64,000 nucleotides of DNA from NCBI RefSeq assembly GCF_007559025.1, contig NZ_CP041765.1, forward strand, positions 124,001 to 188,000. The letters are read 5' to 3'. Position 1 is the stretch's first letter. Each line of letters starts with the position of its first letter. The translations under genes and the position numbers were made by a program. Of the stretch, positions 1 to 64,000 are shown piece by piece. This DNA is from Tomitella fengzijianii (lineage in GTDB: Bacteria; Actinomycetota; Actinomycetes; Mycobacteriales; Mycobacteriaceae). The notes beneath the pieces are model-generated. The model worked only from the letters and a program-made list of their open reading frames with translations. It made no database searches and had not been told where the DNA came from.

Positions 1-1818
1 CAACTCGAGTCGGACCGCATTCCCGGCGCCGCCGTGACGGTGGTGGCCGACGGGCGGGTCGTCTTCAGCCGGGGGTACGGCCTGGCCGACGTCGACGACG
101 CGCGCCCGGTGGAAGCCGAGCGCACCGGCTTCTTCCCCGCCTCGGTGGCGAAGACGTTCACGGCGACCGCGCTGGGCCGGCTCATCGGGCAGGGGAGGCT
201 GGACCCGCACGCCGACATCAACGAGTACCTCGACGACATGCAGGTGCCCGACACGTACCCGGGGACGCCGGTCACCGCGGAGCACCTGCTCACGCACACC
301 GGCGGGTTCGACAACGACGTGGTCGGCCGCGCCTCGGCCACCGGCGGCGGGTTGCAGTCACTGGGCCGGAGCGTGGCCGACGCGCCGCCGGCGCGGGTGC
401 GCGAACCCGGCAGCGTCGTCGCCTACGACAACTACGGATTCGCCCTCGCGGGACACCTGGTGGAGGCGATCACCGGAAAGCCGTTCGAGCAGTACGTCCG
501 CGAGGCGGTCCTGGCGCCGTTGGGCATGGACTCGACGACCCTGGCCCAGCCTCGACCGACCGCGGTGGAAGCGTCGCCTGCCACCGGCTATCGGCCCGCG
601 GGCGGCGGCTTCGAGGTCGCCCGCGGGCAGTTCGGGCCGTGGACCCCGACGGGCGCGGGCGTGGTGACGACGGCCGCCGACATGGGCAGGTTCATGGTCG
701 GCCAGCTGGGCGACGATCCGGCGCTGGGGCCGGGCGTGACAGCGCGCGTCCAGCGGCAGCACTTCACGCAGGACGATCGGGTGCCCGGCATGGCCTACGC
801 CTTCGCGGAACGCTCCTGGGACGGGCGGCGGGTGCTGGTCAAGGACGGCGACCTTCCGGGATTCCACAGCAATCTCGCGCTGGTGCCCGAAGCAGGTGTG
901 GGCGTGTTCGTCACCTACAACGGGGACGGTGTGGACGGGGCGGCGTTCTGGGATGCCAAGGAGCTCACCCGTGCGCTGATCCGCGGGCTGGTTCCGCCGG
1001 CACCGGGCGAACCTGAGCCCGGTGCAGAGGAGCCCGGCGCGATGGGGGCGGGTGCCGTCGGGAATGCCGACCGGTTCGCCGGCACCTATCGGCCGTCCAC
1101 GGTGAGCAGCGACTCGATGATGAGGTTCGCGGGCCTGACCTCGGCGGTGCAGGTGCGGGCCGAGAGGGACGGCCGGATCGTCACCGACGGGCTCTCGATG
1201 GATCCGGCCGTGGGCGAGCAGCATTGGGTTCAGCGGTCGCCGGGCGTGTTCACCGAGGTCGGCGGGCCAGGCCGGATCGCCTTCGCCGACGGCGTGCTCG
1301 CGGGCGCGGGGCCGGAGGCCACGGCGTACGAACGGCTGGCCTGGTATGAGGTGCCCGGACCGCACCTGATCGCGGTCGGCGCCGCCGCGGTGGTGCTGCT
1401 GCTCGCCGCCGCCGGCTATCCGGCGGTCGTCGCCTGGGAACGGTGGCGCGGGGCTCGCACGCAGGCCGGTACCTCCCGGCGCGGGCGCGCCCAGTCCGGC
1501 GCCCGGCTCGCCGCATGGCTCGCAGGCGTGCTGGGCGTGGTGTTCGCCTGCCAGTTCGCGGTCCTCGTCGCCGACGGCAACGCGTTGTCCGAGCGCGTGC
1601 TGTTGGGGTCGCCCCTGCTCACGTCCCTGCCCTGGGTGGGTGCCGCACTGGCGTTGCCGGTGGCAGGCACCGTCGTCGCCGCCCCGGCGGCCTGGGTGCG
1701 CGGCTGGTGGGCCGCGCCCGGCCGCGTCGCCTACACCGTCGTGGCCGCCGGGGGTGTCGTGTTCGTCGGGATCGCCGCCTACTACGGACTGGTCGGACTG
1801 CCCGGGTTTCCCGGCTGA
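1..1818 (+). CDS. Serine beta-lactamase-like hydrolase with membrane-anchored C-terminus (5' truncated)
   Basis: Penicillin-binding-protein/class C beta-lactamase-fold serine hydrolase, probably acting outside the membrane on a peptide or ester. The frame is open to the first base of the window and already encodes the IPGAAV strand typical of the family before the GTG at 34, so the true start lies upstream. Counting from that GTG, the catalytic S-V-A-K (S37, K40) is clear, a Y-D-N-Y motif follows near residue 140, and K-D-G-D-L-P-G stands where H/K-x-G is expected. After about residue 440 come four hydrophobic segments separated by Arg-rich loops, so the enzyme domain is tethered to the membrane. 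The fold is secure; the substrate is unknown. Confidence 0.85.
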   Translation, partial: QLESDRIPGAAVTVVADGRVVFSRGYGLADVDDARPVEAERTGFFPASVAKTFTATALGRLIGQGRLDPHADINEYLDDMQVPDTYPGTPVTAEHLLTHTGGFDNDVVGRASATGGGLQSLGRSVADAPPARVREPGSVVAYDNYGFALAGHLVEAITGKPFEQYVREAVLAPLGMDSTTLAQPRPTAVEASPATGYRPAGGGFEVARGQFGPWTPTGAGVVTTAADMGRFMVGQLGDDPALGPGVTARVQRQHFTQDDRVPGMAYAFAERSWDGRRVLVKDGDLPGFHSNLALVPEAGVGVFVTYNGDGVDGAAFWDAKELTRALIRGLVPPAPGEPEPGAEEPGAMGAGAVGNADRFAGTYRPSTVSSDSMMRFAGLTSAVQVRAERDGRIVTDGLSMDPAVGEQHWVQRSPGVFTEVGGPGRIAFADGVLAGAGPEATAYERLAWYEVPGPHLIAVGAAAVVLLLAAAGYPAVVAWERWRGARTQAGTSRRGRAQSGARLAAWLAGVLGVVFACQFAVLVADGNALSERVLLGSPLLTSLPWVGAALALPVAGTVVAAPAAWVRGWWAAPGRVAYTVVAAGGVVFVGIAAYYGLVGLPGFPG

Positions 1819-1837
1819 TGCGGCCGCCGCGGCGGCG

Positions 1838-3490
1838 TCACGACGCGCGGTGCGCCCGCAGGACGGCGTCGTGCACGGTGCACTCGCCGCCGTCCGGCCC
1901 GTGCTCCGTCCGCGCGCGGCTGACGCACGTGTCCACCGCCCAACCGTCCGGCAGCGACTCCGCCAGATCCTCTGCGGTCCAGCCGATGTCGGCGAGGTCG
2001 GGGCGGCGCACGCCGGAGTCCGCGTCGCTCGGGTGGTGGCCCACGATGAGCAGCGTGCCGCCCGGCGCCACGGCGGCGGTGAGGCGGGAGAAGAGGGCCG
2101 CGCGCTTGTCCGCAGGGATGTGCAGGTAGGACGCGGTCACGAGGTCGAAGCTCCCGGGAGCCGCCTCGCGCGTGAGGTCCAGGTGGCGCCAATCGACCGT
2201 CAGCCCGCGGTGCGCCGCGGTGCGTTCGCCGCGCTCGAGCGCGACGGTGGAGAGGTCGGCGGCGGTCACCTTCCAGCCGCGTTCCGCGAGCCACAGCGCG
2301 TCGCCGCCCTCGCCGGCGCCGGCGTCGAATGCGCTGCCGGGCCGCAGGTCCGACAGCTCGTCGACCACCACGGCGTTGGGCCTGCCGCTCCACATCCGCC
2401 CGTCGGAGGCGTGGCCGGCGTGCGAATGGCCGTGCTCGTGGCCGCCGCTCCCGCTGTAGCGGTCGTCCCAGGCCCGCTGGCCGTACCGGTACTCGTACAG
2501 CGCGTCCGCGGCGTCCGCGGCGGCCAGGTCGGCGTTGATCGCGGCGCCGGCCATGAGTCCGGCCGACGCGGAAGCGATGACCTGCGCCGACGGGTCGGTG
2601 ATGTTGCCGGCCGCGTAGACGCCGGGCACGGCGGTCTTCCCGGTGGGGTCGGCGTCGATGACGGTTCCCATCAGCGTGTCGCCGGCCAGGAAGTCGCGCG
2701 GCTCCAGCCCCAACGGCGCGAGCACCCCGGCGCGGGCTCGCGTCACCGGGGCGACGACCAGCGCGTCGAGTCCGAGGACGGAGCCGTCGGCCAGCTGAAC
2801 CCCCGCGAGCGCGCCCGAGTCGGACTCGACGGCCGCCACGGGGCCTTCGACGACGGGGATGCCGAGTGCCGCGAACTGCGCGGACTGCGCGTCGCCGAAC
2901 GGCGCCGCCCCGTGCCGGATCATGGTCACATGCTCGCTGACCTGCCGGAACAGCAGAGCCTGGTGTGCGGCCATAGGTCCGGTGGCCAGCACGCCGATCC
3001 GCTGATCGCGCACCTCCCAGCCGTGGCAGTAGGGGCAGTGCAGCACGCCCGAGCCCCACTGCTCGGCAAGGCCGGGTACGTCGGGCAGCTCGTCGTGCGA
3101 GCCGGTGGCCGCGAGCAGCCTGCGGGCGCGGACGGTGGTGCGGGTGCCGCCGTCGTCAAAGGTGACGAGGAAGTCTTCGCCGTCGCGCGACAGGTCGGTG
3201 ACACGCGCCGTGACGACGCTGCCGCCGTAGCCCTCCAGGTCCTCCCGCCCCGCCGCGTACAGCGCGGCGGGCGGCGTGCCGTCGCGGGTGAGGAAGTTGT
3301 GCACGTGCGCGGCGACGGCGTTCCGGGGTTCGCCGGCATCGAGCACCAGTACGCTGCGCCGGGAGCGGGCCAGGGCGAGCGCGCCGCTGAGTCCGGCGGC
3401 CCCGCCGCCGATCACGACGGCATCGAGGGTCTCGTGGGTGTGTGCGGAACTCGCGTTCCGGGTGGGTTCTGCATCGTGCGTATCGGTCAT
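1838..3490 (-). CDS. Thioredoxin reductase-like flavoprotein fused to a SAM methyltransferase
   Basis: Two-domain protein of 550 residues. Residues about 22-325 form a thioredoxin-reductase-type FAD/NAD(P) oxidoreductase: GGGAAGL FAD motif at 28-34, a redox C-P-Y-C at 152-155, and an AAGN-TDP flavin-binding end near 293-300. A linker follows with a His-rich stretch (HEHGHSHAGH, 351-360). Residues about 370-550 are a class I methyltransferase with motif I F-D-A-G-A-G-E-G-G at 388-396. The pairing suggests redox detoxification coupled to methyl transfer, possibly on a thiol, metalloid or chalcogen; this is inference. The gene diverges from an XRE-cupin regulator, which probably controls it. ATG start with only a weak ribosome site. 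Confidence 0.85.
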   Translation of the reverse strand: MTDTHDAEPTRNASSAHTHETLDAVVIGGGAAGLSGALALARSRRSVLVLDAGEPRNAVAAHVHNFLTRDGTPPAALYAAGREDLEGYGGSVVTARVTDLSRDGEDFLVTFDDGGTRTTVRARRLLAATGSHDELPDVPGLAEQWGSGVLHCPYCHGWEVRDQRIGVLATGPMAAHQALLFRQVSEHVTMIRHGAAPFGDAQSAQFAALGIPVVEGPVAAVESDSGALAGVQLADGSVLGLDALVVAPVTRARAGVLAPLGLEPRDFLAGDTLMGTVIDADPTGKTAVPGVYAAGNITDPSAQVIASASAGLMAGAAINADLAAADAADALYEYRYGQRAWDDRYSGSGGHEHGHSHAGHASDGRMWSGRPNAVVVDELSDLRPGSAFDAGAGEGGDALWLAERGWKVTAADLSTVALERGERTAAHRGLTVDWRHLDLTREAAPGSFDLVTASYLHIPADKRAALFSRLTAAVAPGGTLLIVGHHPSDADSGVRRPDLADIGWTAEDLAESLPDGWAVDTCVSRARTEHGPDGGECTVHDAVLRAHRAS

Positions 3491-3517
3491 GCCACCAGAA
3501 TGCGCGGGTGCCCCGTA

Positions 3518-3547
3518 TTTGACAAACTTAGTTGCTGAATTGGCAAA
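3518..3547. promoter_or_regulatory. Two TTTGNCAAA-type boxes, candidate XRE operator
   Basis: In the divergent intergenic region TTTGACAAA (3518-3526) and ATTGGCAAA (3539-3547) sit 21 bp apart, that is two helical turns. Each is close to an odd palindrome TTTGnCAAA. The spacing and position between the flavoprotein and the regulator gene fit an autoregulatory operator. Inference from sequence only. Confidence 0.45.
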
Positions 3548-3555
3548 ATGGGATC

Positions 3556-4152
3556 ATGGACGACGATGACATCGACAGGGCGATCGGGCGTGTGGGACCG
3601 CGGCTCCGCGCGGTGCGGGAGCAGCGAGGGGCGACGTTGACCGACGTGTCGGCGGCGAGCGGCGTCTCCGTGAGCACGCTCTCACGGCTGGAGTCGGGCA
3701 GCCGCAAGCCCACCCTCGAACTGCTGCTGCGCCTGGCGCGGACCCACGACGTGCCGCTCGAGGAGCTGGTGAACGGGCCCGCCACGGAGGACCCGCGGGT
3801 GCGGTCGCAGCCGGTGAGCGCGGAGGGCCGCACCTATCTGCCGCTGACCCGCCGGCCCGGGGGCGTGCAGGCCTTCAAGATGATCATCGGTCCGGAGAAG
3901 GCGCCCGGGGCGCAACGGAGCCACGAGGGTTACGAGTGGATGTACGTGCTGAACGGACGCCTGCGTCTACTGCTGGGGGAGCTGGACCTGGTGCTGGGCG
4001 CGGGCGAGGCGGCCGAGTTCGACACGCGCACCCCGCACTGGTTCGGCAGCACCGACGACCGGCCGGTGGAGCTGCTCGTGCTCTTCGGCCCGCAGGGCGA
4101 GCGGATGCACGTGCGCGCACGTCCGCGAAGCGACGGGGACTCGGCGACCTGA
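3556..4152 (+). CDS. XRE-family regulator with C-terminal cupin domain
   Basis: Transcription factor of 198 residues. The N-terminal helix-turn-helix spans about residues 10-65 (RLRAVREQRGATLTDVSAASG, then SxSTLSRLESGSRKP), followed by a cupin sensor domain from about 90 to 185 with H-E-G-Y-E and P-H-W-F-G segments. I place the start at the ATG at 3556 (MDDDDID); an in-frame TTG lies 24 bases upstream but overlaps the putative operator. Such HTH-cupin proteins usually sense a small molecule and regulate the adjacent divergent gene, here the reductase-methyltransferase fusion. The ligand is unknown. Confidence 0.9.
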   Translation: MDDDDIDRAIGRVGPRLRAVREQRGATLTDVSAASGVSVSTLSRLESGSRKPTLELLLRLARTHDVPLEELVNGPATEDPRVRSQPVSAEGRTYLPLTRRPGGVQAFKMIIGPEKAPGAQRSHEGYEWMYVLNGRLRLLLGELDLVLGAGEAAEFDTRTPHWFGSTDDRPVELLVLFGPQGERMHVRARPRSDGDSAT

Positions 4153-4182
4153 CTCCGCTCGGCGCCGTGCGCGGGACTCGGC

Positions 4183-4986
4183 TCAGTCGAGTCCCCGCCA
4201 GTCACGCGGCACCCGCGACGTGAACCGCGGCGCGCGCCGCTCGACGAACGACGCACCGCCCTCTCGGGCGTCGTCGGTGCCCATCACCTGCAGGTGCGCC
4301 TGGGTCTCGAGATCCGCCACCCGCTCGGGGCCGTAGCCGCGGCGAGTCGTGTTCCACAGCAGCTGCTTGGACAGCGCGGCGGACAGCGGGGAGACGTTCG
4401 CCGCGATGTCCGCGGCGATCTCCATGGCGGCGGGTAGTACCTCGTCGGCGGGCAGCGACCGGTTGGCCAGGCCCATGCGCGCCGCCTCGGGGCCGTAGAA
4501 GGTGCGGCCGGTCAGCAGGACGTCGGCGGCCACCGCCGTGCCGGCGATGTGCGGGACGGTCCAGTGCGCCATGGCATCCGGCACCATGCCGCGCCGAACC
4601 TGGGGGATCGCGTACTTGGCGTCGTCGGCGAGGATGCGGATGTCCGCCTGCATCGCGATCGTCAGCCCGATCCCGATGGCGTGCCCGTTGACGGCGGCGA
4701 TCACGGGGGTGCGCAACGCGAAGGCGGGCGGGTCGATCGGCGACGCGGTGAATCCGTCCTGCGGCGAGTCGAAAGTGGAGCCCGCCGCCGACATGTCTGC
4801 CCCCGCGCAGAATGCCGGCGGGGTCCCGGTGACGACGATGGCCCGCACCGCGTCGTCCTCGTCGGCGGCGCGGTAGGCCGCGCTGAGCGCGCGTCCCATC
4901 CCCGCGGTGAAGGCGTTGCGCCGCTCGGGGTTGTGCAGCGTGAGCACGGTGATGCCCGCGGAGGTCTCCTGCAGCACGGCGCTCAC
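4183..4986 (-). CDS. Enoyl-CoA hydratase/isomerase family protein (atypical active site)
   Basis: Crotonase-fold protein of 267 residues, expected to bind an acyl-CoA. The oxyanion-hole segments C-A-G-A-D (60-64) and N-G-H-A-I-G-I-G (100-107) are intact. The two acidic residues that classic enoyl-CoA hydratases use are absent: the equivalent positions are T109 and V130. It is therefore more likely an isomerase, thioesterase-like or other crotonase activity than a simple hydratase. The GTG start overlaps the stop of the upstream luciferase-like oxidoreductase (GTGA), so the two are translationally coupled and probably act on one substrate. Confidence 0.85.
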   Translation of the reverse strand: MSAVLQETSAGITVLTLHNPERRNAFTAGMGRALSAAYRAADEDDAVRAIVVTGTPPAFCAGADMSAAGSTFDSPQDGFTASPIDPPAFALRTPVIAAVNGHAIGIGLTIAMQADIRILADDAKYAIPQVRRGMVPDAMAHWTVPHIAGTAVAADVLLTGRTFYGPEAARMGLANRSLPADEVLPAAMEIAADIAANVSPLSAALSKQLLWNTTRRGYGPERVADLETQAHLQVMGTDDAREGGASFVERRAPRFTSRVPRDWRGLD

Positions 4987-5990
4987 GACGCCACCGCCGC
5001 GGCGAGGTCGGCGATGTGCGCATCGGACACCTCGTAGCCGGGGAAATAGCAGCACACCCTGTCGGCGTGGTCGCCGAAGCGCTCGAGGATCTGCTCCGCG
5101 CACTCCTCGGGTGTGCCGTGCACGGACAGCTCGGCCGCCATCCCGTCGGTGATGAGCGAGTTCATCGCGGCGGTCTCGCCGGCCTTGAGCAGGGCGTTGA
5201 GCCGCGGCTGCGTCTCCCCCCAGCCGTGCGCGTCGAGCACACGGCGGTACGCGGGGGTGGACCCGTAGAACGCCAAGAGCGATCGTGCGCCCTTCCGTGC
5301 GCGCTCGAGCTCGTCCGGCGTGCGGCCGGTGGCCACGATGACCTGCGGGTGGATCGCGAACTCGGCGCGGGTGCGTCCGCTGCGCTTCAGCCCCTCGTCG
5401 ACCGCGGGCAGCGTGTGCTCGCGGAAGTGCCGGGCGGTGTTGAACGGCATGACCAGCAGGCCGTCGGCGACCTCGGCGGCGGTGCGGGTCATGACCGGAC
5501 CGAGGGCGCCCATGCAGACCTCCGGGCGCCCGTAGGGATTCGGTCCCGGGTCGAACATCGGCGGCATGAACGTGTGGGTGGTGAACTCGCCGCGGAAGTC
5601 CGGCGCGGTGCCGCTCTCCCACGCGTCGAGGATGGCCCGCACTGCGGCGACCGTCTCGCGCATGCGGGCGGCCGGACGGGACCACGTTGCGCCGTACCGC
5701 TTTTCGATGTGCGGCCGGGTCTGCGCGCCGAGGCCCAGCCGGAAGCGGCCGCCGCTGAGCGTGTGCAGGTCGTAGGCCATGTGCGCCAGGTGCAGCGGGC
5801 TGCGAGGCAGCGCGATCGCGACGTTGGTCATCAGGTCCGCTTCGACGGCCTGCGCGGCGAGCGCGAGCGGCAGGAACACGTCGTGGCCGCCCTCGAACGT
5901 GAACAGCCCGTCCACCCCGCACGCCACGAGCTCGCGCGCCCGGGCGGCGGAATCCTCCAGCGGCGCATCCAATTGCACGTCGAGCTTCAT
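4983..5990 (-). CDS. LLM-class F420-dependent oxidoreductase
   Basis: Luciferase-like monooxygenase-fold protein of 335 residues, of the subfamily expected to use coenzyme F420. Recognisable segments are TNVAIALPRSPLHLAHMAYDL followed by L-S-G-G-R-F-R-L-G-L-G at about 79-89. The ATG at 5990 is preceded by AGGAG at good spacing. It lies 14 bases downstream of a TetR gene and overlaps the following crotonase gene by four bases, so the exporter-TetR-oxidoreductase-crotonase block on this strand probably forms an operon. The substrate cannot be read from the sequence. Confidence 0.85.
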   Translation of the reverse strand: MKLDVQLDAPLEDSAARARELVACGVDGLFTFEGGHDVFLPLALAAQAVEADLMTNVAIALPRSPLHLAHMAYDLHTLSGGRFRLGLGAQTRPHIEKRYGATWSRPAARMRETVAAVRAILDAWESGTAPDFRGEFTTHTFMPPMFDPGPNPYGRPEVCMGALGPVMTRTAAEVADGLLVMPFNTARHFREHTLPAVDEGLKRSGRTRAEFAIHPQVIVATGRTPDELERARKGARSLLAFYGSTPAYRRVLDAHGWGETQPRLNALLKAGETAAMNSLITDGMAAELSVHGTPEECAEQILERFGDHADRVCCYFPGYEVSDAHIADLAAAVAS

Positions 5991-6004
5991 AGGGGCTCCT
6001 ATTC

Positions 6005-6631
6005 TTACGGGTGTACTTCGCGATGATGCGCGGCGAGGACCAGGAGTGCGCCGGCGAGCTCGGCGACGTAGGCGTCGGCCTCCTCCATGCCCCGGGTGAG
6101 TCCGCGCATGGAGGTGGAACTGGACAAGATCTCGAACAGCAGCGCGGTATCCGCTCCGGGAGGGACCTCGCCGCGATCCTCGGCCGCGTCGATCAGCGCC
6201 GTGAACGCCCGACGCACCGGCGCGCCGATCCGCAGGAGCCGGGACCGGTCGTCCTCGGACTGTGCATCGGAGAGCAGCCCGGGCACCCCGGCCCGTGCGG
6301 ACGGCCGGGCCGCGCGGGCGAGGAAAACGTGGACCCAGGACTCGACGTCGGCGCGCAGGTCCCCGGTGGCCTCCGGGAGTGGCTGCCCCGCGGGACCGTG
6401 GACCGCCTCTTCGATCAGCGCCACGCGCGTGGGCCAGCGCCGGTAGATGGCCGGGGTGTTGACTCCGGACTCGCGTGACACCGCTGCGATGGTGGTCTTC
6501 TGGTAGCCCCGCGCGGCCAGCAGGCGCCGGGCGGCGGCCAGGATCGCCTCGTCCTTCGCGGCGTCCCGGGGGCGCCCCGCGCGTGGGCGGCGCGACTGTT
6601 GCGGCGCGTCGGGGGAACGCGGTTCGTCCAC
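6005..6631 (-). CDS. TetR-family transcriptional regulator
   Basis: TetR regulator of about 208 residues. The N-terminal helix-turn-helix reads T-T-I-A-A-V-S-R-E-S-G-V-N-T-P-A-I-Y-R-R-W. I choose GTG at 6631 because GGACGAGGA precedes it by about nine bases; a longer frame opens at an ATG at 6673 without a ribosome site. It lies between the MFS exporter and the luciferase-like oxidoreductase on the same strand, and a partly palindromic TTAC-rich element lies just upstream. It may regulate the downstream oxidoreductase/crotonase pair, since the exporter has its own divergent TetR. Confidence 0.85.
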   Translation of the reverse strand: MDEPRSPDAPQQSRRPRAGRPRDAAKDEAILAAARRLLAARGYQKTTIAAVSRESGVNTPAIYRRWPTRVALIEEAVHGPAGQPLPEATGDLRADVESWVHVFLARAARPSARAGVPGLLSDAQSEDDRSRLLRIGAPVRRAFTALIDAAEDRGEVPPGADTALLFEILSSSTSMRGLTRGMEEADAYVAELAGALLVLAAHHREVHP

Positions 6632-6673
6632 GATTCGCACTCCTCGTCCACCCGGCGCTGTTCCCGATCGCAT

Positions 6674-6698
6674 ATTACATGTTTACGCGTTACGTAAT
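6674..6698. promoter_or_regulatory. Imperfect palindrome, possible TetR operator
   Basis: A 25-bp AT-rich element with matching ends ATTAC...GTAAT and internal TTAC repeats stands out in GC-rich surroundings. It overlaps the last codon region of the exporter gene and lies 43 bp upstream of the TetR start. Only about half of the arm positions pair, so this is a weak call. Confidence 0.3.
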
Positions 6699-8096
6699 TG
6701 GCTCTCCGTCGGCGCGTGCCCGGAAGTCGCGCGGGACCACGAATACGAGGATGAGGGCGGTCGCGATCGCGGCGGCGAGGATCCCGACGAAGGTGGCGTG
6801 GGTGGCCGCGTTCATCGCTACGGCCGGCGGGTCGCCTTCGTGACCGCGGAGCACGGAGTTGGTGACGGCGCCGAACACCGCCGCGCCCAGGCTCTGACCC
6901 AGGTAGCGGGCGAACATCGCCCCGCCGGTGACGGTGCCGCGTTCGTCCCAGCCGACTGTGCTCTGCAGGCCCACCAGTAGCGGAGAGACGATGAGCCCCA
7001 TCCCGGCGCCCATGAGCGCGCTGCCCAGCACCGCCTGCCACACGGGCGACGTGACCGACAGCAGGCTGAACACCACGCCCGAGGAGACGGCGAAGGCCGT
7101 GCCGACGAGCGCGGTGTTGCGGAAGCCGACGCGCATGTAGAGGCGGGCGGACAGCGCGGACGCGGTGGGCCAGGTGATGCTCATGGCCGCAAGGGCGAAG
7201 CCCGCGGCCACCGCGTCCAGTCCGAGCACCTGTTGCGCCCAGTTGGGCAGATAGATCGACAGCCCGATGACCATCAGCCCGGCGGTGAGCGTGGCCGCGT
7301 AGGAGCCGGCCGGCAGCCGGCGCGTCCACAGGTGCAACGGCAGGATGGGCTCGGCGGCGCGGCGTTCGACCAGGATCACCGCGACCGCCGTGGCGAAGGC
7401 GAGCGCGAAGGTGGCGATGCTCGGGGCCGAGCCCCACGCCCACGCCGTGCCGCCTTGCAACAGCCCGAGGATGAGCAGCGACGCGGACACGAGGACCAGC
7501 GCGGCGCCGGCGAAGTCGATGCGGTGCCTGCGGCGCTCGACGTCCTCGTGCAGCAGCCGCACGATCAGTCCCAGCGCCAGCAGACCGATCGGGAGGTTGA
7601 CCAGGAAGATCCACCGCCAGGTGAGGTACTCCGCGAACGCGCCGCCGAGCGCCGGGGCCGTGACCGCCGAGATGCCCCACACGCTGGACAGGTAGCCCTG
7701 GATGCGGCCGCGCTCCTGGACGCTGTAGATGTCGCCGGCCACGGTGTTGACGGTGGCGCCGATGGAGCCGGCTCCGAAGCCCTGGATCGCCCGGAAGACG
7801 ATGAGCGCGAGCATGTTCCACGACAGAGCGGACAGCAGCGAGCCGAGCAGGAACAGGCTGATCCCGAACACCAGCACGGGTTTGCGGCCGTACTGGTCGG
7901 CGAGCTTGCCGTACACCGGGATCGTCACGGTCTGGGCCAGCATGTAGACGGAGAACACCCAGCCGATCTGCGCGAATCCGCCGAGATCCGCGACCACCTG
8001 CGGCACCGCGGTGGCGACGATCGTCGTGTCCATCGCGACGAGGGCCATCGACAAGATCAGGGCGAACAGCACGGGGGTCCGCCTGTCGTGCCGCAT
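6690..8096 (-). CDS. MFS drug exporter, DHA2 (EmrB/QacA-like) family
   Basis: Proton-driven multidrug efflux protein of about 468 residues in the inner membrane. It has the signature of the 14-helix DHA2 family: M-D-x-T-I-V near the N-terminus (motif D1), the loop G-K-L-A-D-Q-Y-G-R-K-P (motif A) and a motif C-like G-x-x-x-A-P-x-L-G-G segment. The frame continues upstream to 8162, but a GGGG ribosome site supports ATG 8096 (or ATG 8105). A TetR is divergent from it across a short intergenic region with a clear palindrome, the usual repressor/efflux pairing. Confidence 0.88.
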   Translation of the reverse strand: MRHDRRTPVLFALILSMALVAMDTTIVATAVPQVVADLGGFAQIGWVFSVYMLAQTVTIPVYGKLADQYGRKPVLVFGISLFLLGSLLSALSWNMLALIVFRAIQGFGAGSIGATVNTVAGDIYSVQERGRIQGYLSSVWGISAVTAPALGGAFAEYLTWRWIFLVNLPIGLLALGLIVRLLHEDVERRRHRIDFAGAALVLVSASLLILGLLQGGTAWAWGSAPSIATFALAFATAVAVILVERRAAEPILPLHLWTRRLPAGSYAATLTAGLMVIGLSIYLPNWAQQVLGLDAVAAGFALAAMSITWPTASALSARLYMRVGFRNTALVGTAFAVSSGVVFSLLSVTSPVWQAVLGSALMGAGMGLIVSPLLVGLQSTVGWDERGTVTGGAMFARYLGQSLGAAVFGAVTNSVLRGHEGDPPAVAMNAATHATFVGILAAAIATALILVFVVPRDFRARADGEPIT

Positions 8097-8153
8097 CCCT
8101 GTCATGTCCCCACAATGGCACGCGGTCTCGTGGATCAGTGACCGGCACCACAG

Positions 8154-8170
8154 ATTGATCAATGGTCAAT
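8154..8170. promoter_or_regulatory. 17-bp palindrome ATTGATC-AAT-GGTCAAT, candidate TetR operator
   Basis: Half-sites ATTGATC and GGTCAAT are inverted with six of seven positions complementary and a three-base spacer. It lies between the divergent exporter and TetR genes, 19 bases upstream of the TetR ATG, where repressor binding would shut both promoters. Confidence 0.55.
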
Positions 8171-8189
8171 TTGTGGTTATCTTGGCCTT

Positions 8190-8831
8190 ATGACCTCGAC
8201 GCAGGGAAGAACACCGCGGGGCGGTTCCGTCTACGGCGACGCTGTGGCCCGGCGCCGTGCGGTGCTGGACGCGGCCGTCGGACTGCTCGACGAGGGCGGC
8301 TATCCCGCGCTCACCAACCGCGCCGTCGCCAAGCGGGCCGGCATAAGCCCGGGGCTGATCTACCAGTACTTCGTCGACAAGCAGGACATCTTCATCACGC
8401 TCCTGCAGGAGGCGGAGACCGAGCTGGCGGAGTTCATCGAAGCGCTGCCGCGCGACGGCGGCGTCGCCGGGGTGCTGGCGGCGATCGTGCCGGAGGCGAC
8501 GCGGCAGTGGAAGCGCGTCGGCTACCTGGCCTCCACGTGGCAGACGGTCGACGGCAGCGGAATGGAACGGGAGTCGGTGCGCGAGCTGCGCGCGTGCTCG
8601 GACCGCCAGTTCGCCGCCCTGCACCGTGCGCTCGCGGAGTCGGCGGACGCCGAAGGCCGCACGCTGCGCGACGACCCCGCGATGGTGCTGTACGTGTGGG
8701 CCGGACTCACGGGCATCGCGGACACGCTCACCAACAAGTGGCTGCGCGGGGGAGCGCGCGAGGAACTGGTCGCCTATTCGACCGCCGCGCTCGCCCGCTC
8801 CATCGTCGAATGCACGGAGAAGACCTCATGA
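8190..8831 (+). CDS. TetR-family regulator, divergent from MFS exporter
   Basis: TetR regulator of 213 residues. The helix-turn-helix reads L-T-N-R-A-V-A-K-R-A-G-I-S-P-G-L-I-Y-Q-Y-F at about residues 43-63, followed by a typical all-helical ligand domain. It is divergent from the exporter and probably represses it through the palindrome at 8154-8170. Its stop codon overlaps the start of cysQ (ATGA), so the repressor is also the first gene of the sulfate activation operon. That arrangement could place cysQDNC under the same control. Confidence 0.88.
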   Translation: MTSTQGRTPRGGSVYGDAVARRRAVLDAAVGLLDEGGYPALTNRAVAKRAGISPGLIYQYFVDKQDIFITLLQEAETELAEFIEALPRDGGVAGVLAAIVPEATRQWKRVGYLASTWQTVDGSGMERESVRELRACSDRQFAALHRALAESADAEGRTLRDDPAMVLYVWAGLTGIADTLTNKWLRGGAREELVAYSTAALARSIVECTEKTS

Positions 8832-9607
8832 CCGAAGTGGACCAGCGGCCACCGCACGTCGCGGACGCCGCCGCGGCGGCGGAGTTCGCCGACGCGGCCG
8901 GGCGCCTGCTGCTGCGGCTGCGCGCGGAGGCCGGCACCGGGCTCGACGATGCAGCACGCAAGGCGCTCCGGGACCGCGGCGACGCGCGTAGCCACGACGA
9001 GCTCATGCGGCTCATCGGCGCACGTTTTCCGGGCGACGCGGTGTTGTCCGAGGAGGGCGCCGACGACGCGGCGCGGCTCACCGCCGACCGGGTGTGGATC
9101 GTCGACCCGCTCGACGGCACCCGCGAGTACGGCGAGCCTCCGCGGACCGACTGGGCCGTGCACGTGGCGCTCGTCGAGGGCGGCGACCTGGTGGCCGGCG
9201 CGGTGGCGCTGCCGGCGCTGGGCGTGACGTACTCGAGCGCCGAGCACCCGGACCCGCTCGCGGCCCCGTCCCCGGCCTCGCCGCGGATCCTGGTGAGCCG
9301 CACCCGGCGCCCCGAACCGATACTGCGCCTGGCCGGCCCCCTCGGCGGGACCCTCGTGGAGATGGGCTCCGCCGGGGCGAAGGCGATGGCGGTGGTGCGC
9401 GGCGAGGCCGAGGTGTACGCGCACGTCGGCGGCCAGTTCGAGTGGGATTCGGCGGCCCCGGTGGCCGTCGCGCGCGCCGCGGGCCTGCATGTCTCGCGCG
9501 TCGACGGTTCGCCGCTGCGCTACAACCGCCCGGAACCGAAGCTTCCCGACCTGTTGATCTGCCGGCCGGAACTGGCCGCACACACCCTGGAGGTACTGGC
9601 CCGATGA
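8828..9607 (+). CDS. cysQ: 3'(2'),5'-bisphosphate nucleotidase CysQ
   Basis: Inositol monophosphatase-fold phosphatase of 259 residues, expected to convert 3'-phosphoadenosine 5'-phosphate to AMP and so recycle the by-product of sulfate activation. Metal-binding residues are visible: the E-E pair at 75-76 and D-P-L-D-G-T at 93-98, plus a W-D-S-A-A-P segment near the C-terminus. It overlaps both the upstream TetR and the downstream cysD by ATGA junctions. The cysD/cysNC context favours CysQ over a generic inositol phosphatase. Confidence 0.88.
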
Positions 9608-10539
9608 GCAGTCCCGCAACCACCGCGCGGGGGCCCGCGCGGACCCTCACCCACCTCGAACGGCTCGAGGCCGAGAGCATCCACATCATGCGCGAGACCG
9701 TCGCCGGCAGCGAGAACCCGGTGATGCTGTATTCGCTGGGCAAGGACTCGTCGGTGATGCTGCACCTGGCGCGCAAGGCGTTCTATCCGTCGCGCCTGCC
9801 GTTCCCGCTGCTGCACGTGGACACCACCTGGAAGTTCCGGCAGATGTACGAGTTCCGCGACACGATCGCCGCCGCGGACGATCTGGACCTGCTGGTCCAC
9901 CGCAATCCCGAGTGCGTCTCACGCGGGATCAACCCGTTCGACCACGGGTCCGCGCTGCACACCACCATGTGGAAGACCGAGGGGCTCAAGCAGGCGCTGG
10001 ACAAGTACGGGTTCGACGCCGCGTTCGGCGGGGCCCGCCGCGACGAGGAGAAGTCGCGGGCCAAGGAACGCATCTTCTCGGTCCGCTCGCCCGAGCACCG
10101 GTGGGACCCCAAGCGCCAGCGCCCCGAGCTGTGGCAGCTCTACAACCTGAACAAGGCCCGCGGCGAGTCGCTGCGCGTGTTCCCGCTGTCGAACTGGACC
10201 GAGCTCGACATCTGGCAGTACATCCTGCGCGAGAGCATCCCGATCGTGCCGCTGTACTTCGCCGAGAAGCGTCCGGTGGTCGAGCGCGACGGCACGCTGA
10301 TCATGGTCGACGACGACCGCATGCCGCTCGCCGAGGGGGAGACCCCGCAGATGCGCAGCGTCCGATTCCGCACGCTCGGCTGCTATCCGCTGACCGGCGC
10401 GGTCGAGTCCGAGGCGCACACGCTGACCGGCATCATCCAGGAGATGCTGCTGACCACCACATCCGAGCGGCAGGGGCGCGTCATCGACAAGGACGGCGCC
10501 GCGTCGATGGAGCGTAAGAAGCAGGAGGGCTACTTCTGA
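9604..10539 (+). CDS. cysD: Sulfate adenylyltransferase subunit 2 CysD
   Basis: ATP sulfurylase small subunit of 311 residues, making adenylyl sulfate from ATP and sulfate. The PP-loop S-L-G-K-D-S is at 44-49, and the family segments [27 protein letters not shown] and the C-terminal [11 protein letters not shown] are all present. Length and order match the family. The ATG overlaps the cysQ stop, and its own stop overlaps the cysNC start by one base (TGATG), so the subunits are made in a coupled way. Confidence 0.97.
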
Positions 10540-12473
10540 TGGCGCAGGTATCCGAACCGGTCGCACCGGACCGCGCGGTGGACGCCGACCTGATCGGCTC
10601 CGACATCGACGCCTACCTGGAGATGCACGCGCACAAGTCGATGCTGCGCTTCATCACCTGCGGCAGCGTGGACGACGGCAAGTCGACGATGATCGGCCGG
10701 CTGCTCTACGAGTCCAAGCTGGTCTTCGAGGACCAGCTCAGCGCGCTCGAGACCGACTCGCGCAAGTCCGGGACGCAGGGCGCGAACCTGGATTTCGCGC
10801 TGCTCGTCGACGGCCTCGCGGCCGAGCGCGAGCAGGGCATCACGATCGACGTGGCCTACCGCTTCTTCACCACGACCAAGCGCAAGTTCATCGTCGCCGA
10901 CACCCCGGGGCATGAGCAGTACACCCGCAACATGGTCACGGGCGCATCCACCGCCGACCTCGCCGTGCTCCTCGTCGACGCGCGCAAGGGGGTGCTGCAG
11001 CAGACCCGGCGGCACTCATACCTGGTGTCGCTGTTGGGAATCCGGCACGTGGTCCTCGCCGTCAACAAGCTGGACCTGGTGGACTACTCGCAGGAGGTGT
11101 TCGACGCGATCGACCGCGACTTCCGCGCCTTCGCCGGGCGCATCGGCGCGCCGAGCGTGGTCACCGTCCCCATGTCGGCGTTGATGGGCGACAACCTCAC
11201 CGGCCCGAGCCCCAACACCCCCTGGTATCAGGGGCCGTCGCTGATCGAGCACCTCGAGTCGGTGGAGATCGACGACGACCGCCAGGCCCGGCCGATGCGC
11301 ATGCCGGTGCAGTGGGTGAACCGCCCGGACCACACGTTCCGCGGGTTCTCCGGCCAGCTGGTCTCCGGCACGGTGGCCCCGGGAGACGCGGTGCGCGTGC
11401 TGCCGTCGGGGCAGACGAGCACGGTCGAGCGGATCGTCACCATGGACGGCGACCTGGACCCGGCCGTCGCGGGCCAGTCGGTGACGCTCACCCTGGCCGA
11501 CGAGATCGACGTGAGCCGCGGCGACGTGATCGCGGCCGCGGACGAGGCGCCGGCGGTGTCCGACCAGTTCGCCGCGCACGTGGTGTGGCTGGCCGAGCAG
11601 GAGATGATTCCGGAACGGCCCTACCTGTGCCGGATCGGCACTGCGACGGTCCAAGCCCGGATCACCCGCCCCAAGTACAAGATCAACGTGAACACCCTCG
11701 AGCACACGGCGACGACGACCCTCGGCGTCAACGAGATCGGCGTGTGCAACGTGAGCTTCGACCGCCCGGTGCCGTTCGACGCCTACGCCGAGGGCGGGCC
11801 CACGGGCGCCTTCGTGCTGATCGACCGGATTACGGGGAACACGGTGGGCGCGGGGATGATCGACCACGCGCTGCGGCGGGCCGACAACATCCACTGGCAG
11901 CAGGTGGACGTGGACGCGCAGGCGCGGGCGACCCGCAACGGCCACCGGCCGGCGGTCGTCTGGCTCACCGGGCTGTCCGGGGCGGGCAAGTCGACCATCG
12001 CCAACCTCGTCGAGCGCGACCTGTTCGCGCGGGGCTGCCACACCTACCTGCTCGACGGGGACAACGTGCGGCACGGCCTGGGCCGCGACCTGGGCTTCAC
12101 CGAGGCCGACCGGGTGGAGAACATCCGGCGCGTGGCCGAGGTGGCGAAGCTCATGGCGGACGCGGGCCTGATCGTGCTGGTCTCGCTCATCTCGCCGTTC
12201 CGTGCGGACCGGGACGCGGCCCGCGAGACCGTCGGCGCGGACCAGTTCCACGAGGTGTTCGTCGACACGCCGCTCGCAGTGGCCGAGTCGCGTGATCCCA
12301 AGGGGCTCTACGGCAAAGCCCGCCGCGGTGAGCTGGTGAACTTCACCGGCATCGATTCGCCGTACGAGGAGCCCGTCGCGCCGCGGGTGCATCTGCGCAC
12401 GGCTGACGGCGCGCCCGAGGACGACGCGGCACGGGTCGTCGCAGCGCTGCGGGCCGAAGGCGTCGTGGATTAG
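10539..12473 (+). CDS. cysNC: Bifunctional sulfate adenylyltransferase subunit 1/adenylylsulfate kinase CysNC
   Basis: Fusion of 644 residues. The CysN GTPase part has G1 G-S-V-D-D-G-K-S-T at 42-50, G3 D-T-P-G-H-E-Q-Y at 121-128 and N-K-L-D at 176-179, followed by EF-Tu-like beta barrels. The APS kinase part begins near residue 465 with its own P-loop G-L-S-G-A-G-K-S-T at about 477-485. GTP hydrolysis drives adenylyl sulfate formation with CysD, and the kinase part makes PAPS. The fused form is usual in mycobacteria and relatives. No reductase genes follow; the next gene is convergent. Confidence 0.97.
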
Positions 12474-12513
12474 GAGTCGAGTGGGTCTCAAGTGGGCTTC
12501 GCCCGCACGTGCG

Positions 12514-12534
12514 GCACCGGGCACCGGGCACCGG
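12514..12534. repeat. Three tandem GCACCGG heptamers in a convergent intergenic gap
   Basis: The 91-bp gap between the convergent cysNC and IclR genes holds three perfect copies of GCACCGG next to a short GGGC-TTC-GCCC hairpin (12494-12504). The region may act as a terminator for both genes, but the stem is weak and no T-run follows. Confidence 0.4.
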
Positions 12535-12564
12535 GCGCCCGGCGCCGCGTGATGTCCCGGACGC

Positions 12565-13413
12565 TCAGGCGGAGGCCGGGACGGCGGGCCGGGCGTCCCG
12601 GCCGCTGTCCGCCAGCTCGTCGCTGATCCGGCGCGCCACCTGCACGAGCAGCGGGATGCACCATTCACGGATCGGTGCGGTCGGCCGCGCGTGCAGGGAC
12701 ACCGCGGCGGTGGCGCCCCGGGGCCCGAACACGGGGGCGGCGAGTCCGACGATGGCGGAGGCGGCGCTCATGCGGCCCGCGCCGGCGCCGAAACCGGGGA
12801 CCGTCGCCGCGCGCTCGACGGAGAGCCCGCCGCGCCGCCGCACCCGGTCGAGTTCGCGGTGCAGCGCCGGCACCGACGGCGGCGGGCCGCAAAGACCGCC
12901 CCGCGGCGACACCGCGACCAGCTCGTCGACGTCCTCGGGGGCGATGGCGGACAGCATCGCGCGTCCGCCGGCGGTGCGGTGCAGCGCGCCGCGTGCCCCC
13001 ACCTCGAGGCCGGGCGTCGCGGTGCGGCCGCCCCCGATCCGGTCCAGCACCAGCTCGTCGATGCCGTCCATCGCCGTGAGGAACACCGGTGTGCCGGTCC
13101 TCAGGTGCAGCGCGTGCAGGTGCGGCGCGGCGGGGCCGCGCAGGGCCGAGTAGTCCGCGGCGCTGTTGCGGAACCGCAGCCCGCGGCGGCCGAGGCTGTA
13201 GCCGAGGGGCGTCTGGCTGACCCACTCGAGGGGGATCAGCGATTCCAGGATGCGGTGGGTGGTCGAGTAAGGCAGGCCCGCGCGCCGCGCGATGCCGCCG
13301 AGGGTGAGCGACTCGCCCGCGTTGTGGAAGGCGTCGACGATCAGCGTCACGCGTTCGATCATCGACACCGGCGGCGCCGGCGGGGCGGTGGTGCGATCGG
13401 GGCCGTGCGGCAA
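12565..13413 (-). CDS. IclR-family transcriptional regulator
   Basis: Regulator of 282 residues with an N-terminal winged helix (L-G-G-I-A-R-R-A-G-L-P-Y-S-T-T-H-R-I-L at about 38-56) and an IclR effector domain. The start is a TTG; GGGAGG lies about seven bases upstream, which decides it over shorter frames. It is the last gene on the strand of the side-chain degradation operon, 61 bp after the acyl-CoA dehydrogenase. It may sense an intermediate of that pathway, in addition to the TetR at the head of the operon. Confidence 0.85.
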   Translation of the reverse strand: MPHGPDRTTAPPAPPVSMIERVTLIVDAFHNAGESLTLGGIARRAGLPYSTTHRILESLIPLEWVSQTPLGYSLGRRGLRFRNSAADYSALRGPAAPHLHALHLRTGTPVFLTAMDGIDELVLDRIGGGRTATPGLEVGARGALHRTAGGRAMLSAIAPEDVDELVAVSPRGGLCGPPPSVPALHRELDRVRRRGGLSVERAATVPGFGAGAGRMSAASAIVGLAAPVFGPRGATAAVSLHARPTAPIREWCIPLLVQVARRISDELADSGRDARPAVPASA

Positions 13414-13474
13414 GAGGACCTCCCGGGATCGTGGACGGGCATCAGGGTCGGAGCAGGCTGGAACGAGGCGCGGT

Positions 13475-14575
13475 TCAGGCGAGGGCGGCGCCGAGCTCGG
13501 CGGCGACGGCGTCGGCGCTGCCGAGCGTGAATGCGATCTGCCGCCCGCGGAGGAAATACCGGTGGATGGGGTAGTCCACGTCCGCGCCGATGCCGCCGTG
13601 CAGATGCTGGGTGGCGTGGACCGCGCGCAGGCCTCCTCGCGACGCCCACCACTTGGCCACCAGCGCGGCGGGTTCCGCCTCCTCCTCGCGCCCGGCGTCC
13701 ATGAGCCAGGCGGCCCGGCAGGCGGTGAGCCGGATGCTCTCCGCGTCGAGGTGGGTGTCGGCGGCGCGCACGGAGACGGCCTGGTTGGTCGAGAGCGCGC
13801 GGCCGAACTGCATCCGCTCGGAGGTGTAGGCGGCGGTCATGGCGAGCGCCTCGGAGCACACTCCCGCGGCGAGGGCCGCCAGCGCGACGCGGGCGCGCCG
13901 CAATGTCCAGGAGACGATGTGCGCGCCGTCGCCGTCCAGCAGGTCCGCCGCGGTGACCGCCACGCCGTCGAGATCGACCGCCGCGTGGCTCTCGTGGCTG
14001 GTGACGTCGACGGCGGTCGTCGTCACCCCGGCGGCGTCGGCGGGGACGACCGCGACGGCGGGCGCGCCGGTCGGCAGTCGCACGGGCAGGACGAACGCCG
14101 CCGCCCGGTCCGCCGCGGGCACGGCGGCGAGGGAGCCGTGCAGGGCCCAGCCGTCGCCGTCGGCCTCGGCCCGGACCGCGAGCCCGGTACCGTCGCCCAC
14201 CTCGAAGGCGCCGGTGAGGACGTGCGATCCCTCGAGGAAACCGGGCAGCCATCGCCGTCGCTGGGCGTCGGTGCCGAACTCGGCCAGCGGGAGCGCCGCG
14301 CCGGCGATGGAGGACCACAGCGGCACTGCCGCCACCCGCCGTCCCTGCTCCTCGAGCAGGGCCACGAGTCCGAGCATGCCCATGCCGGCGCCCCCGGCCG
14401 AATCGGGGAGGGCCACGCCGAGCAGGTCCGCCTCGGCGAGCGCCTGCCAGAGTCCGGCGTCGAAACCACCGGCGTCCTCGACCTCGCGGAGCGCGTCCGC
14501 GGAGGCGCGGGCGGAGAAGATCTGCCGTGCGAGACCGCCGATCGCGGCGTGGTCCTCGGAGAATTCGAATTGCAT
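13475..14575 (-). CDS. Acyl-CoA dehydrogenase, FadE28/ChsE1-like
   Basis: Flavin-dependent acyl-CoA dehydrogenase of 366 residues. The family segment M-Q-F-G-R-x-L-S-T-N-Q-A and the C-terminal H-L-H-G-G-I-G-A-D-V-D-Y-P-I-H-R are clear. It starts two bases after the stop of a second acyl-CoA dehydrogenase. Tandem short/long pairs of this kind form the alpha2-beta2 heteromers known from actinobacterial steroid side-chain oxidation (FadE28-FadE29). The pair with the next gene, and the Ltp2/ChsH-like genes upstream, support that reading; the actual substrate is unproven. Confidence 0.85.
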   Translation of the reverse strand: MQFEFSEDHAAIGGLARQIFSARASADALREVEDAGGFDAGLWQALAEADLLGVALPDSAGGAGMGMLGLVALLEEQGRRVAAVPLWSSIAGAALPLAEFGTDAQRRRWLPGFLEGSHVLTGAFEVGDGTGLAVRAEADGDGWALHGSLAAVPAADRAAAFVLPVRLPTGAPAVAVVPADAAGVTTTAVDVTSHESHAAVDLDGVAVTAADLLDGDGAHIVSWTLRRARVALAALAAGVCSEALAMTAAYTSERMQFGRALSTNQAVSVRAADTHLDAESIRLTACRAAWLMDAGREEEAEPAALVAKWWASRGGLRAVHATQHLHGGIGADVDYPIHRYFLRGRQIAFTLGSADAVAAELGAALA

Positions 14576-14577
14576 GG

Positions 14578-15792
14578 TCAGCGGGCTCCAGACGTGGTGG
14601 GTTCGGCGGTGCGGCGGCGTGCGGCGGTGGTCATGCCGAGGGTCTTGGCGGCGACGATCTCGCGCATCACCTCGTTGGTGCCGCCGCCGAAGGTGTTGTT
14701 CTGGGCGCGGCGCCCCAGCGCCTCGACGCGGCCCTCCAGCGCCGCCCCGGGGCTGCCGGAACGCAGGAGGCCCTTGGCGCCCAGGACTTCCTGAAGTTTG
14801 CCGTAGGCGGTGACGACGCCCTCGGTGCCCATGATCTTGGCGGCCGCGGAGTCGCCGCCGCCGAGCGTGCCCGCAGCGACGTCCGCCACCAGCCGCAGGT
14901 TCATCAGGTCGAGGGCGCTGAGCAGCGCGTACACCTCGGCGAGGTTGCTGCGCACCCACGGCAGGTCGTACACCCGGCCGCCGTCGCCGTGCGGCTCGGC
15001 CTTGGCCCACTCGAGAACCTCGGTCAGCAGCTGGTCGGCGATGCCCGCACGCGCGGCCAGCGCCACGCGTTCGTGGTTGAGCTGGCTGGTGATCAAGCCC
15101 CACCCGCCGCCGAGTTCGCCGACGACGTTGCTCAGCGGAACCCGGACCTCGTCGTAGTAGGTGGCGGAGGTGCTGATGCCGCCGACGGTGCGGATCTCGG
15201 TGACGGAGAAGCCGGGTGCGTCGGTGGGGACCAGCACCACCGAGATGCCCTTGTGCCGTGGGGCTTCCAGGTCGGTGCGCACCGCCAGCCAGATCCAGTC
15301 GGCGTGGATGCCGGCGCTGGTGAAGATCTTGTTGCCGTCGATGACCAGCTCGTCACCGTCCACACGTGCGCGCGTGGTCAGGGAGGCCAGGTCGGTGCCC
15401 GCACCCGGCTCGGTGTAGCCGATGGCGAAGATCAGGTCCCCCGCGAGGATCCGCGGCAGGAAGTAGTCCTTCTGCTCCCGTGTCCCGTGGTGCATGAGGG
15501 CCGGGCCCACCGTGTTGAGCGTGACCAGCGACAGCGGCGCGCCCGCCCGGATCACCTCGTCGTAGAACACGTAGAGGGCCTCCGGGTCCTCGCCGCGCCC
15601 GCCGTACTCGGCGGGCCAGCCGAGTCCCAGCCAGCCGTCGGCGCCCATCTTCCGGAGGATCCGGTCGAACACCGGCCCGCCCTCGGTCTGGTCCATCAAC
15701 GCGCGCCGGTCGTCGTCGTCGATGGTGGCGGCGAAGTACTCGCGCAGCTCGGTGCGTAGCGCCGTGGACGCCGGGGAGAGTTCTGGATGCAT
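14578..15792 (-). CDS. Acyl-CoA dehydrogenase, FadE29/ChsE2-like
   Basis: Acyl-CoA dehydrogenase of 404 residues with the full set of family segments: G-Y-T-E-P-G-A-G-T-D-L-A-S-L near the middle, D-G-N-K-I-F-T-S-A-G, and a C-terminal G-G-G-T-N-E-V-M-R-E-I. I choose ATG 15792 because AGGAG precedes it by eight bases; the frame extends to 15858 without support. It is separated by two bases from the shorter dehydrogenase gene, so a heteromeric enzyme is likely. It would introduce an alpha-beta double bond into a CoA-linked side chain. Confidence 0.87.
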   Translation of the reverse strand: MHPELSPASTALRTELREYFAATIDDDDRRALMDQTEGGPVFDRILRKMGADGWLGLGWPAEYGGRGEDPEALYVFYDEVIRAGAPLSLVTLNTVGPALMHHGTREQKDYFLPRILAGDLIFAIGYTEPGAGTDLASLTTRARVDGDELVIDGNKIFTSAGIHADWIWLAVRTDLEAPRHKGISVVLVPTDAPGFSVTEIRTVGGISTSATYYDEVRVPLSNVVGELGGGWGLITSQLNHERVALAARAGIADQLLTEVLEWAKAEPHGDGGRVYDLPWVRSNLAEVYALLSALDLMNLRLVADVAAGTLGGGDSAAAKIMGTEGVVTAYGKLQEVLGAKGLLRSGSPGAALEGRVEALGRRAQNNTFGGGTNEVMREIVAAKTLGMTTAARRRTAEPTTSGAR

Positions 15793-15854
15793 GTGCGTCG
15801 CTCCTGGTCTGCGGTGCGGTGTTGGGAATGTGCGGAACGTGGGTGCGGGGCCGG

Positions 15855-18095
15855 TCACTGCGGCAGGCGCAGCACCCTGCGGGCGATCACGTTCAGCTGG
15901 ATCTCGATGGTGCCGCCGCCGAAGAGGATCGCGGGCAGCCCCAGGTGATCGGTGGCGTGGTCGTCGAGGGCGTCGTCGGGGACGGCGCCGGGCGGGTGGT
16001 CGTGCACCGCCGCCCGGGGCCCCAGCAGTCGCATCAGGTCCCGCGAGCCGTCACGCTGCGCGATGGCGCTGTAGAGCTTGGCGACGCTGATCTCGGCGCC
16101 GGGCGACCGCCCCGCGACCCGGGCGAGCACCCCGCGCAGGTTCATCGCGTTCAGCGCCAGCTCGCGACTGGTGGCGAGGCCGAGCGCGTGCACCGCGTCG
16201 GCGCGCGCGCAGTCGTGCTCGCCCGCGGCGACGATCCCGCGGATACGCCGGCTGGACCCGTGGCCCTGCGCCCCGCCCATGCGCAGCCGCTCGTTGGCGA
16301 GCGTCATGGTGGCCAGGCGCCAGCCCTCGCCGGGCTCGCCCACCAGGCATTCGTCGGGGACGAAGACGTCGTCGAGGAAGACCTCGTTGAACTCGGCGCG
16401 GCCGGTGGCCTGGCGCAGCGGCCGCACCTCGATGCCGGGGCTGCGCATGTCCACCAGGAAATAGGAGATCCCGCGGTGCTTGGGCGCGGACGGATCGGTG
16501 CGGGCCAGGCACACGCCCCAGTCCGCCTCGTGCGCATACGAGTTCCACACCTTCTGCCCGCGCAGCAGCCAGCCGCCTTCGGTACGGCGGGCTGCGGTGG
16601 ACAGCCCGGCCAGGTCGGATCCCGCGCCCGGCTCGCTGAACAGCTGGCACCAGACGATCTCGCCGCGCAGGGACGGTCCGAGGAACCGCTTCCGCTGCAC
16701 CTCGCTTCCGTGCTCGAGCAGCGTCGGCAGCACCCACTCGCCGATGATCATCGACGGCTGGGAGAGGCCCCGGGCCGCGAACTCCTGCGCGATCACGGCC
16801 TGCTCCTCCGGCCCCGCACCCAGACCGTAGGGCTCCGGGAAGTGCGGGGCGACGAGGCCGGCGTCGGCCAGCGCGGTGCGCGCCGCGTCTCCGCGGGCCG
16901 ATCCCCACCGCACGCTGTCGCGGTCGACGCGGCGGACACCCGGCGTCGCGTCGAGCACCGCTCCCACCCGCGCACGCAGCTCGGGCAGCGCGTCGGGGCC
17001 GACGAAGGTGAAGTCGCGTTCGGCGTCGGCCAGCGTGAGTTCGCCCAGACGGTCCGCCCAGCGATCGGTGGACCCCGCCAGTGCCGCGATGCTCACCGCG
17101 CGGCGCTGGTAGAGGTGGGCATCGTGCTCCCAGGTGTAGCCGACGCCGCCGAGCAGCGCGATGCCCTCGAGCGCGTTGTCCACCGCGCCGCCCAGCGAGG
17201 CCACAGCGGCCTGCGCGGCGGTGATCGCGCGCTGCCCGGAGTCCTGGTCTGCGGCGCGGGCCGCATCCCACGCCGCCGCGCATGCGATCTCCGAGCGCAC
17301 CAGCATCATCGCGGCCTTGTGCTGCACGGCCTGGAAGCTGCCGACAGGGCGGCCGAACTGCTCGCGGGTGCGTACGTGGTCCACCGCGGTGTCCAGGCAC
17401 CAGGTCGCGATCCCCGAGGCCTCCGCCGCGAACAGCACCGCCCGCGCCCACTCGGCATCGCCGTCGTCGACGCCGGGCACCGCGTCGGCGCCGGCCACGC
17501 GGTGCCCGTCCAGCGTGAGCGTGCCGATCGCGCGGGTCAGGTCGACGCCCTTCGCCGCTTCGACCGCGCCGGCCGGAGGCGTGACGCGGAACCACCGGTG
17601 GCCGTTGCCCTCGGCGGCACGCAGCAGCACGACGTCGGCCCCCGGCAGGCCCAGCGACGGCTCGGAGGCCCCGTCGATCTCCCAGCCGCCGTCGACGGCG
17701 CGGGCGGTGAGCGAGCCGCCCGCGCACACCGCCGCTGTGGCCCCGCCCGCGAGCGCGCGCAGCGCCCTGTCGGCCGCGTCGGAGGGCGCGGCCGCGAACG
17801 CGAGCACTGCTCCCGCGTATGCGGTGGGCAGGAACGGGCCGGGGAGCAGTGCTCGGCCGAGCTGCTCGATGACCACCGCCAGTTCGGCGATGCCCGCGCC
17901 GTCGCCGCCGTACGCCTCGGGGATGTGGATCGCGTGCAGCCCCTGGGCGCACAGCCCTTCCCACACCGACGGGCGACCGCCCGCGGCGAACCGCGCGAAG
18001 TCGGCGCGCGCCTCGGCCGGGCCGCCCGCGCGCGCCGCGAACGCCGCGACGGACTCCGCGAGCGCCTTGCGGTCGTCGTCCAGTGCCAATGCCAC
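15855..18095 (-). CDS. Double-domain acyl-CoA dehydrogenase (FadE34-like)
   Basis: Protein of 746 residues made of two acyl-CoA dehydrogenase-like halves. The N-terminal half (about 1-355) includes R-E-Q-F-G-R-P-V-G-S-F-Q-A-V-Q-H-K. The C-terminal half (about 365-746) carries F-S-E-P-G-A-G-S-D-L-A-G-L, R-G-Q-K-V-W-N-S-Y-A and I-L-F-G-G-G-T-I-E-I-Q. Length and build resemble FadE34 (ChsE3), which oxidises the C24 side chain of steroids in mycobacteria. The GTG start is preceded by AGGAG. Neighbours (thiolase, Ltp2-like aldolase, paired dehydrogenases) agree with a side-chain oxidation role. Confidence 0.85.
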   Translation of the reverse strand: MALALDDDRKALAESVAAFAARAGGPAEARADFARFAAGGRPSVWEGLCAQGLHAIHIPEAYGGDGAGIAELAVVIEQLGRALLPGPFLPTAYAGAVLAFAAAPSDAADRALRALAGGATAAVCAGGSLTARAVDGGWEIDGASEPSLGLPGADVVLLRAAEGNGHRWFRVTPPAGAVEAAKGVDLTRAIGTLTLDGHRVAGADAVPGVDDGDAEWARAVLFAAEASGIATWCLDTAVDHVRTREQFGRPVGSFQAVQHKAAMMLVRSEIACAAAWDAARAADQDSGQRAITAAQAAVASLGGAVDNALEGIALLGGVGYTWEHDAHLYQRRAVSIAALAGSTDRWADRLGELTLADAERDFTFVGPDALPELRARVGAVLDATPGVRRVDRDSVRWGSARGDAARTALADAGLVAPHFPEPYGLGAGPEEQAVIAQEFAARGLSQPSMIIGEWVLPTLLEHGSEVQRKRFLGPSLRGEIVWCQLFSEPGAGSDLAGLSTAARRTEGGWLLRGQKVWNSYAHEADWGVCLARTDPSAPKHRGISYFLVDMRSPGIEVRPLRQATGRAEFNEVFLDDVFVPDECLVGEPGEGWRLATMTLANERLRMGGAQGHGSSRRIRGIVAAGEHDCARADAVHALGLATSRELALNAMNLRGVLARVAGRSPGAEISVAKLYSAIAQRDGSRDLMRLLGPRAAVHDHPPGAVPDDALDDHATDHLGLPAILFGGGTIEIQLNVIARRVLRLPQ

Positions 18096-18129
18096 TGAGC
18101 TTCTCCTTCCGATGCCGGATCGACCGGCG

Positions 18130-19293
18130 CTAGATCCGTTCGAGGATGACGGCGGTGGTCGATGCGGAGGCGCAGATCGCGACGAGCGCGGTGTTCTGAT
18201 CGCGCCGCTCCAGCTCGTCGAGCGCCGTCGCGAGCAGGCGGATGCCGGTGGCGCCCGCGGGGTGCCCGACGGCGATCGCGCCGCCGTTGACGTTCAGCCG
18301 GTCCTCGGCCACCCCGTGCACCTGCGCGAACGACATCGGCACTGCGGCGAACGCCTCGTTGACCTCGACGAGGTCGACGTCCTCGATCGTCATGCCGACG
18401 CGGTCGAGCACGGTCGCCCCCGCCTCGATCGGCGCGTCGAGCAGGTAGGTGGTGTCCCCGCCGACGATGCACTGCGCGAGGATGCGGGCCCGCGGCCGGA
18501 CGCCGAGCTCCCGTGCCCGGGTCTCGGACATGAGTACCGCCGCGCTGGCGCCGTCGGAGACCTGCGACGAGGTGCCGGCGGTGTGCAGCCCGCCCTCCTT
18601 GACCGGCCGCAGCCGCGCCAGCGCGTCCATCGACGTCTCCCGCAGGCCCTGGTCGCGGGTGATCACCGCGGGACCCCCGCCCTCGTCGGCGGGCGGCGCG
18701 GTCACCGGGATGATCTGGCCGTCCAGCCGGCCCGCGTCCCACGCGGCCCGGGCGCGCTGCTGGGACCGGAGGCCGTACGCGTCCAGGTCCGTCCGGGTGA
18801 AGCCGCGGCGCGCGGCGATGCGGTCCGCGCCGGTGTACTGGTCGGGGGAATCCACGGACCACGATGCGGGGCGCGGCGAGCCCAGGCCCCGGCCCTGCTT
18901 GGCGGTCAGCGGGGCGCGCGTCATCAGCTCCACGCCGCACGCGACGCCCACGTCCATGGCGCCGAGCGCGATCTGCCCGGCGGCGAGCTGCACCGCGCGC
19001 TGGGCGGTGCTGCACTGGGCGTCGATGGTGGTGGCGCCGGTGCGCTCCGGGAGTCCGGCGTGCAGCCAGGCGGTGCGGGCGATGTGCCCGTACTGCTCGC
19101 CGAGCGGCGTGACGCAGCCGCCGATCACTTCCTCCACCAGCGCGGGGTCGACGCCCACACGGTCGAGGACGCCGCGCTGCGCGGTGCCCAGCAGCTCCGC
19201 GGCGTGCACCGTGGACAGCCACCCGCCGCGCTTGCCGAACGGCGTGCGCGCCAGGTCCACGATCACCGGACGGGCCGGCGCGGGCGCCGTCAC
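18130..19293 (-). CDS. Acetyl-CoA acetyltransferase-like thiolase (FadA5-like), altered C-terminal motif
   Basis: Thiolase of 387 residues, expected to cleave a beta-ketoacyl-CoA. The nucleophilic cysteine C94 lies in D-A-Q-C-S-T-A-Q; N-E-A-F and G-H-P-A-G-A-T-G are present. The final C-x-G-x-G motif of typical thiolases reads C-A-S-A-S: the cysteine is kept but both glycines are replaced, so the second half of the reaction may be altered. The GTG start overlaps the stop of the DegT-type gene (GTGA). Context makes it the side-chain thiolase of this operon, comparable to FadA5. Confidence 0.85.
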   Translation of the reverse strand: MTAPAPARPVIVDLARTPFGKRGGWLSTVHAAELLGTAQRGVLDRVGVDPALVEEVIGGCVTPLGEQYGHIARTAWLHAGLPERTGATTIDAQCSTAQRAVQLAAGQIALGAMDVGVACGVELMTRAPLTAKQGRGLGSPRPASWSVDSPDQYTGADRIAARRGFTRTDLDAYGLRSQQRARAAWDAGRLDGQIIPVTAPPADEGGGPAVITRDQGLRETSMDALARLRPVKEGGLHTAGTSSQVSDGASAAVLMSETRARELGVRPRARILAQCIVGGDTTYLLDAPIEAGATVLDRVGMTIEDVDLVEVNEAFAAVPMSFAQVHGVAEDRLNVNGGAIAVGHPAGATGIRLLATALDELERRDQNTALVAICASASTTAVILERI

Positions 19294-20501
19294 CGGAACG
19301 ACTCCGCGAACCGGCGGATGCTCTCGGCGACGCGCTTCACCTCGGCGTCGGTCAGCCCGTGGCTCATGCCCAGCGTCATGCCCCGCTCGAAGACGGCGTC
19401 GGTCTCCGGCAGGCCCTCCGGCGGCTGCCGGTGCTCGACGCCGGACATCATCGGGTGCCGCAGCAGATTGCCGCTCCACACCGTGCGGGTGTCGATCCCG
19501 TCGCCCTCCAGCGCCTCCTGCAGGTCGCTTCGGGTGAACGGCGCGTCGGCGTTGACCATCACCGGGTAGCACAGCCAGGCGGTGTCCAGGCCGCTCTGCT
19601 CGACCGGGGTGGTGAAGAACTCCGGGAACTCCGCGTAGGCGGCGGTGTAGGCGGCCCAGGTCTCCTTGCGCCGCACGTAGTTCGCGGCGAGCTTGTTCAG
19701 CTGCACCACCCCGTACGCGGCACCCAGCTCGGAGGGCTCGAAGTTCCACGGGACGACGTCGAAGATGAAGTCGTTGTCGTAGTCGACGCCGTCGAGCTGT
19801 TCGCGGAACACCCGGCCCACGTGCTTGGTGCTGCCGTACAGATTCGGCTCGCTGCGGCGGCCCCAGCGCCGCAGCAGCAGCGCCTTGTCGCGCTCCTCCT
19901 CGCTGTCGACCATGACCATCCCGCCGTTGCCGGCGCAGGTGATGATGTGGGCCATCGAGAAGCTGGTGACGGAGATATCGGCGCGCGCGCCGGTGGGGCG
20001 CCCGTGCAGCGTGGGCCCCAGCGCGTCGCACGAGTCCTCGATGACCTTGAGCCCGTGCCGGTCGGCGATCTCCCGGACGGCGTCCCAGTCGGGGGCGTTG
20101 CCGGCGAGGTTGGGCAGCAGGATCGCGCGGGTCTTGTCGCTGATCATCGCCTCGATCTTCGCCGCGTCGGCGTTGAAGGTGTTCGGCTCGACGTCGACGA
20201 ACACGGGGACCAGCCCGGCCCGGATGATCGGGGCGACGTCGGTGGAGAACGTCAGCGCCGAGGTGATGACCTCGCTGCCCTTCGGCAGGCCCAGCAGCTC
20301 GACGGCGAGGTAGAGCGCCGACGAGCCCGAGTTGCACATCGCGCCGTATGCCTTGCCGCTGAGCGCGGGCACGCGCTCCTCCATCTCGGCGACGTTCGGG
20401 CCGATGCGCAGGCCCTGGCTTCCGCTGCGCAGCACGTCGACGACGGCCTGGATCTCCTCCTCACCGTGGGTGGCGCGGGCGTAGGTGATGCGGTCTGTCA
20501 T
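19290..20501 (-). CDS. DegT/DnrJ-fold PLP enzyme of the sugar 3-dehydratase (ColD/E1-like) type, His replaces Lys
   Basis: PLP/PMP-dependent enzyme of 403 residues. The fold-type I frame is intact: N-S-G-S-S-A at 57-62, the cofactor-binding D156 in I-E-D-S-C-D-A-L-G. At the position of the Schiff-base lysine the sequence reads S-F-S-M-A-H-I-I-T, so H185 replaces the lysine. This substitution marks the deoxysugar 3-dehydratases ColD and E1/RfbH, which remove a hydroxyl next to a ketone instead of transferring an amino group. The cysteines of the E1 iron-sulfur cluster are absent, so ColD is the closer parallel. No sugar-nucleotide gene is near. It sits between an Ltp2-like aldolase and a thiolase and its stop overlaps the thiolase start. 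Confidence 0.85.
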   Translation of the reverse strand: MTDRITYARATHGEEEIQAVVDVLRSGSQGLRIGPNVAEMEERVPALSGKAYGAMCNSGSSALYLAVELLGLPKGSEVITSALTFSTDVAPIIRAGLVPVFVDVEPNTFNADAAKIEAMISDKTRAILLPNLAGNAPDWDAVREIADRHGLKVIEDSCDALGPTLHGRPTGARADISVTSFSMAHIITCAGNGGMVMVDSEEERDKALLLRRWGRRSEPNLYGSTKHVGRVFREQLDGVDYDNDFIFDVVPWNFEPSELGAAYGVVQLNKLAANYVRRKETWAAYTAAYAEFPEFFTTPVEQSGLDTAWLCYPVMVNADAPFTRSDLQEALEGDGIDTRTVWSGNLLRHPMMSGVEHRQPPEGLPETDAVFERGMTLGMSHGLTDAEVKRVAESIRRFAESFR

Positions 20502-20531
20502 GGCTTGCTCCTGAGGATGGGTGAGGCGCGC

Positions 20532-21713
20532 TCAGTGGTCGGCGGAGAGGACGAGGGCGCTGTGCGGTACGGGGGAACCGCCGGTGACCAGGACGTTCGC
20601 GAGGTCCTTGGCCGGCTGGTTGACCGAAGTGCCGCGGATCAGCCGCACGGCCTCGGCGATCCCGTTGACGCCGTGGATGTATCCCTCGCCGAGCTGGCCT
20701 CCGTTGGTGTTGACCGGCAGCCTGCCGTCGAGCTCCAGGTTGCCGTCCGCGATGAAGTCCTTGGCCTCGCCTCGTCCGCAGAACCCGTACTCCTCCAGCT
20801 GAAGCAGCACCATGGGGGTGAACGCGTCGTAGAGGATCGCGGCGTCGATGTCGGCGGTGCCCAGCCCGGACTGCTCCCACAGCTGCTCCGCGACCAGCCG
20901 CACCTCGGGCATGTCGTCGATGTCATCGCGGTAGTAGCTGCTCATCGAGATCTGCTGGGGGCCCACGCCTTGCGCGGCGGCGGAGATCACCGCCGGGGGG
21001 TGCGGAAGGTCGCGGGCCCGCTCGGCGCTGACGATCACCAGCGCCTGGCCGCCGTCGGACTCCTGGCAGCAGTCGAGCAGCCGGATCGGGTCGGCGATCA
21101 TGCGCGAGGCCTGGTGGTCCTCGATGGTGATGGGGCGCTCGTAGAACCACGCCGCCGGGTTGTTCGCCGCATGCTTGCGTGAGAGAACGGAGATCGCCCC
21201 GAAGTCGGCGCTGGTGGCCCCGTAGCGGTGCATGTAGAGCTGCGCGAGGAACGCCTCCTGCTGGGCCGGGGTGAGCAGCCCGTAGGGGTTGATCCAGTTG
21301 CGGTACTCCTGATCGGTGTTCTGGTTGTAGGCGAAGGCGGGCGGGCCGGCGCCGAAGCGGTGGCCCGAGCGCTCGTTCATAGCGCGGTAGACCACGACCA
21401 CGTCGGCGACCCCGGAGGAGACGGCCAGCGCCGCCTGCTGCACCGGCGCGCACGCTCCGCCGCCGCCGTGCGGGATGCGGCTGAAGAACTTCAGTTGCGG
21501 GATGCCGAGCGAGCGGGCGACGGCGATCTCCGGGTTGTTCTCCATGGTGAACAGGGAGACGCCGTCGACCTCGTCGACGCCGATCTGCGCGTCGTCAAGC
21601 GCCGCGAGCACGCACTCACACGCCAGCTGCCACTCGCTGCGGCCGGAGTTCTTCGAGAATTCGGTGGCGCCGATGCCCGCGATCGCGGCGGCGCCGGACA
21701 GTCCGCTGCTCAT
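20532..21713 (-). CDS. ltp2: Ltp2-like steroid side-chain aldolase (thiolase-superfamily lipid-transfer protein)
   Basis: Thiolase-fold protein of 393 residues of the SCP-x/lipid-transfer group. It resembles Ltp2, which performs retro-aldol cleavage of a beta-hydroxy steroid-CoA together with the DUF35 domain of ChsH2. Y295 (in L-Y-D-A-F-T) and Y345 (in G-E-G-Y-I-H-G) fall at positions like those of the catalytic tyrosines described for Ltp2, from memory of that work. The gene overlaps the MaoC-like gene upstream by ATGA, and a separate DUF35 gene is two genes away, as the model requires. The exact substrate is not known. Confidence 0.8.
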   Translation of the reverse strand: MSSGLSGAAAIAGIGATEFSKNSGRSEWQLACECVLAALDDAQIGVDEVDGVSLFTMENNPEIAVARSLGIPQLKFFSRIPHGGGGACAPVQQAALAVSSGVADVVVVYRAMNERSGHRFGAGPPAFAYNQNTDQEYRNWINPYGLLTPAQQEAFLAQLYMHRYGATSADFGAISVLSRKHAANNPAAWFYERPITIEDHQASRMIADPIRLLDCCQESDGGQALVIVSAERARDLPHPPAVISAAAQGVGPQQISMSSYYRDDIDDMPEVRLVAEQLWEQSGLGTADIDAAILYDAFTPMVLLQLEEYGFCGRGEAKDFIADGNLELDGRLPVNTNGGQLGEGYIHGVNGIAEAVRLIRGTSVNQPAKDLANVLVTGGSPVPHSALVLSADH

Positions 21714-22138
21714 CGCGCGGCTCCTTCCGGGGATACGGCCGAGTCGACCGGTGCGACGGTCACCTGCGCCGTGACGTGGACGCCGCGCGCGTTGCTGCCG
21801 TGCACCCGCACGGTCACCGCGTCGCCGTCGAGCCCGGTGACCTCGCCCGTGAAGGTCATCGTGTCACCGGGGAAGTTCGGCACCCCCAGGCGCAGAGAGG
21901 TTCTCGTGATTCGTGACGCGGGCCCGGACCAGTCGGTGATGTACCGGTCGAGCAGGCCGTTGGTGGTGTTGATCGACATGAAGATGTCGGGCGTGCCGCG
22001 GTCGCGCGCCTTGCCCGGGTCGTGGTGGACGTCCTCGAAGTCCTGCGAGGCGATGGCGGCGCCGACGATCAGCGTCCGGTCCAGCGGGATCTCCAGCGGC
22101 GGGAGGGCGTCGCCGATCGTGCAGCGGGGCATGCTCAT
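21710..22138 (-). CDS. MaoC-like hotdog hydratase subunit, ChsH1-like
   Basis: Single hotdog-fold protein of 142 residues. The segment D-F-E-D-V-H-H-D-P (33-41) matches the active-site region of ChsH1, which with ChsH2 hydrates the double bond of a CoA-linked steroid side chain. It overlaps the DUF35 gene upstream and the Ltp2-like gene downstream by ATGA junctions. The second hotdog partner is encoded two genes upstream. It is expected to work as a heteromer. Confidence 0.82.
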   Translation of the reverse strand: MSMPRCTIGDALPPLEIPLDRTLIVGAAIASQDFEDVHHDPGKARDRGTPDIFMSINTTNGLLDRYITDWSGPASRITRTSLRLGVPNFPGDTMTFTGEVTGLDGDAVTVRVHGSNARGVHVTAQVTVAPVDSAVSPEGAAR

Positions 22139-22581
22139 CGCGGCTCACCGTCCCCGCGCCGGCGGAGCTGCGGCAGCACCTCGCCATGCGCGTGCTCCGC
22201 GAAGCCCACCTCCAGTTCCATCCCGAACTCGAGATCGGCGTGGTCGATGCCGGCGATGTCCGCCACCAGCCGGGTGCCCTCTTCCAGGTCCACGAGCCCG
22301 ACGGCCAGCGGATAGTCGAAAGCGGGGTCCTTGGGATGGTGCAGCACCGTGTAGCTGTGCAGGGTGCATCGGCGCGCGGACTCGACCGTGTCCCACTTCA
22401 TCGAGCGGCAGTGCGGGCAGGACGGCGACGGCGGATGCCGGAGCGTCTCGCACTCGGTGCAGCGCTGGATCTCCAAGCGGCCCTCGCGCGCCGCGGCGAA
22501 GAAGAACTCGTTGTCCTGTGTGATCGTCAGCCGCGGCACCCCGGTGTGCGGCGTGGCGTCCGGGCTTTGCTGCGCGTTCAC
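22135..22581 (-). CDS. DUF35 OB-fold protein with zinc ribbon (ChsH2 C-terminal-like)
   Basis: Protein of 148 residues. A rubredoxin-like zinc ribbon has C41, C44, C55 and C58, and an OB-fold follows (H-S-Y-T-V-L-H-H-P onwards). In mycobacteria this domain is fused to a hotdog domain as ChsH2 and is needed for Ltp2 activity. Here it is a free-standing gene. The GTG start overlaps the stop of the hotdog gene upstream (GTGA) and its stop overlaps the next start, so the set is translated as a coupled block. Confidence 0.85.
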   Translation of the reverse strand: MNAQQSPDATPHTGVPRLTITQDNEFFFAAAREGRLEIQRCTECETLRHPPSPSCPHCRSMKWDTVESARRCTLHSYTVLHHPKDPAFDYPLAVGLVDLEEGTRLVADIAGIDHADLEFGMELEVGFAEHAHGEVLPQLRRRGDGEPR

Positions 22582-23168
22582 GCGGCGCCCTCCTTGCGTG
22601 TCGGGTCGAATCGGAGGAGGCGGAAGCGTTCCTCGACGAGAAGCGCGTCGCCCTGATCCAGGTACCGCTTGAGGAGGGTGATGAAGCACCCGCGGCCCAG
22701 TGCGGTCTGTTTGATCGGCGAGATCGACTCGATGGTGAAGTGGCAGGTGACGTGGTCGCCTGGGCGCAGTTCCGCGTGATAGTCCTGCTCGACGTCGGTG
22801 GCGACCACGGACGTGAACCCGGCCGCGTCCAGCTCGGACAGCAGCTGCGAGTACGCGAAGTCCTCGGTGACGCCCTCGGCGCGGAGCCGGTGGATCTCCC
22901 GATGCCGGCGGTAGCCGGCCATCACCCACGTCGAGATCATCGCGGGCGGGCAGACCACGTCGGGTCGGCCTGTGGCCTTCGCGGCCGCGCGGTCGACGTA
23001 GACGGGGTTGAAGTCGTCGTGCGCCTCCGCCCAATTGCGGATCATCGCCTCGTTGACGGCGTAGCGCGCCACCCGCGGCGGCTCCGCCTCCCGGCCGACG
23101 TAGGCGGCGAATCGCTGCCCCGGGTCGTCCACGGCGGCACCGTCGGGTTGCGCCTTCAGGTTTTCCAC
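22578..23168 (-). CDS. MaoC/FAS1-type hotdog protein, ChsH2 N-terminal-like
   Basis: Hotdog-fold protein of about 196 residues, first gene of the operon. The segment H-D-D-F-N-P-V-Y-V-D has Tyr where catalytic hydratases have His, as expected for the non-catalytic partner in the ChsH1-ChsH2 dimer. The start is best placed at GTG 23168 because GGAGG lies five bases upstream; an ATG at 23201 opens a longer frame but has no ribosome site. A KstR2-type operator and promoter lie 42 bp upstream. Confidence 0.8.
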   Translation of the reverse strand: MENLKAQPDGAAVDDPGQRFAAYVGREAEPPRVARYAVNEAMIRNWAEAHDDFNPVYVDRAAAKATGRPDVVCPPAMISTWVMAGYRRHREIHRLRAEGVTEDFAYSQLLSELDAAGFTSVVATDVEQDYHAELRPGDHVTCHFTIESISPIKQTALGRGCFITLLKRYLDQGDALLVEERFRLLRFDPTRKEGAA

Positions 23169-23209
23169 ATGCACCTCCGGCTCTCGGTGATCCCGTTCCA
23201 TCAGAGTTG

Positions 23210-23223
23210 AGCAAGCGCTTGAT
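23210..23223. promoter_or_regulatory. KstR2-type operator AGCAAGCGCTTGAT
   Basis: The site matches AnCAAGnnCTTGnT, the motif described for the mycobacterial regulator KstR2, at every fixed position, with a perfect 10-bp core CAAGCGCTTG. It lies between the leftward operon and the rightward TetR gene and overlaps the predicted -10 region of the leftward promoter, a position that would give repression. Confidence 0.75.
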
Positions 23224-23248
23224 CTAGAATGACCGACATCACTGTCAA
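23221..23248 (-). promoter_or_regulatory. Predicted promoter of the side-chain operon
   Basis: On the minus strand TTGACA (23248-23243) is followed after 16 bases by TAGATC (23226-23221), giving a perfect -35 and a moderate -10. The KstR2-type operator covers the -10 and the presumed transcription start. Confidence 0.45.
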
Positions 23249-23399
23249 ACGCAATACCCGGCCCGCGCCGCGCTGGATCGGCGCCGGTGGCGGGGCTCTG
23301 CGGCGACGCGGACGCGCAGTCCCCGCGTGGGGCGGAGGCGCCCCCCGTGGGCCGGTGACGAAGGATGGTGACCGATCAGCGGCACGAACGGGAGGAACC

Positions 23400-23984
23400 A
23401 TGGGGACCACTGGAGACCGGAGGGAGGCGATCCTGTCGGGCTCGGCGGAGCTGTTCGCAGCCAAGGGCGTCGCGGGCACCACCGTGCGCGACATCGGCGA
23501 GGCGGCCGGGGTGTTCTCCGGCAGCCTCTACCACTACTTCAAGTCCAAGGACGCGATCGTCGATGAGCTGATGCGCGGGTTCATGACCGACGTCCAGGCG
23601 CGGTTCGATCGCGTGGAGAAGGCCGCGGCCGATCCGGAGGGCGTCGTGCGCGGGCTGATCCGGGAGACGCTGGAGGTGATCGAGGCCTATCCGCACCAGA
23701 CGGCGATCTACCAGCGGGACCGGGCGTACCTGCGCGATCACGGGCTGCTGGACCCGGTCGACGACGTGTCGAGGGGAATGCGCGGGTACTGGCTGACGGC
23801 GATCCGGCGTGGGGCGGAGCAGGGCGTGTTCCGTTCGGACATCCCGCCGGAGATCTTCTACCGGTCCGTCCGCGACACGCTGTGGTCCACCATGCACTGG
23901 CCGGACCGGCGGAACCATTCCACGGAGGAGTTCGCCGAGCTGATGGCGTCCCTGTTCCTCGGCGGCTTCCACTCCGGGCGGTGA
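23400..23984 (+). CDS. KstR2-like TetR regulator
   Basis: TetR regulator of 194 residues. The helix-turn-helix T-T-V-R-D-I-G-E-A-A-G-V-F-S-G-S-L-Y-H-Y-F and the following D-E-L-M-R-G-F segment are very close to KstR2 of Mycobacterium, which releases DNA on binding a steroid-derived CoA thioester. GGAGG four bases before ATG 23400 fixes the start; the frame is open from 23229. It diverges from the side-chain operon over an operator that fits KstR2, and a similar site precedes the solute-binding protein gene downstream. Its ligand is probably a CoA intermediate of the local pathway. Confidence 0.85.
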   Translation: MGTTGDRREAILSGSAELFAAKGVAGTTVRDIGEAAGVFSGSLYHYFKSKDAIVDELMRGFMTDVQARFDRVEKAAADPEGVVRGLIRETLEVIEAYPHQTAIYQRDRAYLRDHGLLDPVDDVSRGMRGYWLTAIRRGAEQGVFRSDIPPEIFYRSVRDTLWSTMHWPDRRNHSTEEFAELMASLFLGGFHSGR

Positions 23985-24084
23985 CCGCGGGCCGGCGCGT
24001 GTTCCGGCGGCCGGCCCCGCTCGGCGGCGCAGCTGGAGTGTGACCTGTTTCGCCCGCACGGGTCGTCTGTTACCTTGCTCATGT

Positions 24085-24098
24085 AGCAAACGCTTGGT
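24085..24098. promoter_or_regulatory. Second KstR2-type operator, one mismatch (AGCAAACGCTTGGT)
   Basis: Thirteen of fourteen positions agree with AnCAAGnnCTTGnT (A instead of G at the sixth). It lies 140 bp upstream of the solute-binding lipoprotein start in a 253-bp region with no gene, and would bring the rightward transport and acyl-CoA activation genes into the same regulon as the leftward operon. Confidence 0.55.
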
Positions 24099-24237
24099 CA
24101 ACACCGGCACGGCCCGGACCGCGTGACCGCGGAAGGCGCCGGGACCCGATGAATCCCGCGGGCGGCGCGGTCTCCGCGGCTCCAGGGGCGTCCGGGTGAA
24201 CGCCGGCGGCCTGTCCCGCACGAGGAAGGACTCCGCA

Positions 24238-25851
24238 ATGAGATCGAACCGACGAGCGTTGGTGCGGCTGGGAGCGGTCGCGGCGGCCGCGGCGCTTCTG
24301 GCCACGGGATGCGCGAACTCCGGCGATTCTGCGGGCGGCGACTCATCGGCGACCGCGGTCGCGGACCTCCAGGACGGCATGGTCAACGTCGCCGAAGCCG
24401 AGGGGGAACCTGTCGAGGGCGGCGAGCTCAGCTTCGCCGCGTACTCCGAGCCCAAGGCGGTCGACCCGGCCAAGACCATCGCAGCGGTGACCACCGGTGG
24501 CCTCGAACTCGTGAACGTCTACGACTCGCTGATGCGCTATGACACGGAGTCGCAGTCGGTGGTGCCGCAGATGGCGGAAGGCCTCACGCACTCGGACGAC
24601 TATCGGACGTGGACGATGACGTTGCGTGACGGCGTGGAGTTCTCCGACGGGACCCCGCTCGACGCGGCGGCCGTGAAGGCGAGTCAGGAGCGCTATGCGC
24701 AGGCCAAAGGGCCGGAAGCCGGACTGTGGACGGCGAACGTCGCGGGCATCTCCACCCCGGATGAGCGCACGGTCGTCTACGAGCTCGACAAGACGTGGCC
24801 GGAGTTCGACGTGATGCTCACCTCCGGGCCCGGAATGATCGTCGCACCGTCGGCGGGACCTCCGGGCGAGGGTTTCACGCCCATCGGCGCCGGCCCGTTC
24901 ACCCTCGGGGAATGGCGCCAGGGCGAGTCGATGACGCTCAAGGCCAACCCGGACTATTGGGGCGGCAAGCCGCATCTCGACGCGGTGAAGGTGGTGTACA
25001 TGCCCACGATGGAGGTGTCCAAGGAGACGTTCTTCAACGACGGTGTCGACATGACGTTCGTCCGCGAGCCCGATGACGTCACCGAGTTGCTGGGCAAGAA
25101 CCTGCCGGGCTACGTCAACATGACGTCCGCCGCGAACACCTACATCATCAACGCGGCTCCGGGCCGTCCGGGATCGGACCCGCGCGTACGCAAGGCGATT
25201 CAGCTTGCGACCGACCCGTCCGTGCTGGCGCAGCGCGCGTATGGCGACCCGGAGTACGGCGAGAGCGAGTTGTTCCCGGAATACTCGCGCTGGCACACCG
25301 ACGCCGCAGGACCGGAGTTCGATCCGGAGCGGGCGAAGAAGCTCGTCGCCGAAGCGAAGGCCGACGGGGTCGGCACCACGCTCGTCTCGATCAACTCGCC
25401 CGAGCAGGCGCGCCAGCAGCAGGCGCTGGCGTTGGAGGCGCAGCTCGAAGCAGTCGGGTTCGACGTCGACACCAAGATCATGCCCACCATCGGCGACCAG
25501 ATCCGGGTCATCGGCTCCGAACGGAACTACGACTTGGGCGCCTGGGGGCTGTCGTACCGCGAGTCGGACCCGTTCGCCAAGATGTTCGACACCATGCACA
25601 GCGGAGGCAAACAGCTCTACGGGATGTCCACCAGCCCGGAGATGGACGTTTTGGTGGACCAGTTCCAGACTGCCACGGACAAGGATGCGAAGCTGCAGGC
25701 GATGGCGCAGATCCAGCAGCAGGTGAACGAGGACGTGCCGTTCATCAACATCGGCTATTTCGCCGAGTACACCGCCTGGCATGACAACGTGCATGGTGTG
25801 GAGGGCAGCTCGAACTCCATGATCCTGCTCGGCGACGCGTGGAAGGCGTGA
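24238..25851 (+). CDS. Peptide/nickel-type (SBP family 5) solute-binding lipoprotein
   Basis: Extracellular solute-binding protein of 537 residues. A twin-charged signal peptide ends in the lipobox L-A-T-G-C with C25 as the lipidated residue. The body has the SBP_bac_5 features G-G-E-L-S-F-A-A-Y-S, V-D-P-A-K-T and L-R-D-G-V-E-F-S-D-G-T-P-L-D-A. GAGGAAGGA precedes the ATG. No permease or ATPase gene lies nearby, so it is an orphan binding protein. It is a paralogue of the one at 35856-37463. Its gene overlaps the acyl-CoA synthetase gene, suggesting that it captures the acid that the synthetase activates. Confidence 0.88.
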   Translation: MRSNRRALVRLGAVAAAAALLATGCANSGDSAGGDSSATAVADLQDGMVNVAEAEGEPVEGGELSFAAYSEPKAVDPAKTIAAVTTGGLELVNVYDSLMRYDTESQSVVPQMAEGLTHSDDYRTWTMTLRDGVEFSDGTPLDAAAVKASQERYAQAKGPEAGLWTANVAGISTPDERTVVYELDKTWPEFDVMLTSGPGMIVAPSAGPPGEGFTPIGAGPFTLGEWRQGESMTLKANPDYWGGKPHLDAVKVVYMPTMEVSKETFFNDGVDMTFVREPDDVTELLGKNLPGYVNMTSAANTYIINAAPGRPGSDPRVRKAIQLATDPSVLAQRAYGDPEYGESELFPEYSRWHTDAAGPEFDPERAKKLVAEAKADGVGTTLVSINSPEQARQQQALALEAQLEAVGFDVDTKIMPTIGDQIRVIGSERNYDLGAWGLSYRESDPFAKMFDTMHSGGKQLYGMSTSPEMDVLVDQFQTATDKDAKLQAMAQIQQQVNEDVPFINIGYFAEYTAWHDNVHGVEGSSNSMILLGDAWKA

Positions 25852-27476
25852 CGCCGGGGCGCCCGGGCGTGGCGCGGGCACCGGAGACGCTCCCCGTGAT
25901 CCACGGGGAGGACGTGCACGGAAGGCGGATGCCCGTGTTCGCCGACCGGGACCGCTCGCTGGTGGACATGCTGGAACGCTCACGCGCGCACGGCGATCGC
26001 GTCTACCTGGTCTGCGACGGACGGCGGGTCACCTTCGCCGAGCACTACCGGATGGTCGCCGCGCTGGCCGGGGAGCTCCGCGACCGGTACGGGGTGGGGC
26101 CGGGGGACCGGGTGGGGATCCTGGCCGCCAACAGCATCGAGTGGATCGTGACCTTCTGGGCGACGGCATCTCTGGGCGGGATCGCCGTTGCAATGAACTC
26201 GCACTGGGCGGTGGGCGAGATCGCCTACTCATGCGGGCATGTCCGGCCGTCGGTGATCGTCGCCGACGAGCGCCGCCGCGAGCGCCTCGCGAAGGCCGCG
26301 GCGGAGTGGCCGGCGGCACGGGTGCCGATGCTGGCCATCGAGTCCGACCTCGTCGACATCGGCGCGGCGCCCGGCGCCGCCGAGTCGCCCGGAGTACGTC
26401 TGGCGGAGGACGACCCGGCCGTGATCATCTACACCTCGGGCACGACCGGGAAGCCCAAGGGCGTCGTGCATTCGCATCGGAACCTCATCGCCGCCCGCGA
26501 CTTCTACCGCTACAACGACGCGGCCGCGGCCGCAGCGGGTGCGCCGCAGTCCGAACGCCGCTACCTGATGACCAGTCCGCTGTTCCACATCGCCGCGCTG
26601 CACAACGTGGCGGTGCCCCGTCTCGACAACGGGGAGACAGCGGTGATCGCCACGGGGCGTTTCAGCGTGGACCGCGTGCTGGAGCTCATCGAGCGCGAAG
26701 ACGTCACGCACTGGACCGGCGTACCCACGATGGCGCACCGGCTGCTCGAGGAAGGCAACGCCGCGGGCCGCGACCTGTCGTCACTGCGTTCGTTCTCGCT
26801 CGGCGCGGCGCCGACTCCGCCCGCGATGCGTGCCGCCCTGCGTGAGTTGCTGCCGCAGGCCACCTCTTCTATGGTCGCGACCTACGGGCAGACGGAGTGC
26901 GCCACCGCCGCGACGATCGCCACGCCGGCGCAGTTGGCGGCGAACCCGCGCTCGGTCGGCCGCGCCGCGGTGAACACGCAGATCCGCGTCTGCGACGACG
27001 ACGGCGTGACGGTGCCGGACGGCGTCGAGGGCGAGGTGTGCGTGCGCGGCGCGGTGGTGATGCTCGGCTACTGGGACGACCCCGAGGCCACGGCGCGGAC
27101 CATCGATGGCGACGGGTGGCTGCACACCGGGGACATCGGCGTGCTCCGGGACGGCGAGCTGGAGATCAACTCGCGCCGCAGCGACCTGATCATCCGCGGC
27201 GGCGAGAACATCTACCCCGTGGAGGTGGAGGACGCCCTGGACACCCACCCGGGCGTGGCCGAGTCGATCGTGTTCGGCAGCCCCAGCGCGGAGTACGGGC
27301 AGGAGGTGGCGGTCGTGGTCGTGCTGCGGGACGGCGCCGAGGCCGACCACGATGCGTTGCGGACCCACCTGGCGGGCCTCGTCGCCGGATACAAGATCCC
27401 GTCGTCCTGGACGGTGAGCACCGAGCCGCTGCCGCGCAACGCGACGGGCAAGGTCGTACGCAGCGCATTCACCTGA
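25848..27476 (+). CDS. Acyl-CoA synthetase (AMP-forming, FadD-like)
   Basis: Adenylate-forming ligase of about 542 residues that couples a carboxylic acid to CoA. The AMP-binding motif Y-T-S-G-T-T-G-K-P-K-G lies near residue 195; T-Y-G-Q-T-E, D-G-W-L-H-T-G-D and the C-terminal lysine in P-R-N-A-T-G-K-V are all present. I place the start at GTG 25848, overlapping the stop of the binding protein gene; GTG 25839 is also possible. The KstR2-type site upstream of the pair suggests a steroid-like or other branched acid substrate, comparable to FadD3/FadD17, but this is not shown. Confidence 0.88.
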   Translation: MTPGRPGVARAPETLPVIHGEDVHGRRMPVFADRDRSLVDMLERSRAHGDRVYLVCDGRRVTFAEHYRMVAALAGELRDRYGVGPGDRVGILAANSIEWIVTFWATASLGGIAVAMNSHWAVGEIAYSCGHVRPSVIVADERRRERLAKAAAEWPAARVPMLAIESDLVDIGAAPGAAESPGVRLAEDDPAVIIYTSGTTGKPKGVVHSHRNLIAARDFYRYNDAAAAAAGAPQSERRYLMTSPLFHIAALHNVAVPRLDNGETAVIATGRFSVDRVLELIEREDVTHWTGVPTMAHRLLEEGNAAGRDLSSLRSFSLGAAPTPPAMRAALRELLPQATSSMVATYGQTECATAATIATPAQLAANPRSVGRAAVNTQIRVCDDDGVTVPDGVEGEVCVRGAVVMLGYWDDPEATARTIDGDGWLHTGDIGVLRDGELEINSRRSDLIIRGGENIYPVEVEDALDTHPGVAESIVFGSPSAEYGQEVAVVVVLRDGAEADHDALRTHLAGLVAGYKIPSSWTVSTEPLPRNATGKVVRSAFT

Positions 27477-27543
27477 CCGGGTCCCCGGTGTCCGGCCGCC
27501 GATCCGTATACACAGAGCTATTGGGAACAGGAAGGACGCCGCA

Positions 27544-29016
27544 GTGGGCCACCGCGACGACTGGGCGCCGCTGCTCGCCTCGCTGGAACGGCGGCGCGCC
27601 GCCGCCCGCGCGATGGGCGGCGACGAGAAGCTGCGCCGGCACCGCGCGGCGGGGCGGGTGGACGCGCGCGAGCGCATCGCCCGGCTGCTCGACTCCGGCA
27701 CGTTCACCGAGGTCGGTCTGCTCGCCGGCCGCTCGGAGACGCCCGCCGACGCGTTCGTCGCCGGTTCGGGGACCATCGACGGCCGCCCGGTCTTCGTGGG
27801 CGCCGAGGATTTCTCGGTGGCGGGCGGGTCCATCGGCGTCGCCGCGGCCACCAAGCGGGCGCGGGTCGCCGGGCTCGCCCGGCAGGAGGGCGCACCGCTG
27901 GTGCTCATGCTCGAAGGGGCGGGCCACCGCGCCGCCAACAGCCTCGAACCGCAGCGCCCTGCCCCCAACGACCTGCAGGTGCTCGCCGAGATGGCGGGCG
28001 AGGTCCCGGTGATCTCTGTCGTCACGGGCCCGTCGGCGGGGCACGGCGCGCTGGCCGCGCCGTTGTCCGACTTCGTTGTCATGGTCGACGGCCTCGCGTC
28101 CCTGTTCACGGCCGGGCCACCGCTGGTGCGGGCCGCTACCGGCGAGCAGGTGACCAAGGAGGAACTGGGCGGGCCGCGCGTGCACGCGGCGGTCAGCGGC
28201 GTCGCCCACAACGTGGCCACGGACGTCGACGCGGCGCTGGCGCTGGTGCGCCGGTACCTGTCCTATCTCCCCTCACGCGCGGGCCAGGCGCCGCCGTTCA
28301 CCCGCACCGGCGACGGGGATCGCACGGTGGACGCGCTGCTGGACATCATCCCGCCCGACCCGCGGCGGCCGTACGACATGCTCGACGTGCTCGAGGAGAT
28401 CGTCGACGAGGGCACGCTGCTGCCGATACAGCCGGAGTACGGCCCGTCCATGATCACCGCGCTGGCCCGGATCGGCGGGCGCTCTGTCGCCGTCGTCGCG
28501 AATCAGCCCGCGGTGCTGGCCGGCGCGATCGACGTCGCCGCCGCGGACAAGGCCGCGCGGTTCGTCGCGACGACGGCCGGTTTCGGCCTGCCGTTGGTGC
28601 AGCTCGCCGACAACCCGGGCGTGCTCTCGGGCAGCGCGTCCGAGCGGGCGGGGATCCTGCGCGAGGCGGCCCGGATGTTCGTCGCGCAGCACCGGGCGGC
28701 GGTGCCCAAGCTGCACGTGACCATCCGCAAGGCGTTCGGTTTCGGCAGCTCGGTGATGGGGCAGAACGCCTTCGGCGGGCAGACGGTGTCGCTCGCCTTC
28801 CCCGGCGCGATGCTGGGCGGCATCCCGGCCGCGGTGGGCGGGGAAACCTCGGGCGCCGATGACGACACCCGCCGCGCGTTGGTCGAGCACGAGGCGTCCG
28901 GGCCGTGGCAGTTGGCGCAGACCGCCACCTACGACGACGTCATCGACCCGCGGGAACTGCGGAACCGGCTGCTCGCCGCGCTGCGCGCGTGCCGGCACGG
29001 CGTCGCCATCGCGTGA
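27544..29016 (+). CDS. Acyl-CoA carboxylase carboxyltransferase (beta) subunit
   Basis: Carboxyltransferase of 490 residues of the PccB/AccD family, which moves a carboxyl group from biotin to an acyl-CoA. Recognisable parts are the N-terminal K-L-R-x-H-R-A-A-G-R-V-D-A-R-E-R-I, L-x-D-N-P-G-V-L-S-G-S near residue 355 and G-F-G-S-S-V-M-G-Q-N-A-F-G-G near 398. GGAAGGA precedes GTG 27544. No biotin carboxylase or biotin carrier gene is present here, so it must share one encoded elsewhere. It follows the acyl-CoA synthetase by 67 bp and probably acts in the same pathway. Confidence 0.88.
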   Translation: MGHRDDWAPLLASLERRRAAARAMGGDEKLRRHRAAGRVDARERIARLLDSGTFTEVGLLAGRSETPADAFVAGSGTIDGRPVFVGAEDFSVAGGSIGVAAATKRARVAGLARQEGAPLVLMLEGAGHRAANSLEPQRPAPNDLQVLAEMAGEVPVISVVTGPSAGHGALAAPLSDFVVMVDGLASLFTAGPPLVRAATGEQVTKEELGGPRVHAAVSGVAHNVATDVDAALALVRRYLSYLPSRAGQAPPFTRTGDGDRTVDALLDIIPPDPRRPYDMLDVLEEIVDEGTLLPIQPEYGPSMITALARIGGRSVAVVANQPAVLAGAIDVAAADKAARFVATTAGFGLPLVQLADNPGVLSGSASERAGILREAARMFVAQHRAAVPKLHVTIRKAFGFGSSVMGQNAFGGQTVSLAFPGAMLGGIPAAVGGETSGADDDTRRALVEHEASGPWQLAQTATYDDVIDPRELRNRLLAALRACRHGVAIA

Positions 29017-29022
29017 CCGGCC

Positions 29023-30456
29023 CTACCGCGTGATCATCGACGCCATCATCTGCTCGAAGCCCTCGGGGTAGAGCGCGGCGGGCGGCTGCCCGGCCCCGGC
29101 GGGGGCGTGGAAGACGCTGCGCGCGTGGCTGAACTCCACGAACCCCTCGCGTCCGTGGTAGTGGCCCATGCCGGAGTCGCCGACCCCGCCGAACGGCGCG
29201 TCCTCGAGTCCGGGGTGCAGCATCAGGTCGTTGACGGTCACGCCGCCGGACGTGCTGCCGTCGAGCACCGCCTGCAGCTCGTCGTCGTCCGTGCCCAGCC
29301 AGTACAGGGCCAACGGTGCGGGCCGCTCGCCCAGCGCTGCGAGCACGCCGTCCACGGCGTCGTAGCCGAGGACCACCACCGCCGGGCCGAACAGCTCCTC
29401 GCGCAGCACGGCCGCGTCCTCGGGCGGGTCCACCACCACATGCAGGGGCGTCCGCCGGCCGTCTTGCTGCTCGTCGGGCACGGTCTCGACGCGGGCACCG
29501 CGGGCGCGTGCGTCGTCGACGAGGCCGGCCACGCGCCGGGCGTGCCGCTCGTCGACGATGCTGATCGCCCCCGGATTGTCCTGCACGGTGGGCACGAGCT
29601 GCGCGTAGGCGCCGGTGAGCGCGGTGACGAACGCGTCGACCGATTCGCGCGGAACGTACACCAGGTCCGGGCTCACGCACAGCTGTCCGCCGTTGCTGGA
29701 CTTGGCGCCCGCCACCTTTCCTGCGGCCGCTGCGAGGTCCGCGCTGCGCGAGACGAGCGTCGGCGACTTGCCGCCCAGTTCCAGCGTCACCGGCACCAGG
29801 TTCTCGGCGGCGTTGCGCATCACCGCCCGGCCCACCGGCGTGCTGCCGGTGAACACGAGGTGGCCGAACGGGCGCGCCGTGAACTGCTCCGCCACCTCCG
29901 GGCCGCCGGTGACCACGGCGACGTCGAGCGGGTCGATGCGCTCGGCGAAGAGCCGGGCGACGGTCTCCGCGGTCCGCGGCACCACTTCGGAGGGCTTGAG
30001 CACGGCGCGGTTCCCCGCGGCGAGCGCCGAGGCGAGGGGGCTGAGCAGGGTGAACACCGGCGCGTTCCACGTGCCCAGGATGCCGACGGTGCCCTTGGGG
30101 GTGTAGCGGATCTCGGCGGTGGCGCCGTACTGGTCGTACGGCGCGTACGCCTGGCGCGGCTCCGGCGCCATCCACTCCTCCAGGCGGTCGCGCGAGGACT
30201 TCAGCGAGCCCAGCGAGCCCAGGATGTCGTTCATGATCGAGTAGCCGCGATGGCGGCCGCCGAAGTCCGCGTCGATGGCGGAGACGATCGCGTCGTACTC
30301 GTCCACCAGCAGGTCGATCACCGCCTGGATGCGGGCGCGGCGTGCGGCCGCGGACGGCATCCCCTCGGCCAGGCGCGCGGCGCGCTGGCGGGCGAGGATG
30401 TCGTCGAGCGCGGCAAGGGTGTCCGCGGTGGAACCGGACTCTGCGACGGTGGTCAT
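29023..30456 (-). CDS. Aldehyde dehydrogenase, coniferyl-aldehyde dehydrogenase type
   Basis: NAD(P)-dependent aldehyde dehydrogenase of 477 residues. Catalytic residues are visible as N131 (G-T-W-N), E226 (L-E-L-G-G-K) and nucleophile C260 (G-G-Q-L-C). The general build (W-N-A-P-V-F, C-terminal F-V-E-F-S-H-A-R-S-V) fits the coniferyl-aldehyde branch. GAGGAG seven bases before ATG 30456 decides the start; a longer frame reaches 30585. It is divergent from a zinc alcohol dehydrogenase, and the two would oxidise an alcohol to an acid in sequence. Confidence 0.88.
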   Translation of the reverse strand: MTTVAESGSTADTLAALDDILARQRAARLAEGMPSAAARRARIQAVIDLLVDEYDAIVSAIDADFGGRHRGYSIMNDILGSLGSLKSSRDRLEEWMAPEPRQAYAPYDQYGATAEIRYTPKGTVGILGTWNAPVFTLLSPLASALAAGNRAVLKPSEVVPRTAETVARLFAERIDPLDVAVVTGGPEVAEQFTARPFGHLVFTGSTPVGRAVMRNAAENLVPVTLELGGKSPTLVSRSADLAAAAGKVAGAKSSNGGQLCVSPDLVYVPRESVDAFVTALTGAYAQLVPTVQDNPGAISIVDERHARRVAGLVDDARARGARVETVPDEQQDGRRTPLHVVVDPPEDAAVLREELFGPAVVVLGYDAVDGVLAALGERPAPLALYWLGTDDDELQAVLDGSTSGGVTVNDLMLHPGLEDAPFGGVGDSGMGHYHGREGFVEFSHARSVFHAPAGAGQPPAALYPEGFEQMMASMITR

Positions 30457-30529
30457 GCGCGCGTGCTCCTCATCCTGGGGTGCGAGTGATGGCCTCGACG
30501 CTAGATCCGCTGTGACCCGGGCAACATTC

Positions 30530-30549
30530 GTGTCCTGCCCAGTGGACAC
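30530..30549. promoter_or_regulatory. Inverted repeat GTGTCC-N8-GGACAC between divergent dehydrogenases
   Basis: A perfect 6-bp inverted repeat with an 8-base spacer lies in the 213-bp intergenic region between the aldehyde and alcohol dehydrogenase genes. It could be the site of a shared regulator, but no regulator gene is adjacent and the call is tentative. Confidence 0.3.
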
Positions 30550-30669
30550 TCGGGGCGGCTCCGCACGGATTCGCCGGTAGACCAAGGGAAGCCGGCGTGA
30601 CCGGCCGGATCATGCGGAGCGCGGACCGGCGGGCACGGCGTAGACCATCGGACGACGAGGAGAGACCGG

Positions 30670-31791
30670 ATGCGTACCAGGGGAGCCGTCATCACGCAGG
30701 CGCCGGGCAAGTTCGAGGTGGTGGACCTGGAGCTGGACGAGCCGCGCCGCGACGAGATCATGGTGCGCATGGCCGCCTCGGGCCTGTGCCACTCGGACGC
30801 GCACATCGCGGCAGGCGACCACGCGGTGCACAACTACCCGATCTGCGGCGGCCACGAGGGCGCGGGCGTCGTGGAGCGAGTGGGCCCGGGAACGGAGGGC
30901 TTCACGGTGGGCGATCACGTGGTGTTCTCGTTCCTCGCGGCGTGCGGCAAGTGCCGGTGGTGCGCGTCGGGCATGCAGAACCTGTGCGACCGGGGTGCCG
31001 CGATCATGACCGGCGGGCGGCCGGACGATCCCGACAGCCACCGCATGCTCCTCGACGGCGCCCCGGTGGGGCAGACGTGCGGGCTGGCGACCTTCAGCGA
31101 ATACACCACGGTGCACGTGGACAACGCGATCAAGGTGCAGGACAAGTCGCTGCCGCTGGACCGGCTGTGCCTGCTCAGCTGCGGCGTGGGCACCGGCTGG
31201 GGCGCGGCCGTCAACTCGGCGCGCGTCTACCCGGGGCAGACGGTGATCGTCATGGGCACCGGCGGCGTGGGCATCAACGCCGTCCAGGGCGCGGCGCACG
31301 CGGGCGCGTCGCGGATCATCGCGGTCGACCCGGTGGCCTTCAAGCGCGAGAGCGCGCTGCGCCTGGGCGCCACCCACGCCGTGGCCGACGTCGAGGAGGC
31401 CGCCGAGCTGGCCCGCACCTTCACCAACGGGCAGGGCGCCGATGCCGCGATCGTCACCGTCGGCAACACCACCGGCGAGCACATCGCGGCCGCCTTCTCC
31501 TCGATCCGCAAGGCCGGCGTGTGCGTCGTGACGGGCCTGGGGAAGATGTCCGACGTGGGGCTGCCCATCAGTCCCCTGGAGCTGACGCTGTATCAGAAGT
31601 CGCTGGTGGGATCCCTGTTCGGCGCGTCCAACCCCACCGTCGACATCCCCTGGATGATCGACATGTACACCGCCGGGAAGCTGGAACTGGACTCGCTGGT
31701 CACCAACACCTACACGCTCGACGAGGTGGCGAAGGGGTTCGAGGACATGGAGGCGGGGGTGAACCTGCGCGGCGTGATCGTGTTCGACTGA
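30670..31791 (+). CDS. Zinc-dependent alcohol dehydrogenase (NDMA-dependent-like)
   Basis: Medium-chain alcohol dehydrogenase of 373 residues. Catalytic zinc ligands C40 and H62-E63 and the structural zinc cysteines C92, C95, C98 and C106 are all present, as is the nucleotide-binding G-T-G-G-V-G. The sequence style (SGLCHSDAH, CGGHEGAG) fits the class III/NDMA-dependent alcohol dehydrogenases of actinobacteria. GAGGAGA precedes the ATG. Its divergent partner is the aldehyde dehydrogenase. The substrate, probably an aryl or alkyl alcohol, cannot be told. Confidence 0.88.
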   Translation: MRTRGAVITQAPGKFEVVDLELDEPRRDEIMVRMAASGLCHSDAHIAAGDHAVHNYPICGGHEGAGVVERVGPGTEGFTVGDHVVFSFLAACGKCRWCASGMQNLCDRGAAIMTGGRPDDPDSHRMLLDGAPVGQTCGLATFSEYTTVHVDNAIKVQDKSLPLDRLCLLSCGVGTGWGAAVNSARVYPGQTVIVMGTGGVGINAVQGAAHAGASRIIAVDPVAFKRESALRLGATHAVADVEEAAELARTFTNGQGADAAIVTVGNTTGEHIAAAFSSIRKAGVCVVTGLGKMSDVGLPISPLELTLYQKSLVGSLFGASNPTVDIPWMIDMYTAGKLELDSLVTNTYTLDEVAKGFEDMEAGVNLRGVIVFD

Positions 31792-31826
31792 GCTTTCGCC
31801 GCGGGTGGCGCGTCACCGGCCGCCCG

Positions 31827-31884
31827 GCTTTGGTGGACATTTGGCTGGGGATCGGCGGATTTTCGACCAGATGTCCACCAAAGC
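31827..31884. terminator. 14-bp perfect inverted repeat between convergent genes
   Basis: GCTTTGGTGGACAT (31827-31840) and its exact complement (31871-31884) flank a 30-base loop. The element lies between the convergent alcohol dehydrogenase and membrane protein genes, so a bidirectional terminator is the simplest explanation. The long loop and lack of a T-run are unusual. Confidence 0.45.
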
Positions 31885-31904
31885 GCACCAGTGACGGGAC
31901 CGCC

Positions 31905-32378
31905 TCACAGCCAGTGCGCCAGCCCCACAGCGAACAGTGCGAGGGTGAGCAGGCTTATCGTGCCGCGCAGCGCGGCGGCGGATCGGCCGCCGCGGGCCAC
32001 GTGGCCGTCGAGCGCCCCGCCGCTCTCCTCCGCCCGGCGGCGCAGGCGGGTCATGTTCCGTGCCTGCACGATCCCGGCCGCCAACCCGACGACGAGCGCC
32101 GCGGCGATCGTGGCGAGCGCGGTGCTCATCCCCGTCCACGGCGCGGTGCCCAGCAGCACCGCGCCGACGATGAGTCCCACCAGCAGGTCGACCGTCGCGA
32201 AGACCCCGAAGGCCCGCCCGAACGCGCGGAAGAACGCCACCCGTGCCATCGGATCCAGAGTGGCGGAGCTGATGCGGGCGACGAACACCACCGTCACCAT
32301 CCCGCCGATCCACAGGCAGGCCGCGAGGATGAGGATGCCGAACAGGGTGCTTTCCGCGCCGGTGGACAGGCTGGTCAT
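31905..32378 (-). CDS. Small integral membrane protein
   Basis: Protein of 157 residues with four predicted membrane helices: about 10-35, 58-78, 85-105 and the extreme C-terminus. The loop F-F-R-A-F-G-R-A-F-G between helices one and two and the Arg-rich cytoplasmic loop resemble small CopD/DUF4149-like membrane proteins, but I do not recognise it with certainty. It stands alone between convergent and divergent neighbours. No function can be assigned. Confidence 0.65.
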   Translation of the reverse strand: MTSLSTGAESTLFGILILAACLWIGGMVTVVFVARISSATLDPMARVAFFRAFGRAFGVFATVDLLVGLIVGAVLLGTAPWTGMSTALATIAAALVVGLAAGIVQARNMTRLRRRAEESGGALDGHVARGGRSAAALRGTISLLTLALFAVGLAHWL

Positions 32379-32473
32379 CGGGTTCCGTTTCGCCGAGGGT
32401 GTGCATCCGGTCTACCACCGGCCCCGGCGCATGAGGAGCCTGGGCGGCCGCCGGTTCTGTTAGCGTCGGCGCC

Positions 32474-33040
32474 ATGAGCGGGACAACGAGCAGGAGAGGT
32501 GTCCGGGCGGCCGCCGCGGTGGTCTCAGTCGCGGCGATTCTCGGAGCGTCGGCGTGCTCCTCATCCGGCGACGGCCAGGACGACGCCGCGAGTACTGCGC
32601 CGCCGGGCGCCGCCCCGGCCGAAACCGCGGAGCCGGGTGCGGCGCAGCCGGTGCCGCAGCAGACCGGGAAAACCGCACCGGCGCAGTCCGGGATGGGTGC
32701 CACCGTGAAATCCGTGGTGCTGAACGGTGCCCCGCAGGACACCGGCTTCCCCGACGTGCGCTGCGACCACGAGCACGACGAGGGCTTCCCGCAGATCGAA
32801 CTCGAGGCGCAGGATCGCGCGGCGAACAGGGAACTGCAGGTGGAGATCGTGCTCTCCGATCCGCCCAGGCTCGACGACTTCGAGCTGGAGCAGGGGCGCG
32901 ACGAGTGGCAGGCCACCGACGCCGACAGGACGGGCGCGGAGATCACCGTCGACGGTGCGAACTACCGCGTGTCCTCCGCGGTGACGCAGGACGACACCGA
33001 GGCGGCGGGCCGCATGGAGGTGGAGTTCACCTGCCCGTAG
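32474..33040 (+). CDS. LpqH-like (19 kDa antigen family) lipoprotein
   Basis: Secreted lipoprotein of 188 residues. The signal peptide ends in L-G-A-S-A-C with C28 as the lipidated cysteine. A Pro/Ala/Thr-rich linker (about 35-75) is followed by a folded domain with one cysteine at its start (V-R-C-D-H) and one at its end (F-T-C-P), a pair that could form a disulfide as in the LpqH/Lipoprotein_21 domain. This family is characteristic of mycobacteria and close relatives and sits at the cell envelope. Its exact role is not known. Confidence 0.75.
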   Translation: MSGTTSRRGVRAAAAVVSVAAILGASACSSSGDGQDDAASTAPPGAAPAETAEPGAAQPVPQQTGKTAPAQSGMGATVKSVVLNGAPQDTGFPDVRCDHEHDEGFPQIELEAQDRAANRELQVEIVLSDPPRLDDFELEQGRDEWQATDADRTGAEITVDGANYRVSSAVTQDDTEAAGRMEVEFTCP

Positions 33041-33071
33041 ACCCGTCCCGGCGTGGCGGGCGCGCAGAGCA

Positions 33072-34679
33072 TCACCGCGCGGGTGGGCCGATGCGGAGCA
33101 TGCGGCCCACGGTCCCCTGCCAGTACACGCCGGGCCCGTCGCCGTCGCCGGTGTTCGGTGCGACCGTTCCGGTGAGTTCCATCGGCTCGTCCAGCGGGGC
33201 GTTTCCGACGAACGAGCGCACCACCTCCGCGCCGGTGTCGGCGTCGATCGCCGTGTAGTACACCGGCCCGACCTTCTGGGGCAGCCCCGCCGCCAGCAGG
33301 TCCTGGACGCCGCGTTCCGCTTCGGCCGCACCGGGGAGCTCGGCCGACTGCGCCGGCAGCGCGGGCAGGTCGCCGTAGGACAGGCCGTGGATCAGCCTGT
33401 CGCCGGTGGTCGCCTTCGGCAGGGTCGCGGTCCGGGTGTTCGACGTCCACTGCCGGGTGCAGCCGCTGCCGTCGGTGACGATCGAGGTCATGCCGCCCCG
33501 GTATGGCGCCTGAGCCGGCACCGCCGGGCCGTCGACCGCCATCGGGAAGTACTGGAATCCGTACGTGTTCGCGATGATGAGCGACCATTCGCCGCCGCCG
33601 GGCGACTCGAGCGCGATGGGCGAGTTCTCGGACTGGGCCGGCCCCGCGATCAGCCGGCCGTCGGGCGCGGCGGTCTCCGGGTGCAGCGTGGTCGCGAACG
33701 CGGGCATCTCGCAGCGCACCTCCCCGCTGGCGCGGTCGAGGACGAACAGCGTCGACTGGTCGGCGGCGTCGAGGTAGGCGACGTAGTCGTCCTGATTCGG
33801 CCCGAAATACGTGGGCGTGGAGCCCGACCCGTGGCTGAGCATCCCCGGGTGCCGCGCCGCGCCGGGGTCGTAGGCCCGCCGCCATCGGATGCGCGGCTGA
33901 CTGTCCTCGCCCTGGTCCACCTCGTAGAGGGCGCGGGTGGTCATCACCGAGGCGCCGCCGGGTCGCACGGTGATGCCGTTGGAGACGCGTTCACCCGCCG
34001 GCTGCCCCGCGTCGGCGGGCAGGTCGAGGGTCCGCGCCGACGCGGGCTCGCCGGGGACCACCGTGCCGACCACCGCGTTTACGGTGACGAACCAGATGCG
34101 GCCGTCGACGCCGGGGGCGAGACCCGTGACGTAGTCGCCGTCGCGGATGAGCGGGTCCAGGTCGGCGAGCACCTCGTCGGTGAGGGTCCACGCGCCGGCG
34201 GCGTCGCGGCTGTGCCCGACGGCGTGGAGGACTCCGTCGCCGTCCGCGATGACGACGCGGTCCTGGTCGTCCAGGTACCCGTACACGCCGCCGAGCAGCG
34301 CCCCCTTCGGCAGCTGCATGCGCGCGAGGGGAGCCGCGGTGGCCGGGTCGAGCAGCACGACCATGGGCGGCGTGGTCTCGAGCGGGTCGGTGCCGACGTA
34401 GGCGGTGCACAGGGCCACGGGCATGCCGTCGCCGCCGACGAACACCGACGAGCACGTGCCGCCAGGGATCGACGCGTGCACGCCGGTCTGCGTGCCGGGG
34501 CCCTGGCCGGGGATGGTGTCGGTGGAGTAGATGTCGCCGTGCACGGTGGCGGTGCCGAGGGGGCCGAGGCCCGGCGTCCCCGGCACTGCGCCCGACGGTG
34601 CGGCGAGCGCCGTCGCCGCCGCCAGCACGGCCGTCACGGTGACCGCTCCGCGGCCGGCGGCCCTGATGCGTCGTCTCAT
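33072..34679 (-). CDS. Secreted protein of unknown function, possible beta-propeller
   Basis: Protein of 535 residues with a signal peptide (Arg-rich n-region, hydrophobic core, probable cleavage after A-A-P-S-G-A). The mature part has repeated strand-like stretches such as D-G-R-I-W-F-V-T and Y-V-A-Y-L-D-A-A-D-Q-S-T-L-F-V-L-D-R-A-S-G, suggesting a beta-propeller, and four cysteines after the signal. I find no catalytic motif. It converges on the LpqH-like gene and diverges from the N-acetyltransferase gene. Function unknown. Confidence 0.7.
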   Translation of the reverse strand: MRRRIRAAGRGAVTVTAVLAAATALAAPSGAVPGTPGLGPLGTATVHGDIYSTDTIPGQGPGTQTGVHASIPGGTCSSVFVGGDGMPVALCTAYVGTDPLETTPPMVVLLDPATAAPLARMQLPKGALLGGVYGYLDDQDRVVIADGDGVLHAVGHSRDAAGAWTLTDEVLADLDPLIRDGDYVTGLAPGVDGRIWFVTVNAVVGTVVPGEPASARTLDLPADAGQPAGERVSNGITVRPGGASVMTTRALYEVDQGEDSQPRIRWRRAYDPGAARHPGMLSHGSGSTPTYFGPNQDDYVAYLDAADQSTLFVLDRASGEVRCEMPAFATTLHPETAAPDGRLIAGPAQSENSPIALESPGGGEWSLIIANTYGFQYFPMAVDGPAVPAQAPYRGGMTSIVTDGSGCTRQWTSNTRTATLPKATTGDRLIHGLSYGDLPALPAQSAELPGAAEAERGVQDLLAAGLPQKVGPVYYTAIDADTGAEVVRSFVGNAPLDEPMELTGTVAPNTGDGDGPGVYWQGTVGRMLRIGPPAR

Positions 34680-34849
34680 GCGTGGCTCCTACCGCTGGAG
34701 GGTCGGCGGCGTGCCCGGGCACGATGGACATGGCGACACCCAGCGGCTGTCGATGCAACTCGTAACGGCAATGTCCGTGACAAAATGTAGCGACGAAGCC
34801 GCATAAGTGCAATAGATCACAGCAAAATCAAGAGGGGGCGCTGCCGCCG

Positions 34850-35794
34850 ATGCCCACTGAACCAACGCCCGCTGAACAGCCCGCCGAACCGATGCCCGCC
34901 GAACCGGCGCGGTCGCGGCCGTCCCCGTCGGCGTCTCCGGCGGAGCCGCCGCTGACCGGCGCGTCGTGGCGCACCGACCTGTTCGATATCCCCGAGTACC
35001 TGCGGATGATCGGGATGGTCGAGGTTGCCGACGGCAACCGGCCGGAGCCGTCCGTCGAGCTTCTCTCCGCGCTGCACGAGGCGCACGTGCGGGCGCTGCC
35101 GTTCGCCAACGTCGACGCGCTGATGGGCACGCACCCGGGCGTCGCCCCCGATGCGGTGCAGGACCAGCTGGTGCGGCGCGGCCGCGGCGGATACTGCTTC
35201 GAGCACGCGCAGATCTTCGCCGCAGCGGCCGAGCACCTGGGCTTTCCGGTGCGCCGCGCGCTGGGGCGGGTGCACTCGCCGACCAACACGCGCACGCACA
35301 TGACGGTGCTCGCCGAGGCCGGCGGGCGGAGGTGGATGTGTGACCCGGGCTTCGGATACAGCCTCCTCCGCCCGCTGGCGCTGGAGGACGGGGCGACCCA
35401 GGACCTGGGCGGGCGGACGGCGCGCCTCGCGCTGCTCGACGACGACGGCGCCCCGGTGTGGGAGTTGAGCCGCGACGGCGCCGTGGAGCACCGCACGGAT
35501 GAACTGCCGGTGAAGCCGGCGGACGTGCGCGCCGGGCACTTCGTCACCTCACGTGAGCCGCACTCGCCGTTCGTCAACCACCTGATGGTGATGCGTCACA
35601 TGCCCTACGGGCACGTGACGATCACCGAGGGGGCGCGCACCGTGCGCACGGCCGGCCGGCCCACCGAGCACGCGCAGATCTCCGTCGACCAGGCGGTGGA
35701 CGGCGTGCGTGAGCTCGGCGTGCGATTGGGCGAGGAGGACCGGGAGCGGCTCGCAGCCAGGCTCGACGCGCTGCGGCGGGGCGGAGCAGCCTAG
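34850..35794 (+). CDS. nat: Arylamine N-acetyltransferase
   Basis: NAT enzyme of 314 residues, transferring an acyl group from acyl-CoA to an arylamine or hydrazine. The catalytic triad is visible: C116 in R-G-G-Y-C-F-E, H150 in T-R-T-H-M, D165 in C-D-P-G-F-G. A low-complexity N-terminal extension of about 35 residues rich in Pro, Glu and Ala (three P-x-E-P/P-A-E-P-like units) precedes the domain; an internal ATG at 34892 could be the real start. In mycobacteria nat lies with cholesterol ring-degradation genes; here the nearest steroid-like genes are 10 kb away. Confidence 0.92.
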   Translation: MPTEPTPAEQPAEPMPAEPARSRPSPSASPAEPPLTGASWRTDLFDIPEYLRMIGMVEVADGNRPEPSVELLSALHEAHVRALPFANVDALMGTHPGVAPDAVQDQLVRRGRGGYCFEHAQIFAAAAEHLGFPVRRALGRVHSPTNTRTHMTVLAEAGGRRWMCDPGFGYSLLRPLALEDGATQDLGGRTARLALLDDDGAPVWELSRDGAVEHRTDELPVKPADVRAGHFVTSREPHSPFVNHLMVMRHMPYGHVTITEGARTVRTAGRPTEHAQISVDQAVDGVRELGVRLGEEDRERLAARLDALRRGGAA

Positions 35795-35855
35795 GTACTG
35801 CGGGCTGGTCGGCCGGGCCGCGTCGTCGTCATGCCGGGCCGCCGTCGATCCGGCG

Positions 35856-37463
35856 TCACTTCTTGATCCAGGTGTTGCCCAGCAGCATGATGCCGTCGTT
35901 GCTCGGCGTGGCGCCGTAGACGTCGGGGTTCCAGGCGACGAAGTTCGCGCCCCAGCCCAGGTTCACATAGGGCACGTCCTCGTGGATCTTCTGCTCGATC
36001 GCCTTCAGCGCCGCCTTCTCGGCGTCCTCGGTGGTGGCGTGCTGCGCGGTGTCGAGCAGCTTGTCCATCTCGGGGCTGTCGTAGCCGAGGATGTTGTTCG
36101 ACGAGTTGCTCCGCAGTGAGGCGGACAGGCGCATGTAGGGCACGGCATCGGAGATGCTGTAGCTGCCGTGTCCCAGGTCGAAGTCGTGATCGACGTAGAG
36201 GCGCTTGACCATGTCGGTGACCGTGGCGGCGTATTCGACGTCCACGTCGATGCCGACCGCGCCGAGTAGGGCCTGCGTGGCGGTGGCGGTCGCCTGCGAG
36301 GTCGGGTCGTTCACACTCACATAGCTGAGTTTCCCGTCGAACCCGTTCGCCTTGGCGGCGTCGACGAGCTGCTTGGCCTGCGCGGTGTCCTGCTCGAACG
36401 CGGGGACGTCGTTGTGCCACTTGGACCACTCGGCGAAGATCTTGGTCGTCGGGTGCCCGTCGCCCTTCAATGCGCGCTGGTTGATCACCTCGGGATCCAT
36501 GGCCAGGGCGATCGCCTTGCGGAGGTTCGGGTCCGCTCCGGGGTGGCCCTCACGGTTGTTGATCTGCAGCACATCGTTGACGTTGAGGGGCTCGTAGAAC
36601 CCGGGGTACTCGCCCTTGGCGTCGGCGACCCACTCGGCGGAGCGCAGGAAGGTCATCTGGACGCCGCCGGAGCTCAGCGCCTCGATGCGGGGCTGGCCGC
36701 CGGCGATGTTGACGAACTTGAGGCTGTCCAGATACGGCTTCCCGTCCCAGTAGTCCGCGCGCGGGGCGAGCTCGAGCGACTCGGCCGGCGCGAAGTTGGC
36801 GACGGTGTAGGGGCCGGCGCCGATGGGCTTGAAGTTGTTCGGGTCCGCGTAGGCGGCCGGCGCGAGGATCATGCCGTGACCGAAGGTGAGAAGCGCGGGG
36901 AACTCCGACCACGGCGCGTTGAGGGTGACCGTGACGGTCTGCGGGTCGGTGGCCTCGATGCTCTTGACGCCGGCCTTGAACTGCTGGCTGTTGGCGCCGC
37001 GGTTCTCGTTGAAGCGGTTCATGCTGTCGACGACGGCCTGGGCGTCCAGGGGCGTGCCGTCGGAGAAGGTGACGCCCTCGCGCAGGCCGATGGTCCAGGC
37101 GAGGTGGTCGTCGCTTTCGGTGAGCGACTCGGCGAGCTGGGGGACGTACTCCTGCTTGTCGGCGTCGAAGCGCACGAGAAGGCCGTAGATGTTGGCCATC
37201 TCGGTGCCGCCGGTCGAGCCGGCGGGCTGGGTCTTGGTGGGGTCGAGGCTCGACGGCATCGAATAGCCGGCGAAACTCAGGGTGCCGCCGCTGACGGGCT
37301 CACCGGCCTCCGGCTGGTCGCCGATGATGCCGGCCTGCGTGACCTCCGCCGCGCCGCTCTCGCCGGAACCGGATCCGCTGCCGGCGCTGACGCAGCCTGC
37401 CAGCAGCGTGGAGCTCGCGAGCATCGCCGCTGCGGCCACCCCGATCCTTCTGTTCCGTGTCAT
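35856..37463 (-). CDS. Peptide-type (SBP family 5) solute-binding lipoprotein
   Basis: Solute-binding lipoprotein of 535 residues. The signal peptide ends in L-L-A-G-C with C24 lipidated, followed by a Gly/Ser linker. It shares with the protein at 24238-25851 the segments G-G-x-L-S-F-A-x-Y-S, D-P-x-K-T, F-S-D-G-T-P-L-D-A and the C-terminal L-L-G-x-x-W, so the two are paralogues. No transporter components are adjacent. It diverges from a sulfatase gene over 190 bp, which hints that it collects a sulfated or desulfated compound. Confidence 0.88.
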   Translation of the reverse strand: MTRNRRIGVAAAAMLASSTLLAGCVSAGSGSGSGESGAAEVTQAGIIGDQPEAGEPVSGGTLSFAGYSMPSSLDPTKTQPAGSTGGTEMANIYGLLVRFDADKQEYVPQLAESLTESDDHLAWTIGLREGVTFSDGTPLDAQAVVDSMNRFNENRGANSQQFKAGVKSIEATDPQTVTVTLNAPWSEFPALLTFGHGMILAPAAYADPNNFKPIGAGPYTVANFAPAESLELAPRADYWDGKPYLDSLKFVNIAGGQPRIEALSSGGVQMTFLRSAEWVADAKGEYPGFYEPLNVNDVLQINNREGHPGADPNLRKAIALAMDPEVINQRALKGDGHPTTKIFAEWSKWHNDVPAFEQDTAQAKQLVDAAKANGFDGKLSYVSVNDPTSQATATATQALLGAVGIDVDVEYAATVTDMVKRLYVDHDFDLGHGSYSISDAVPYMRLSASLRSNSSNNILGYDSPEMDKLLDTAQHATTEDAEKAALKAIEQKIHEDVPYVNLGWGANFVAWNPDVYGATPSNDGIMLLGNTWIKK

Positions 37464-37653
37464 GGGTTCCCTTCCATCGAGACGTCATCTGCCCGAACTG
37501 CCTGCGGCGCTGCGCAGAACAGTCGTGTGCCATCGCCGTCGCCGGGTGGCGTCCGAAGCCCGATTCTGTGGCACATCGCACAGCGACGTGCACGTGATCC
37601 CACAGGGCGGGAATGGGATTCGCTTCCGGTGATGTGTGTCTACCGTCATCGGC

Positions 37654-40029
37654 ATGACGAATAGTGGCCGGATGCACCGTGATCGGCACGCCCCTTCCGC
37701 TGACGGGTTCAGTGGAGTGATCGCCGAGGATCTGCCCAGCGCCGTTCCGTCGTGGCCGGCTCGGCCCGGGCCCATCGGAGGTCCGGGCGGCACCGCGCCC
37801 GATGTGATCGTCATGATCGTCGACGACATGGGCTATTCGGACATCGGTCCATTCGGCTCCGAGATTCCCACCCCGAACCTGGATGCGGTCGCGGCTGAAG
37901 GTGCCACGCTGACGGACTTCCACGTGACGCCCACCTGTTCGCCCACCCGCGCCTCGCTGCTCACCGGCTGCAACTCGCATGCAGTGGGGATGGGCGCGGT
38001 CGCGAACGTCGATGACGGCTTCCCCGGCTATGCGGCCGAACTCCCGGAGAACCAGCCCACGATGGCTGAGACGTTCCGCGCGGCCGGCTACGCCACGATG
38101 GCGATCGGGAAGTGGCACCTGTGCCGCGAGCAGGACATGCATGCCGCCGGAGACCGCCATTCATGGCCGGTTCAGCGTGGGTTCGACCAGTACTACGGAT
38201 TCCTCGAGGCGCAGGCCAATCTGCACAACCCGGCACAACTCTACGAGGGCAACAACCCGGTGCACACCACCGAGTACCCCGAGGGCTATTACCTGACCGA
38301 CGATCTGACCGATCGGGCCGTCACGATGATCGCCGAATCGGCCGCGGCAGAGCCGTCGAAGCCCCTGATGATGTACTTCGCCCACGCTGCCGTGCACTCG
38401 CCGATGCACATCAAGCCCGGTGCGGCAGAAAAGCATCGCGGCCGTTACGACGCGGGCTGGGAGTCGATCCGTTCCGAGCGGCGTCGACGCCAGGACGAAT
38501 TGGGCGTGATCCCGGCTGAGGTCGGTACCGCCCCGCTCGACGACGCCCTCGGTCCGGACGTCCCGGGATGGGACGCACTGGCCGAGGACGGCCGAAGCCT
38601 GGCGGCCCGGCATATGGAGAATTACGCCGCGATGATCGAAACGATCGACGAGTCCGTCGGCCGGATCCGCGACATTCAGCGCAAACTGGGGCGACTGGAC
38701 AACACGATCTTCGTGTTCCTGTCCGACAACGGCGCGTCCGGCGGGGGCGGCGGTGATGTCGGCATCATGAATCACCTGTCGAATCTGAATCGCGCGCACG
38801 TGCCGACGCCGGACGAGCGTGTGGCCGAGGAGATCGGCTGGATCGACGAGCTCGGGGGCCCCTCCACGTGGCCGCTGTACGCGACAGGGTGGGCCACCGC
38901 CTCGAACACGCCGTTCCGGCGTCACAAGTTCAGCACTTACCGGGGCGGGCACCAGGTGTCCTTCCTGATCTCCTGGCCGACCGGGCTCGGCCGGCTGGGC
39001 GTACGTCACCAGTACGCACACGTGACAGACCTGCTGCCGACCGTGGCCGAACTGGCGGGCGTGGCTGTGCCGGCCACCCGGAACGGCCGCGATGCGCGAA
39101 CACTCGACGGGTCCTCGATGGTCGAGGCCTTGCGCAACCCCGACGCGCCGAGTGCGCACGGCGACCAGTACTACGAATGTCTCGGCGAGCGCGCCTTCTA
39201 TGCCCCGAGCCTCGACGGGCACCCCGCCTGGGAGGCGGTGGCCGATCATACGGCGGCCACCGCATTCGCCGAGGACCATTGGGCGTTGTACTCGGTCGAC
39301 CGCGACCCGGTCCAACTCGACGACGTCGCTGCCGAGCATCCCGGAACGGTCGCGGAGCTCGCGGCACGGTTCGACGCCGCAGCCGTCGCCAACAGCGTCT
39401 ATCCGATGTCCAACGGCAGCCCGCTGCACTTCATGCAGCGCGATCCGGCGGAGGAGCGTTTCGCCACCGAGACGGTCCTGTTTCCGGAGACGCCGCCGCT
39501 TGAACGGTTCCGGGCGAACCAGCTGATCGACGGCCGCTCGTTCACTATCGATGTGGATCTGGGACCGGACGGCTACCGCCCGGGTGACGAAGGTGTACTC
39601 GTCGCGCACGGGGGGCAGGAGTCCGGATATGTGCTCTACATTTCAGGCGGCGAGCTCATCGTGGAGCAGAACGCGTGGGGGCGGACCATCGTGTCCGATC
39701 CGGCGCCGGTTCCCCAGGGGGCACGCAGACTCCGACTGAACGTCGAAGCGCCCGGAAAGCACCGCTGGATCGCGTCGTTGGAAGCCGACGGTAGGTCACT
39801 GCGTACCGGGGTCGACATGCTGCAGCTGTCCTGGCTCGTGCCGTTCAGCGGGTTGGCAGCGGGAACCATGTCCCGCTCGCCGGTCTCCCGGCGACTGCAT
39901 GACGACCACGGGATGTTCCCGTACTCGGGCACGTGGGAGTCCATCACCATCCGGCCCGGAGAGCATGCCCCTGATGCCCCGGCCGTGATGCTGGACGCGA
40001 TCCGCCGCATGGGTGCGCCCACGCAGTAG
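37654..40029 (+). CDS. Type I (formylglycine) sulfatase
   Basis: Sulfatase of about 791 residues, hydrolysing a sulfate ester. The formylglycine motif is C-S-P-T-R-A-S-L-L-T-G with C95 as the residue to be modified; metal-binding D57 and D58 lie in V-D-D-M-G-Y. S-D-N-G-A and the K/H-containing G-K-W-H-L segment are present. A C-terminal part after about residue 560 looks like an added beta-sandwich. GTG 37636 is an alternative start; no ribosome site decides. There is no signal peptide, so it acts in the cytosol and its substrate must be imported. Confidence 0.88.
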   Translation: MTNSGRMHRDRHAPSADGFSGVIAEDLPSAVPSWPARPGPIGGPGGTAPDVIVMIVDDMGYSDIGPFGSEIPTPNLDAVAAEGATLTDFHVTPTCSPTRASLLTGCNSHAVGMGAVANVDDGFPGYAAELPENQPTMAETFRAAGYATMAIGKWHLCREQDMHAAGDRHSWPVQRGFDQYYGFLEAQANLHNPAQLYEGNNPVHTTEYPEGYYLTDDLTDRAVTMIAESAAAEPSKPLMMYFAHAAVHSPMHIKPGAAEKHRGRYDAGWESIRSERRRRQDELGVIPAEVGTAPLDDALGPDVPGWDALAEDGRSLAARHMENYAAMIETIDESVGRIRDIQRKLGRLDNTIFVFLSDNGASGGGGGDVGIMNHLSNLNRAHVPTPDERVAEEIGWIDELGGPSTWPLYATGWATASNTPFRRHKFSTYRGGHQVSFLISWPTGLGRLGVRHQYAHVTDLLPTVAELAGVAVPATRNGRDARTLDGSSMVEALRNPDAPSAHGDQYYECLGERAFYAPSLDGHPAWEAVADHTAATAFAEDHWALYSVDRDPVQLDDVAAEHPGTVAELAARFDAAAVANSVYPMSNGSPLHFMQRDPAEERFATETVLFPETPPLERFRANQLIDGRSFTIDVDLGPDGYRPGDEGVLVAHGGQESGYVLYISGGELIVEQNAWGRTIVSDPAPVPQGARRLRLNVEAPGKHRWIASLEADGRSLRTGVDMLQLSWLVPFSGLAAGTMSRSPVSRRLHDDHGMFPYSGTWESITIRPGEHAPDAPAVMLDAIRRMGAPTQ

Positions 40030-40065
40030 GCGCGCACCATCCGCCCGGAATCTGGCGTCGCGCAC

Positions 40066-40084
40066 GGACCGGCCGGCTCGGTCC
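40066..40084. terminator. Small hairpin between convergent sulfatase and TetR genes
   Basis: GGACCG and CGGTCC pair across a 7-base loop in the 75-bp convergent gap. A short GC stem without a T-run; a terminator is likely by position only. Confidence 0.3.
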
Positions 40085-40104
40085 ATGGTGGTGCCCACTC
40101 GGCG

Positions 40105-40701
40105 CTATCGGGCCAGCGCGTTCAGGTAGAACTCCACGCACTCGACGGACAGGTCGGCGGCGGAATAGTGCTCGGAGGGCGTGAACCACCGGCCGGTCAG
40201 CCAGATGCCGTCCTTGATCAGCTCGTACGCAGCGGCCGGGTTGATCGACGGCCGGTACGCACCCTCGGCGACTCCGCGTTCTATGGAAGCGACCCACAGC
40301 CTGTGGTTTGCCGCCGCCAGCGACCGGATCTCCGCGTGGCCGGCCAGCCGGCGGATGGCGCCTTCCTCGTTGCGGCAGATCTGCGGCGAGTGCGGATCGC
40401 GCTGCACCAGGATGAGCGACCTGCGGATAAGCTCGCCCAGTTCCTGTGCGGGCGGCAGCGACAGGTTCAGGACGTGTCGGAACTCCGCATGCACCGCGCG
40501 CAGGTGGCCCAGGACGATCTCCTGGAGCAGCGCATCCTTGGAGTCGACGTACTTGTAGAGGCTCCCCGGCAGGATGCCGATGCTCGTCGCGATCATCCGC
40601 ATCGACGTGCCCGCCAGGCCGTGCACAGCGAACAATTCAGTGGCGGCCCGCAGCATCAGCTGCCGCTTCCGCTCGGCCTTCGTCGCGGTTTCCGTTGGCA
40701 C
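40105..40701 (-). CDS. TetR-family regulator
   Basis: TetR regulator of 198 residues. The helix-turn-helix is T-S-M-R-M-I-A-T-S-I-G-I-L-P-G-S-L-Y-K-Y-V, related to the KstR2-like protein at 23400. GTG 40701 is chosen because GGAGGGG precedes it; the frame is open up to 40902 but that stretch has no protein-like character. It diverges from an MHS-family transporter across a 367-bp gap that contains two palindromes with the same core, so it probably represses both itself and the transporter. Confidence 0.85.
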   Translation of the reverse strand: MPTETATKAERKRQLMLRAATELFAVHGLAGTSMRMIATSIGILPGSLYKYVDSKDALLQEIVLGHLRAVHAEFRHVLNLSLPPAQELGELIRRSLILVQRDPHSPQICRNEEGAIRRLAGHAEIRSLAAANHRLWVASIERGVAEGAYRPSINPAAAYELIKDGIWLTGRWFTPSEHYSAADLSVECVEFYLNALAR

Positions 40702-40813
40702 GACCCCTCCGTCGCATTCCGTGCAGGCTGCACCATACACCGCGCCCGCGGCCGTCCGCCCTCTTGCCGGGCCCGCTCGGCCACGGCCCACGGTCCATCC
40801 TGAATTCCAGGGC

Positions 40814-40829
40814 ATGAGCAAATGCTCAT
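40814..40829. promoter_or_regulatory. 16-bp palindrome ATGAGCA-AA-TGCTCAT
   Basis: Perfect 7-bp inverted repeat around a 2-base centre, 113 bp upstream of the TetR start. Its core AGCAAATGCT is nearly the same as that of the second palindrome at 40977-40996, which marks both as sites of one regulator. Confidence 0.55.
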
Positions 40830-40976
40830 TTCCTACTTGGCGGGAGAGTGTCCAGTGCCGTGTTGGACTTTGAGTACGGCGAATAACCCGTCCAAAAACC
40901 ATGTTTCAGTGGTTTCCTCGCATGATCGCGTACGCAAGGATGGACTTGACGTGGCGACTATCACCCTCATAATAGG

Positions 40977-40996
40977 AACCAAGCGAATGCTTGGTT
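40977..40996. promoter_or_regulatory. 20-bp palindrome AACCAAGC-GAAT-GCTTGGTT
   Basis: Perfect 8-bp inverted repeat with a 4-base centre, 72 bp upstream of the transporter start. It shares the core AGCRAATGCT with the palindrome near the TetR gene. The remaining part of the 367-bp gap between the two genes shows no further coding sequence. Confidence 0.6.
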
Positions 40997-41068
40997 TCAG
41001 GCGGAGGCATCCGCTCGTCGATGTCGACCGGAACGCTCAACGCGAGCCGCACTGTGAGGTGGAACAAG

Positions 41069-42511
41069 ATGGAAGAAACCGGCCGGGCCCCCGGGAGCCA
41101 CGAGTCGTCGCCCGCACAGCTGCGCAAGGTCGCCGTGTCGAGCCTGTTCGGCACAGTGCTGGAGTACTACGACTTCCTGCTCTACAGCACGATGGCGGCG
41201 CTGGTGTTCGGCGAGGTCTTCTTCCCCGGCGACAGCCGCATCGTCTCGACCATCGCGGCCTTCGGCACCCTCGCCGTCGGATACGTCGCACGCCCACTCG
41301 GCGGAATCGTCTTCGGCCACTTCGGCGACCGGTTCGGCCGCAAGCACATCCTCATCGTCACGATGGCGGTGATGGGCGGCGCGAGCTTCCTCATCGGGCT
41401 GCTCCCCGGCTACGCGTCGATCGGCGTGGCGGCGCCGGTGCTGCTGGTGATCCTGCGGGTCGTGCAGGGCCTGGCCGTGGGCGGCGAGTGGGGCGGCGCA
41501 GCGCTGATGGTCGTGGAGCACGCCGACGCCGACAACCGCGGAAAATGGTCGGGCGTGATGAACCTGGGTTCGCCCATCGGGTTCCTGCTGTCGACGGTGG
41601 CGGTGGCGATCGTGAGCCTGCTGCCGGAGGAAAGCCTGCACTCCTGGGGCTGGCGGATCCCGTTCCTGGTGAGCGCCCTGCTGGTGGTCGTCGGCCTCTA
41701 CATGCGCAGCAAAGTCGTCGAGAGCCCCGTCTTCCAGGAGGCGGCGGAGCGCGCGGACGCGGACAGCGCCGATCGCACGCCGCTGAAGCAGCTGCTGGCG
41801 AAGCCGAAGCCTGTGGTGCTCGCCTGCGCCGCGGGCATCGCCCCGTTCGCCCTCACCGCGTTGATGACGTCGCACATCATCGCCTATGCGACGGGCATCG
41901 GTTACGACGAGTCCACCGTGATGCAGGTGCTCGTGCTGCTGTCGGTGGTGTCGCTGGCCGCCATCCCGGCGGCGGCCACGCTGTCGGACCGGATCGGCCG
42001 GCGGTCCACCGTGCTCATCGGCGCCGTCGGCGCCGCCGCGTTCGCCTTCCCGATGTACATGCTGATCAACACCGGCGAAGTCTCGCTGATGATCGTCGGC
42101 CTGGTGATCGGCCAGGTCCTGCAGAACCTGATGTTCGCGCCGCTGGTGCCGATGCTGTCGGAGATGTTCGGCACCACCGTCCGTTACACCGGCGCATCGT
42201 TGGGCTACCAGGGTGCCAGCCTGATCGGCGCCGGATTCACCCCGCTGATCGCCAGCAGCCTGCTTGCGGCACTCGGCGAGTCGAGCTGGCCGCTGAGCCT
42301 GATCATCATCGTCACGGCCGCCGTCTCGATCACCGCGCTCGCGATGATCACCGAGACGCGGGGACGGGACCTGACCCTGGAGGATCCCACCGACGCCGCC
42401 GCCACCACCGACGCCGCCACCACCACCACCACCGACACCGACCGAGCAGCCGCCGACGACGCCGCGCCGCGGCGTCCCGCCGCCGGCGGCATGCCGACGT
42501 CCGGACACTGA
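41069..42511 (+). CDS. MFS metabolite:H+ symporter (MHS family)
   Basis: Inner-membrane uptake transporter of 480 residues with twelve predicted helices. MHS-family features include V-L-E-Y-Y-D-F at the first helix, G-D-R-F-G-R-K-H in the first cytoplasmic loop, G-E-W-G-G-A-A-L-M near the middle and D-R-I-G-R-R-S in the second half. The start at ATG 41069 has GAGGTGG seven bases before it. The last 45 residues are a Thr/Ala/Asp-rich tail coded by repeated GCC/ACC codons. Relatives import aromatic or small organic acids; the TetR divergent from it probably senses the substrate. Confidence 0.88.
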   Translation: MEETGRAPGSHESSPAQLRKVAVSSLFGTVLEYYDFLLYSTMAALVFGEVFFPGDSRIVSTIAAFGTLAVGYVARPLGGIVFGHFGDRFGRKHILIVTMAVMGGASFLIGLLPGYASIGVAAPVLLVILRVVQGLAVGGEWGGAALMVVEHADADNRGKWSGVMNLGSPIGFLLSTVAVAIVSLLPEESLHSWGWRIPFLVSALLVVVGLYMRSKVVESPVFQEAAERADADSADRTPLKQLLAKPKPVVLACAAGIAPFALTALMTSHIIAYATGIGYDESTVMQVLVLLSVVSLAAIPAAATLSDRIGRRSTVLIGAVGAAAFAFPMYMLINTGEVSLMIVGLVIGQVLQNLMFAPLVPMLSEMFGTTVRYTGASLGYQGASLIGAGFTPLIASSLLAALGESSWPLSLIIIVTAAVSITALAMITETRGRDLTLEDPTDAAATTDAATTTTTDTDRAAADDAAPRRPAAGGMPTSGH

Positions 42512-42559
42512 ATCGCCGACCCGGCAGGGGGCTCGCGCGTCGCCTGCCGGGTCGGCGAT
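42512..42559. terminator. 17-bp perfect stem-loop after the MHS transporter
   Basis: ATCGCCGACCCGGCAGG (42512-42528) pairs perfectly with 42543-42559 around a 14-base loop, beginning directly after the transporter stop codon. There is no T-run. It ends seven bases before the next start codon, so it should insulate the two genes or structure the 5' end of the downstream message. Confidence 0.7.
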
Positions 42560-42565
42560 GATGGG

Positions 42566-43345
42566 GTGGTGCCGGACGACGATGTGGAGCCGTACCTGGA
42601 AGCCCTCGTGCGGGCGGCCCGGGCGGTGCTCGGCGCGGAGTTCGTCGGTGCATACGCCGCGGGTTCGCTGGCGCTGAACGCGTTCCAGCCCGGCCGCAGC
42701 GACATCGACATCGCCCTGCTCTGCCGCGACCGGCTGGACGACGCAGTGAAGCGGGAGCTGATCGCCCGGTTGCGGCACAGTGCCCTGCCGTGCCCGGCCC
42801 GCGGCCTGGAACTGGTGGTCTACACCGTGGCGACAGCGCAGTCGGGCACCGCGGAGCCGGGCTTCGAGCTGGAGCTGAACGACGGCCCGGCCATGGCCTT
42901 CCGGCAGACCCTCCACCCTGCGGACCGTCCGGCGGCCGACGGGGCGTTCTGGTACGGGCTCGACCGCAGCATCCTGCACCAGTGCGGCCGGGTGCTGGCG
43001 GGGCCGCCGGCGCCGGAGGCCTTCGCGGAACTGCCCCCGGAAGACCTCCGGGGGCTGCTCATCGCCTCGCTGCGCTGGTGGGCGACCCTGATCGGCCAGG
43101 CCGACGACGGGCCCACGGCGGGAGCCGACGACGCGGTCCTCGGCGCCTGCCGCGCGCTGGTCCGGCATCGCGACGGGACCTGGCTGTCGAAGGTCGATGC
43201 CGGCCGCCGGCTCCTCGCGGCCGGCCACCGGCCGGCCGGGATCATCGAGGAGGCGATCGCCGCGCGGTCCGGCGGGCCCGCGCCCTCAGGCCGCCAAACA
43301 CGGGCCTTCCAGGATGGCGTCCTGGCCGAGATCCGGTCCCGCTGA
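42566..43345 (+). CDS. Nucleotidyltransferase-domain protein (aminoglycoside adenylyltransferase-like)
   Basis: Protein of 259 residues. The N-terminal polymerase-beta-type nucleotidyltransferase motif reads G-S-L-A-L-N then S-D-I-D-I-A at about residues 33-50, followed by a helical C-terminal domain of the ANT(3'')/DUF4111 type. It would transfer AMP from ATP to a small molecule; antibiotic modification is possible but not shown. GTG start at 42566, just downstream of a long hairpin, with no clear ribosome site, so GTG 42569 is equally possible. It has no evident link with the catabolic neighbours. Confidence 0.75.
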   Translation: MVPDDDVEPYLEALVRAARAVLGAEFVGAYAAGSLALNAFQPGRSDIDIALLCRDRLDDAVKRELIARLRHSALPCPARGLELVVYTVATAQSGTAEPGFELELNDGPAMAFRQTLHPADRPAADGAFWYGLDRSILHQCGRVLAGPPAPEAFAELPPEDLRGLLIASLRWWATLIGQADDGPTAGADDAVLGACRALVRHRDGTWLSKVDAGRRLLAAGHRPAGIIEEAIAARSGGPAPSGRQTRAFQDGVLAEIRSR

Positions 43346-43403
43346 CGCGGGCCGCCCCCGGCACGGTGCTTGCGTCCGGCGTTCCGGGGCCGATATCCCG
43401 CGA

Positions 43404-43943
43404 TCACTGGGCCGCGGCGGCGATCCGGGCCTTGCCCGCCTCGGTGATGACGCGGTCGCCCTTCTCCGTGTCCAGCAGCCGCGGGTCGCCCTTGTAGAGC
43501 TCGGCGAGCTTCTCGCGGCTGATGCCGAGCTCGCGCGCGGCCTGGTGCACTACCAGCTTGTGCATCCGGCCGTGCGGGGCCTCGGCGACGCGCCGCAGCA
43601 GCGTGTCCACGGGATCCCCGGCGACCTTGCCGTCGGTGGGCTCCGCGGGAGTGATCTCGAGCAGCGCCTGGAGCTGCACGACGATCCCCGCGATGGCCGC
43701 CTTCATCTGCTCCACCTCGTCGCCCGCGGCGGCCGGCGCCCCGCCGGATCCCTGCCAGGTGCGCTTGGGGAAGCGCCGGATGTACTCCTGCTCGAGCTCC
43801 AGCATGCGCGCGGTGTGCGTGGCGAACTGCGCCGCCGTGCCGTGCAGGAACACCCAGTTGCGGGTGGCGTGCGCCTGCGTGCCCTGATGTTCCAGTTCCT
43901 CGTCCGTCAGTTCCCGGGCCGGACGACCCAGCGGGGCGGTCAC
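43404..43943 (-). CDS. Uncharacterised helical protein coupled to box ferredoxin
   Basis: Protein of 179 residues that I do not recognise. It begins L-T-D-E-E-L-E-H-Q-G-T-Q-A-H-A-T-R-N-W-V-F-L-H-G-T-A-A-Q-F-A-T-H and continues with charged helical segments; the C-terminal 75 residues resemble a small helix-turn-helix-like or DNA-binding-like domain (A-A-R-E-L-G-I-S-R-E-K-L-A-E-L-Y). The GTG start overlaps the ferredoxin stop codon (GTGA), so it is made together with the ferredoxin at the end of the boxC operon. A role in benzoyl-CoA epoxidation or its electron supply is inferred only from position. Confidence 0.7.
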   Translation of the reverse strand: MTAPLGRPARELTDEELEHQGTQAHATRNWVFLHGTAAQFATHTARMLELEQEYIRRFPKRTWQGSGGAPAAAGDEVEQMKAAIAGIVVQLQALLEITPAEPTDGKVAGDPVDTLLRRVAEAPHGRMHKLVVHQAARELGISREKLAELYKGDPRLLDTEKGDRVITEAGKARIAAAAQ

Positions 43944-44269
43944 AGCTCCGCCACCATCGGCGTGTCGACCCCTACCGGGCCGAGCTTGTGCGCGCCGCCG
44001 GGGGCGCCCAGCGGCTCGTCGCGGCCGGGGAGGACGGACTCGAAGAACTCGCGGTTGTTCGCGATGAACCCCTCGTCCTCCTCGGGGACGCGGCGGTCCT
44101 GGCTGATGGCCTCGACGGGGCACACCGGCTCGCATGCGCCGCAGTCGATGCACTCCTTGGGGTTGATGTAGAGCTTGCGATCACCCTCGTAGATGCAGTC
44201 GACGGGGCACTCCTCCGTGCAGGACTTGTCCATCACGTCCACGCAGGGGCTGGCGATGACGTACGGCAT
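43940..44269 (-). CDS. fdxA: 7Fe ferredoxin (FdxA-type)
   Basis: Ferredoxin of 109 residues with two cluster-binding sets: C9, C17, C21, C25 and C40, C43, C46, C50. The spacing C-x7-C-x3-C-x3-C then C-x2-C-x2-C-x3-C fits a 3Fe-4S plus 4Fe-4S protein of the FdxA type. AAAGGAG precedes the ATG. It follows the ferredoxin reductase gene by 87 bp and overlaps the next gene. It is the likely electron donor to BoxB, since no BoxA-type reductase is encoded here. Confidence 0.92.
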   Translation of the reverse strand: MPYVIASPCVDVMDKSCTEECPVDCIYEGDRKLYINPKECIDCGACEPVCPVEAISQDRRVPEEDEGFIANNREFFESVLPGRDEPLGAPGGAHKLGPVGVDTPMVAEL

Positions 44270-44356
44270 GGTTCGCTCCTTTCGCGATGCCGCGCATGCC
44301 TGGCGCGGCAGCGGCGCGGGGCCGCGGAGGCCCGGACGCTGCTGATGAATGGAAGG

Positions 44357-45382
44357 CTAAGCCGTCGCGGGCTCCGGCGCGGGCTGTTCGTCGGTCGAAT
44401 GCCCGGGGAAAAGCTGCGCATCGGGGTCCAGGTGCACCGCGGCGTTGTTGACGGCGGTGGCGACCTCGCCGAATCCGACGGAGATCAGCCGCACCTTGCC
44501 GTCGTACTCGGTGATGTCACCGGCGGAGAAGATGCCGGGGCGCGTGGTCCGCATGGCCGAGTCGACGACGATGTGCCGGTTGTCGCGCAGCTCGATGCCC
44601 CATTCGCGCAGCGGGCCGATGTTGGCGAGGAAACCCAGCGCGGCCACCACGTTGCCGCAGGCGACCACCTCCTCGTCGCCGGTGCCCTTGGTCCTCACGC
44701 GCGCGTCGGCCAGCGTGTCGCCGCCGGTCAGGGCGACCACCTCGGCGTCGGTGATCATCCGCACCGTCGACGCCTCCACCTGGGCGACGGTGGCGGCGTG
44801 GGCGCGGAAGATCTTGCGCCGGTGCACCACCGTGACGGACTTGGCGTGCTCCTCGAGCATGAGCGCCCAGTCCAGGGCCGAGTCGCCGCCGCCGACGATC
44901 ACGACGTCCGACCCCGCGTAGGGCAGCGGGTCGGGCACGAAGTACTCGAGGCCGCGGCCCAGGTACTCCTCGCCGGCGGGGAGCTTGCGGGGGGTGAAGG
45001 TGCCGATGCCCGCGGTGAGCACGATCGCCCCGCAGTGCACGACGTCGCCTGTGGACGTGGTGACGGTGAACCGCCGCGCGCCGGAGCCGGCCGGTACGTC
45101 GTGCTCCACCAGCTCCTGCGCCTCCTGGCCCAGCAGGTACACCGGGTCCGCCTGTGCGGCCTGGGCGGCCAGGGCGGCGACGAGGTCGCGCCCCTTCACC
45201 CGCGGGTAGCCGGCGATGTCGAAGATCTGCTTCTCCGGGTACAGCGCGCTGACCTGGCCGCCGACCTCGGAGAGCGAATCGATGACGCCGACCTTCAGGC
45301 CGCGGACGCCGGCGTAGTACACGCCGTACAGCCCCACGGGGCCTGCGCCGACGATGAGGATGTCGAGGTCGTGTGCGGTCAT
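44357..45382 (-). CDS. Ferredoxin-NADP+ reductase, type 2 (YumC/thioredoxin-reductase-like)
   Basis: Flavoprotein of 341 residues. The FAD motif V-G-A-G-P-V-G-L is at 11-18, and E-V-G-G-Q-V-S-A-L-Y-P-E-K is the signature of thioredoxin-reductase-like ferredoxin reductases. The redox C-x-x-C of thioredoxin reductases is absent, which excludes that function. The second nucleotide motif V-G-G-G-D-S-A-L-D is complete. It overlaps the ligase gene upstream by ATGA and stands just before the ferredoxin, so it should pass electrons from NADPH to that ferredoxin for BoxB. Confidence 0.88.
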   Translation of the reverse strand: MTAHDLDILIVGAGPVGLYGVYYAGVRGLKVGVIDSLSEVGGQVSALYPEKQIFDIAGYPRVKGRDLVAALAAQAAQADPVYLLGQEAQELVEHDVPAGSGARRFTVTTSTGDVVHCGAIVLTAGIGTFTPRKLPAGEEYLGRGLEYFVPDPLPYAGSDVVIVGGGDSALDWALMLEEHAKSVTVVHRRKIFRAHAATVAQVEASTVRMITDAEVVALTGGDTLADARVRTKGTGDEEVVACGNVVAALGFLANIGPLREWGIELRDNRHIVVDSAMRTTRPGIFSAGDITEYDGKVRLISVGFGEVATAVNNAAVHLDPDAQLFPGHSTDEQPAPEPATA

Positions 45383-46977
45383 CGGGCCCCTCCTGCCAGG
45401 TGGGCCGGCTCCCGCTCGGGTGCGGTCAACGTGCCGGCCAGTTGCTGCTTGACGCGGAACCGCTGGAGCTTGCCCGTCGCGGTCTTGGGAAGTTCGTCGA
45501 CGAAGCGCACGGCGCGGGGCGCCTTGAAGTGGGCGAGCCCGTCGCGGCACCAGTCGATGATCTCGCGTTCGGTGACGGCGTCGTGCGGCGTCTTGAGCAC
45601 CACCGCGGCGACGGGTTTGACCAGGCCGGCCTCGTCCTCGCTGCCCACGACGGCCGCCTCCAGGACGGCCGGGTGCGCGAGGATCCGGGCCTCGACCTCG
45701 CCGGGGGTGACCCAGATGCCGCCGGCCTTGAGCAGGTCGTTGGAGCGGCCGAGGCAGGTGAAGACGCCCTCCTCGTCGCGCATGTAGGTGTCGCCGGTGC
45801 GCATCCAGTCGCCCAGGAACACCGAGCGCTGCGCGTCGGTGCGACGCCAGTAGCCCACGGCCAGGCTGGCGCCGCGGATGAACAGCTCGCCCGGTTCCCC
45901 CGGCGGGCAGACGTTCCCGTCGGCGTCGCGGACCTCCACGTCCCAGCCGGGGACGGGGCGGCCGGTGGTGCCGTGCCGGATGTCGTCGGGCACGTTGGAC
46001 AGGAAGATGTGCAGCGCCTCGGTGGACCCGATGCCGTCGAGGATCTCGAATCCGAACCGGGCCAGCACCTTCTCCTGCAGCGCCCGGGGCAGCGGTTCGC
46101 CCGCGGAGACGCCCAGCCGCACCGACGCGAAGGCGTCGTCCGGCAGGGTGGAGTGGACCATCGCGTTGTAGAAGGTGGGCACGCCGAAGAACAGCGTGGG
46201 CCGCGCGGCGCGGGCGCGCTCCCCGAACACCTCGGGGGTGGGCCGGCGCGGTTCGAGGACCGTCGTCGCACCGGCGGCGAGCGGGAAGAACACCGAGTTG
46301 CCGACGCCGTAGGCGAAGAAGATCTTCGCGACGGAAAGGCACCGGTCGTCGGAGGTGATCCCCAGCGTCTGCCGCCCGTAGGTCTCGTAGACGTGGCGGA
46401 TGTTGGCGTGCCGGTGCATCGCGGCCTTCGGCTTGCCCGTGGTGCCCGAGGTGTAGAGCCAAAGCGCCCACGCATCGTCGTCGGTGGCGGCGGGCTCCGG
46501 CATGGGGACGGCCGGCTCGGCGGCGAGCGCCTCCCACCGGAGCACGTTCACCCGGTCCGGGACGGAGACCGGGAAGTCGCCGGAGGTGACCAGGTGCTCC
46601 ACCTCGGACGCCGCCGACACGGCTTCGTTGACCGCGCCGGCGAACTCGGCGCTGGCCACGACGGCGCGGGCGCCGGAGTCCTCGACGATCTCCGCCAGCT
46701 CGCGGCCGTCGTACATCGTGGAGATCGGCACCGCGACCAGCCCGGCGTGGAAGGCTGCCAGGAGCGAGACGACGAACTCCACGTCGTCGACCATGACGAA
46801 CAGCACGCGGTCGTCGGTGTGCAGGCCCAGCCCGCGGAGGTTGGCGGCCGCGCGTGCGACGTCGGCGGACAGCTCCGCATAGGTCCGCTCGCGAGTGCCC
46901 TCCACCGCGGTCTTGTCCGCGAATCCGCCGCGGGCCTGCCGGTGGACGAGGAAGTCCGCCGCGTTGAACAGTGTCAT
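45379..46977 (-). CDS. bclA: Benzoate-CoA ligase
   Basis: Adenylate-forming ligase of 532 residues. The AMP-binding motif Y-T-S-G-T-T-G-K-P-K-A-A-M-H-R-H is near residue 174; S-V-A-K-I-F-F-A-Y-G-V-G-N and I-G-S-T-E-A-L-H-I-F-L-S-N are typical of benzoate-CoA ligases; the C-terminal catalytic lysine lies in P-K-T-A-T-G-K-L-Q-R. It makes benzoyl-CoA, the substrate of BoxB. It starts three bases after the boxC stop and overlaps the reductase gene downstream, within a coupled five-gene operon. Confidence 0.92.
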   Translation of the reverse strand: MTLFNAADFLVHRQARGGFADKTAVEGTRERTYAELSADVARAAANLRGLGLHTDDRVLFVMVDDVEFVVSLLAAFHAGLVAVPISTMYDGRELAEIVEDSGARAVVASAEFAGAVNEAVSAASEVEHLVTSGDFPVSVPDRVNVLRWEALAAEPAVPMPEPAATDDDAWALWLYTSGTTGKPKAAMHRHANIRHVYETYGRQTLGITSDDRCLSVAKIFFAYGVGNSVFFPLAAGATTVLEPRRPTPEVFGERARAARPTLFFGVPTFYNAMVHSTLPDDAFASVRLGVSAGEPLPRALQEKVLARFGFEILDGIGSTEALHIFLSNVPDDIRHGTTGRPVPGWDVEVRDADGNVCPPGEPGELFIRGASLAVGYWRRTDAQRSVFLGDWMRTGDTYMRDEEGVFTCLGRSNDLLKAGGIWVTPGEVEARILAHPAVLEAAVVGSEDEAGLVKPVAAVVLKTPHDAVTEREIIDWCRDGLAHFKAPRAVRFVDELPKTATGKLQRFRVKQQLAGTLTAPEREPAHLAGGAR

Positions 46978-46980
46978 CGA

Positions 46981-48693
<1,713 letters not shown>

Positions 48694-48747
48694 CGGGGGA
48701 ACCTCTCGGGTCGCTGCCTTGGGGAGCACGTATGCGATGCACATCAC

Positions 48748-48784
48748 TCTACATCAATACGGTGGAACGTCAATGAACTGTAGA
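48748..48784. promoter_or_regulatory. Box operator A, TCTACA-N25-TGTAGA (boxC/paaX)
   Basis: Perfect 6-bp inverted repeat with arms 31 bp apart (start to start), in the AT-rich part of the divergent boxC/paaX region, 55 bp upstream of the boxC start. The same element recurs before all other operons of the island. Inferred PaaX site. Confidence 0.7.
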
Positions 48785-48891
48785 ATGAAAAGTGGTGCGA
48801 TAGCGTAGGACGCACGTCTTGCTGCGGCGGGCGGACCACGCCGCGCGAACGGCCGGGCCGCGGCCGCCGATCACCGGCGAAAGGAGCCGAG

Positions 48892-49749
48892 GTGTCCATC
48901 ACCGATGCCGCAGGCACGAGCCTCGCCGCGGGCCGCGCGGAGCTCGGCGGGGCCAGCGCGCGTTCGCTGCTGCTCACCGTGCTCGGCGAGTTCGTCTACC
49001 CGCGCGGCGCCGACGTGTGGACGTCCACGCTGCTGGAATCCCTCGGCACGCTCGGCGTGGAGGAGAAGTCGGCGCGCCAGGCCATCGCGCGCGCATCGGC
49101 GGAGGGCCTGCTGGAATCCATGCGGGACGGCCGCCGCACCCGCTGGAGTCTCACCGCCGCGGGCGCGGAGCTGCTGCGCGAGGGCACGGCGCGCATCTAC
49201 ACGTTCCTGGCCGACGAGCACGACTGGGACGGGCTCTGGGTGCTGTTGTCGGTGGCGGTGCCGGAGGCGCAGCGCAAGCTGCGGCACCGGCTGCGCACCC
49301 AGCTGACCTGGCTGGGCATGGGCTCGCCGGCACCCGGGCTCTGGGTGGTGCCGGACGCCGCCAAGCTCGACGAGCTCGAAAGCGTGCTGGACGGACTGGG
49401 ATTGCGCCCGTCCGCCTTCGTGTGGACCGGGCAGTGGGCGGAGATCGGCGAGCGGCAGGCGCTGATCGAGGCCGCCTGGAAGCTCGACGAGGTGGGCGGG
49501 AAGTACCGCGAGTTCACCGACGTCTTCGTTCCGGACGACGGGCTGGCCCCGGCCGACGCGTTCGCCGCGCAGGTGCGGCTGGTGCAGGCGTGGCGGCGGT
49601 TCCCGTTTCTGGACCCGGACCTGCCGGCGCGACTGCTTCCGGACGACTGGCCGGGCCCCGATGCTGCGCGCGCGTTCCGCGACTGCCACGCGAGCTGGCA
49701 CGAGCCGGCCCAATCGGCGTGGGAGGCCTGGGAGGCCGGCGCGGGGTAG
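48892..49749 (+). CDS. paaX: PaaX-family transcriptional regulator
   Basis: Regulator of 285 residues with the PaaX layout: an N-terminal winged helix (L-L-L-T-V-L-G-E-F-V-Y-P-R-G through S-A-R-Q-A-I-A-R-A-S-A-E-G-L-L), a central domain and a C-terminal domain. PaaX proteins repress CoA-thioester aromatic pathways and are released by the first aryl-CoA intermediate; here benzoyl-CoA is the obvious candidate. AAGGAG six bases before GTG 48892 fixes the start. It is divergent from boxC, and a widely spaced inverted repeat like known PaaX sites precedes every operon of the island. Confidence 0.92.
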   Translation: MSITDAAGTSLAAGRAELGGASARSLLLTVLGEFVYPRGADVWTSTLLESLGTLGVEEKSARQAIARASAEGLLESMRDGRRTRWSLTAAGAELLREGTARIYTFLADEHDWDGLWVLLSVAVPEAQRKLRHRLRTQLTWLGMGSPAPGLWVVPDAAKLDELESVLDGLGLRPSAFVWTGQWAEIGERQALIEAAWKLDEVGGKYREFTDVFVPDDGLAPADAFAAQVRLVQAWRRFPFLDPDLPARLLPDDWPGPDAARAFRDCHASWHEPAQSAWEAWEAGAG

Positions 49750-49767
49750 AGCGTCGGCCGGGCGTAT

Positions 49768-50679
49768 TCATCGCACGCGCGGCAGTACCCCGTCACCGAA
49801 CGTCGCGACGATCTCGTCGCGGCGCCGCCCGTCGCCGACGGGGGAGAACACGAGGGTCTCCGCGCCGGCGTCGCGGTATTCGCGGATGCGCGCGGCCACG
49901 TCGTCGGGGGTGCCGTGCAGCAGGTAGCGGTCCGCGAGGCGGTCGAAATCCTGCTGGTAGACGCCGCTGACGGTGTCGACCACCTCGCGGCGCGAGCGGG
50001 CGCCGTCGGCGTCGTCGACCCCGCCCCAGCAGAACACCGCCCCGCGCACGGCGGCGGGATCGCGTCCCGCCCGCTCGGCCTCCGCGCGCACCTGCGCCAG
50101 CGACTCGGCCAACTGCTCGGGGCTGTACATGTACGGGAACCACACGTCGGCGAAGCGGCCGGCCCTGCGCATGGCGGCCGGCCTGCGACCGCCCAGCCAC
50201 ACTGGCGGCCCGGGGCGCTGGACCGGCGGGGGCTGCAGCGCCTCGCCGCGGATGCGGGTGAAGTCGCCGTCGAAGTACACCGGGGTACCGGCGAACAGGC
50301 GCCGCAGCACCTCGAGCGCCTCGTCTGAGCGGCGGCCGCGCGTGCGCACGTCCACCCCCGCAGCCTCGAACTCGGCGGGATACTCGCCGCCGACGCCCAC
50401 GCCCAGGTCGAGCCGGCCGTTCGACACCCGGTCGAGTGTGGCGGCAAGCTTCGCCGCGAGCGCCGCCGGGTACAGCGGCAGGATCACCACGGAGGTGAGC
50501 AGCCGGATCCGGGCGGTGGCCCCGGCTGCCGCGGCCAGCGCGACGAACGCGTTGGGCGTGGCGCCGTGGAAGAACAGGTGCTCGCCCCACGACACCCCGT
50601 CGAAGCCCGCGTCCTCCGCCGCGGCTGCGACGGAGGACGCGGACTCCTGGTCGGGGCCCAGGGTGACGTAGACGTCCAT
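49768..50679 (-). CDS. LLM-class F420-dependent oxidoreductase in the boxB operon
   Basis: Luciferase-like monooxygenase-fold protein of 303 residues, probably using coenzyme F420. Family segments are L-L-T-S-V-V-I-L-P-L-Y-P-A-A-L-A-A-K, followed by G-R-L-D-L-G-V-G-V-G-G-E-Y and P-V-W-L-G-G-R-R-P-A-A-M-R-R-A-G. It starts 11 bases after the boxB stop, so the two are co-transcribed. It is not part of the described box pathway. Protection of BoxB, reduction of a ring-derived product, or action on a related substrate are all possible. Confidence 0.85.
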   Translation of the reverse strand: MDVYVTLGPDQESASSVAAAAEDAGFDGVSWGEHLFFHGATPNAFVALAAAAGATARIRLLTSVVILPLYPAALAAKLAATLDRVSNGRLDLGVGVGGEYPAEFEAAGVDVRTRGRRSDEALEVLRRLFAGTPVYFDGDFTRIRGEALQPPPVQRPGPPVWLGGRRPAAMRRAGRFADVWFPYMYSPEQLAESLAQVRAEAERAGRDPAAVRGAVFCWGGVDDADGARSRREVVDTVSGVYQQDFDRLADRYLLHGTPDDVAARIREYRDAGAETLVFSPVGDGRRRDEIVATFGDGVLPRVR

Positions 50680-50690
50680 GGCGCGGGTCG

Positions 50691-52172
50691 TCAGGCCAGG
50701 CCCTCCTCGGCCAGGTGGACGTAGTCGAACTCCACCGGCTGGTCGTTGATGCCGGTCTGCGGCGGGGCGATCCAGCCGGCGAACTCGCCGGGCTCGTACT
50801 CGGGGACCATGAGCGCGGCGACCTTGTCGCGGGTCTCCTGCGACGGCAGCCACGCGGCCGCACCGGCGTTCCACTGCTCCTCGGTGATGACCTCGCCCTC
50901 GGGACTGACGAAGTGGCCCGCGTAGTTGCCGACCTGGCGGTTGAAGCCCTCGTGCGGGAGGGTCAGCCGCTCTTCGAGCCCGGCGTCCTCGAGCGCCTGG
51001 TTCCAGCGCCGCACGCCGTTCTCGCAGTCGGCCGTGTACTCGTCGCGCAGGTCCAGGTTGAGCGCGGTGAGGTAGGGGACCTGCTTCTCGACGATGCGGC
51101 CGTCCGCGATCATGCGCACCGGGTAGGTGGCCTCGGTGAGGTCGTGGTCGTCCTTGCGGCGGGTCTCCTGCCACCGGCCCTTGAGCCCGCCGGTGTAGTA
51201 GGCGGCGACGTTGGTGGACTGCTCCGAACCGAACAGGTCCAGCGACACCGAGTACTGGAAGTTGAGGTACTGCTGGATCACCTCGAGGGGGATGCCGCCG
51301 TACTGCCAGATGTCGTGGGTGCCGTGCTCCTTGATGAGCTGCGCCGTGCGCTCCACCGTCCGCTGCACGCCGGTGGTGCCCACGAACATGTGGTGCGCCT
51401 CCTCCTTGAGCATGAACTCGCAGGTGCGGGCCAGCGGGTCGAACGCCGACTCCTTGAGCGTGCCCAGCTGGTATTTGCCGTCGCGGTCGGTGAAGTAGGT
51501 GAACATGAAGAACTGCAGCCAGTCGGTGGTCTCCTCGTTGAAGGCGCCGAGGATGCGCGGCGAGTCGACGTCGCCGGAGTTGCGCTTGAGCAGCTGCTCT
51601 GCCTCCTCGCGACCCTCGCGGCCGAAGTGCGCCTGCAGCAGGTAGACCATCGCCCACAGGTGCCGGCCCTCCTCCACGTTGACCTGGAAGAGGTTGCGCA
51701 GGTCGTAGAGGGACGGGGCGGTCATGCCCAGCACGCGCTGCTGCTCGACGGAGGCGGGCTCGGTGTCGCCCTGCACGGTGATCAGGCGCATCAGCTCGGC
51801 GCGGTACTCGCCGGGCACCTCCTGCCAGGCGGGCTCGCCCTTGTGCTGGCCGAAGTTCACCTTGCGGTCCTCCTTGGCCTCCGCCAGGAAGATGCCCCAG
51901 CGGTACTCCTCCATGGGGACGAAGTCGAAGTGCGCCCAGCCGTCGCGGCCGACGGCCACCGCGGTGCGCAGGTAGACGTCCTCGGTGGGCAGCTGCGGGC
52001 CGAGGTTCTTCCACCAGTCGAGGAACTTGGGCTGCCAGCGCTCGAGCGCGCGCTGCAGGCGCCGGTCGCCGGCGAGGTCGACGTTGTTGGGGATGCGCTC
52101 GCTGTAGTCGATGGGGCTGAGCTTGCCCGTGGGGCTGGGGGCGGCGCCGATGCGATCGTCCTTGACGGTCAT
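50691..52172 (-). CDS. boxB: Benzoyl-CoA 2,3-epoxidase BoxB
   Basis: Diiron oxygenase of 493 residues that epoxidises benzoyl-CoA with O2. Iron-ligand segments of the ferritin-like four-helix bundle are E-E-G-R-H (167-171) and E-E-A-H-H (257-261). The length and segments such as W-W-K-N-L-G-P and F-M-F-T-Y-F-T-D-R-D-G-K match the family closely. It is encoded apart from boxC, on its own leftward transcript with an F420-type oxidoreductase, preceded by an inverted repeat of the same kind as the other operons. It needs two electrons per turnover from a reductase; see the ferredoxin and reductase genes. Confidence 0.96.
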   Translation of the reverse strand: MTVKDDRIGAAPSPTGKLSPIDYSERIPNNVDLAGDRRLQRALERWQPKFLDWWKNLGPQLPTEDVYLRTAVAVGRDGWAHFDFVPMEEYRWGIFLAEAKEDRKVNFGQHKGEPAWQEVPGEYRAELMRLITVQGDTEPASVEQQRVLGMTAPSLYDLRNLFQVNVEEGRHLWAMVYLLQAHFGREGREEAEQLLKRNSGDVDSPRILGAFNEETTDWLQFFMFTYFTDRDGKYQLGTLKESAFDPLARTCEFMLKEEAHHMFVGTTGVQRTVERTAQLIKEHGTHDIWQYGGIPLEVIQQYLNFQYSVSLDLFGSEQSTNVAAYYTGGLKGRWQETRRKDDHDLTEATYPVRMIADGRIVEKQVPYLTALNLDLRDEYTADCENGVRRWNQALEDAGLEERLTLPHEGFNRQVGNYAGHFVSPEGEVITEEQWNAGAAAWLPSQETRDKVAALMVPEYEPGEFAGWIAPPQTGINDQPVEFDYVHLAEEGLA

Positions 52173-52233
52173 GGTGAACTCCTTGCGGTGTGCGCGGTGG
52201 GGGCGGTGTGCGCTGTCTGCCGGATATGCATAG

Positions 52234-52271
52234 TCTACAGAACTATGACGTGACGTCTAGTGGTCTGTAGA
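52234..52271. promoter_or_regulatory. Box operator B, TCTACAGA-N22-TCTGTAGA (boxB)
   Basis: Perfect 8-bp inverted repeat; the TCTACA and TGTAGA arms are 26 bases apart, one more than at the other sites. It lies 62 bp upstream of the boxB start. Inferred PaaX site. Confidence 0.7.
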
Positions 52272-52274
52272 ACA

Positions 52275-54131
52275 TCATGTGTTTGCGCTGTTCGGCCGGT
52301 GAATGATCCGTGCGTCATCGCTCCCCGCCGTCACCAGCGCCACGTCCGCGGCCCGCCTCTCGCGGACCACGCGCTGGTTGAGGTAGCCCTTGTCGGTGAT
52401 CTCGCCCGCGTCGAGGCTCGGCCACTCGGTGAGGAGGCGGAGCCGTTCGATGCGTTGCGACGACCCCCGTCCGCCATCCGCGAGCCGCGCGAGCGCCGCG
52501 GCGAGCGCATCGCGCAACCGCGGCGTGGGGACGCCGTTCTCGTCGCACTCGCCGGCGTGACCGGCGGCCGGCCACGCCAGCGCGGTCACCTCTTCCCTGT
52601 CGTGTCCGCAGATCACCGCGTCGGTGAGCAGTCCGTCCGCGGCCGAGAGCAGCTCCGGCCGCAGCGTGCCCACCGAGACGAACGTGCCCGTGGCCAGCTT
52701 GAAGTCCTCCGCGATGCGGCCGTCGAACGCCAGCCCGCGCGCGGGGTCGTCCTCGTCGACCATGCGCACGGCGTCGCCGGTGCGCAGGTAGCCCTCGTCG
52801 TCGAACGCCGCCGCGGTGAGGTCGGGCCGGCGGAAGAACCCGGGCGTGACGTTGGGACCGCGCACCCGCAGCTCCTGCTTCGGCCCCGACGGCACCAGCT
52901 TGAGCTCGCAGCCGGGCAGCGGCACGCCGATGGTGTCGCTGCGGTCGATGCGGAAGTGCGCCGTGGTCATGGCCGGCGCCGTCTCCGTCTGGCCCCAGGA
53001 CGTCGTCATCTCCATGCCGGAGCCGTGCCGGCGTGCCAGCGCGCGGATCCGCGTGAGCAGCTCCTGCGGCAGCGCGGCCGCGGCGTAGAACCCGAGGCGC
53101 AGCGACGCGAAGAACGCTGCGGCGGCGGACTCGTCCGCTTCGAGGATGGGCAGCAGCACTCCGTAGCCGGCGGGCACGTTGAAGTAGACCGTGGGTGCGA
53201 CGTCCGTCATGTTGCGGACGGTGCGCTCGATCATCCCCGGCGCGGGCCGGCCGTCGTCGATCCACATGGTGCCGCCGTTCATCAGCACCATGTTCAGGTT
53301 GTGGTTGCCGCCGAACGTGTGGCTCCACGGCAGCCAGTCCAGCAGCACGGGCGGCTCCGCCGCGAGGAACGGCCATGCCTGCCGCATCTGCTGTTGGTTC
53401 GCGGTGAGCATCCCGTGCGTGTTGATCACGCCCTTCGGCGCGCCGGTGGAGCCGGACGTGAACAGGATCTTCGCGACGGTGCCGGGGTCGATCGAGTCCG
53501 CGCGCCGGCGCACCGCGGCGAGGCTCGACGGGTCGGCGGATTCGAGGGCCGCGAGGGCCCGGGTGCCGTCGACCGCCCCGTCGGCGCTCAGGGCCGTCCT
53601 GCCCGCGCTCACCGCGGCGACGCCGTGCGCGTACTCGGGGCCGTCGGCGAAGACGACGGCCGGGTCGACCAGGTCGGCCATCGCCCGCAGCTTGGCGTGG
53701 TCGGCGGTGGTCAGCGCGTACGCGACGCTGGACGGGACCACCGGTGCGCCCACGCTCATCGCCGCGAGCATGAGGACCAGGTGCTCGATGCCGCCCGGCG
53801 ACAGGATCATCACCGGCCGGTCCGCCAGTCCCCGCTCGAGCAGCCCGGCGGCCAGCCGCTCCACGCGCACGGCGGCGTCTCCCCAGGTGATGGTGCGCCA
53901 TGCGTCTTCGCCGGGCGTGGTGCGCTGGGCGAGGAGGGTTCTGCCGGGGTGCGCCGCGGCGCCCGCACGGAAGGCGTGCACCAGGCTCGGCTCGTGCGGG
54001 GCGAGTGGCGTCGTCGAGTGCAGCAGCCGGACGCCGTCGGGGCGCAGGTCGGCGGCGACGGCGACGGGTGCGAACGTCGGGGTCGCGGTGGCGGCAGGCG
54101 CGGGGGTCGTGGGCGCGGGGGTGTCGGGCAT
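52275..54131 (-). CDS. Feruloyl-CoA synthase-like aromatic acid-CoA ligase
   Basis: Adenylate-forming ligase of 618 residues. The AMP-binding motif I-L-F-T-S-G-S-T-G-A-P-K-G-V-I-N-T-H and the following L-D-W-L-P-W-S-H-T-F-G-G-N-H-N segment are typical of feruloyl-CoA synthases. The canonical C-terminal catalytic loop is short, ending G-E-I-T-D-K-G-Y-L-N-Q-R. GAGAGG before ATG 54131 decides the start. It is transcribed alone, with a box operator 42 bp upstream. It probably activates a phenylpropenoate or substituted benzoate that feeds the box route or a side branch. Confidence 0.87.
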   Translation of the reverse strand: MPDTPAPTTPAPAATATPTFAPVAVAADLRPDGVRLLHSTTPLAPHEPSLVHAFRAGAAAHPGRTLLAQRTTPGEDAWRTITWGDAAVRVERLAAGLLERGLADRPVMILSPGGIEHLVLMLAAMSVGAPVVPSSVAYALTTADHAKLRAMADLVDPAVVFADGPEYAHGVAAVSAGRTALSADGAVDGTRALAALESADPSSLAAVRRRADSIDPGTVAKILFTSGSTGAPKGVINTHGMLTANQQQMRQAWPFLAAEPPVLLDWLPWSHTFGGNHNLNMVLMNGGTMWIDDGRPAPGMIERTVRNMTDVAPTVYFNVPAGYGVLLPILEADESAAAAFFASLRLGFYAAAALPQELLTRIRALARRHGSGMEMTTSWGQTETAPAMTTAHFRIDRSDTIGVPLPGCELKLVPSGPKQELRVRGPNVTPGFFRRPDLTAAAFDDEGYLRTGDAVRMVDEDDPARGLAFDGRIAEDFKLATGTFVSVGTLRPELLSAADGLLTDAVICGHDREEVTALAWPAAGHAGECDENGVPTPRLRDALAAALARLADGGRGSSQRIERLRLLTEWPSLDAGEITDKGYLNQRVVRERRAADVALVTAGSDDARIIHRPNSANT

Positions 54132-54172
54132 GGCGGCCTCTCCGGGTGTGGGGTGCATCACGTTCATTATGC

Positions 54173-54209
54173 TCCACAGTGCGGTGACGACATGCAATAC
54201 GAATGTAGA
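54173..54209. promoter_or_regulatory. Box operator E, TCCACA-N25-TGTAGA (feruloyl-CoA synthase-like gene)
   Basis: Same spacing as site A with one changed base in the left arm. It lies 42 bp upstream of the ligase start. Inferred PaaX site. Confidence 0.55.
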
Positions 54210-54292
54210 TGAAGATGGGACCGTAACGCCCGGATCAGCGCCTTCCGCAGCTGATCGCGACTACGATGGGCTGGGAGCGGCCCCGGATTCCG

Positions 54293-54377
54293 CAGGGACC
54301 CGGTTTCGGCAGGGACCCGGTTTCGGCAGGGACCCGGTTTCCGCAGGGACCCGGTTTCGGCAGGGACCCGGTTTCCG
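54293..54377. repeat. Five tandem 17-bp repeats
   Basis: The unit CAGGGACCCGGTTTCGG is repeated five times head to tail; copies 3 and 5 end in CCG instead of CGG. The array lies in the intergenic region between the divergent ligase and cupin genes, ending 43 bp before the cupin start. It is likely to vary in copy number. There are no spacers, so it is not a CRISPR. Confidence 0.85.
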
Positions 54378-54420
54378 CAGGGGACGGGATGGCGCTGCGT
54401 TGGATGCTGAAGGGAGCCTC

Positions 54421-54762
54421 ATGTCCGACTCGCACGGAGCGCCGGCCGCGATCCCGCCGATCGCCCTCGACGCGGTCGACTGGATCATCGTGGGCTCGGG
54501 GGTGTACCTGGCCCCGCTCAACGAGGTCCAGGAGGGGGCGGGCACCGCGTTCCTGCGGTTCGACGAAGGTGCCGTCAGCCACGCGCACCGGCATCCGGCG
54601 GGCGAGGAGATGTACGTGATCTCCGGCCGGCTCAAGGTGGGGGAGACGACGATCTCCGCGGGCGACTACCTGCGCACCCCGGCCGGAGTCGTCCACGAGG
54701 TCCGGGCGCTCACCGATGCTGTCGCGCTCATCATCGTGCCGGAGCCGCTCGAGTTCCTGTGA
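54421..54762 (+). CDS. Small cupin-domain protein
   Basis: Single-domain cupin of 113 residues. Metal-ligand segments are H-A-H-R-H-P-A-G-E-E-M-Y (cupin motif 1, about 54-65) and P-A-G-V-V-H-E-V (motif 2, about 87-94). Ribosome site AAGGGAG precedes the ATG. Such proteins act as small dioxygenases, isomerases or ligand sensors; none can be preferred. It lies between the ligase and boxD, on the opposite strand from both, downstream of the 17-bp repeats, and ends in a strong hairpin. Confidence 0.8.
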   Translation: MSDSHGAPAAIPPIALDAVDWIIVGSGVYLAPLNEVQEGAGTAFLRFDEGAVSHAHRHPAGEEMYVISGRLKVGETTISAGDYLRTPAGVVHEVRALTDAVALIIVPEPLEFL

Positions 54763-54776
54763 GCGCCGCGCCGCGC

Positions 54777-54840
54777 TCCGAGCACCTGTTGCACCCCCGC
54801 GCGCGTGAACCCGCGCGCGGGGGTGCAACAGGTGCTCGGA
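54777..54840. terminator. 29-bp perfect inverted repeat, bidirectional terminator
   Basis: The 29 bases 54777-54805 pair without mismatch with 54812-54840 around a 6-base loop. The element lies between the convergent cupin and boxD stops. It is far longer than needed for termination and has no T-run on either side, so it may also be a processing signal or a dispersed palindromic element. Confidence 0.75.
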
Positions 54841-54853
54841 ACGGGGGCTACTG

Positions 54854-56416
<1,563 letters not shown>

Positions 56417-56477
56417 CGCTGCTCCTTCGTGTCTCGTGGACTGTGGCCGGTCGCGCGCCGGGCGGCCGGGCGGCGCA

Positions 56478-57263
56478 TCAGCGCGTCTTTCGTTCGAGGA
56501 AGGCGGTCATCCGCCTGCGCTTCTCGTCGTCCTCGAACAGCAGCGCCTGGATGGCGAGGTCGATCTGCGGGTGCGCCGCCGCGTCGGCGTCGACGGCGAG
56601 CTTGGTCATGCGCAGTGCGACGGCCGAGCCGCGCGCCGTCTTCTCCGCGAGTGCGCGTGCCGTGTCGCGCAGCCCGGCCGGATCGACGACGGAGTGCACC
56701 AGGCCCAGGGCCAGGGCCCGGTCGGCGTCGATCCACTCCCCGGCCAGGAGGATCTGCTTGGCGACGCTCTCGCCCAGCAGCCGGACCAGGCGGTAGGTGG
56801 CCCCGGCGCCGGCGATGATGCCCAGGCCCGGCTCCGGCTGGCCGAACACGGTCCGCGGCGTGGCGATGCGCAGGTCGCAGGCGTAGGAGAGTTCGGCCCC
56901 GCCGCCCAGCGCGTAGCCGTCCACCGCGGCGATGGTGGGCATCGGCAGCGCGCGGATCCGGTTGAACAGGTGCAGGTTGATGCCGGCGAGGGCGTCGTCG
57001 CGGCCGCGGTCGCGGAGCTGGGCGATGTCGGCGCCGCCGGCGAACACCCCCTCGGACCCGCCGGTGAGGATCATGATCCGCGGCCGCCGCTCCAGCTCCG
57101 CGCACAGCGCGTGCAGGTCGGAGATCATCGCGGCGTCGATGGCGTTCCTGGTGGCGGGGCGGTCCAGCGTCACCTCGACGTGGTCGCCGTGCTCCTCGAT
57201 GCGCAGGGTGGATTCGCCGGGTCCCGCGGCCGTGCTGTCGTCGTCGCTCATCGCGTCGTTCAC
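56478..57263 (-). CDS. Enoyl-CoA hydratase
   Basis: Crotonase-family protein of 261 residues with both catalytic glutamates, E124 (G-G-G-A-E-L) and E144 (G-Q-P-E-P-G-L-G), and the oxyanion-hole A-G-G-A-D. It is therefore expected to be an active hydratase. Between boxD and the amidohydrolase it probably works on the didehydroadipyl-CoA made from BoxC/BoxD products on the way to beta-ketoadipyl-CoA. GTG 57263 is used as start; ATG 57251 is equally possible. Confidence 0.87.
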   Translation of the reverse strand: MNDAMSDDDSTAAGPGESTLRIEEHGDHVEVTLDRPATRNAIDAAMISDLHALCAELERRPRIMILTGGSEGVFAGGADIAQLRDRGRDDALAGINLHLFNRIRALPMPTIAAVDGYALGGGAELSYACDLRIATPRTVFGQPEPGLGIIAGAGATYRLVRLLGESVAKQILLAGEWIDADRALALGLVHSVVDPAGLRDTARALAEKTARGSAVALRMTKLAVDADAAAHPQIDLAIQALLFEDDEKRRRMTAFLERKTR

Positions 57264-57273
57264 CGCCTGCGGT

Positions 57274-58131
57274 TCACAGCCCCACGCGCGGGTACACGCG
57301 TGCGAGGTTTCCGGAAAGGATGTTGTCGAGGGTCTTGTCCTCGAGGCCGAGGCCGGCGAGGGCGCGCACGTTGTTGCGGGTGCCCGGCACCCCGGGCCAG
57401 TCGGTGCCGAAGATCATCTTCTGTGCGATCCGCTCGAACTTGTATCCGCTGTAGTACTCGGGCAGCTTCTTCGGGGGGAGCCCGGCCAGCTCCAGCCACA
57501 CGTTGGGCTTGCTCTGCGCGAGGAACGCGGCGGTCTGATACCACCATCCGCGCCCGCCGTGCGCGAACACGAAGTCCAGCTCGGGGAAGTAATCGATGGC
57601 GTCGAGGTAGAGCTCCGGGTTGCCGAAGCGCGTCTGCGAGCCGGGGAAGCTCGACGTGCCGGAGTGGTAGATGACGGGGATGTCCCGTTCCACGCAGCGG
57701 GCGTAGACGGGGAAGAGCTCCTTGTCGCCAGGGTCGAAGCAGCCGTGCACCGGGTGTAGCTTGAGCGCCACCGCCCCCAGGTCCAGTTGCCGCTCCAGCT
57801 CGTCGACGAGTGGGAAGTGCAAGTGCGGATTGAGGTTCGCCACCGGGTGGAACCGCCGCGGGTTGTGGCGGACCAGGGGGAGGAGGTCGTCGAACGGCTG
57901 GATGCCGGTGGCGCGGGGGCTGTACTCGGAGAACAGCAGGGCATGGTCCACGCCCTGCTCTTCGAACAGCGCGTCGAGCAGTGCGGGGTCGGGCGCCCCG
58001 GAAGCGGCGTAGACGTCGCGCCATGGTTGATCGCCGGAGAACGTGTCGGCCCAGTCCAGCCACGCGGGGCGCAGCGTGCCCAGGTGCGGCGCGTGCACGT
58101 GCGCGTCCACGACTACCCGTCCGTCGATCAT
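57274..58131 (-). CDS. Amidohydrolase-2 family protein (decarboxylase/hydrolase-like)
   Basis: TIM-barrel metal-dependent enzyme of 285 residues. The metal-binding H-x-H is D-A-H-V-H (H11, H13), with further histidines in K-L-H-P-V-H-G and F-A-H-G-G, and the catalytic aspartate in F-G-T-D-W-P-G. This family contains many aromatic acid decarboxylases and lactone hydrolases. GGAG four bases before ATG 58131 decides the start. It heads the operon with the crotonase and boxD and has a box operator about 75 bp upstream, so it should act on an aromatic or ring-cleavage intermediate. Confidence 0.83.
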   Translation of the reverse strand: MIDGRVVVDAHVHAPHLGTLRPAWLDWADTFSGDQPWRDVYAASGAPDPALLDALFEEQGVDHALLFSEYSPRATGIQPFDDLLPLVRHNPRRFHPVANLNPHLHFPLVDELERQLDLGAVALKLHPVHGCFDPGDKELFPVYARCVERDIPVIYHSGTSSFPGSQTRFGNPELYLDAIDYFPELDFVFAHGGRGWWYQTAAFLAQSKPNVWLELAGLPPKKLPEYYSGYKFERIAQKMIFGTDWPGVPGTRNNVRALAGLGLEDKTLDNILSGNLARVYPRVGL

Positions 58132-58206
58132 CTGCTCCGCCCTCTCCTCGGGTGTGTGGCCGGGGCCGCCCGGCACTGCAAGCCGCTCCGCCCGGCACTA
58201 CAAGAC

Positions 58207-58243
58207 TCTACAATAATATAACGACGTAAGCGACAATTGTAGA
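58207..58243. promoter_or_regulatory. Box operator C, TCTACA-N25-TGTAGA (amidohydrolase-boxD operon)
   Basis: The most complete copy: the arms extend to ACTCTACAAT and ATTGTAGAGT, a perfect 10-bp inverted repeat, with AT-rich DNA between. It lies 76 bp upstream of the amidohydrolase start. Inferred PaaX site. Confidence 0.72.
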
Positions 58244-58272
58244 GTAATGCGGTGCCGGGCCGGTGGCCTGCG

Positions 58273-58902
58273 TCAGCCGGCGTGCCCGCGCTCCTCCACG
58301 GCGTCGAACTCGGCGCCGTGCGGCGCGTGCTCGGGCTCGACGGCCCGCATCAGGCGCTCGTAGGCCAGGTAGTAGATGGGGAACGCCGAGGCCAGCGCGA
58401 GCCAGCCGACGGCCTTCCCGAGCCACGGCACGTCGGTGTTGAGCAGGGCCAGGCCCAGGAAGAGCTCGAGGCCGATGAGGAAGATGAACGCGAGGATGAT
58501 CGGGGTGGCGCGGGTGCGGATCGCGGGAACCACCAGGAACAGCGACGGGATGATGAGGGCGAACGACCACCAGGCGCGCGCGTTGGTGTTGCCGAGGTCG
58601 TCGACGGAGAGCAGGAAGAACCCGATCAGCCAGATCCCGTAGGTGATCAGCAGGTTGCCCAGGTAGTTGTCTTTGCGCAGGATCGCGATGACGCCGCCGA
58701 GGGTCTGGCCGATGCCGCCGACGAGGAGGCCGAACACCAGCGCGCCCGCGGCGTCGTGGTCGACGACCTCCGCGACGAAGACCCAGGTGAGCGCCAAGCC
58801 GAAGGTGAACAGGGCGGCGCCGCCGGGGTCGCCGATGATGTGGCCGATCCCGTCGGGCCTGCGCGCGGGTGCCTCCCCGCGTGTGGTGGTCTGCGTGGTC
58901 AT
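58273..58902 (-). CDS. GPR1/FUN34/YaaH (SatP-like) family transporter
   Basis: Membrane protein of 209 residues with six predicted helices. Family features are the N-terminal D-P-G-G-A-A-L-F-T-F-G-L (compare N-P-A-x-L-G-L-x-x-F-G in SatP), F-G-L-L-V-G-G-I-G-Q and G-I-W-L-I-G-F-F. Members carry acetate, succinate or other small monocarboxylates; AmiS/UreI-like channels are related in size. It stands alone with a box operator upstream and could export or import a small acid linked to benzoate growth, such as formate or acetate. Confidence 0.75.
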   Translation of the reverse strand: MTTQTTTRGEAPARRPDGIGHIIGDPGGAALFTFGLALTWVFVAEVVDHDAAGALVFGLLVGGIGQTLGGVIAILRKDNYLGNLLITYGIWLIGFFLLSVDDLGNTNARAWWSFALIIPSLFLVVPAIRTRATPIILAFIFLIGLELFLGLALLNTDVPWLGKAVGWLALASAFPIYYLAYERLMRAVEPEHAPHGAEFDAVEERGHAG

Positions 58903-59038
58903 GGGGGCGCCTCCTGGGTGCGCGCCGACTGCGGGCGCGGGGTGGTCGAGGGGACGTCACGGGGCGTTCGGGCGGTGCCGCTCCCGTACGCCGGAAGCCG
59001 ATTCGGGCGGCGTTCTCTGTGCGCACTGCATCGTTTGT

Positions 59039-59075
59039 GCTACATGACGCTGTCGTGACAAGACTGAAGTGTAGA
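59039..59075. promoter_or_regulatory. Box operator D, GCTACA-N25-TGTAGA (transporter)
   Basis: Same 25-base spacing with one changed base in the left arm, 137 bp upstream of the transporter start in a region of about 250 bp without genes. Inferred PaaX site. Confidence 0.5.
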
Positions 59076-59150
59076 TCAAATGAAATGAGATGTACACCAC
59101 TCTCCGACCGGGTGCCCCGGCTCGCCCGGGTGCGGGGTTCCGATTGCGGC

Positions 59151-59624
59151 TCAGGCGTCCTCCAGATCGGCGATGACGATCTTCTTCATCGCCATCATGG
59201 CCTGGACCTGGGCGGGGCGGGTCAGCAGCTCGCCCATGTTCGCGGGGATGATCTGCCAGCTGACGCCGAAGCGGTCCTTGGACCAGCCGCACTGCTCGGA
59301 CTCGGGCACGTGCGAGAGCGCCGCCCAGTAGCGGTCGATCTCGGCCTGGTCCGCGCACGTGACCACGAAGGACACCGCCTCGGTGAACGTGAAGATCGGC
59401 CCGCCGTCGAGGCAGACGAAGTCCACGCCGTCCAGGGTGAATTGTCCGTTGAGCACCTTGCCGGACATGCCCCGGAAGTGTTCGTCGAGTGATTCGTCGG
59501 GGTACTCGATGATCTCGTTGATCCGCGAATGCGGGAACACCGACACGTAGTACTCCATTGCTTCACGTGCCTGGTCGTCGAACCAGAGGCAGGGTTGGAC
59601 CGCGGCGATCGCAGGTGTGCTCAT
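59151..59624 (-). CDS. VOC-superfamily protein (PhnB-like)
   Basis: Protein of 157 residues of the glyoxalase/bleomycin-resistance fold, PhnB-like branch: I-Q/A-V-Q-P-C-L-W-F-D-D-Q-A-R-E-A-M-E-Y-Y near the start, F-T-F-T-E-A-V-S-F-V-V in the middle, and D-R-F-G-V-S-W-Q-I-I-P near the end. AGGAAG precedes the ATG. These small proteins are widespread and mostly of unknown function. No link with neighbours is evident. Confidence 0.83.
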   Translation of the reverse strand: MSTPAIAAVQPCLWFDDQAREAMEYYVSVFPHSRINEIIEYPDESLDEHFRGMSGKVLNGQFTLDGVDFVCLDGGPIFTFTEAVSFVVTCADQAEIDRYWAALSHVPESEQCGWSKDRFGVSWQIIPANMGELLTRPAQVQAMMAMKKIVIADLEDA

Positions 59625-59836
59625 GATGGTGCCTTCCTGTTCGTGTCGTCACGTAGGAAGACCGCCCGCACGGCGCGGTTTCATCGGTGCCGCGCGCTAT
59701 CGGCGGGTGCTCGTCAGTCCCCGCCACGCCGGGCATTCCGCGTGGGTTGCACGACGGCGTGAACGTACTCGCCCATGTCCGGGTCCGGCCTGTCGAACAT
59801 GGCGACATCCGCCGCCGCCCTTACCGTTCGGAGCCG

Positions 59837-60568
59837 TCATGACACCCAGTCGACGACCGTGCCGGTGTCGGCCCTGGTCGTGCGGAACGCATTCGCGGGA
59901 TGGTCCACATCGGCGTAGCCGAACGCGATGGTGCACACGATCCGCCGATCGTCCCCGAGTCCCAGGAACCGGCGCAGGAACGGTGCGCTTCCGGCGAGCG
60001 CGGCCTGCGGGATCGTCGCCACGCCGAGGCTGTGCGCGGCGAGAAGGAATGTATTGACGTAGAGCCCGCAGTCGACCGCGCCGTAGACGCCCAGGGCGTC
60101 GTCCGATGTGATGACGGCGAGGTGCGGCGCGCCGAACAGCGCGAAGTTCTTCATCGTCTGCGCGGCCGACGCCTGCCGGTCGCCGTCGGCGATCCCCAGG
60201 CTGGAATACAGCTGCAGCGCGCATTCCTTGCGTCGCGCCCGGTACACGCCGCGGTACTCGGACGGTAAGGCGAAGTCCGGCTCCTGCGGCTGGGAACGGA
60301 CGTGTTCGGCGATGCCCGCCCGAAGCCGGTCCGTCGCGTCGCCTTCGGTGATGGAGACCTGCCAGGGCTGCGTGTTGCACCAGGAAGGTGTGCACTGCGC
60401 CAACGCCAGGATCTGCTCGATCGTCCCGCGCGGGACGGGTGCCGGCCCGAACGCCCGGCAGCTGTGCCGGGTGTCCAGCAGGAGCCGCAGATCAGAATGC
60501 GCGGCAATGCCGTCTGCCTCGCTCTCCGCGGCCATGAGTGCGGAATCCGAGCGGTCCGCGCAGCTCAT
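59837..60568 (-). CDS. Nitroreductase-family FMN oxidoreductase
   Basis: Protein of 243 residues of the nitroreductase fold. FMN-binding R-H-S-C-R-A-F is near residue 33, P-S-W-C-N-T-Q-P-W near 62, and the conserved helix L-A-A-H-S-L-G-V-A-T-I-P-Q lies in the second half. The ATG overlaps the stop of the TauD-like gene, so it is the third gene of a coupled TetR-dioxygenase-nitroreductase operon. It may reduce the product or supply the substrate of the dioxygenase; the actual substrate is unknown. Confidence 0.87.
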   Translation of the reverse strand: MSCADRSDSALMAAESEADGIAAHSDLRLLLDTRHSCRAFGPAPVPRGTIEQILALAQCTPSWCNTQPWQVSITEGDATDRLRAGIAEHVRSQPQEPDFALPSEYRGVYRARRKECALQLYSSLGIADGDRQASAAQTMKNFALFGAPHLAVITSDDALGVYGAVDCGLYVNTFLLAAHSLGVATIPQAALAGSAPFLRRFLGLGDDRRIVCTIAFGYADVDHPANAFRTTRADTGTVVDWVS

Positions 60569-61512
60569 CCCCGCACCCCGACGGGCTTGTCGCCGACGAT
60601 GGAGATGCGGTCCATGACGCGTCGGGCCGGGAAGTAGTCGCTGGAGGCGTAGTGCTGGCACGACCGGTTGTCCCACATCGCGATCGTGTCCGGCTGCCAC
60701 CGCAGCCGAACCTGCAGTTCCGGTCGCATCACGTGGCGGTACAGCAGCCGCAGCAGCTCGTTCGAATCGTCCTCCGGCATGCCGACGATCCGCTGGGTGA
60801 ACGCGACATTGACGAACAGCACGCGCCGGCCGTTCTCGGGGAGCACGCGCACCACGGGATGGCGCACCGGCGGGAACTGCGGCCGGAGCGACTCGATGGC
60901 GTCCGCGGGCATGCCGGAGCCGAACGACTTGATCCAGTCGTGTTCGGCCTCGAGCCCGTCGATGCGCTGCTTGATGTCATCGGGAAGCAGGTCGTAGGCG
61001 GCGCCGGTGTCCGCCCAGAGCGTGTCGCCGCCGACGTCGGGGATCTCCACCGCCCGAAGGATCGCCGCGAACGACGGGTGTTCGTGCCAGGTGACGTCGT
61101 TGTGCCAGATGTTCTCGGCGCCGACCGCGGTGCCGTCCTTGGCGAGAGTCGCCACGTCCACGTCGGTCTGACCCGGCTGGGTGTACTTGTAGAACGGGTG
61201 CTGTTCGAGCGCCCCCCACTTCTCGGCGAACGCCCGGTGCTCGGTGCGGCTGATGTCCTGTCCGCGGAAGAACAGCACCTTCCACTCGAGCAGTGCGCGG
61301 CGCAACTCGCCCATGACCGCGTCCGGGAGGTCCCCGCTCAGACGGATTCCCGAGATTTCCGCGCCGATCGTCGGAGCATGCGGTGTCAGCGAGAACGCTT
61401 CGTAGGGCCGTTCATCGACGCCGGCGGCCAGACGCGGCGCCACGATGGGTCCGAAGCACGCCAGCGGATCCGTCGGCGTGGGCGTCGCCGCGGCGGGTAT
61501 CGCATATGTCAT
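60565..61512 (-). CDS. TauD/TfdA-family Fe(II)/2-oxoglutarate dioxygenase
   Basis: Dioxygenase of 315 residues. The iron ligands H137 and D139 (W-H-N-D) and the distal H287 (Q-H-Y-A) are present, with R302 placed to bind 2-oxoglutarate. The length and segments fit the alpha-ketoglutarate-dependent sulfonate/sulfate ester dioxygenases, so cleavage of a taurine-like sulfonate, an alkyl sulfate or an aryloxy acid is possible. Both gene ends overlap neighbours (ATGA). The TetR encoded immediately upstream probably regulates it. Confidence 0.87.
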   Translation of the reverse strand: MTYAIPAAATPTPTDPLACFGPIVAPRLAAGVDERPYEAFSLTPHAPTIGAEISGIRLSGDLPDAVMGELRRALLEWKVLFFRGQDISRTEHRAFAEKWGALEQHPFYKYTQPGQTDVDVATLAKDGTAVGAENIWHNDVTWHEHPSFAAILRAVEIPDVGGDTLWADTGAAYDLLPDDIKQRIDGLEAEHDWIKSFGSGMPADAIESLRPQFPPVRHPVVRVLPENGRRVLFVNVAFTQRIVGMPEDDSNELLRLLYRHVMRPELQVRLRWQPDTIAMWDNRSCQHYASSDYFPARRVMDRISIVGDKPVGVRG

Positions 61513-62144
61513 CGAGTGTCTCCTGACTGTAGATCCATGGCCTCTGAGGCCGGTGCGTTGAGCAGTGCCACGCAGCTGGTGATGAGGTCCGCCACGACGA
61601 CGGCGCTCTCCGGCCGGCGCGTTCCCAGCCCCTCCTGTGTTGCGAGGGTGATCATGTTGAGCTTCACGATGTTGTTGGCCCGCCAGCCCGCAGCGGGCTC
61701 TCCCACGGGGCAGAGTCCGATGAGCAGTTTCTGGACCATTCGGAAACTCTCGGCACGGAGGTGCTTCTGCACGATCTCGGCCAATACGGGGTCGAGCAAG
61801 GCCTGCACGAGGAACCGGGCGTAGCGGCTGTCCGCGCGGCCGAGCGTCTCCGCCGCCAGGGGGCAGACCAGGGCCTCCACCGCTTGCCGGGCCTGCGGCG
61901 GATCGTCGGACCGTCCGATCCGGTCGAGCATCTCCTGGCGCTTCTTGTCGACCGGGCGCATGCGGAGTTCGAGCACCGCCTCGAGCAGGTCGTTGCGCGA
62001 TCCGAAGTGGTACCGGACCGCCGACCTGTTGGCCTGGCGGGCCGCAAGCTGAACGTCCTTGACCGTCAAGGCGGCGATGCCGCGTTCCGCGACGATCCGC
62101 TCGGCCGCCTCGATGAGCGCCAGCTGTGGAGTGCTATAGGTCAC
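61509..62144 (-). CDS. TetR-family regulator of the dioxygenase operon
   Basis: TetR regulator of 211 residues. The helix-turn-helix is L-T-V-K-D-V-Q-L-A-A-R-Q-A-N-R-S-A-V-R-Y-H-F. The GTG start at 62144 has a weak GGGG site. Its stop overlaps the start of the TauD-like gene, so regulator and enzymes share one message, an arrangement that favours autoregulation. It diverges from an ECF sigma factor gene over 133 bp. Confidence 0.87.
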   Translation of the reverse strand: MTYSTPQLALIEAAERIVAERGIAALTVKDVQLAARQANRSAVRYHFGSRNDLLEAVLELRMRPVDKKRQEMLDRIGRSDDPPQARQAVEALVCPLAAETLGRADSRYARFLVQALLDPVLAEIVQKHLRAESFRMVQKLLIGLCPVGEPAAGWRANNIVKLNMITLATQEGLGTRRPESAVVVADLITSCVALLNAPASEAMDLQSGDTR

Positions 62145-62277
62145 GACCCCAAGTTAAGACTGCGGCATTAATCTGTCAATCCGACGTGAGATCATGACTT
62201 GGCGGAGGTCGCCTGGAATTGCATGCGGCGGTTGCGAGACTCTTTACCTGCGGGTCCCCGCCGGGCATCATATAAGG

Positions 62278-63258
62278 ATGAAGGCCGCCGAGCCCGCGAC
62301 CACCGACGCCGTGAAACCGCATGACTTCACCGCCGTCGCAACCAGATACCGGCGCGAGCTGCTCGCGCACTGCTACCGGATGACGGGGTCCGTCGGCGAG
62401 GCCGAGGATCTGGTGCAGGAGACCTACCTGCGGGCGTGGCGTGCCTACGACGCGTTCGAGGGGCGTTCGTCGGTGCGGACCTGGCTGTACAAGATCGCCA
62501 CCAACGTCTGCCTGACCAACCTCGACGGGCGTTCGCGCCGCCCGCTCCCCACCGGGCTCGGCACCGCCGATTCGCGGGCGTCGGACGAGTTGGTGGAGGA
62601 CCACGAGATCCCCTGGCTCGAGCCGATCCCCGATGCCGCGGTGGCCGTGACCGAGCGCGAGTCCATCCGTCTCGCCTTCGTGGCGGCACTGCAACACCTG
62701 CCGGCACGCCAGCGCGCTGTGCTGATCCTGCGCGACGTTCTGCGCTGGACGGCCAAAGAGACGGCCGCGGTACTCGGCACCACCGCCACGGCGGTCAATT
62801 CGGCGCTGCAGCGCGCGCACCGCGAGTTGAAGGATGCCGGACTGAGCGAGGACTCCGTCGTCGGTGAGCTCGACGAATCGCAGCGGCGGTTGCTCGACGC
62901 CTACGTGGATGCATTCTGGCGCAAGGACATCGACGCGATCGTGGGCATGCTGACCGAGGATGCGGTGTGGGAGATGCCTCCGTTCACGGGGTGGTATTCC
63001 GGACCGCAGCAGATCGGCGAGCTCATCGACACCCGGTGCCCCGGCGGGCCGCGCGACATGCCGATGCTCGCCACGAGCGCCAACGGCCAGCCCGCGTTCG
63101 GGCTGTACATGGCGCAGCCCGACGGCACGTACGCCCCGTTCCAGCTGCAGGTCCTGCGGCTGGACGGCGACAGGGTGGCCAAGGTGGTCGCCTTCTTCAC
63201 ACCGGGCCTGTTCGAGCGTTTCGGGTTGCCTTCCCGGCTGGACGCGCCCGCGGGTTGA
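62278..63258 (+). CDS. ECF sigma factor with SnoaL-like C-terminal domain (SigG-like)
   Basis: RNA polymerase sigma factor of 326 residues. Sigma region 2 (about 18-90) contains A-E-D-L-V-Q-E-T-Y-L-R-A-W and S-V-R-T-W-L-Y-K-I-A-T-N; region 4 (about 135-185) contains L-P-A-R-Q-R-A-V-L-I-L-R-D. A C-terminal SnoaL-like domain (about 200-320) is typical of the ECF41/SigG/SigJ groups, where it modulates activity in place of an anti-sigma factor. ATG 62278 is chosen by domain start; a frame opens at 62194. No anti-sigma gene follows. Confidence 0.9.
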   Translation: MKAAEPATTDAVKPHDFTAVATRYRRELLAHCYRMTGSVGEAEDLVQETYLRAWRAYDAFEGRSSVRTWLYKIATNVCLTNLDGRSRRPLPTGLGTADSRASDELVEDHEIPWLEPIPDAAVAVTERESIRLAFVAALQHLPARQRAVLILRDVLRWTAKETAAVLGTTATAVNSALQRAHRELKDAGLSEDSVVGELDESQRRLLDAYVDAFWRKDIDAIVGMLTEDAVWEMPPFTGWYSGPQQIGELIDTRCPGGPRDMPMLATSANGQPAFGLYMAQPDGTYAPFQLQVLRLDGDRVAKVVAFFTPGLFERFGLPSRLDAPAG

Positions 63259-63266
63259 CGGCCGGG

Positions 63267-63282
63267 CGGCGGACTCCCGCCG
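63267..63282. terminator. Short GC hairpin after the sigma factor
   Basis: CGGCGG and CCGCCG pair across a 4-base loop immediately before the stop codon of the convergent last gene. Probable terminator by position; short and without a T-run. Confidence 0.3.
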
Positions 63283-64000
63283 TCAGGGTTGCTCCCCGGT
63301 GCGCTCGTCGGCCGCGGCGCGCTTGTCGTTCGCTGCGCCCGAGTCCTCCGGGGCGGCGTCCGCGTCGCCGCCCAGCGCCCCGCGGGCGGTCTTCGCCGCG
63401 CCGGCCGTCGACTCGCCGACCCTCGTGGTGTGGGAGGCTACGGCGTCGTCGACGGCGGAGATGCCGGTGGAGCCGAACATCTTCTTCTGCGTCTCCATCG
63501 CCGTCTCGACGGACTTCTCGTAGGCGTCGACGCCCTGCAGGGCGGCCTTCTTGCCCACTCCGACGGCGGCGGACCCCGCCTTGCGGCCGACGCCCACTGC
63601 GACGGTGCCGGCTTTCCAGCCCGCCCCGAGTGCCGCGACGCCGAGCCGCTTGCCCGTGTCGAGTGCCGCGGCGGCGGGGCCGTGCGGGGCGGGCCCGGCG
63701 GCGGGCGGCTCCTGCGGCTGCACGTCCGGAGCGCTCGCCGCGTCGGCGGCCGGTGCGGCGGTGCCGGGCTCCGGGACGCCGACCGGACGAGCCTTGTCGC
63801 CGGGCTGCTGCGCACCGCCGTCGACCCCGGACGTGGTCTGCCCGCCGCGCGCGGCCCGCCGTCGTGCCCGTGCGTCGCCGACGAACCTGCCGACGCCCTT
63901 GATCGCCGGGCCTGTGGACGCCCGCGCCGTGCCCGCCAATGACGACAGGCGGGCGCGGGCGCGCGCACCCGAGCCGGCGGCGCCCTCGCCGCTGCCTTCG
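63283..64000 (-). CDS. Ala/Gly-rich protein of unknown function (5' end outside window)
   Basis: The frame is open to the end of the window, so the N-terminus is missing; at least 238 residues are encoded. The visible part is a disordered Pro/Ala/Gly region (roughly the first half) followed by glycine-patterned repeats K-x-G-x-x-A-x-G-x-G (K-A-G-T-V-A-V-G-V-G, K-A-G-S-A-A-V-G-V-G) and a helical segment Y-E-K-S-V-E-T-A-M-E-T-Q-K-K-M-F-G. The helical part is faintly phasin-like, but I do not recognise the family. Confidence 0.6.
   Translation of the reverse strand, partial: EGSGEGAAGSGARARARLSSLAGTARASTGPAIKGVGRFVGDARARRRAARGGQTTSGVDGGAQQPGDKARPVGVPEPGTAAPAADAASAPDVQPQEPPAAGPAPHGPAAAALDTGKRLGVAALGAGWKAGTVAVGVGRKAGSAAVGVGKKAALQGVDAYEKSVETAMETQKKMFGSTGISAVDDAVASHTTRVGESTAGAAKTARGALGGDADAAPEDSGAANDKRAAADERTGEQP

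Follow-up and report, generated by a model that had tools for sequence, protein, structure and literature searches.

Removal of C-OH groups by PMP-dependent enzymes is, to our knowledge, known so far from deoxysugar biosynthesis, and the enzymes compared here are E1 (CDP-6-deoxy-L-threo-D-glycero-4-hexulose-3-dehydrase), with the RfbH-like proteins, and ColD (GDP-4-keto-6-deoxy-mannose 3-dehydratase). On the side of steroid degradation, the reference is the igr operon of cholesterol catabolism, which we take to be chsE1-chsE2-chsH1-chsH2-ltp2. According to passages of PMC8987622, a [2Fe-2S] cluster is present in E1 and SpnQ but not in ColD, and the catalytic histidine serves as both base and acid. 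Ltp2 is described in the passages of PMC12329534 as having paired tyrosines, one of which, a catalytic residue, lies in a YDHF motif, and as preferring a C3 side chain. In the sections of PMC12502722 (2025) that deal with estriol, strains turned estriol into 16alpha-hydroxyestrone, and with a consortium estrone was also detected. The route postulated there consists of oxidation by an HSD and subsequent removal of the C16 hydroxyl from 16alpha-hydroxyestrone by an unnamed dehydroxylase or dehydratase, a dehydroxylation that was, to the knowledge of those authors, unreported in microbial estrogen metabolism (PMC12502722).

The DNA analysed here is a stretch of 64,000 nucleotides from Tomitella fengzijianii (hereafter the window). 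A first-pass annotation had described in it a ColD/E1-like His-type protein within a steroid side-chain operon, and this description is supported by the alignment, the tree, the conserved residues and the families of the operon genes.

Identification of the PLP/PMP protein

The open reading frame at 19290..20501 on the minus strand, a strand left unstated in the first-pass annotation, encodes a PLP/PMP protein of 403 amino acids, and the DegT fold claimed for it was borne out by the Pfam match to DegT_DnrJ_EryC1 (278.9 bits, cut-off 19.8; DegT/DnrJ/EryC1/StrS protein). The motifs S180-F-S-M-A-H185-I-I-T, in which His185 replaces the Schiff-base lysine, and E155-D-S-C-D-A-L-G162 are both present as annotated. 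By HMMER, H185 was aligned with His220 of E1 (3bcx) and with the catalytic-lysine position of perosamine synthase (3bn1). ColD has two adjacent histidines, and H185 was paired with the second of these by HMMER but with the first, the catalytic one, by MAFFT, an ambiguity of one residue. By sequence, the protein comes closest among solved structures to E1, a dehydrase of CDP-sugar metabolism (180 bits), and E1 (3bb8/3bcx) also gave the best Foldseek matches to a predicted model of moderate confidence (pLDDT 69.8), which falls below 50 at residues 183-191 around His185. The NCBIfam RfbH model scored 269, below its cut-off of 423. The alignment supports the assignment of the protein as His-type and PMP-dehydratase-like.

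Residues were counted in an alignment of 39 family rows with E1 and four RfbH-like proteins, the family rows being the window protein itself and 38 relatives at 50-88% identity; 26 loci repeating an already included genome were left out of both the count and the tree. Histidine occupies the H185 position in all 39 family rows, and is thus not a chance substitution. The positions of E1 His220, Asp191, Cys193 and Asp194 are likewise conserved throughout the family (39/39), and the position of E1 Tyr217 is taken by Ser in 26 rows and by Ala in 13. Among the four [2Fe-2S] ligands of E1, which we take to be Cys193, Cys251, Cys253 and Cys261, only Cys193 is kept, the other three being found in none of the 39 family rows as against all four RfbH-like rows. 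Since three of the four Fe-S cysteines are missing in every member, a ColD-like, reductase-free mechanism with recycling by glutamate is favoured over an E1-like one. One other lysine, K50, is invariant in the family; it precedes N57 in the NSGSS loop by seven residues.

In a tree of 56 rows, 45 His-type rows separated from 11 Lys-type rows with a support of 100/100, SpnQ being outside the row set, and the 39 family rows formed a single clade (100/99). The family clade, the E1/RfbH rows and ColD, whose row is partial and long (3.38), meet in an open fork. The comparison with ColD, E1 and the aminotransferases, suggested as a check in the first-pass annotation, thus gave no grouping with the Lys-type proteins. 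Identity as a Lys-type aminotransferase of the DegT family was rejected on the basis of this split and of the histidine in 39/39 rows.

Gene organization of the operon

From a divergent promoter, the genes on the minus strand follow in the order MaoC-like protein, DUF35 protein, ChsH1-like protein, Ltp2-like protein, PLP protein, FadA5-type thiolase, fused dehydrogenase and two acyl-CoA dehydrogenases. The MaoC-like protein (22578..23201, start codon uncertain; Pfam FAS1_DH_region 67.9, and synteny) is probably the N-terminal part of ChsH2 as a separate gene. The DUF35/OB domain protein (22135..22581; Pfam OB_ChsH2_C and zf-ChsH2) resembles the C-terminal part of ChsH2, is here also encoded separately, and had its best PDB match in 6ok1_B, the DUF35 partner of T. 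curvata Ltp2, at 129.1 bits. It is followed by a ChsH1-like MaoC hydratase subunit (21710..22138; best PDB match 4wnb_B, Hydratase ChsH1, 122.1 bits).

The Ltp2-type steroid aldolase (20532..21713) was identified by NCBIfam PRK07855 lipid-transfer protein (645.6; cut-off 469) and by its best PDB match, 6ok1_A, the lipid-transfer protein T. curvata Ltp2 (559 bits). Its gene ends 30 bp upstream of the PLP gene, in agreement with the annotated position of the PLP gene after an Ltp2-like aldolase. A tyrosine (Y295) is present at the place of the YDHF motif, which here reads YDAF, and Y345 in GEGYIHG presumably marks the place of the second paired tyrosine; with tyrosine at both places, the product should be a 17-ketosteroid.

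Downstream, the coupling to the thiolase noted in the first-pass annotation was seen as a GTGA overlap (19290-19293) between the stop codon TGA of the PLP gene and the start codon GTG of a steroid 3-ketoacyl-CoA thiolase of the FadA5 type (18130..19293; NCBIfam NF005889 572.1, cut-off 515). The three remaining genes on this strand encode a fused two-domain acyl-CoA dehydrogenase (15855..18095; Pfam), an acyl-CoA dehydrogenase (14578..15858) with its best PDB matches in 6wy8_B, Tcur3483 (430.7 bits), and 4x28_A (373.7 bits), both of which we take to be steroid-CoA dehydrogenases of the ChsE4/ChsE5 type, and a third acyl-CoA dehydrogenase (13475..14593, start approximate; Pfam). Beyond the regulator described below, a CasG-like steroid-24-oyl-CoA synthetase is encoded on the plus strand (25839..27476); its NF052580 score of 721.9 is just under the cut-off of 750, which is exceeded by the relatives in loci L013 and L117 (901 and 775). 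Taken together, the gene families support the reading of the PLP gene context as a steroid side-chain operon.

Sugar-nucleotide genes, stated to be missing from the vicinity, were indeed not encountered when the window genes at about 9-32 kb and three further ones at 45-52 kb were scanned for families, and no E3-like electron partner was found among the family-scanned neighbours. The window operon also lacks the SDR gene (SDR9) of many related operons, the best SDR9 match in its genome being about 36-37%, which would leave Ltp2 or some other enzyme as the source of the ketone there.

Putative control by a KstR2-like regulator

The divergent promoter contains the sequence AGCAAGCGCTTGAT (23210..23223, plus strand), detected by motif search as an exact match to the KstR2 operator AnCAAGnnCTTGnT, as given in the text of PMC3068626; it is the single match in the window, where 0.02 are expected. 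The operator was found in 22 of 24 relatives with a readable promoter. Genome-wide, four sites were obtained for the motif and four for the reversed control, so that the operator argument is carried by conservation and not by the single site. No match to the Lcin1 and KstR motifs was found in the promoter regions compared.

A divergent TetR repressor gene lies next to this site (23400..23984, plus strand, start approximate). Its product matched KstR2 (PDB 4w97) at 124.7 bits, the next other named regulator being Mce3R at 60.1, and shares 35% identity with the KstR2 proper of this genome, whose gene is clustered with that of a CoA-transferase subunit (nearest 6co6, presumably IpdA) and with two KstR2 operators. 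With this putative operator and KstR2-like TetR protein, regulation of the operon is likely to be of the KstR2 type.

Conservation and distribution of the PLP gene

The search for related loci yielded 26, one of which (L027) lies outside such an operon. In the other 25, which come from Rhodococcus, Tomitella, Geodermatophilus, Blastococcus, Nocardioides, Nocardia and Streptosporangium, the same gene stands beside ltp2/chsH genes, as the first-pass annotation had suggested looking for in other actinobacteria. Counted as presence within a locus of up to 21 kb at set identity thresholds, Ltp2, the thiolase and all three dehydrogenases were found in 25/25 operon loci, the two MaoC genes with DUF35 in 24 (L010 is cut by the contig), the TetR gene in 23 and SDR9 in 21. 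The SDR9 match in L012 and the thiolase in L008 are unusually placed; no SDR9 lies between the genes in the window, L008, L012, L014 and L019, and the copy in L023 is seemingly frame-disrupted. Three features had not been seen in the first-pass annotation, namely the KstR2-like operator, the SDR gene that follows the PLP gene in most relatives and the loss of the Fe-S cysteines.

Outside these 25, SDR9 was found in three of 13 family loci (L055, L070 and L071) and was absent from the other ten within the stretch compared. The 4-kb locus L030 has no SDR9, nor have its 39-kb surroundings (L051/L052 of genome G020), which hold a shorter operon, in which the PLP gene is followed directly by two dehydrogenases; the thiolase and the fused dehydrogenase were absent in the 39 kb read. 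A linkage to deoxysugar genes in related genomes, named beforehand as evidence against a role in steroid catabolism, was not observed, no deoxysugar cluster being recognised in the related loci, whose flanks were partly family-scanned.

Among 397 genomes of the order, Ltp2 was matched in 114 at 1e-150 and Ltp2 of the operon clade (79% or more) in six, five of which carry the PLP gene. The PLP family was present in nine of 397 genomes sampled from the order (1e-120) and in six of 396 sampled from the phylum (1e-100), the window genome being included in both. Genome G283 (locus L117) keeps the operon and the KstR2 operator without the PLP gene and SDR9; the best PLP homologue in the whole genome is Lys-type and 32% identical, and the SDRs of the locus are only about 30% identical to SDR9. 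The side-chain pathway thus seems to run there without both, the PLP gene being dispensable.

In the sister subclade of six rows, KstD lies near four members, around which side-chain genes are absent in the 20 kb compared. KstD exceeded its cut-off near L056 and L079, and its counterparts in L080 and L081 are 87-91% identical to that of L056; three of these four members belong to a single genus, and the SDR found beside them is a different one from SDR9. Within the same subclade, the surroundings of L027 include genes for a mycofactocin-type SDR, an aldo-keto reductase and an FMN monooxygenase, and L055 has SDR9, the fused dehydrogenase and two amidohydrolase-family genes. Elsewhere in the family, the PLP gene is accompanied by SDR9 in L070 and L071, where the 20 kb compared are free of side-chain genes, by Ltp2 and a CasI-like ligase in L078, and in L072 only by a KstD-like gene far below the cut-off; near the deepest members, L073 and L074, no steroid gene was recognised.

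The cluster of L079 also includes a GH3 glycosidase and an alpha-L-rhamnosidase. No relatives of the two were found in the other loci compared, and among eight Ltp2-operon genomes searched, the rhamnosidase domain had no match in seven (G000, G002, G004, G020, G117, G190 and G244) and six matches in G140. A link to steroidal saponins was rejected on these grounds.

Proposed function and its alternatives

We lean towards the reading that the protein is a PMP-dependent dehydratase acting on a steroid alpha-hydroxyketone, i.e. an alpha-ketol dehydroxylase. The ketone would come either from an SDR, through oxidation of one of the two hydroxyls of a vicinal diol, or from Ltp2, through release of a 17-ketosteroid; judged from the Ltp2 family, C17 would be the best-supported ketone in the operon. 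PMP would form a ketimine with the steroid ketone, His185 would remove the C4' proton, and the hydroxyl on the neighbouring carbon would leave. Hydrolysis of the enamine would yield the deoxygenated ketone, and glutamate would reconvert PLP to PMP as in ColD, with no need for an E3-type reductase. Since the natural ketone in the operon would be C17, the C16 hydroxyl is a first guess for the site, one that we regard as tentative, and C2/C3 and C6/C7 may be alternatives. Several observations speak against a dehydratase of this kind: the Ser or Ala at E1 Tyr217, the lack of SDR9 in the window and in 10/13 family loci outside the 25, the open fork with E1 and ColD, the L117 operon without the PLP gene, the shorter operon of G020, L073 and L074 with no recognised steroid genes, the origin of three of the four KstD-linked members from one genus, and the fact that the estriol transformers named in PMC12502722 belong to other genera.

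The first-pass annotation had left the substrate as a keto-hydroxy acyl or steroid intermediate. The absence of the PLP gene from L117 and the nearness of KstD to 4/6 sister-subclade members fit a steroid ring ketone better than an acyl-CoA, so that the steroid part of that proposal is better supported than the acyl part. Removal of an alpha-hydroxyl (20-OH or 23-OH) from a 22-keto acyl-CoA, with substrates as in ecdysteroid- or brassinosteroid-type side chains, would enable cleavage by the overlapping thiolase, and would agree with the gene order Ltp2-PLP-(SDR)-thiolase, the GTGA overlap and the synteny in 25 loci. However, the side-chain operon and operator of L117 stand without PLP gene or SDR9, and side-chain genes are missing from the 20 kb compared around the four KstD-linked members and in L070 and L071; we consider this role in the side chain quite improbable. 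A dehydroxylase of the A- or B-ring with the same mechanism, removing 2-OH beside a 3-ketone (2,3-diol sapogenins, ecdysteroids) or 6-OH beside a 7-ketone (hyocholic or muricholic type), is unlikely, though less so. KstD, a ring-A enzyme, lies near four of the six sister-subclade members, the CasG-like ligase fits bile-acid-like substrates, and the rhamnosidase and GH3 glycosidase of L079 are such as a saponin degrader might have; yet both glycosidases were found, among the loci compared, in L079 only, and the best-supported ketone of the operon, as predicted from the Ltp2 family, is C17.

The least probable of the readings, to which we give little credence, is that the His-type scaffold serves a ketosteroid transaminase, ketol isomerase or epimerase and not a dehydratase. 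SpnQ shows transaminase activity without reductase in the experiments described in passages of PMC8987622, and E1 Tyr217 is not conserved in the family. Against this, the same passages report no transamination by ColD and E1 under similar conditions (PMC8987622), and the residues corresponding to E1 His220 and Asp194 are invariant.

If the alpha-ketol dehydroxylase reading holds, E1/ColD chemistry would have been moved from sugar biosynthesis into catabolism, a new use in a steroid-catabolic branch. Simple beta-elimination cannot remove the hydroxyl of an alpha-hydroxyketone, and steroid degraders would thus need special chemistry. It is conceivable, if rather doubtful, that the family represents the steroid dehydroxylase still missing in bacteria, SDR and PMP dehydratase forming a two-gene module for the removal of ring hydroxyls beside ketones; examples may be the conversion of 16alpha-hydroxyestrone to estrone and the handling of 16-hydroxy-17-ketones from sapogenin-like sterols. 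Among the matches listed in the open-access literature, nothing relevant was found linking DegT with steroids. As an already described counterpart, the cholate (cas) cluster of Nocardioides simplex was discarded, the terms DegT, aminotransferase and pyridoxal being absent from the available main text of its paper, and the accessible parts of a paper on tomatine degradation yielded nothing on C16.

Comparison with known systems

E1/RfbH is the closest system by both sequence and fold, and its His220, Asp191, Asp194 and Cys193 are kept in the family. The family differs from it in the absence of Cys251, Cys253 and Cys261, in the Ser or Ala for Tyr217, in a one-residue insertion after the His loop, in an RfbH score below the cut-off, and in a steroid instead of a CDP-sugar context. 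ColD shares the histidine for lysine and the absence of an Fe-S cluster, judged here only by the missing ligands, and is likely to be the better mechanistic model by analogy. It is, however, only about 25% identical to the PLP protein, has Glu where E1 Asp194 corresponds to Asp159 of the PLP protein, and aligns ambiguously, by one residue, in the His loop; GDP-sugar genes, moreover, were not recognised here.

The igr operon and the window operon hold the same set of enzyme types. The latter is distinguished by an Ltp2 of a distinct clade, with YDAF in place of the YDHF of 58-71% homologues, by a split ChsH2, a fused dehydrogenase and an adjoining KstR2-like repressor, and by the inserted PLP gene, usually with SDR9. 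With the postulated estriol C16 dehydroxylase, the system would share the combination of a dehydrogenase with removal of the hydroxyl beside the C17 ketone; in the relevant sections of PMC12502722 no gene is assigned to that step, and the organisms belong to genera other than those found here. The pair of SDR and PMP enzyme is put forward as a concrete candidate for an estriol-type dehydroxylation, for which the operon supplies a gene, a frequent partner (SDR9) and a likely operator.

Gene neighborhoods of the PLP gene

Within the operon, a single gene (window positions 15855-18095) encodes two fused acyl-CoA dehydrogenase domains, and this fusion is kept in all 25 operon loci. At L055, a locus of the sister PLP subclade, two amidohydrolase-family genes lie alongside the PLP gene, SDR9, and the fused dehydrogenase, and Ltp2 is absent from the locus. 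At L079, another member of this subclade, the PLP gene is adjoined by genes for SDR, GH3, alpha-L-rhamnosidase, MFS, and LacI, and the whole group spans 1984-11226 of the locus, with KstD farther along; the nearest model to the GH3 protein was exo-alpha-L-arabinopyranosidase (score 906, below the cutoff of 1300). This stretch is possibly a steroidal-glycoside locus.

Other catabolic genes of the genome

A second steroid side-chain cluster (L050; G000:C1:3848000-3867000) is located in the same genome. It contains Ltp2 (58%) and one further Ltp-like gene, together with CasG (940.3, above the cutoff), a CasI-like ligase, ChsH-like genes, and MmgE/PrpD; no PLP gene was seen within this cluster. 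The window itself also carries an NDMA-dependent alcohol dehydrogenase (30670-31791; 542.9, above the cutoff of 440) and an aerobic benzoyl-CoA (box) pathway (45379-57263), in which BoxB scored 762.6, above the cutoff of 499.1, and the accompanying AMP-binding CoA ligase and crotonase-type gene are, by reading only, putative other box genes.

Motif of the Ltp2-type aldolase

The Ltp2-type aldolase of the operon (20532-21713) belongs to a clade (at least 79% identity) with the motif YDAF, whereas the homologues compared at 58-71% carry YDHF. The Ltp2 of L117, an operon locus without the PLP gene, also has YDAF. The alanine of YDAF could provide space near C16/C17 for an extra substituent.
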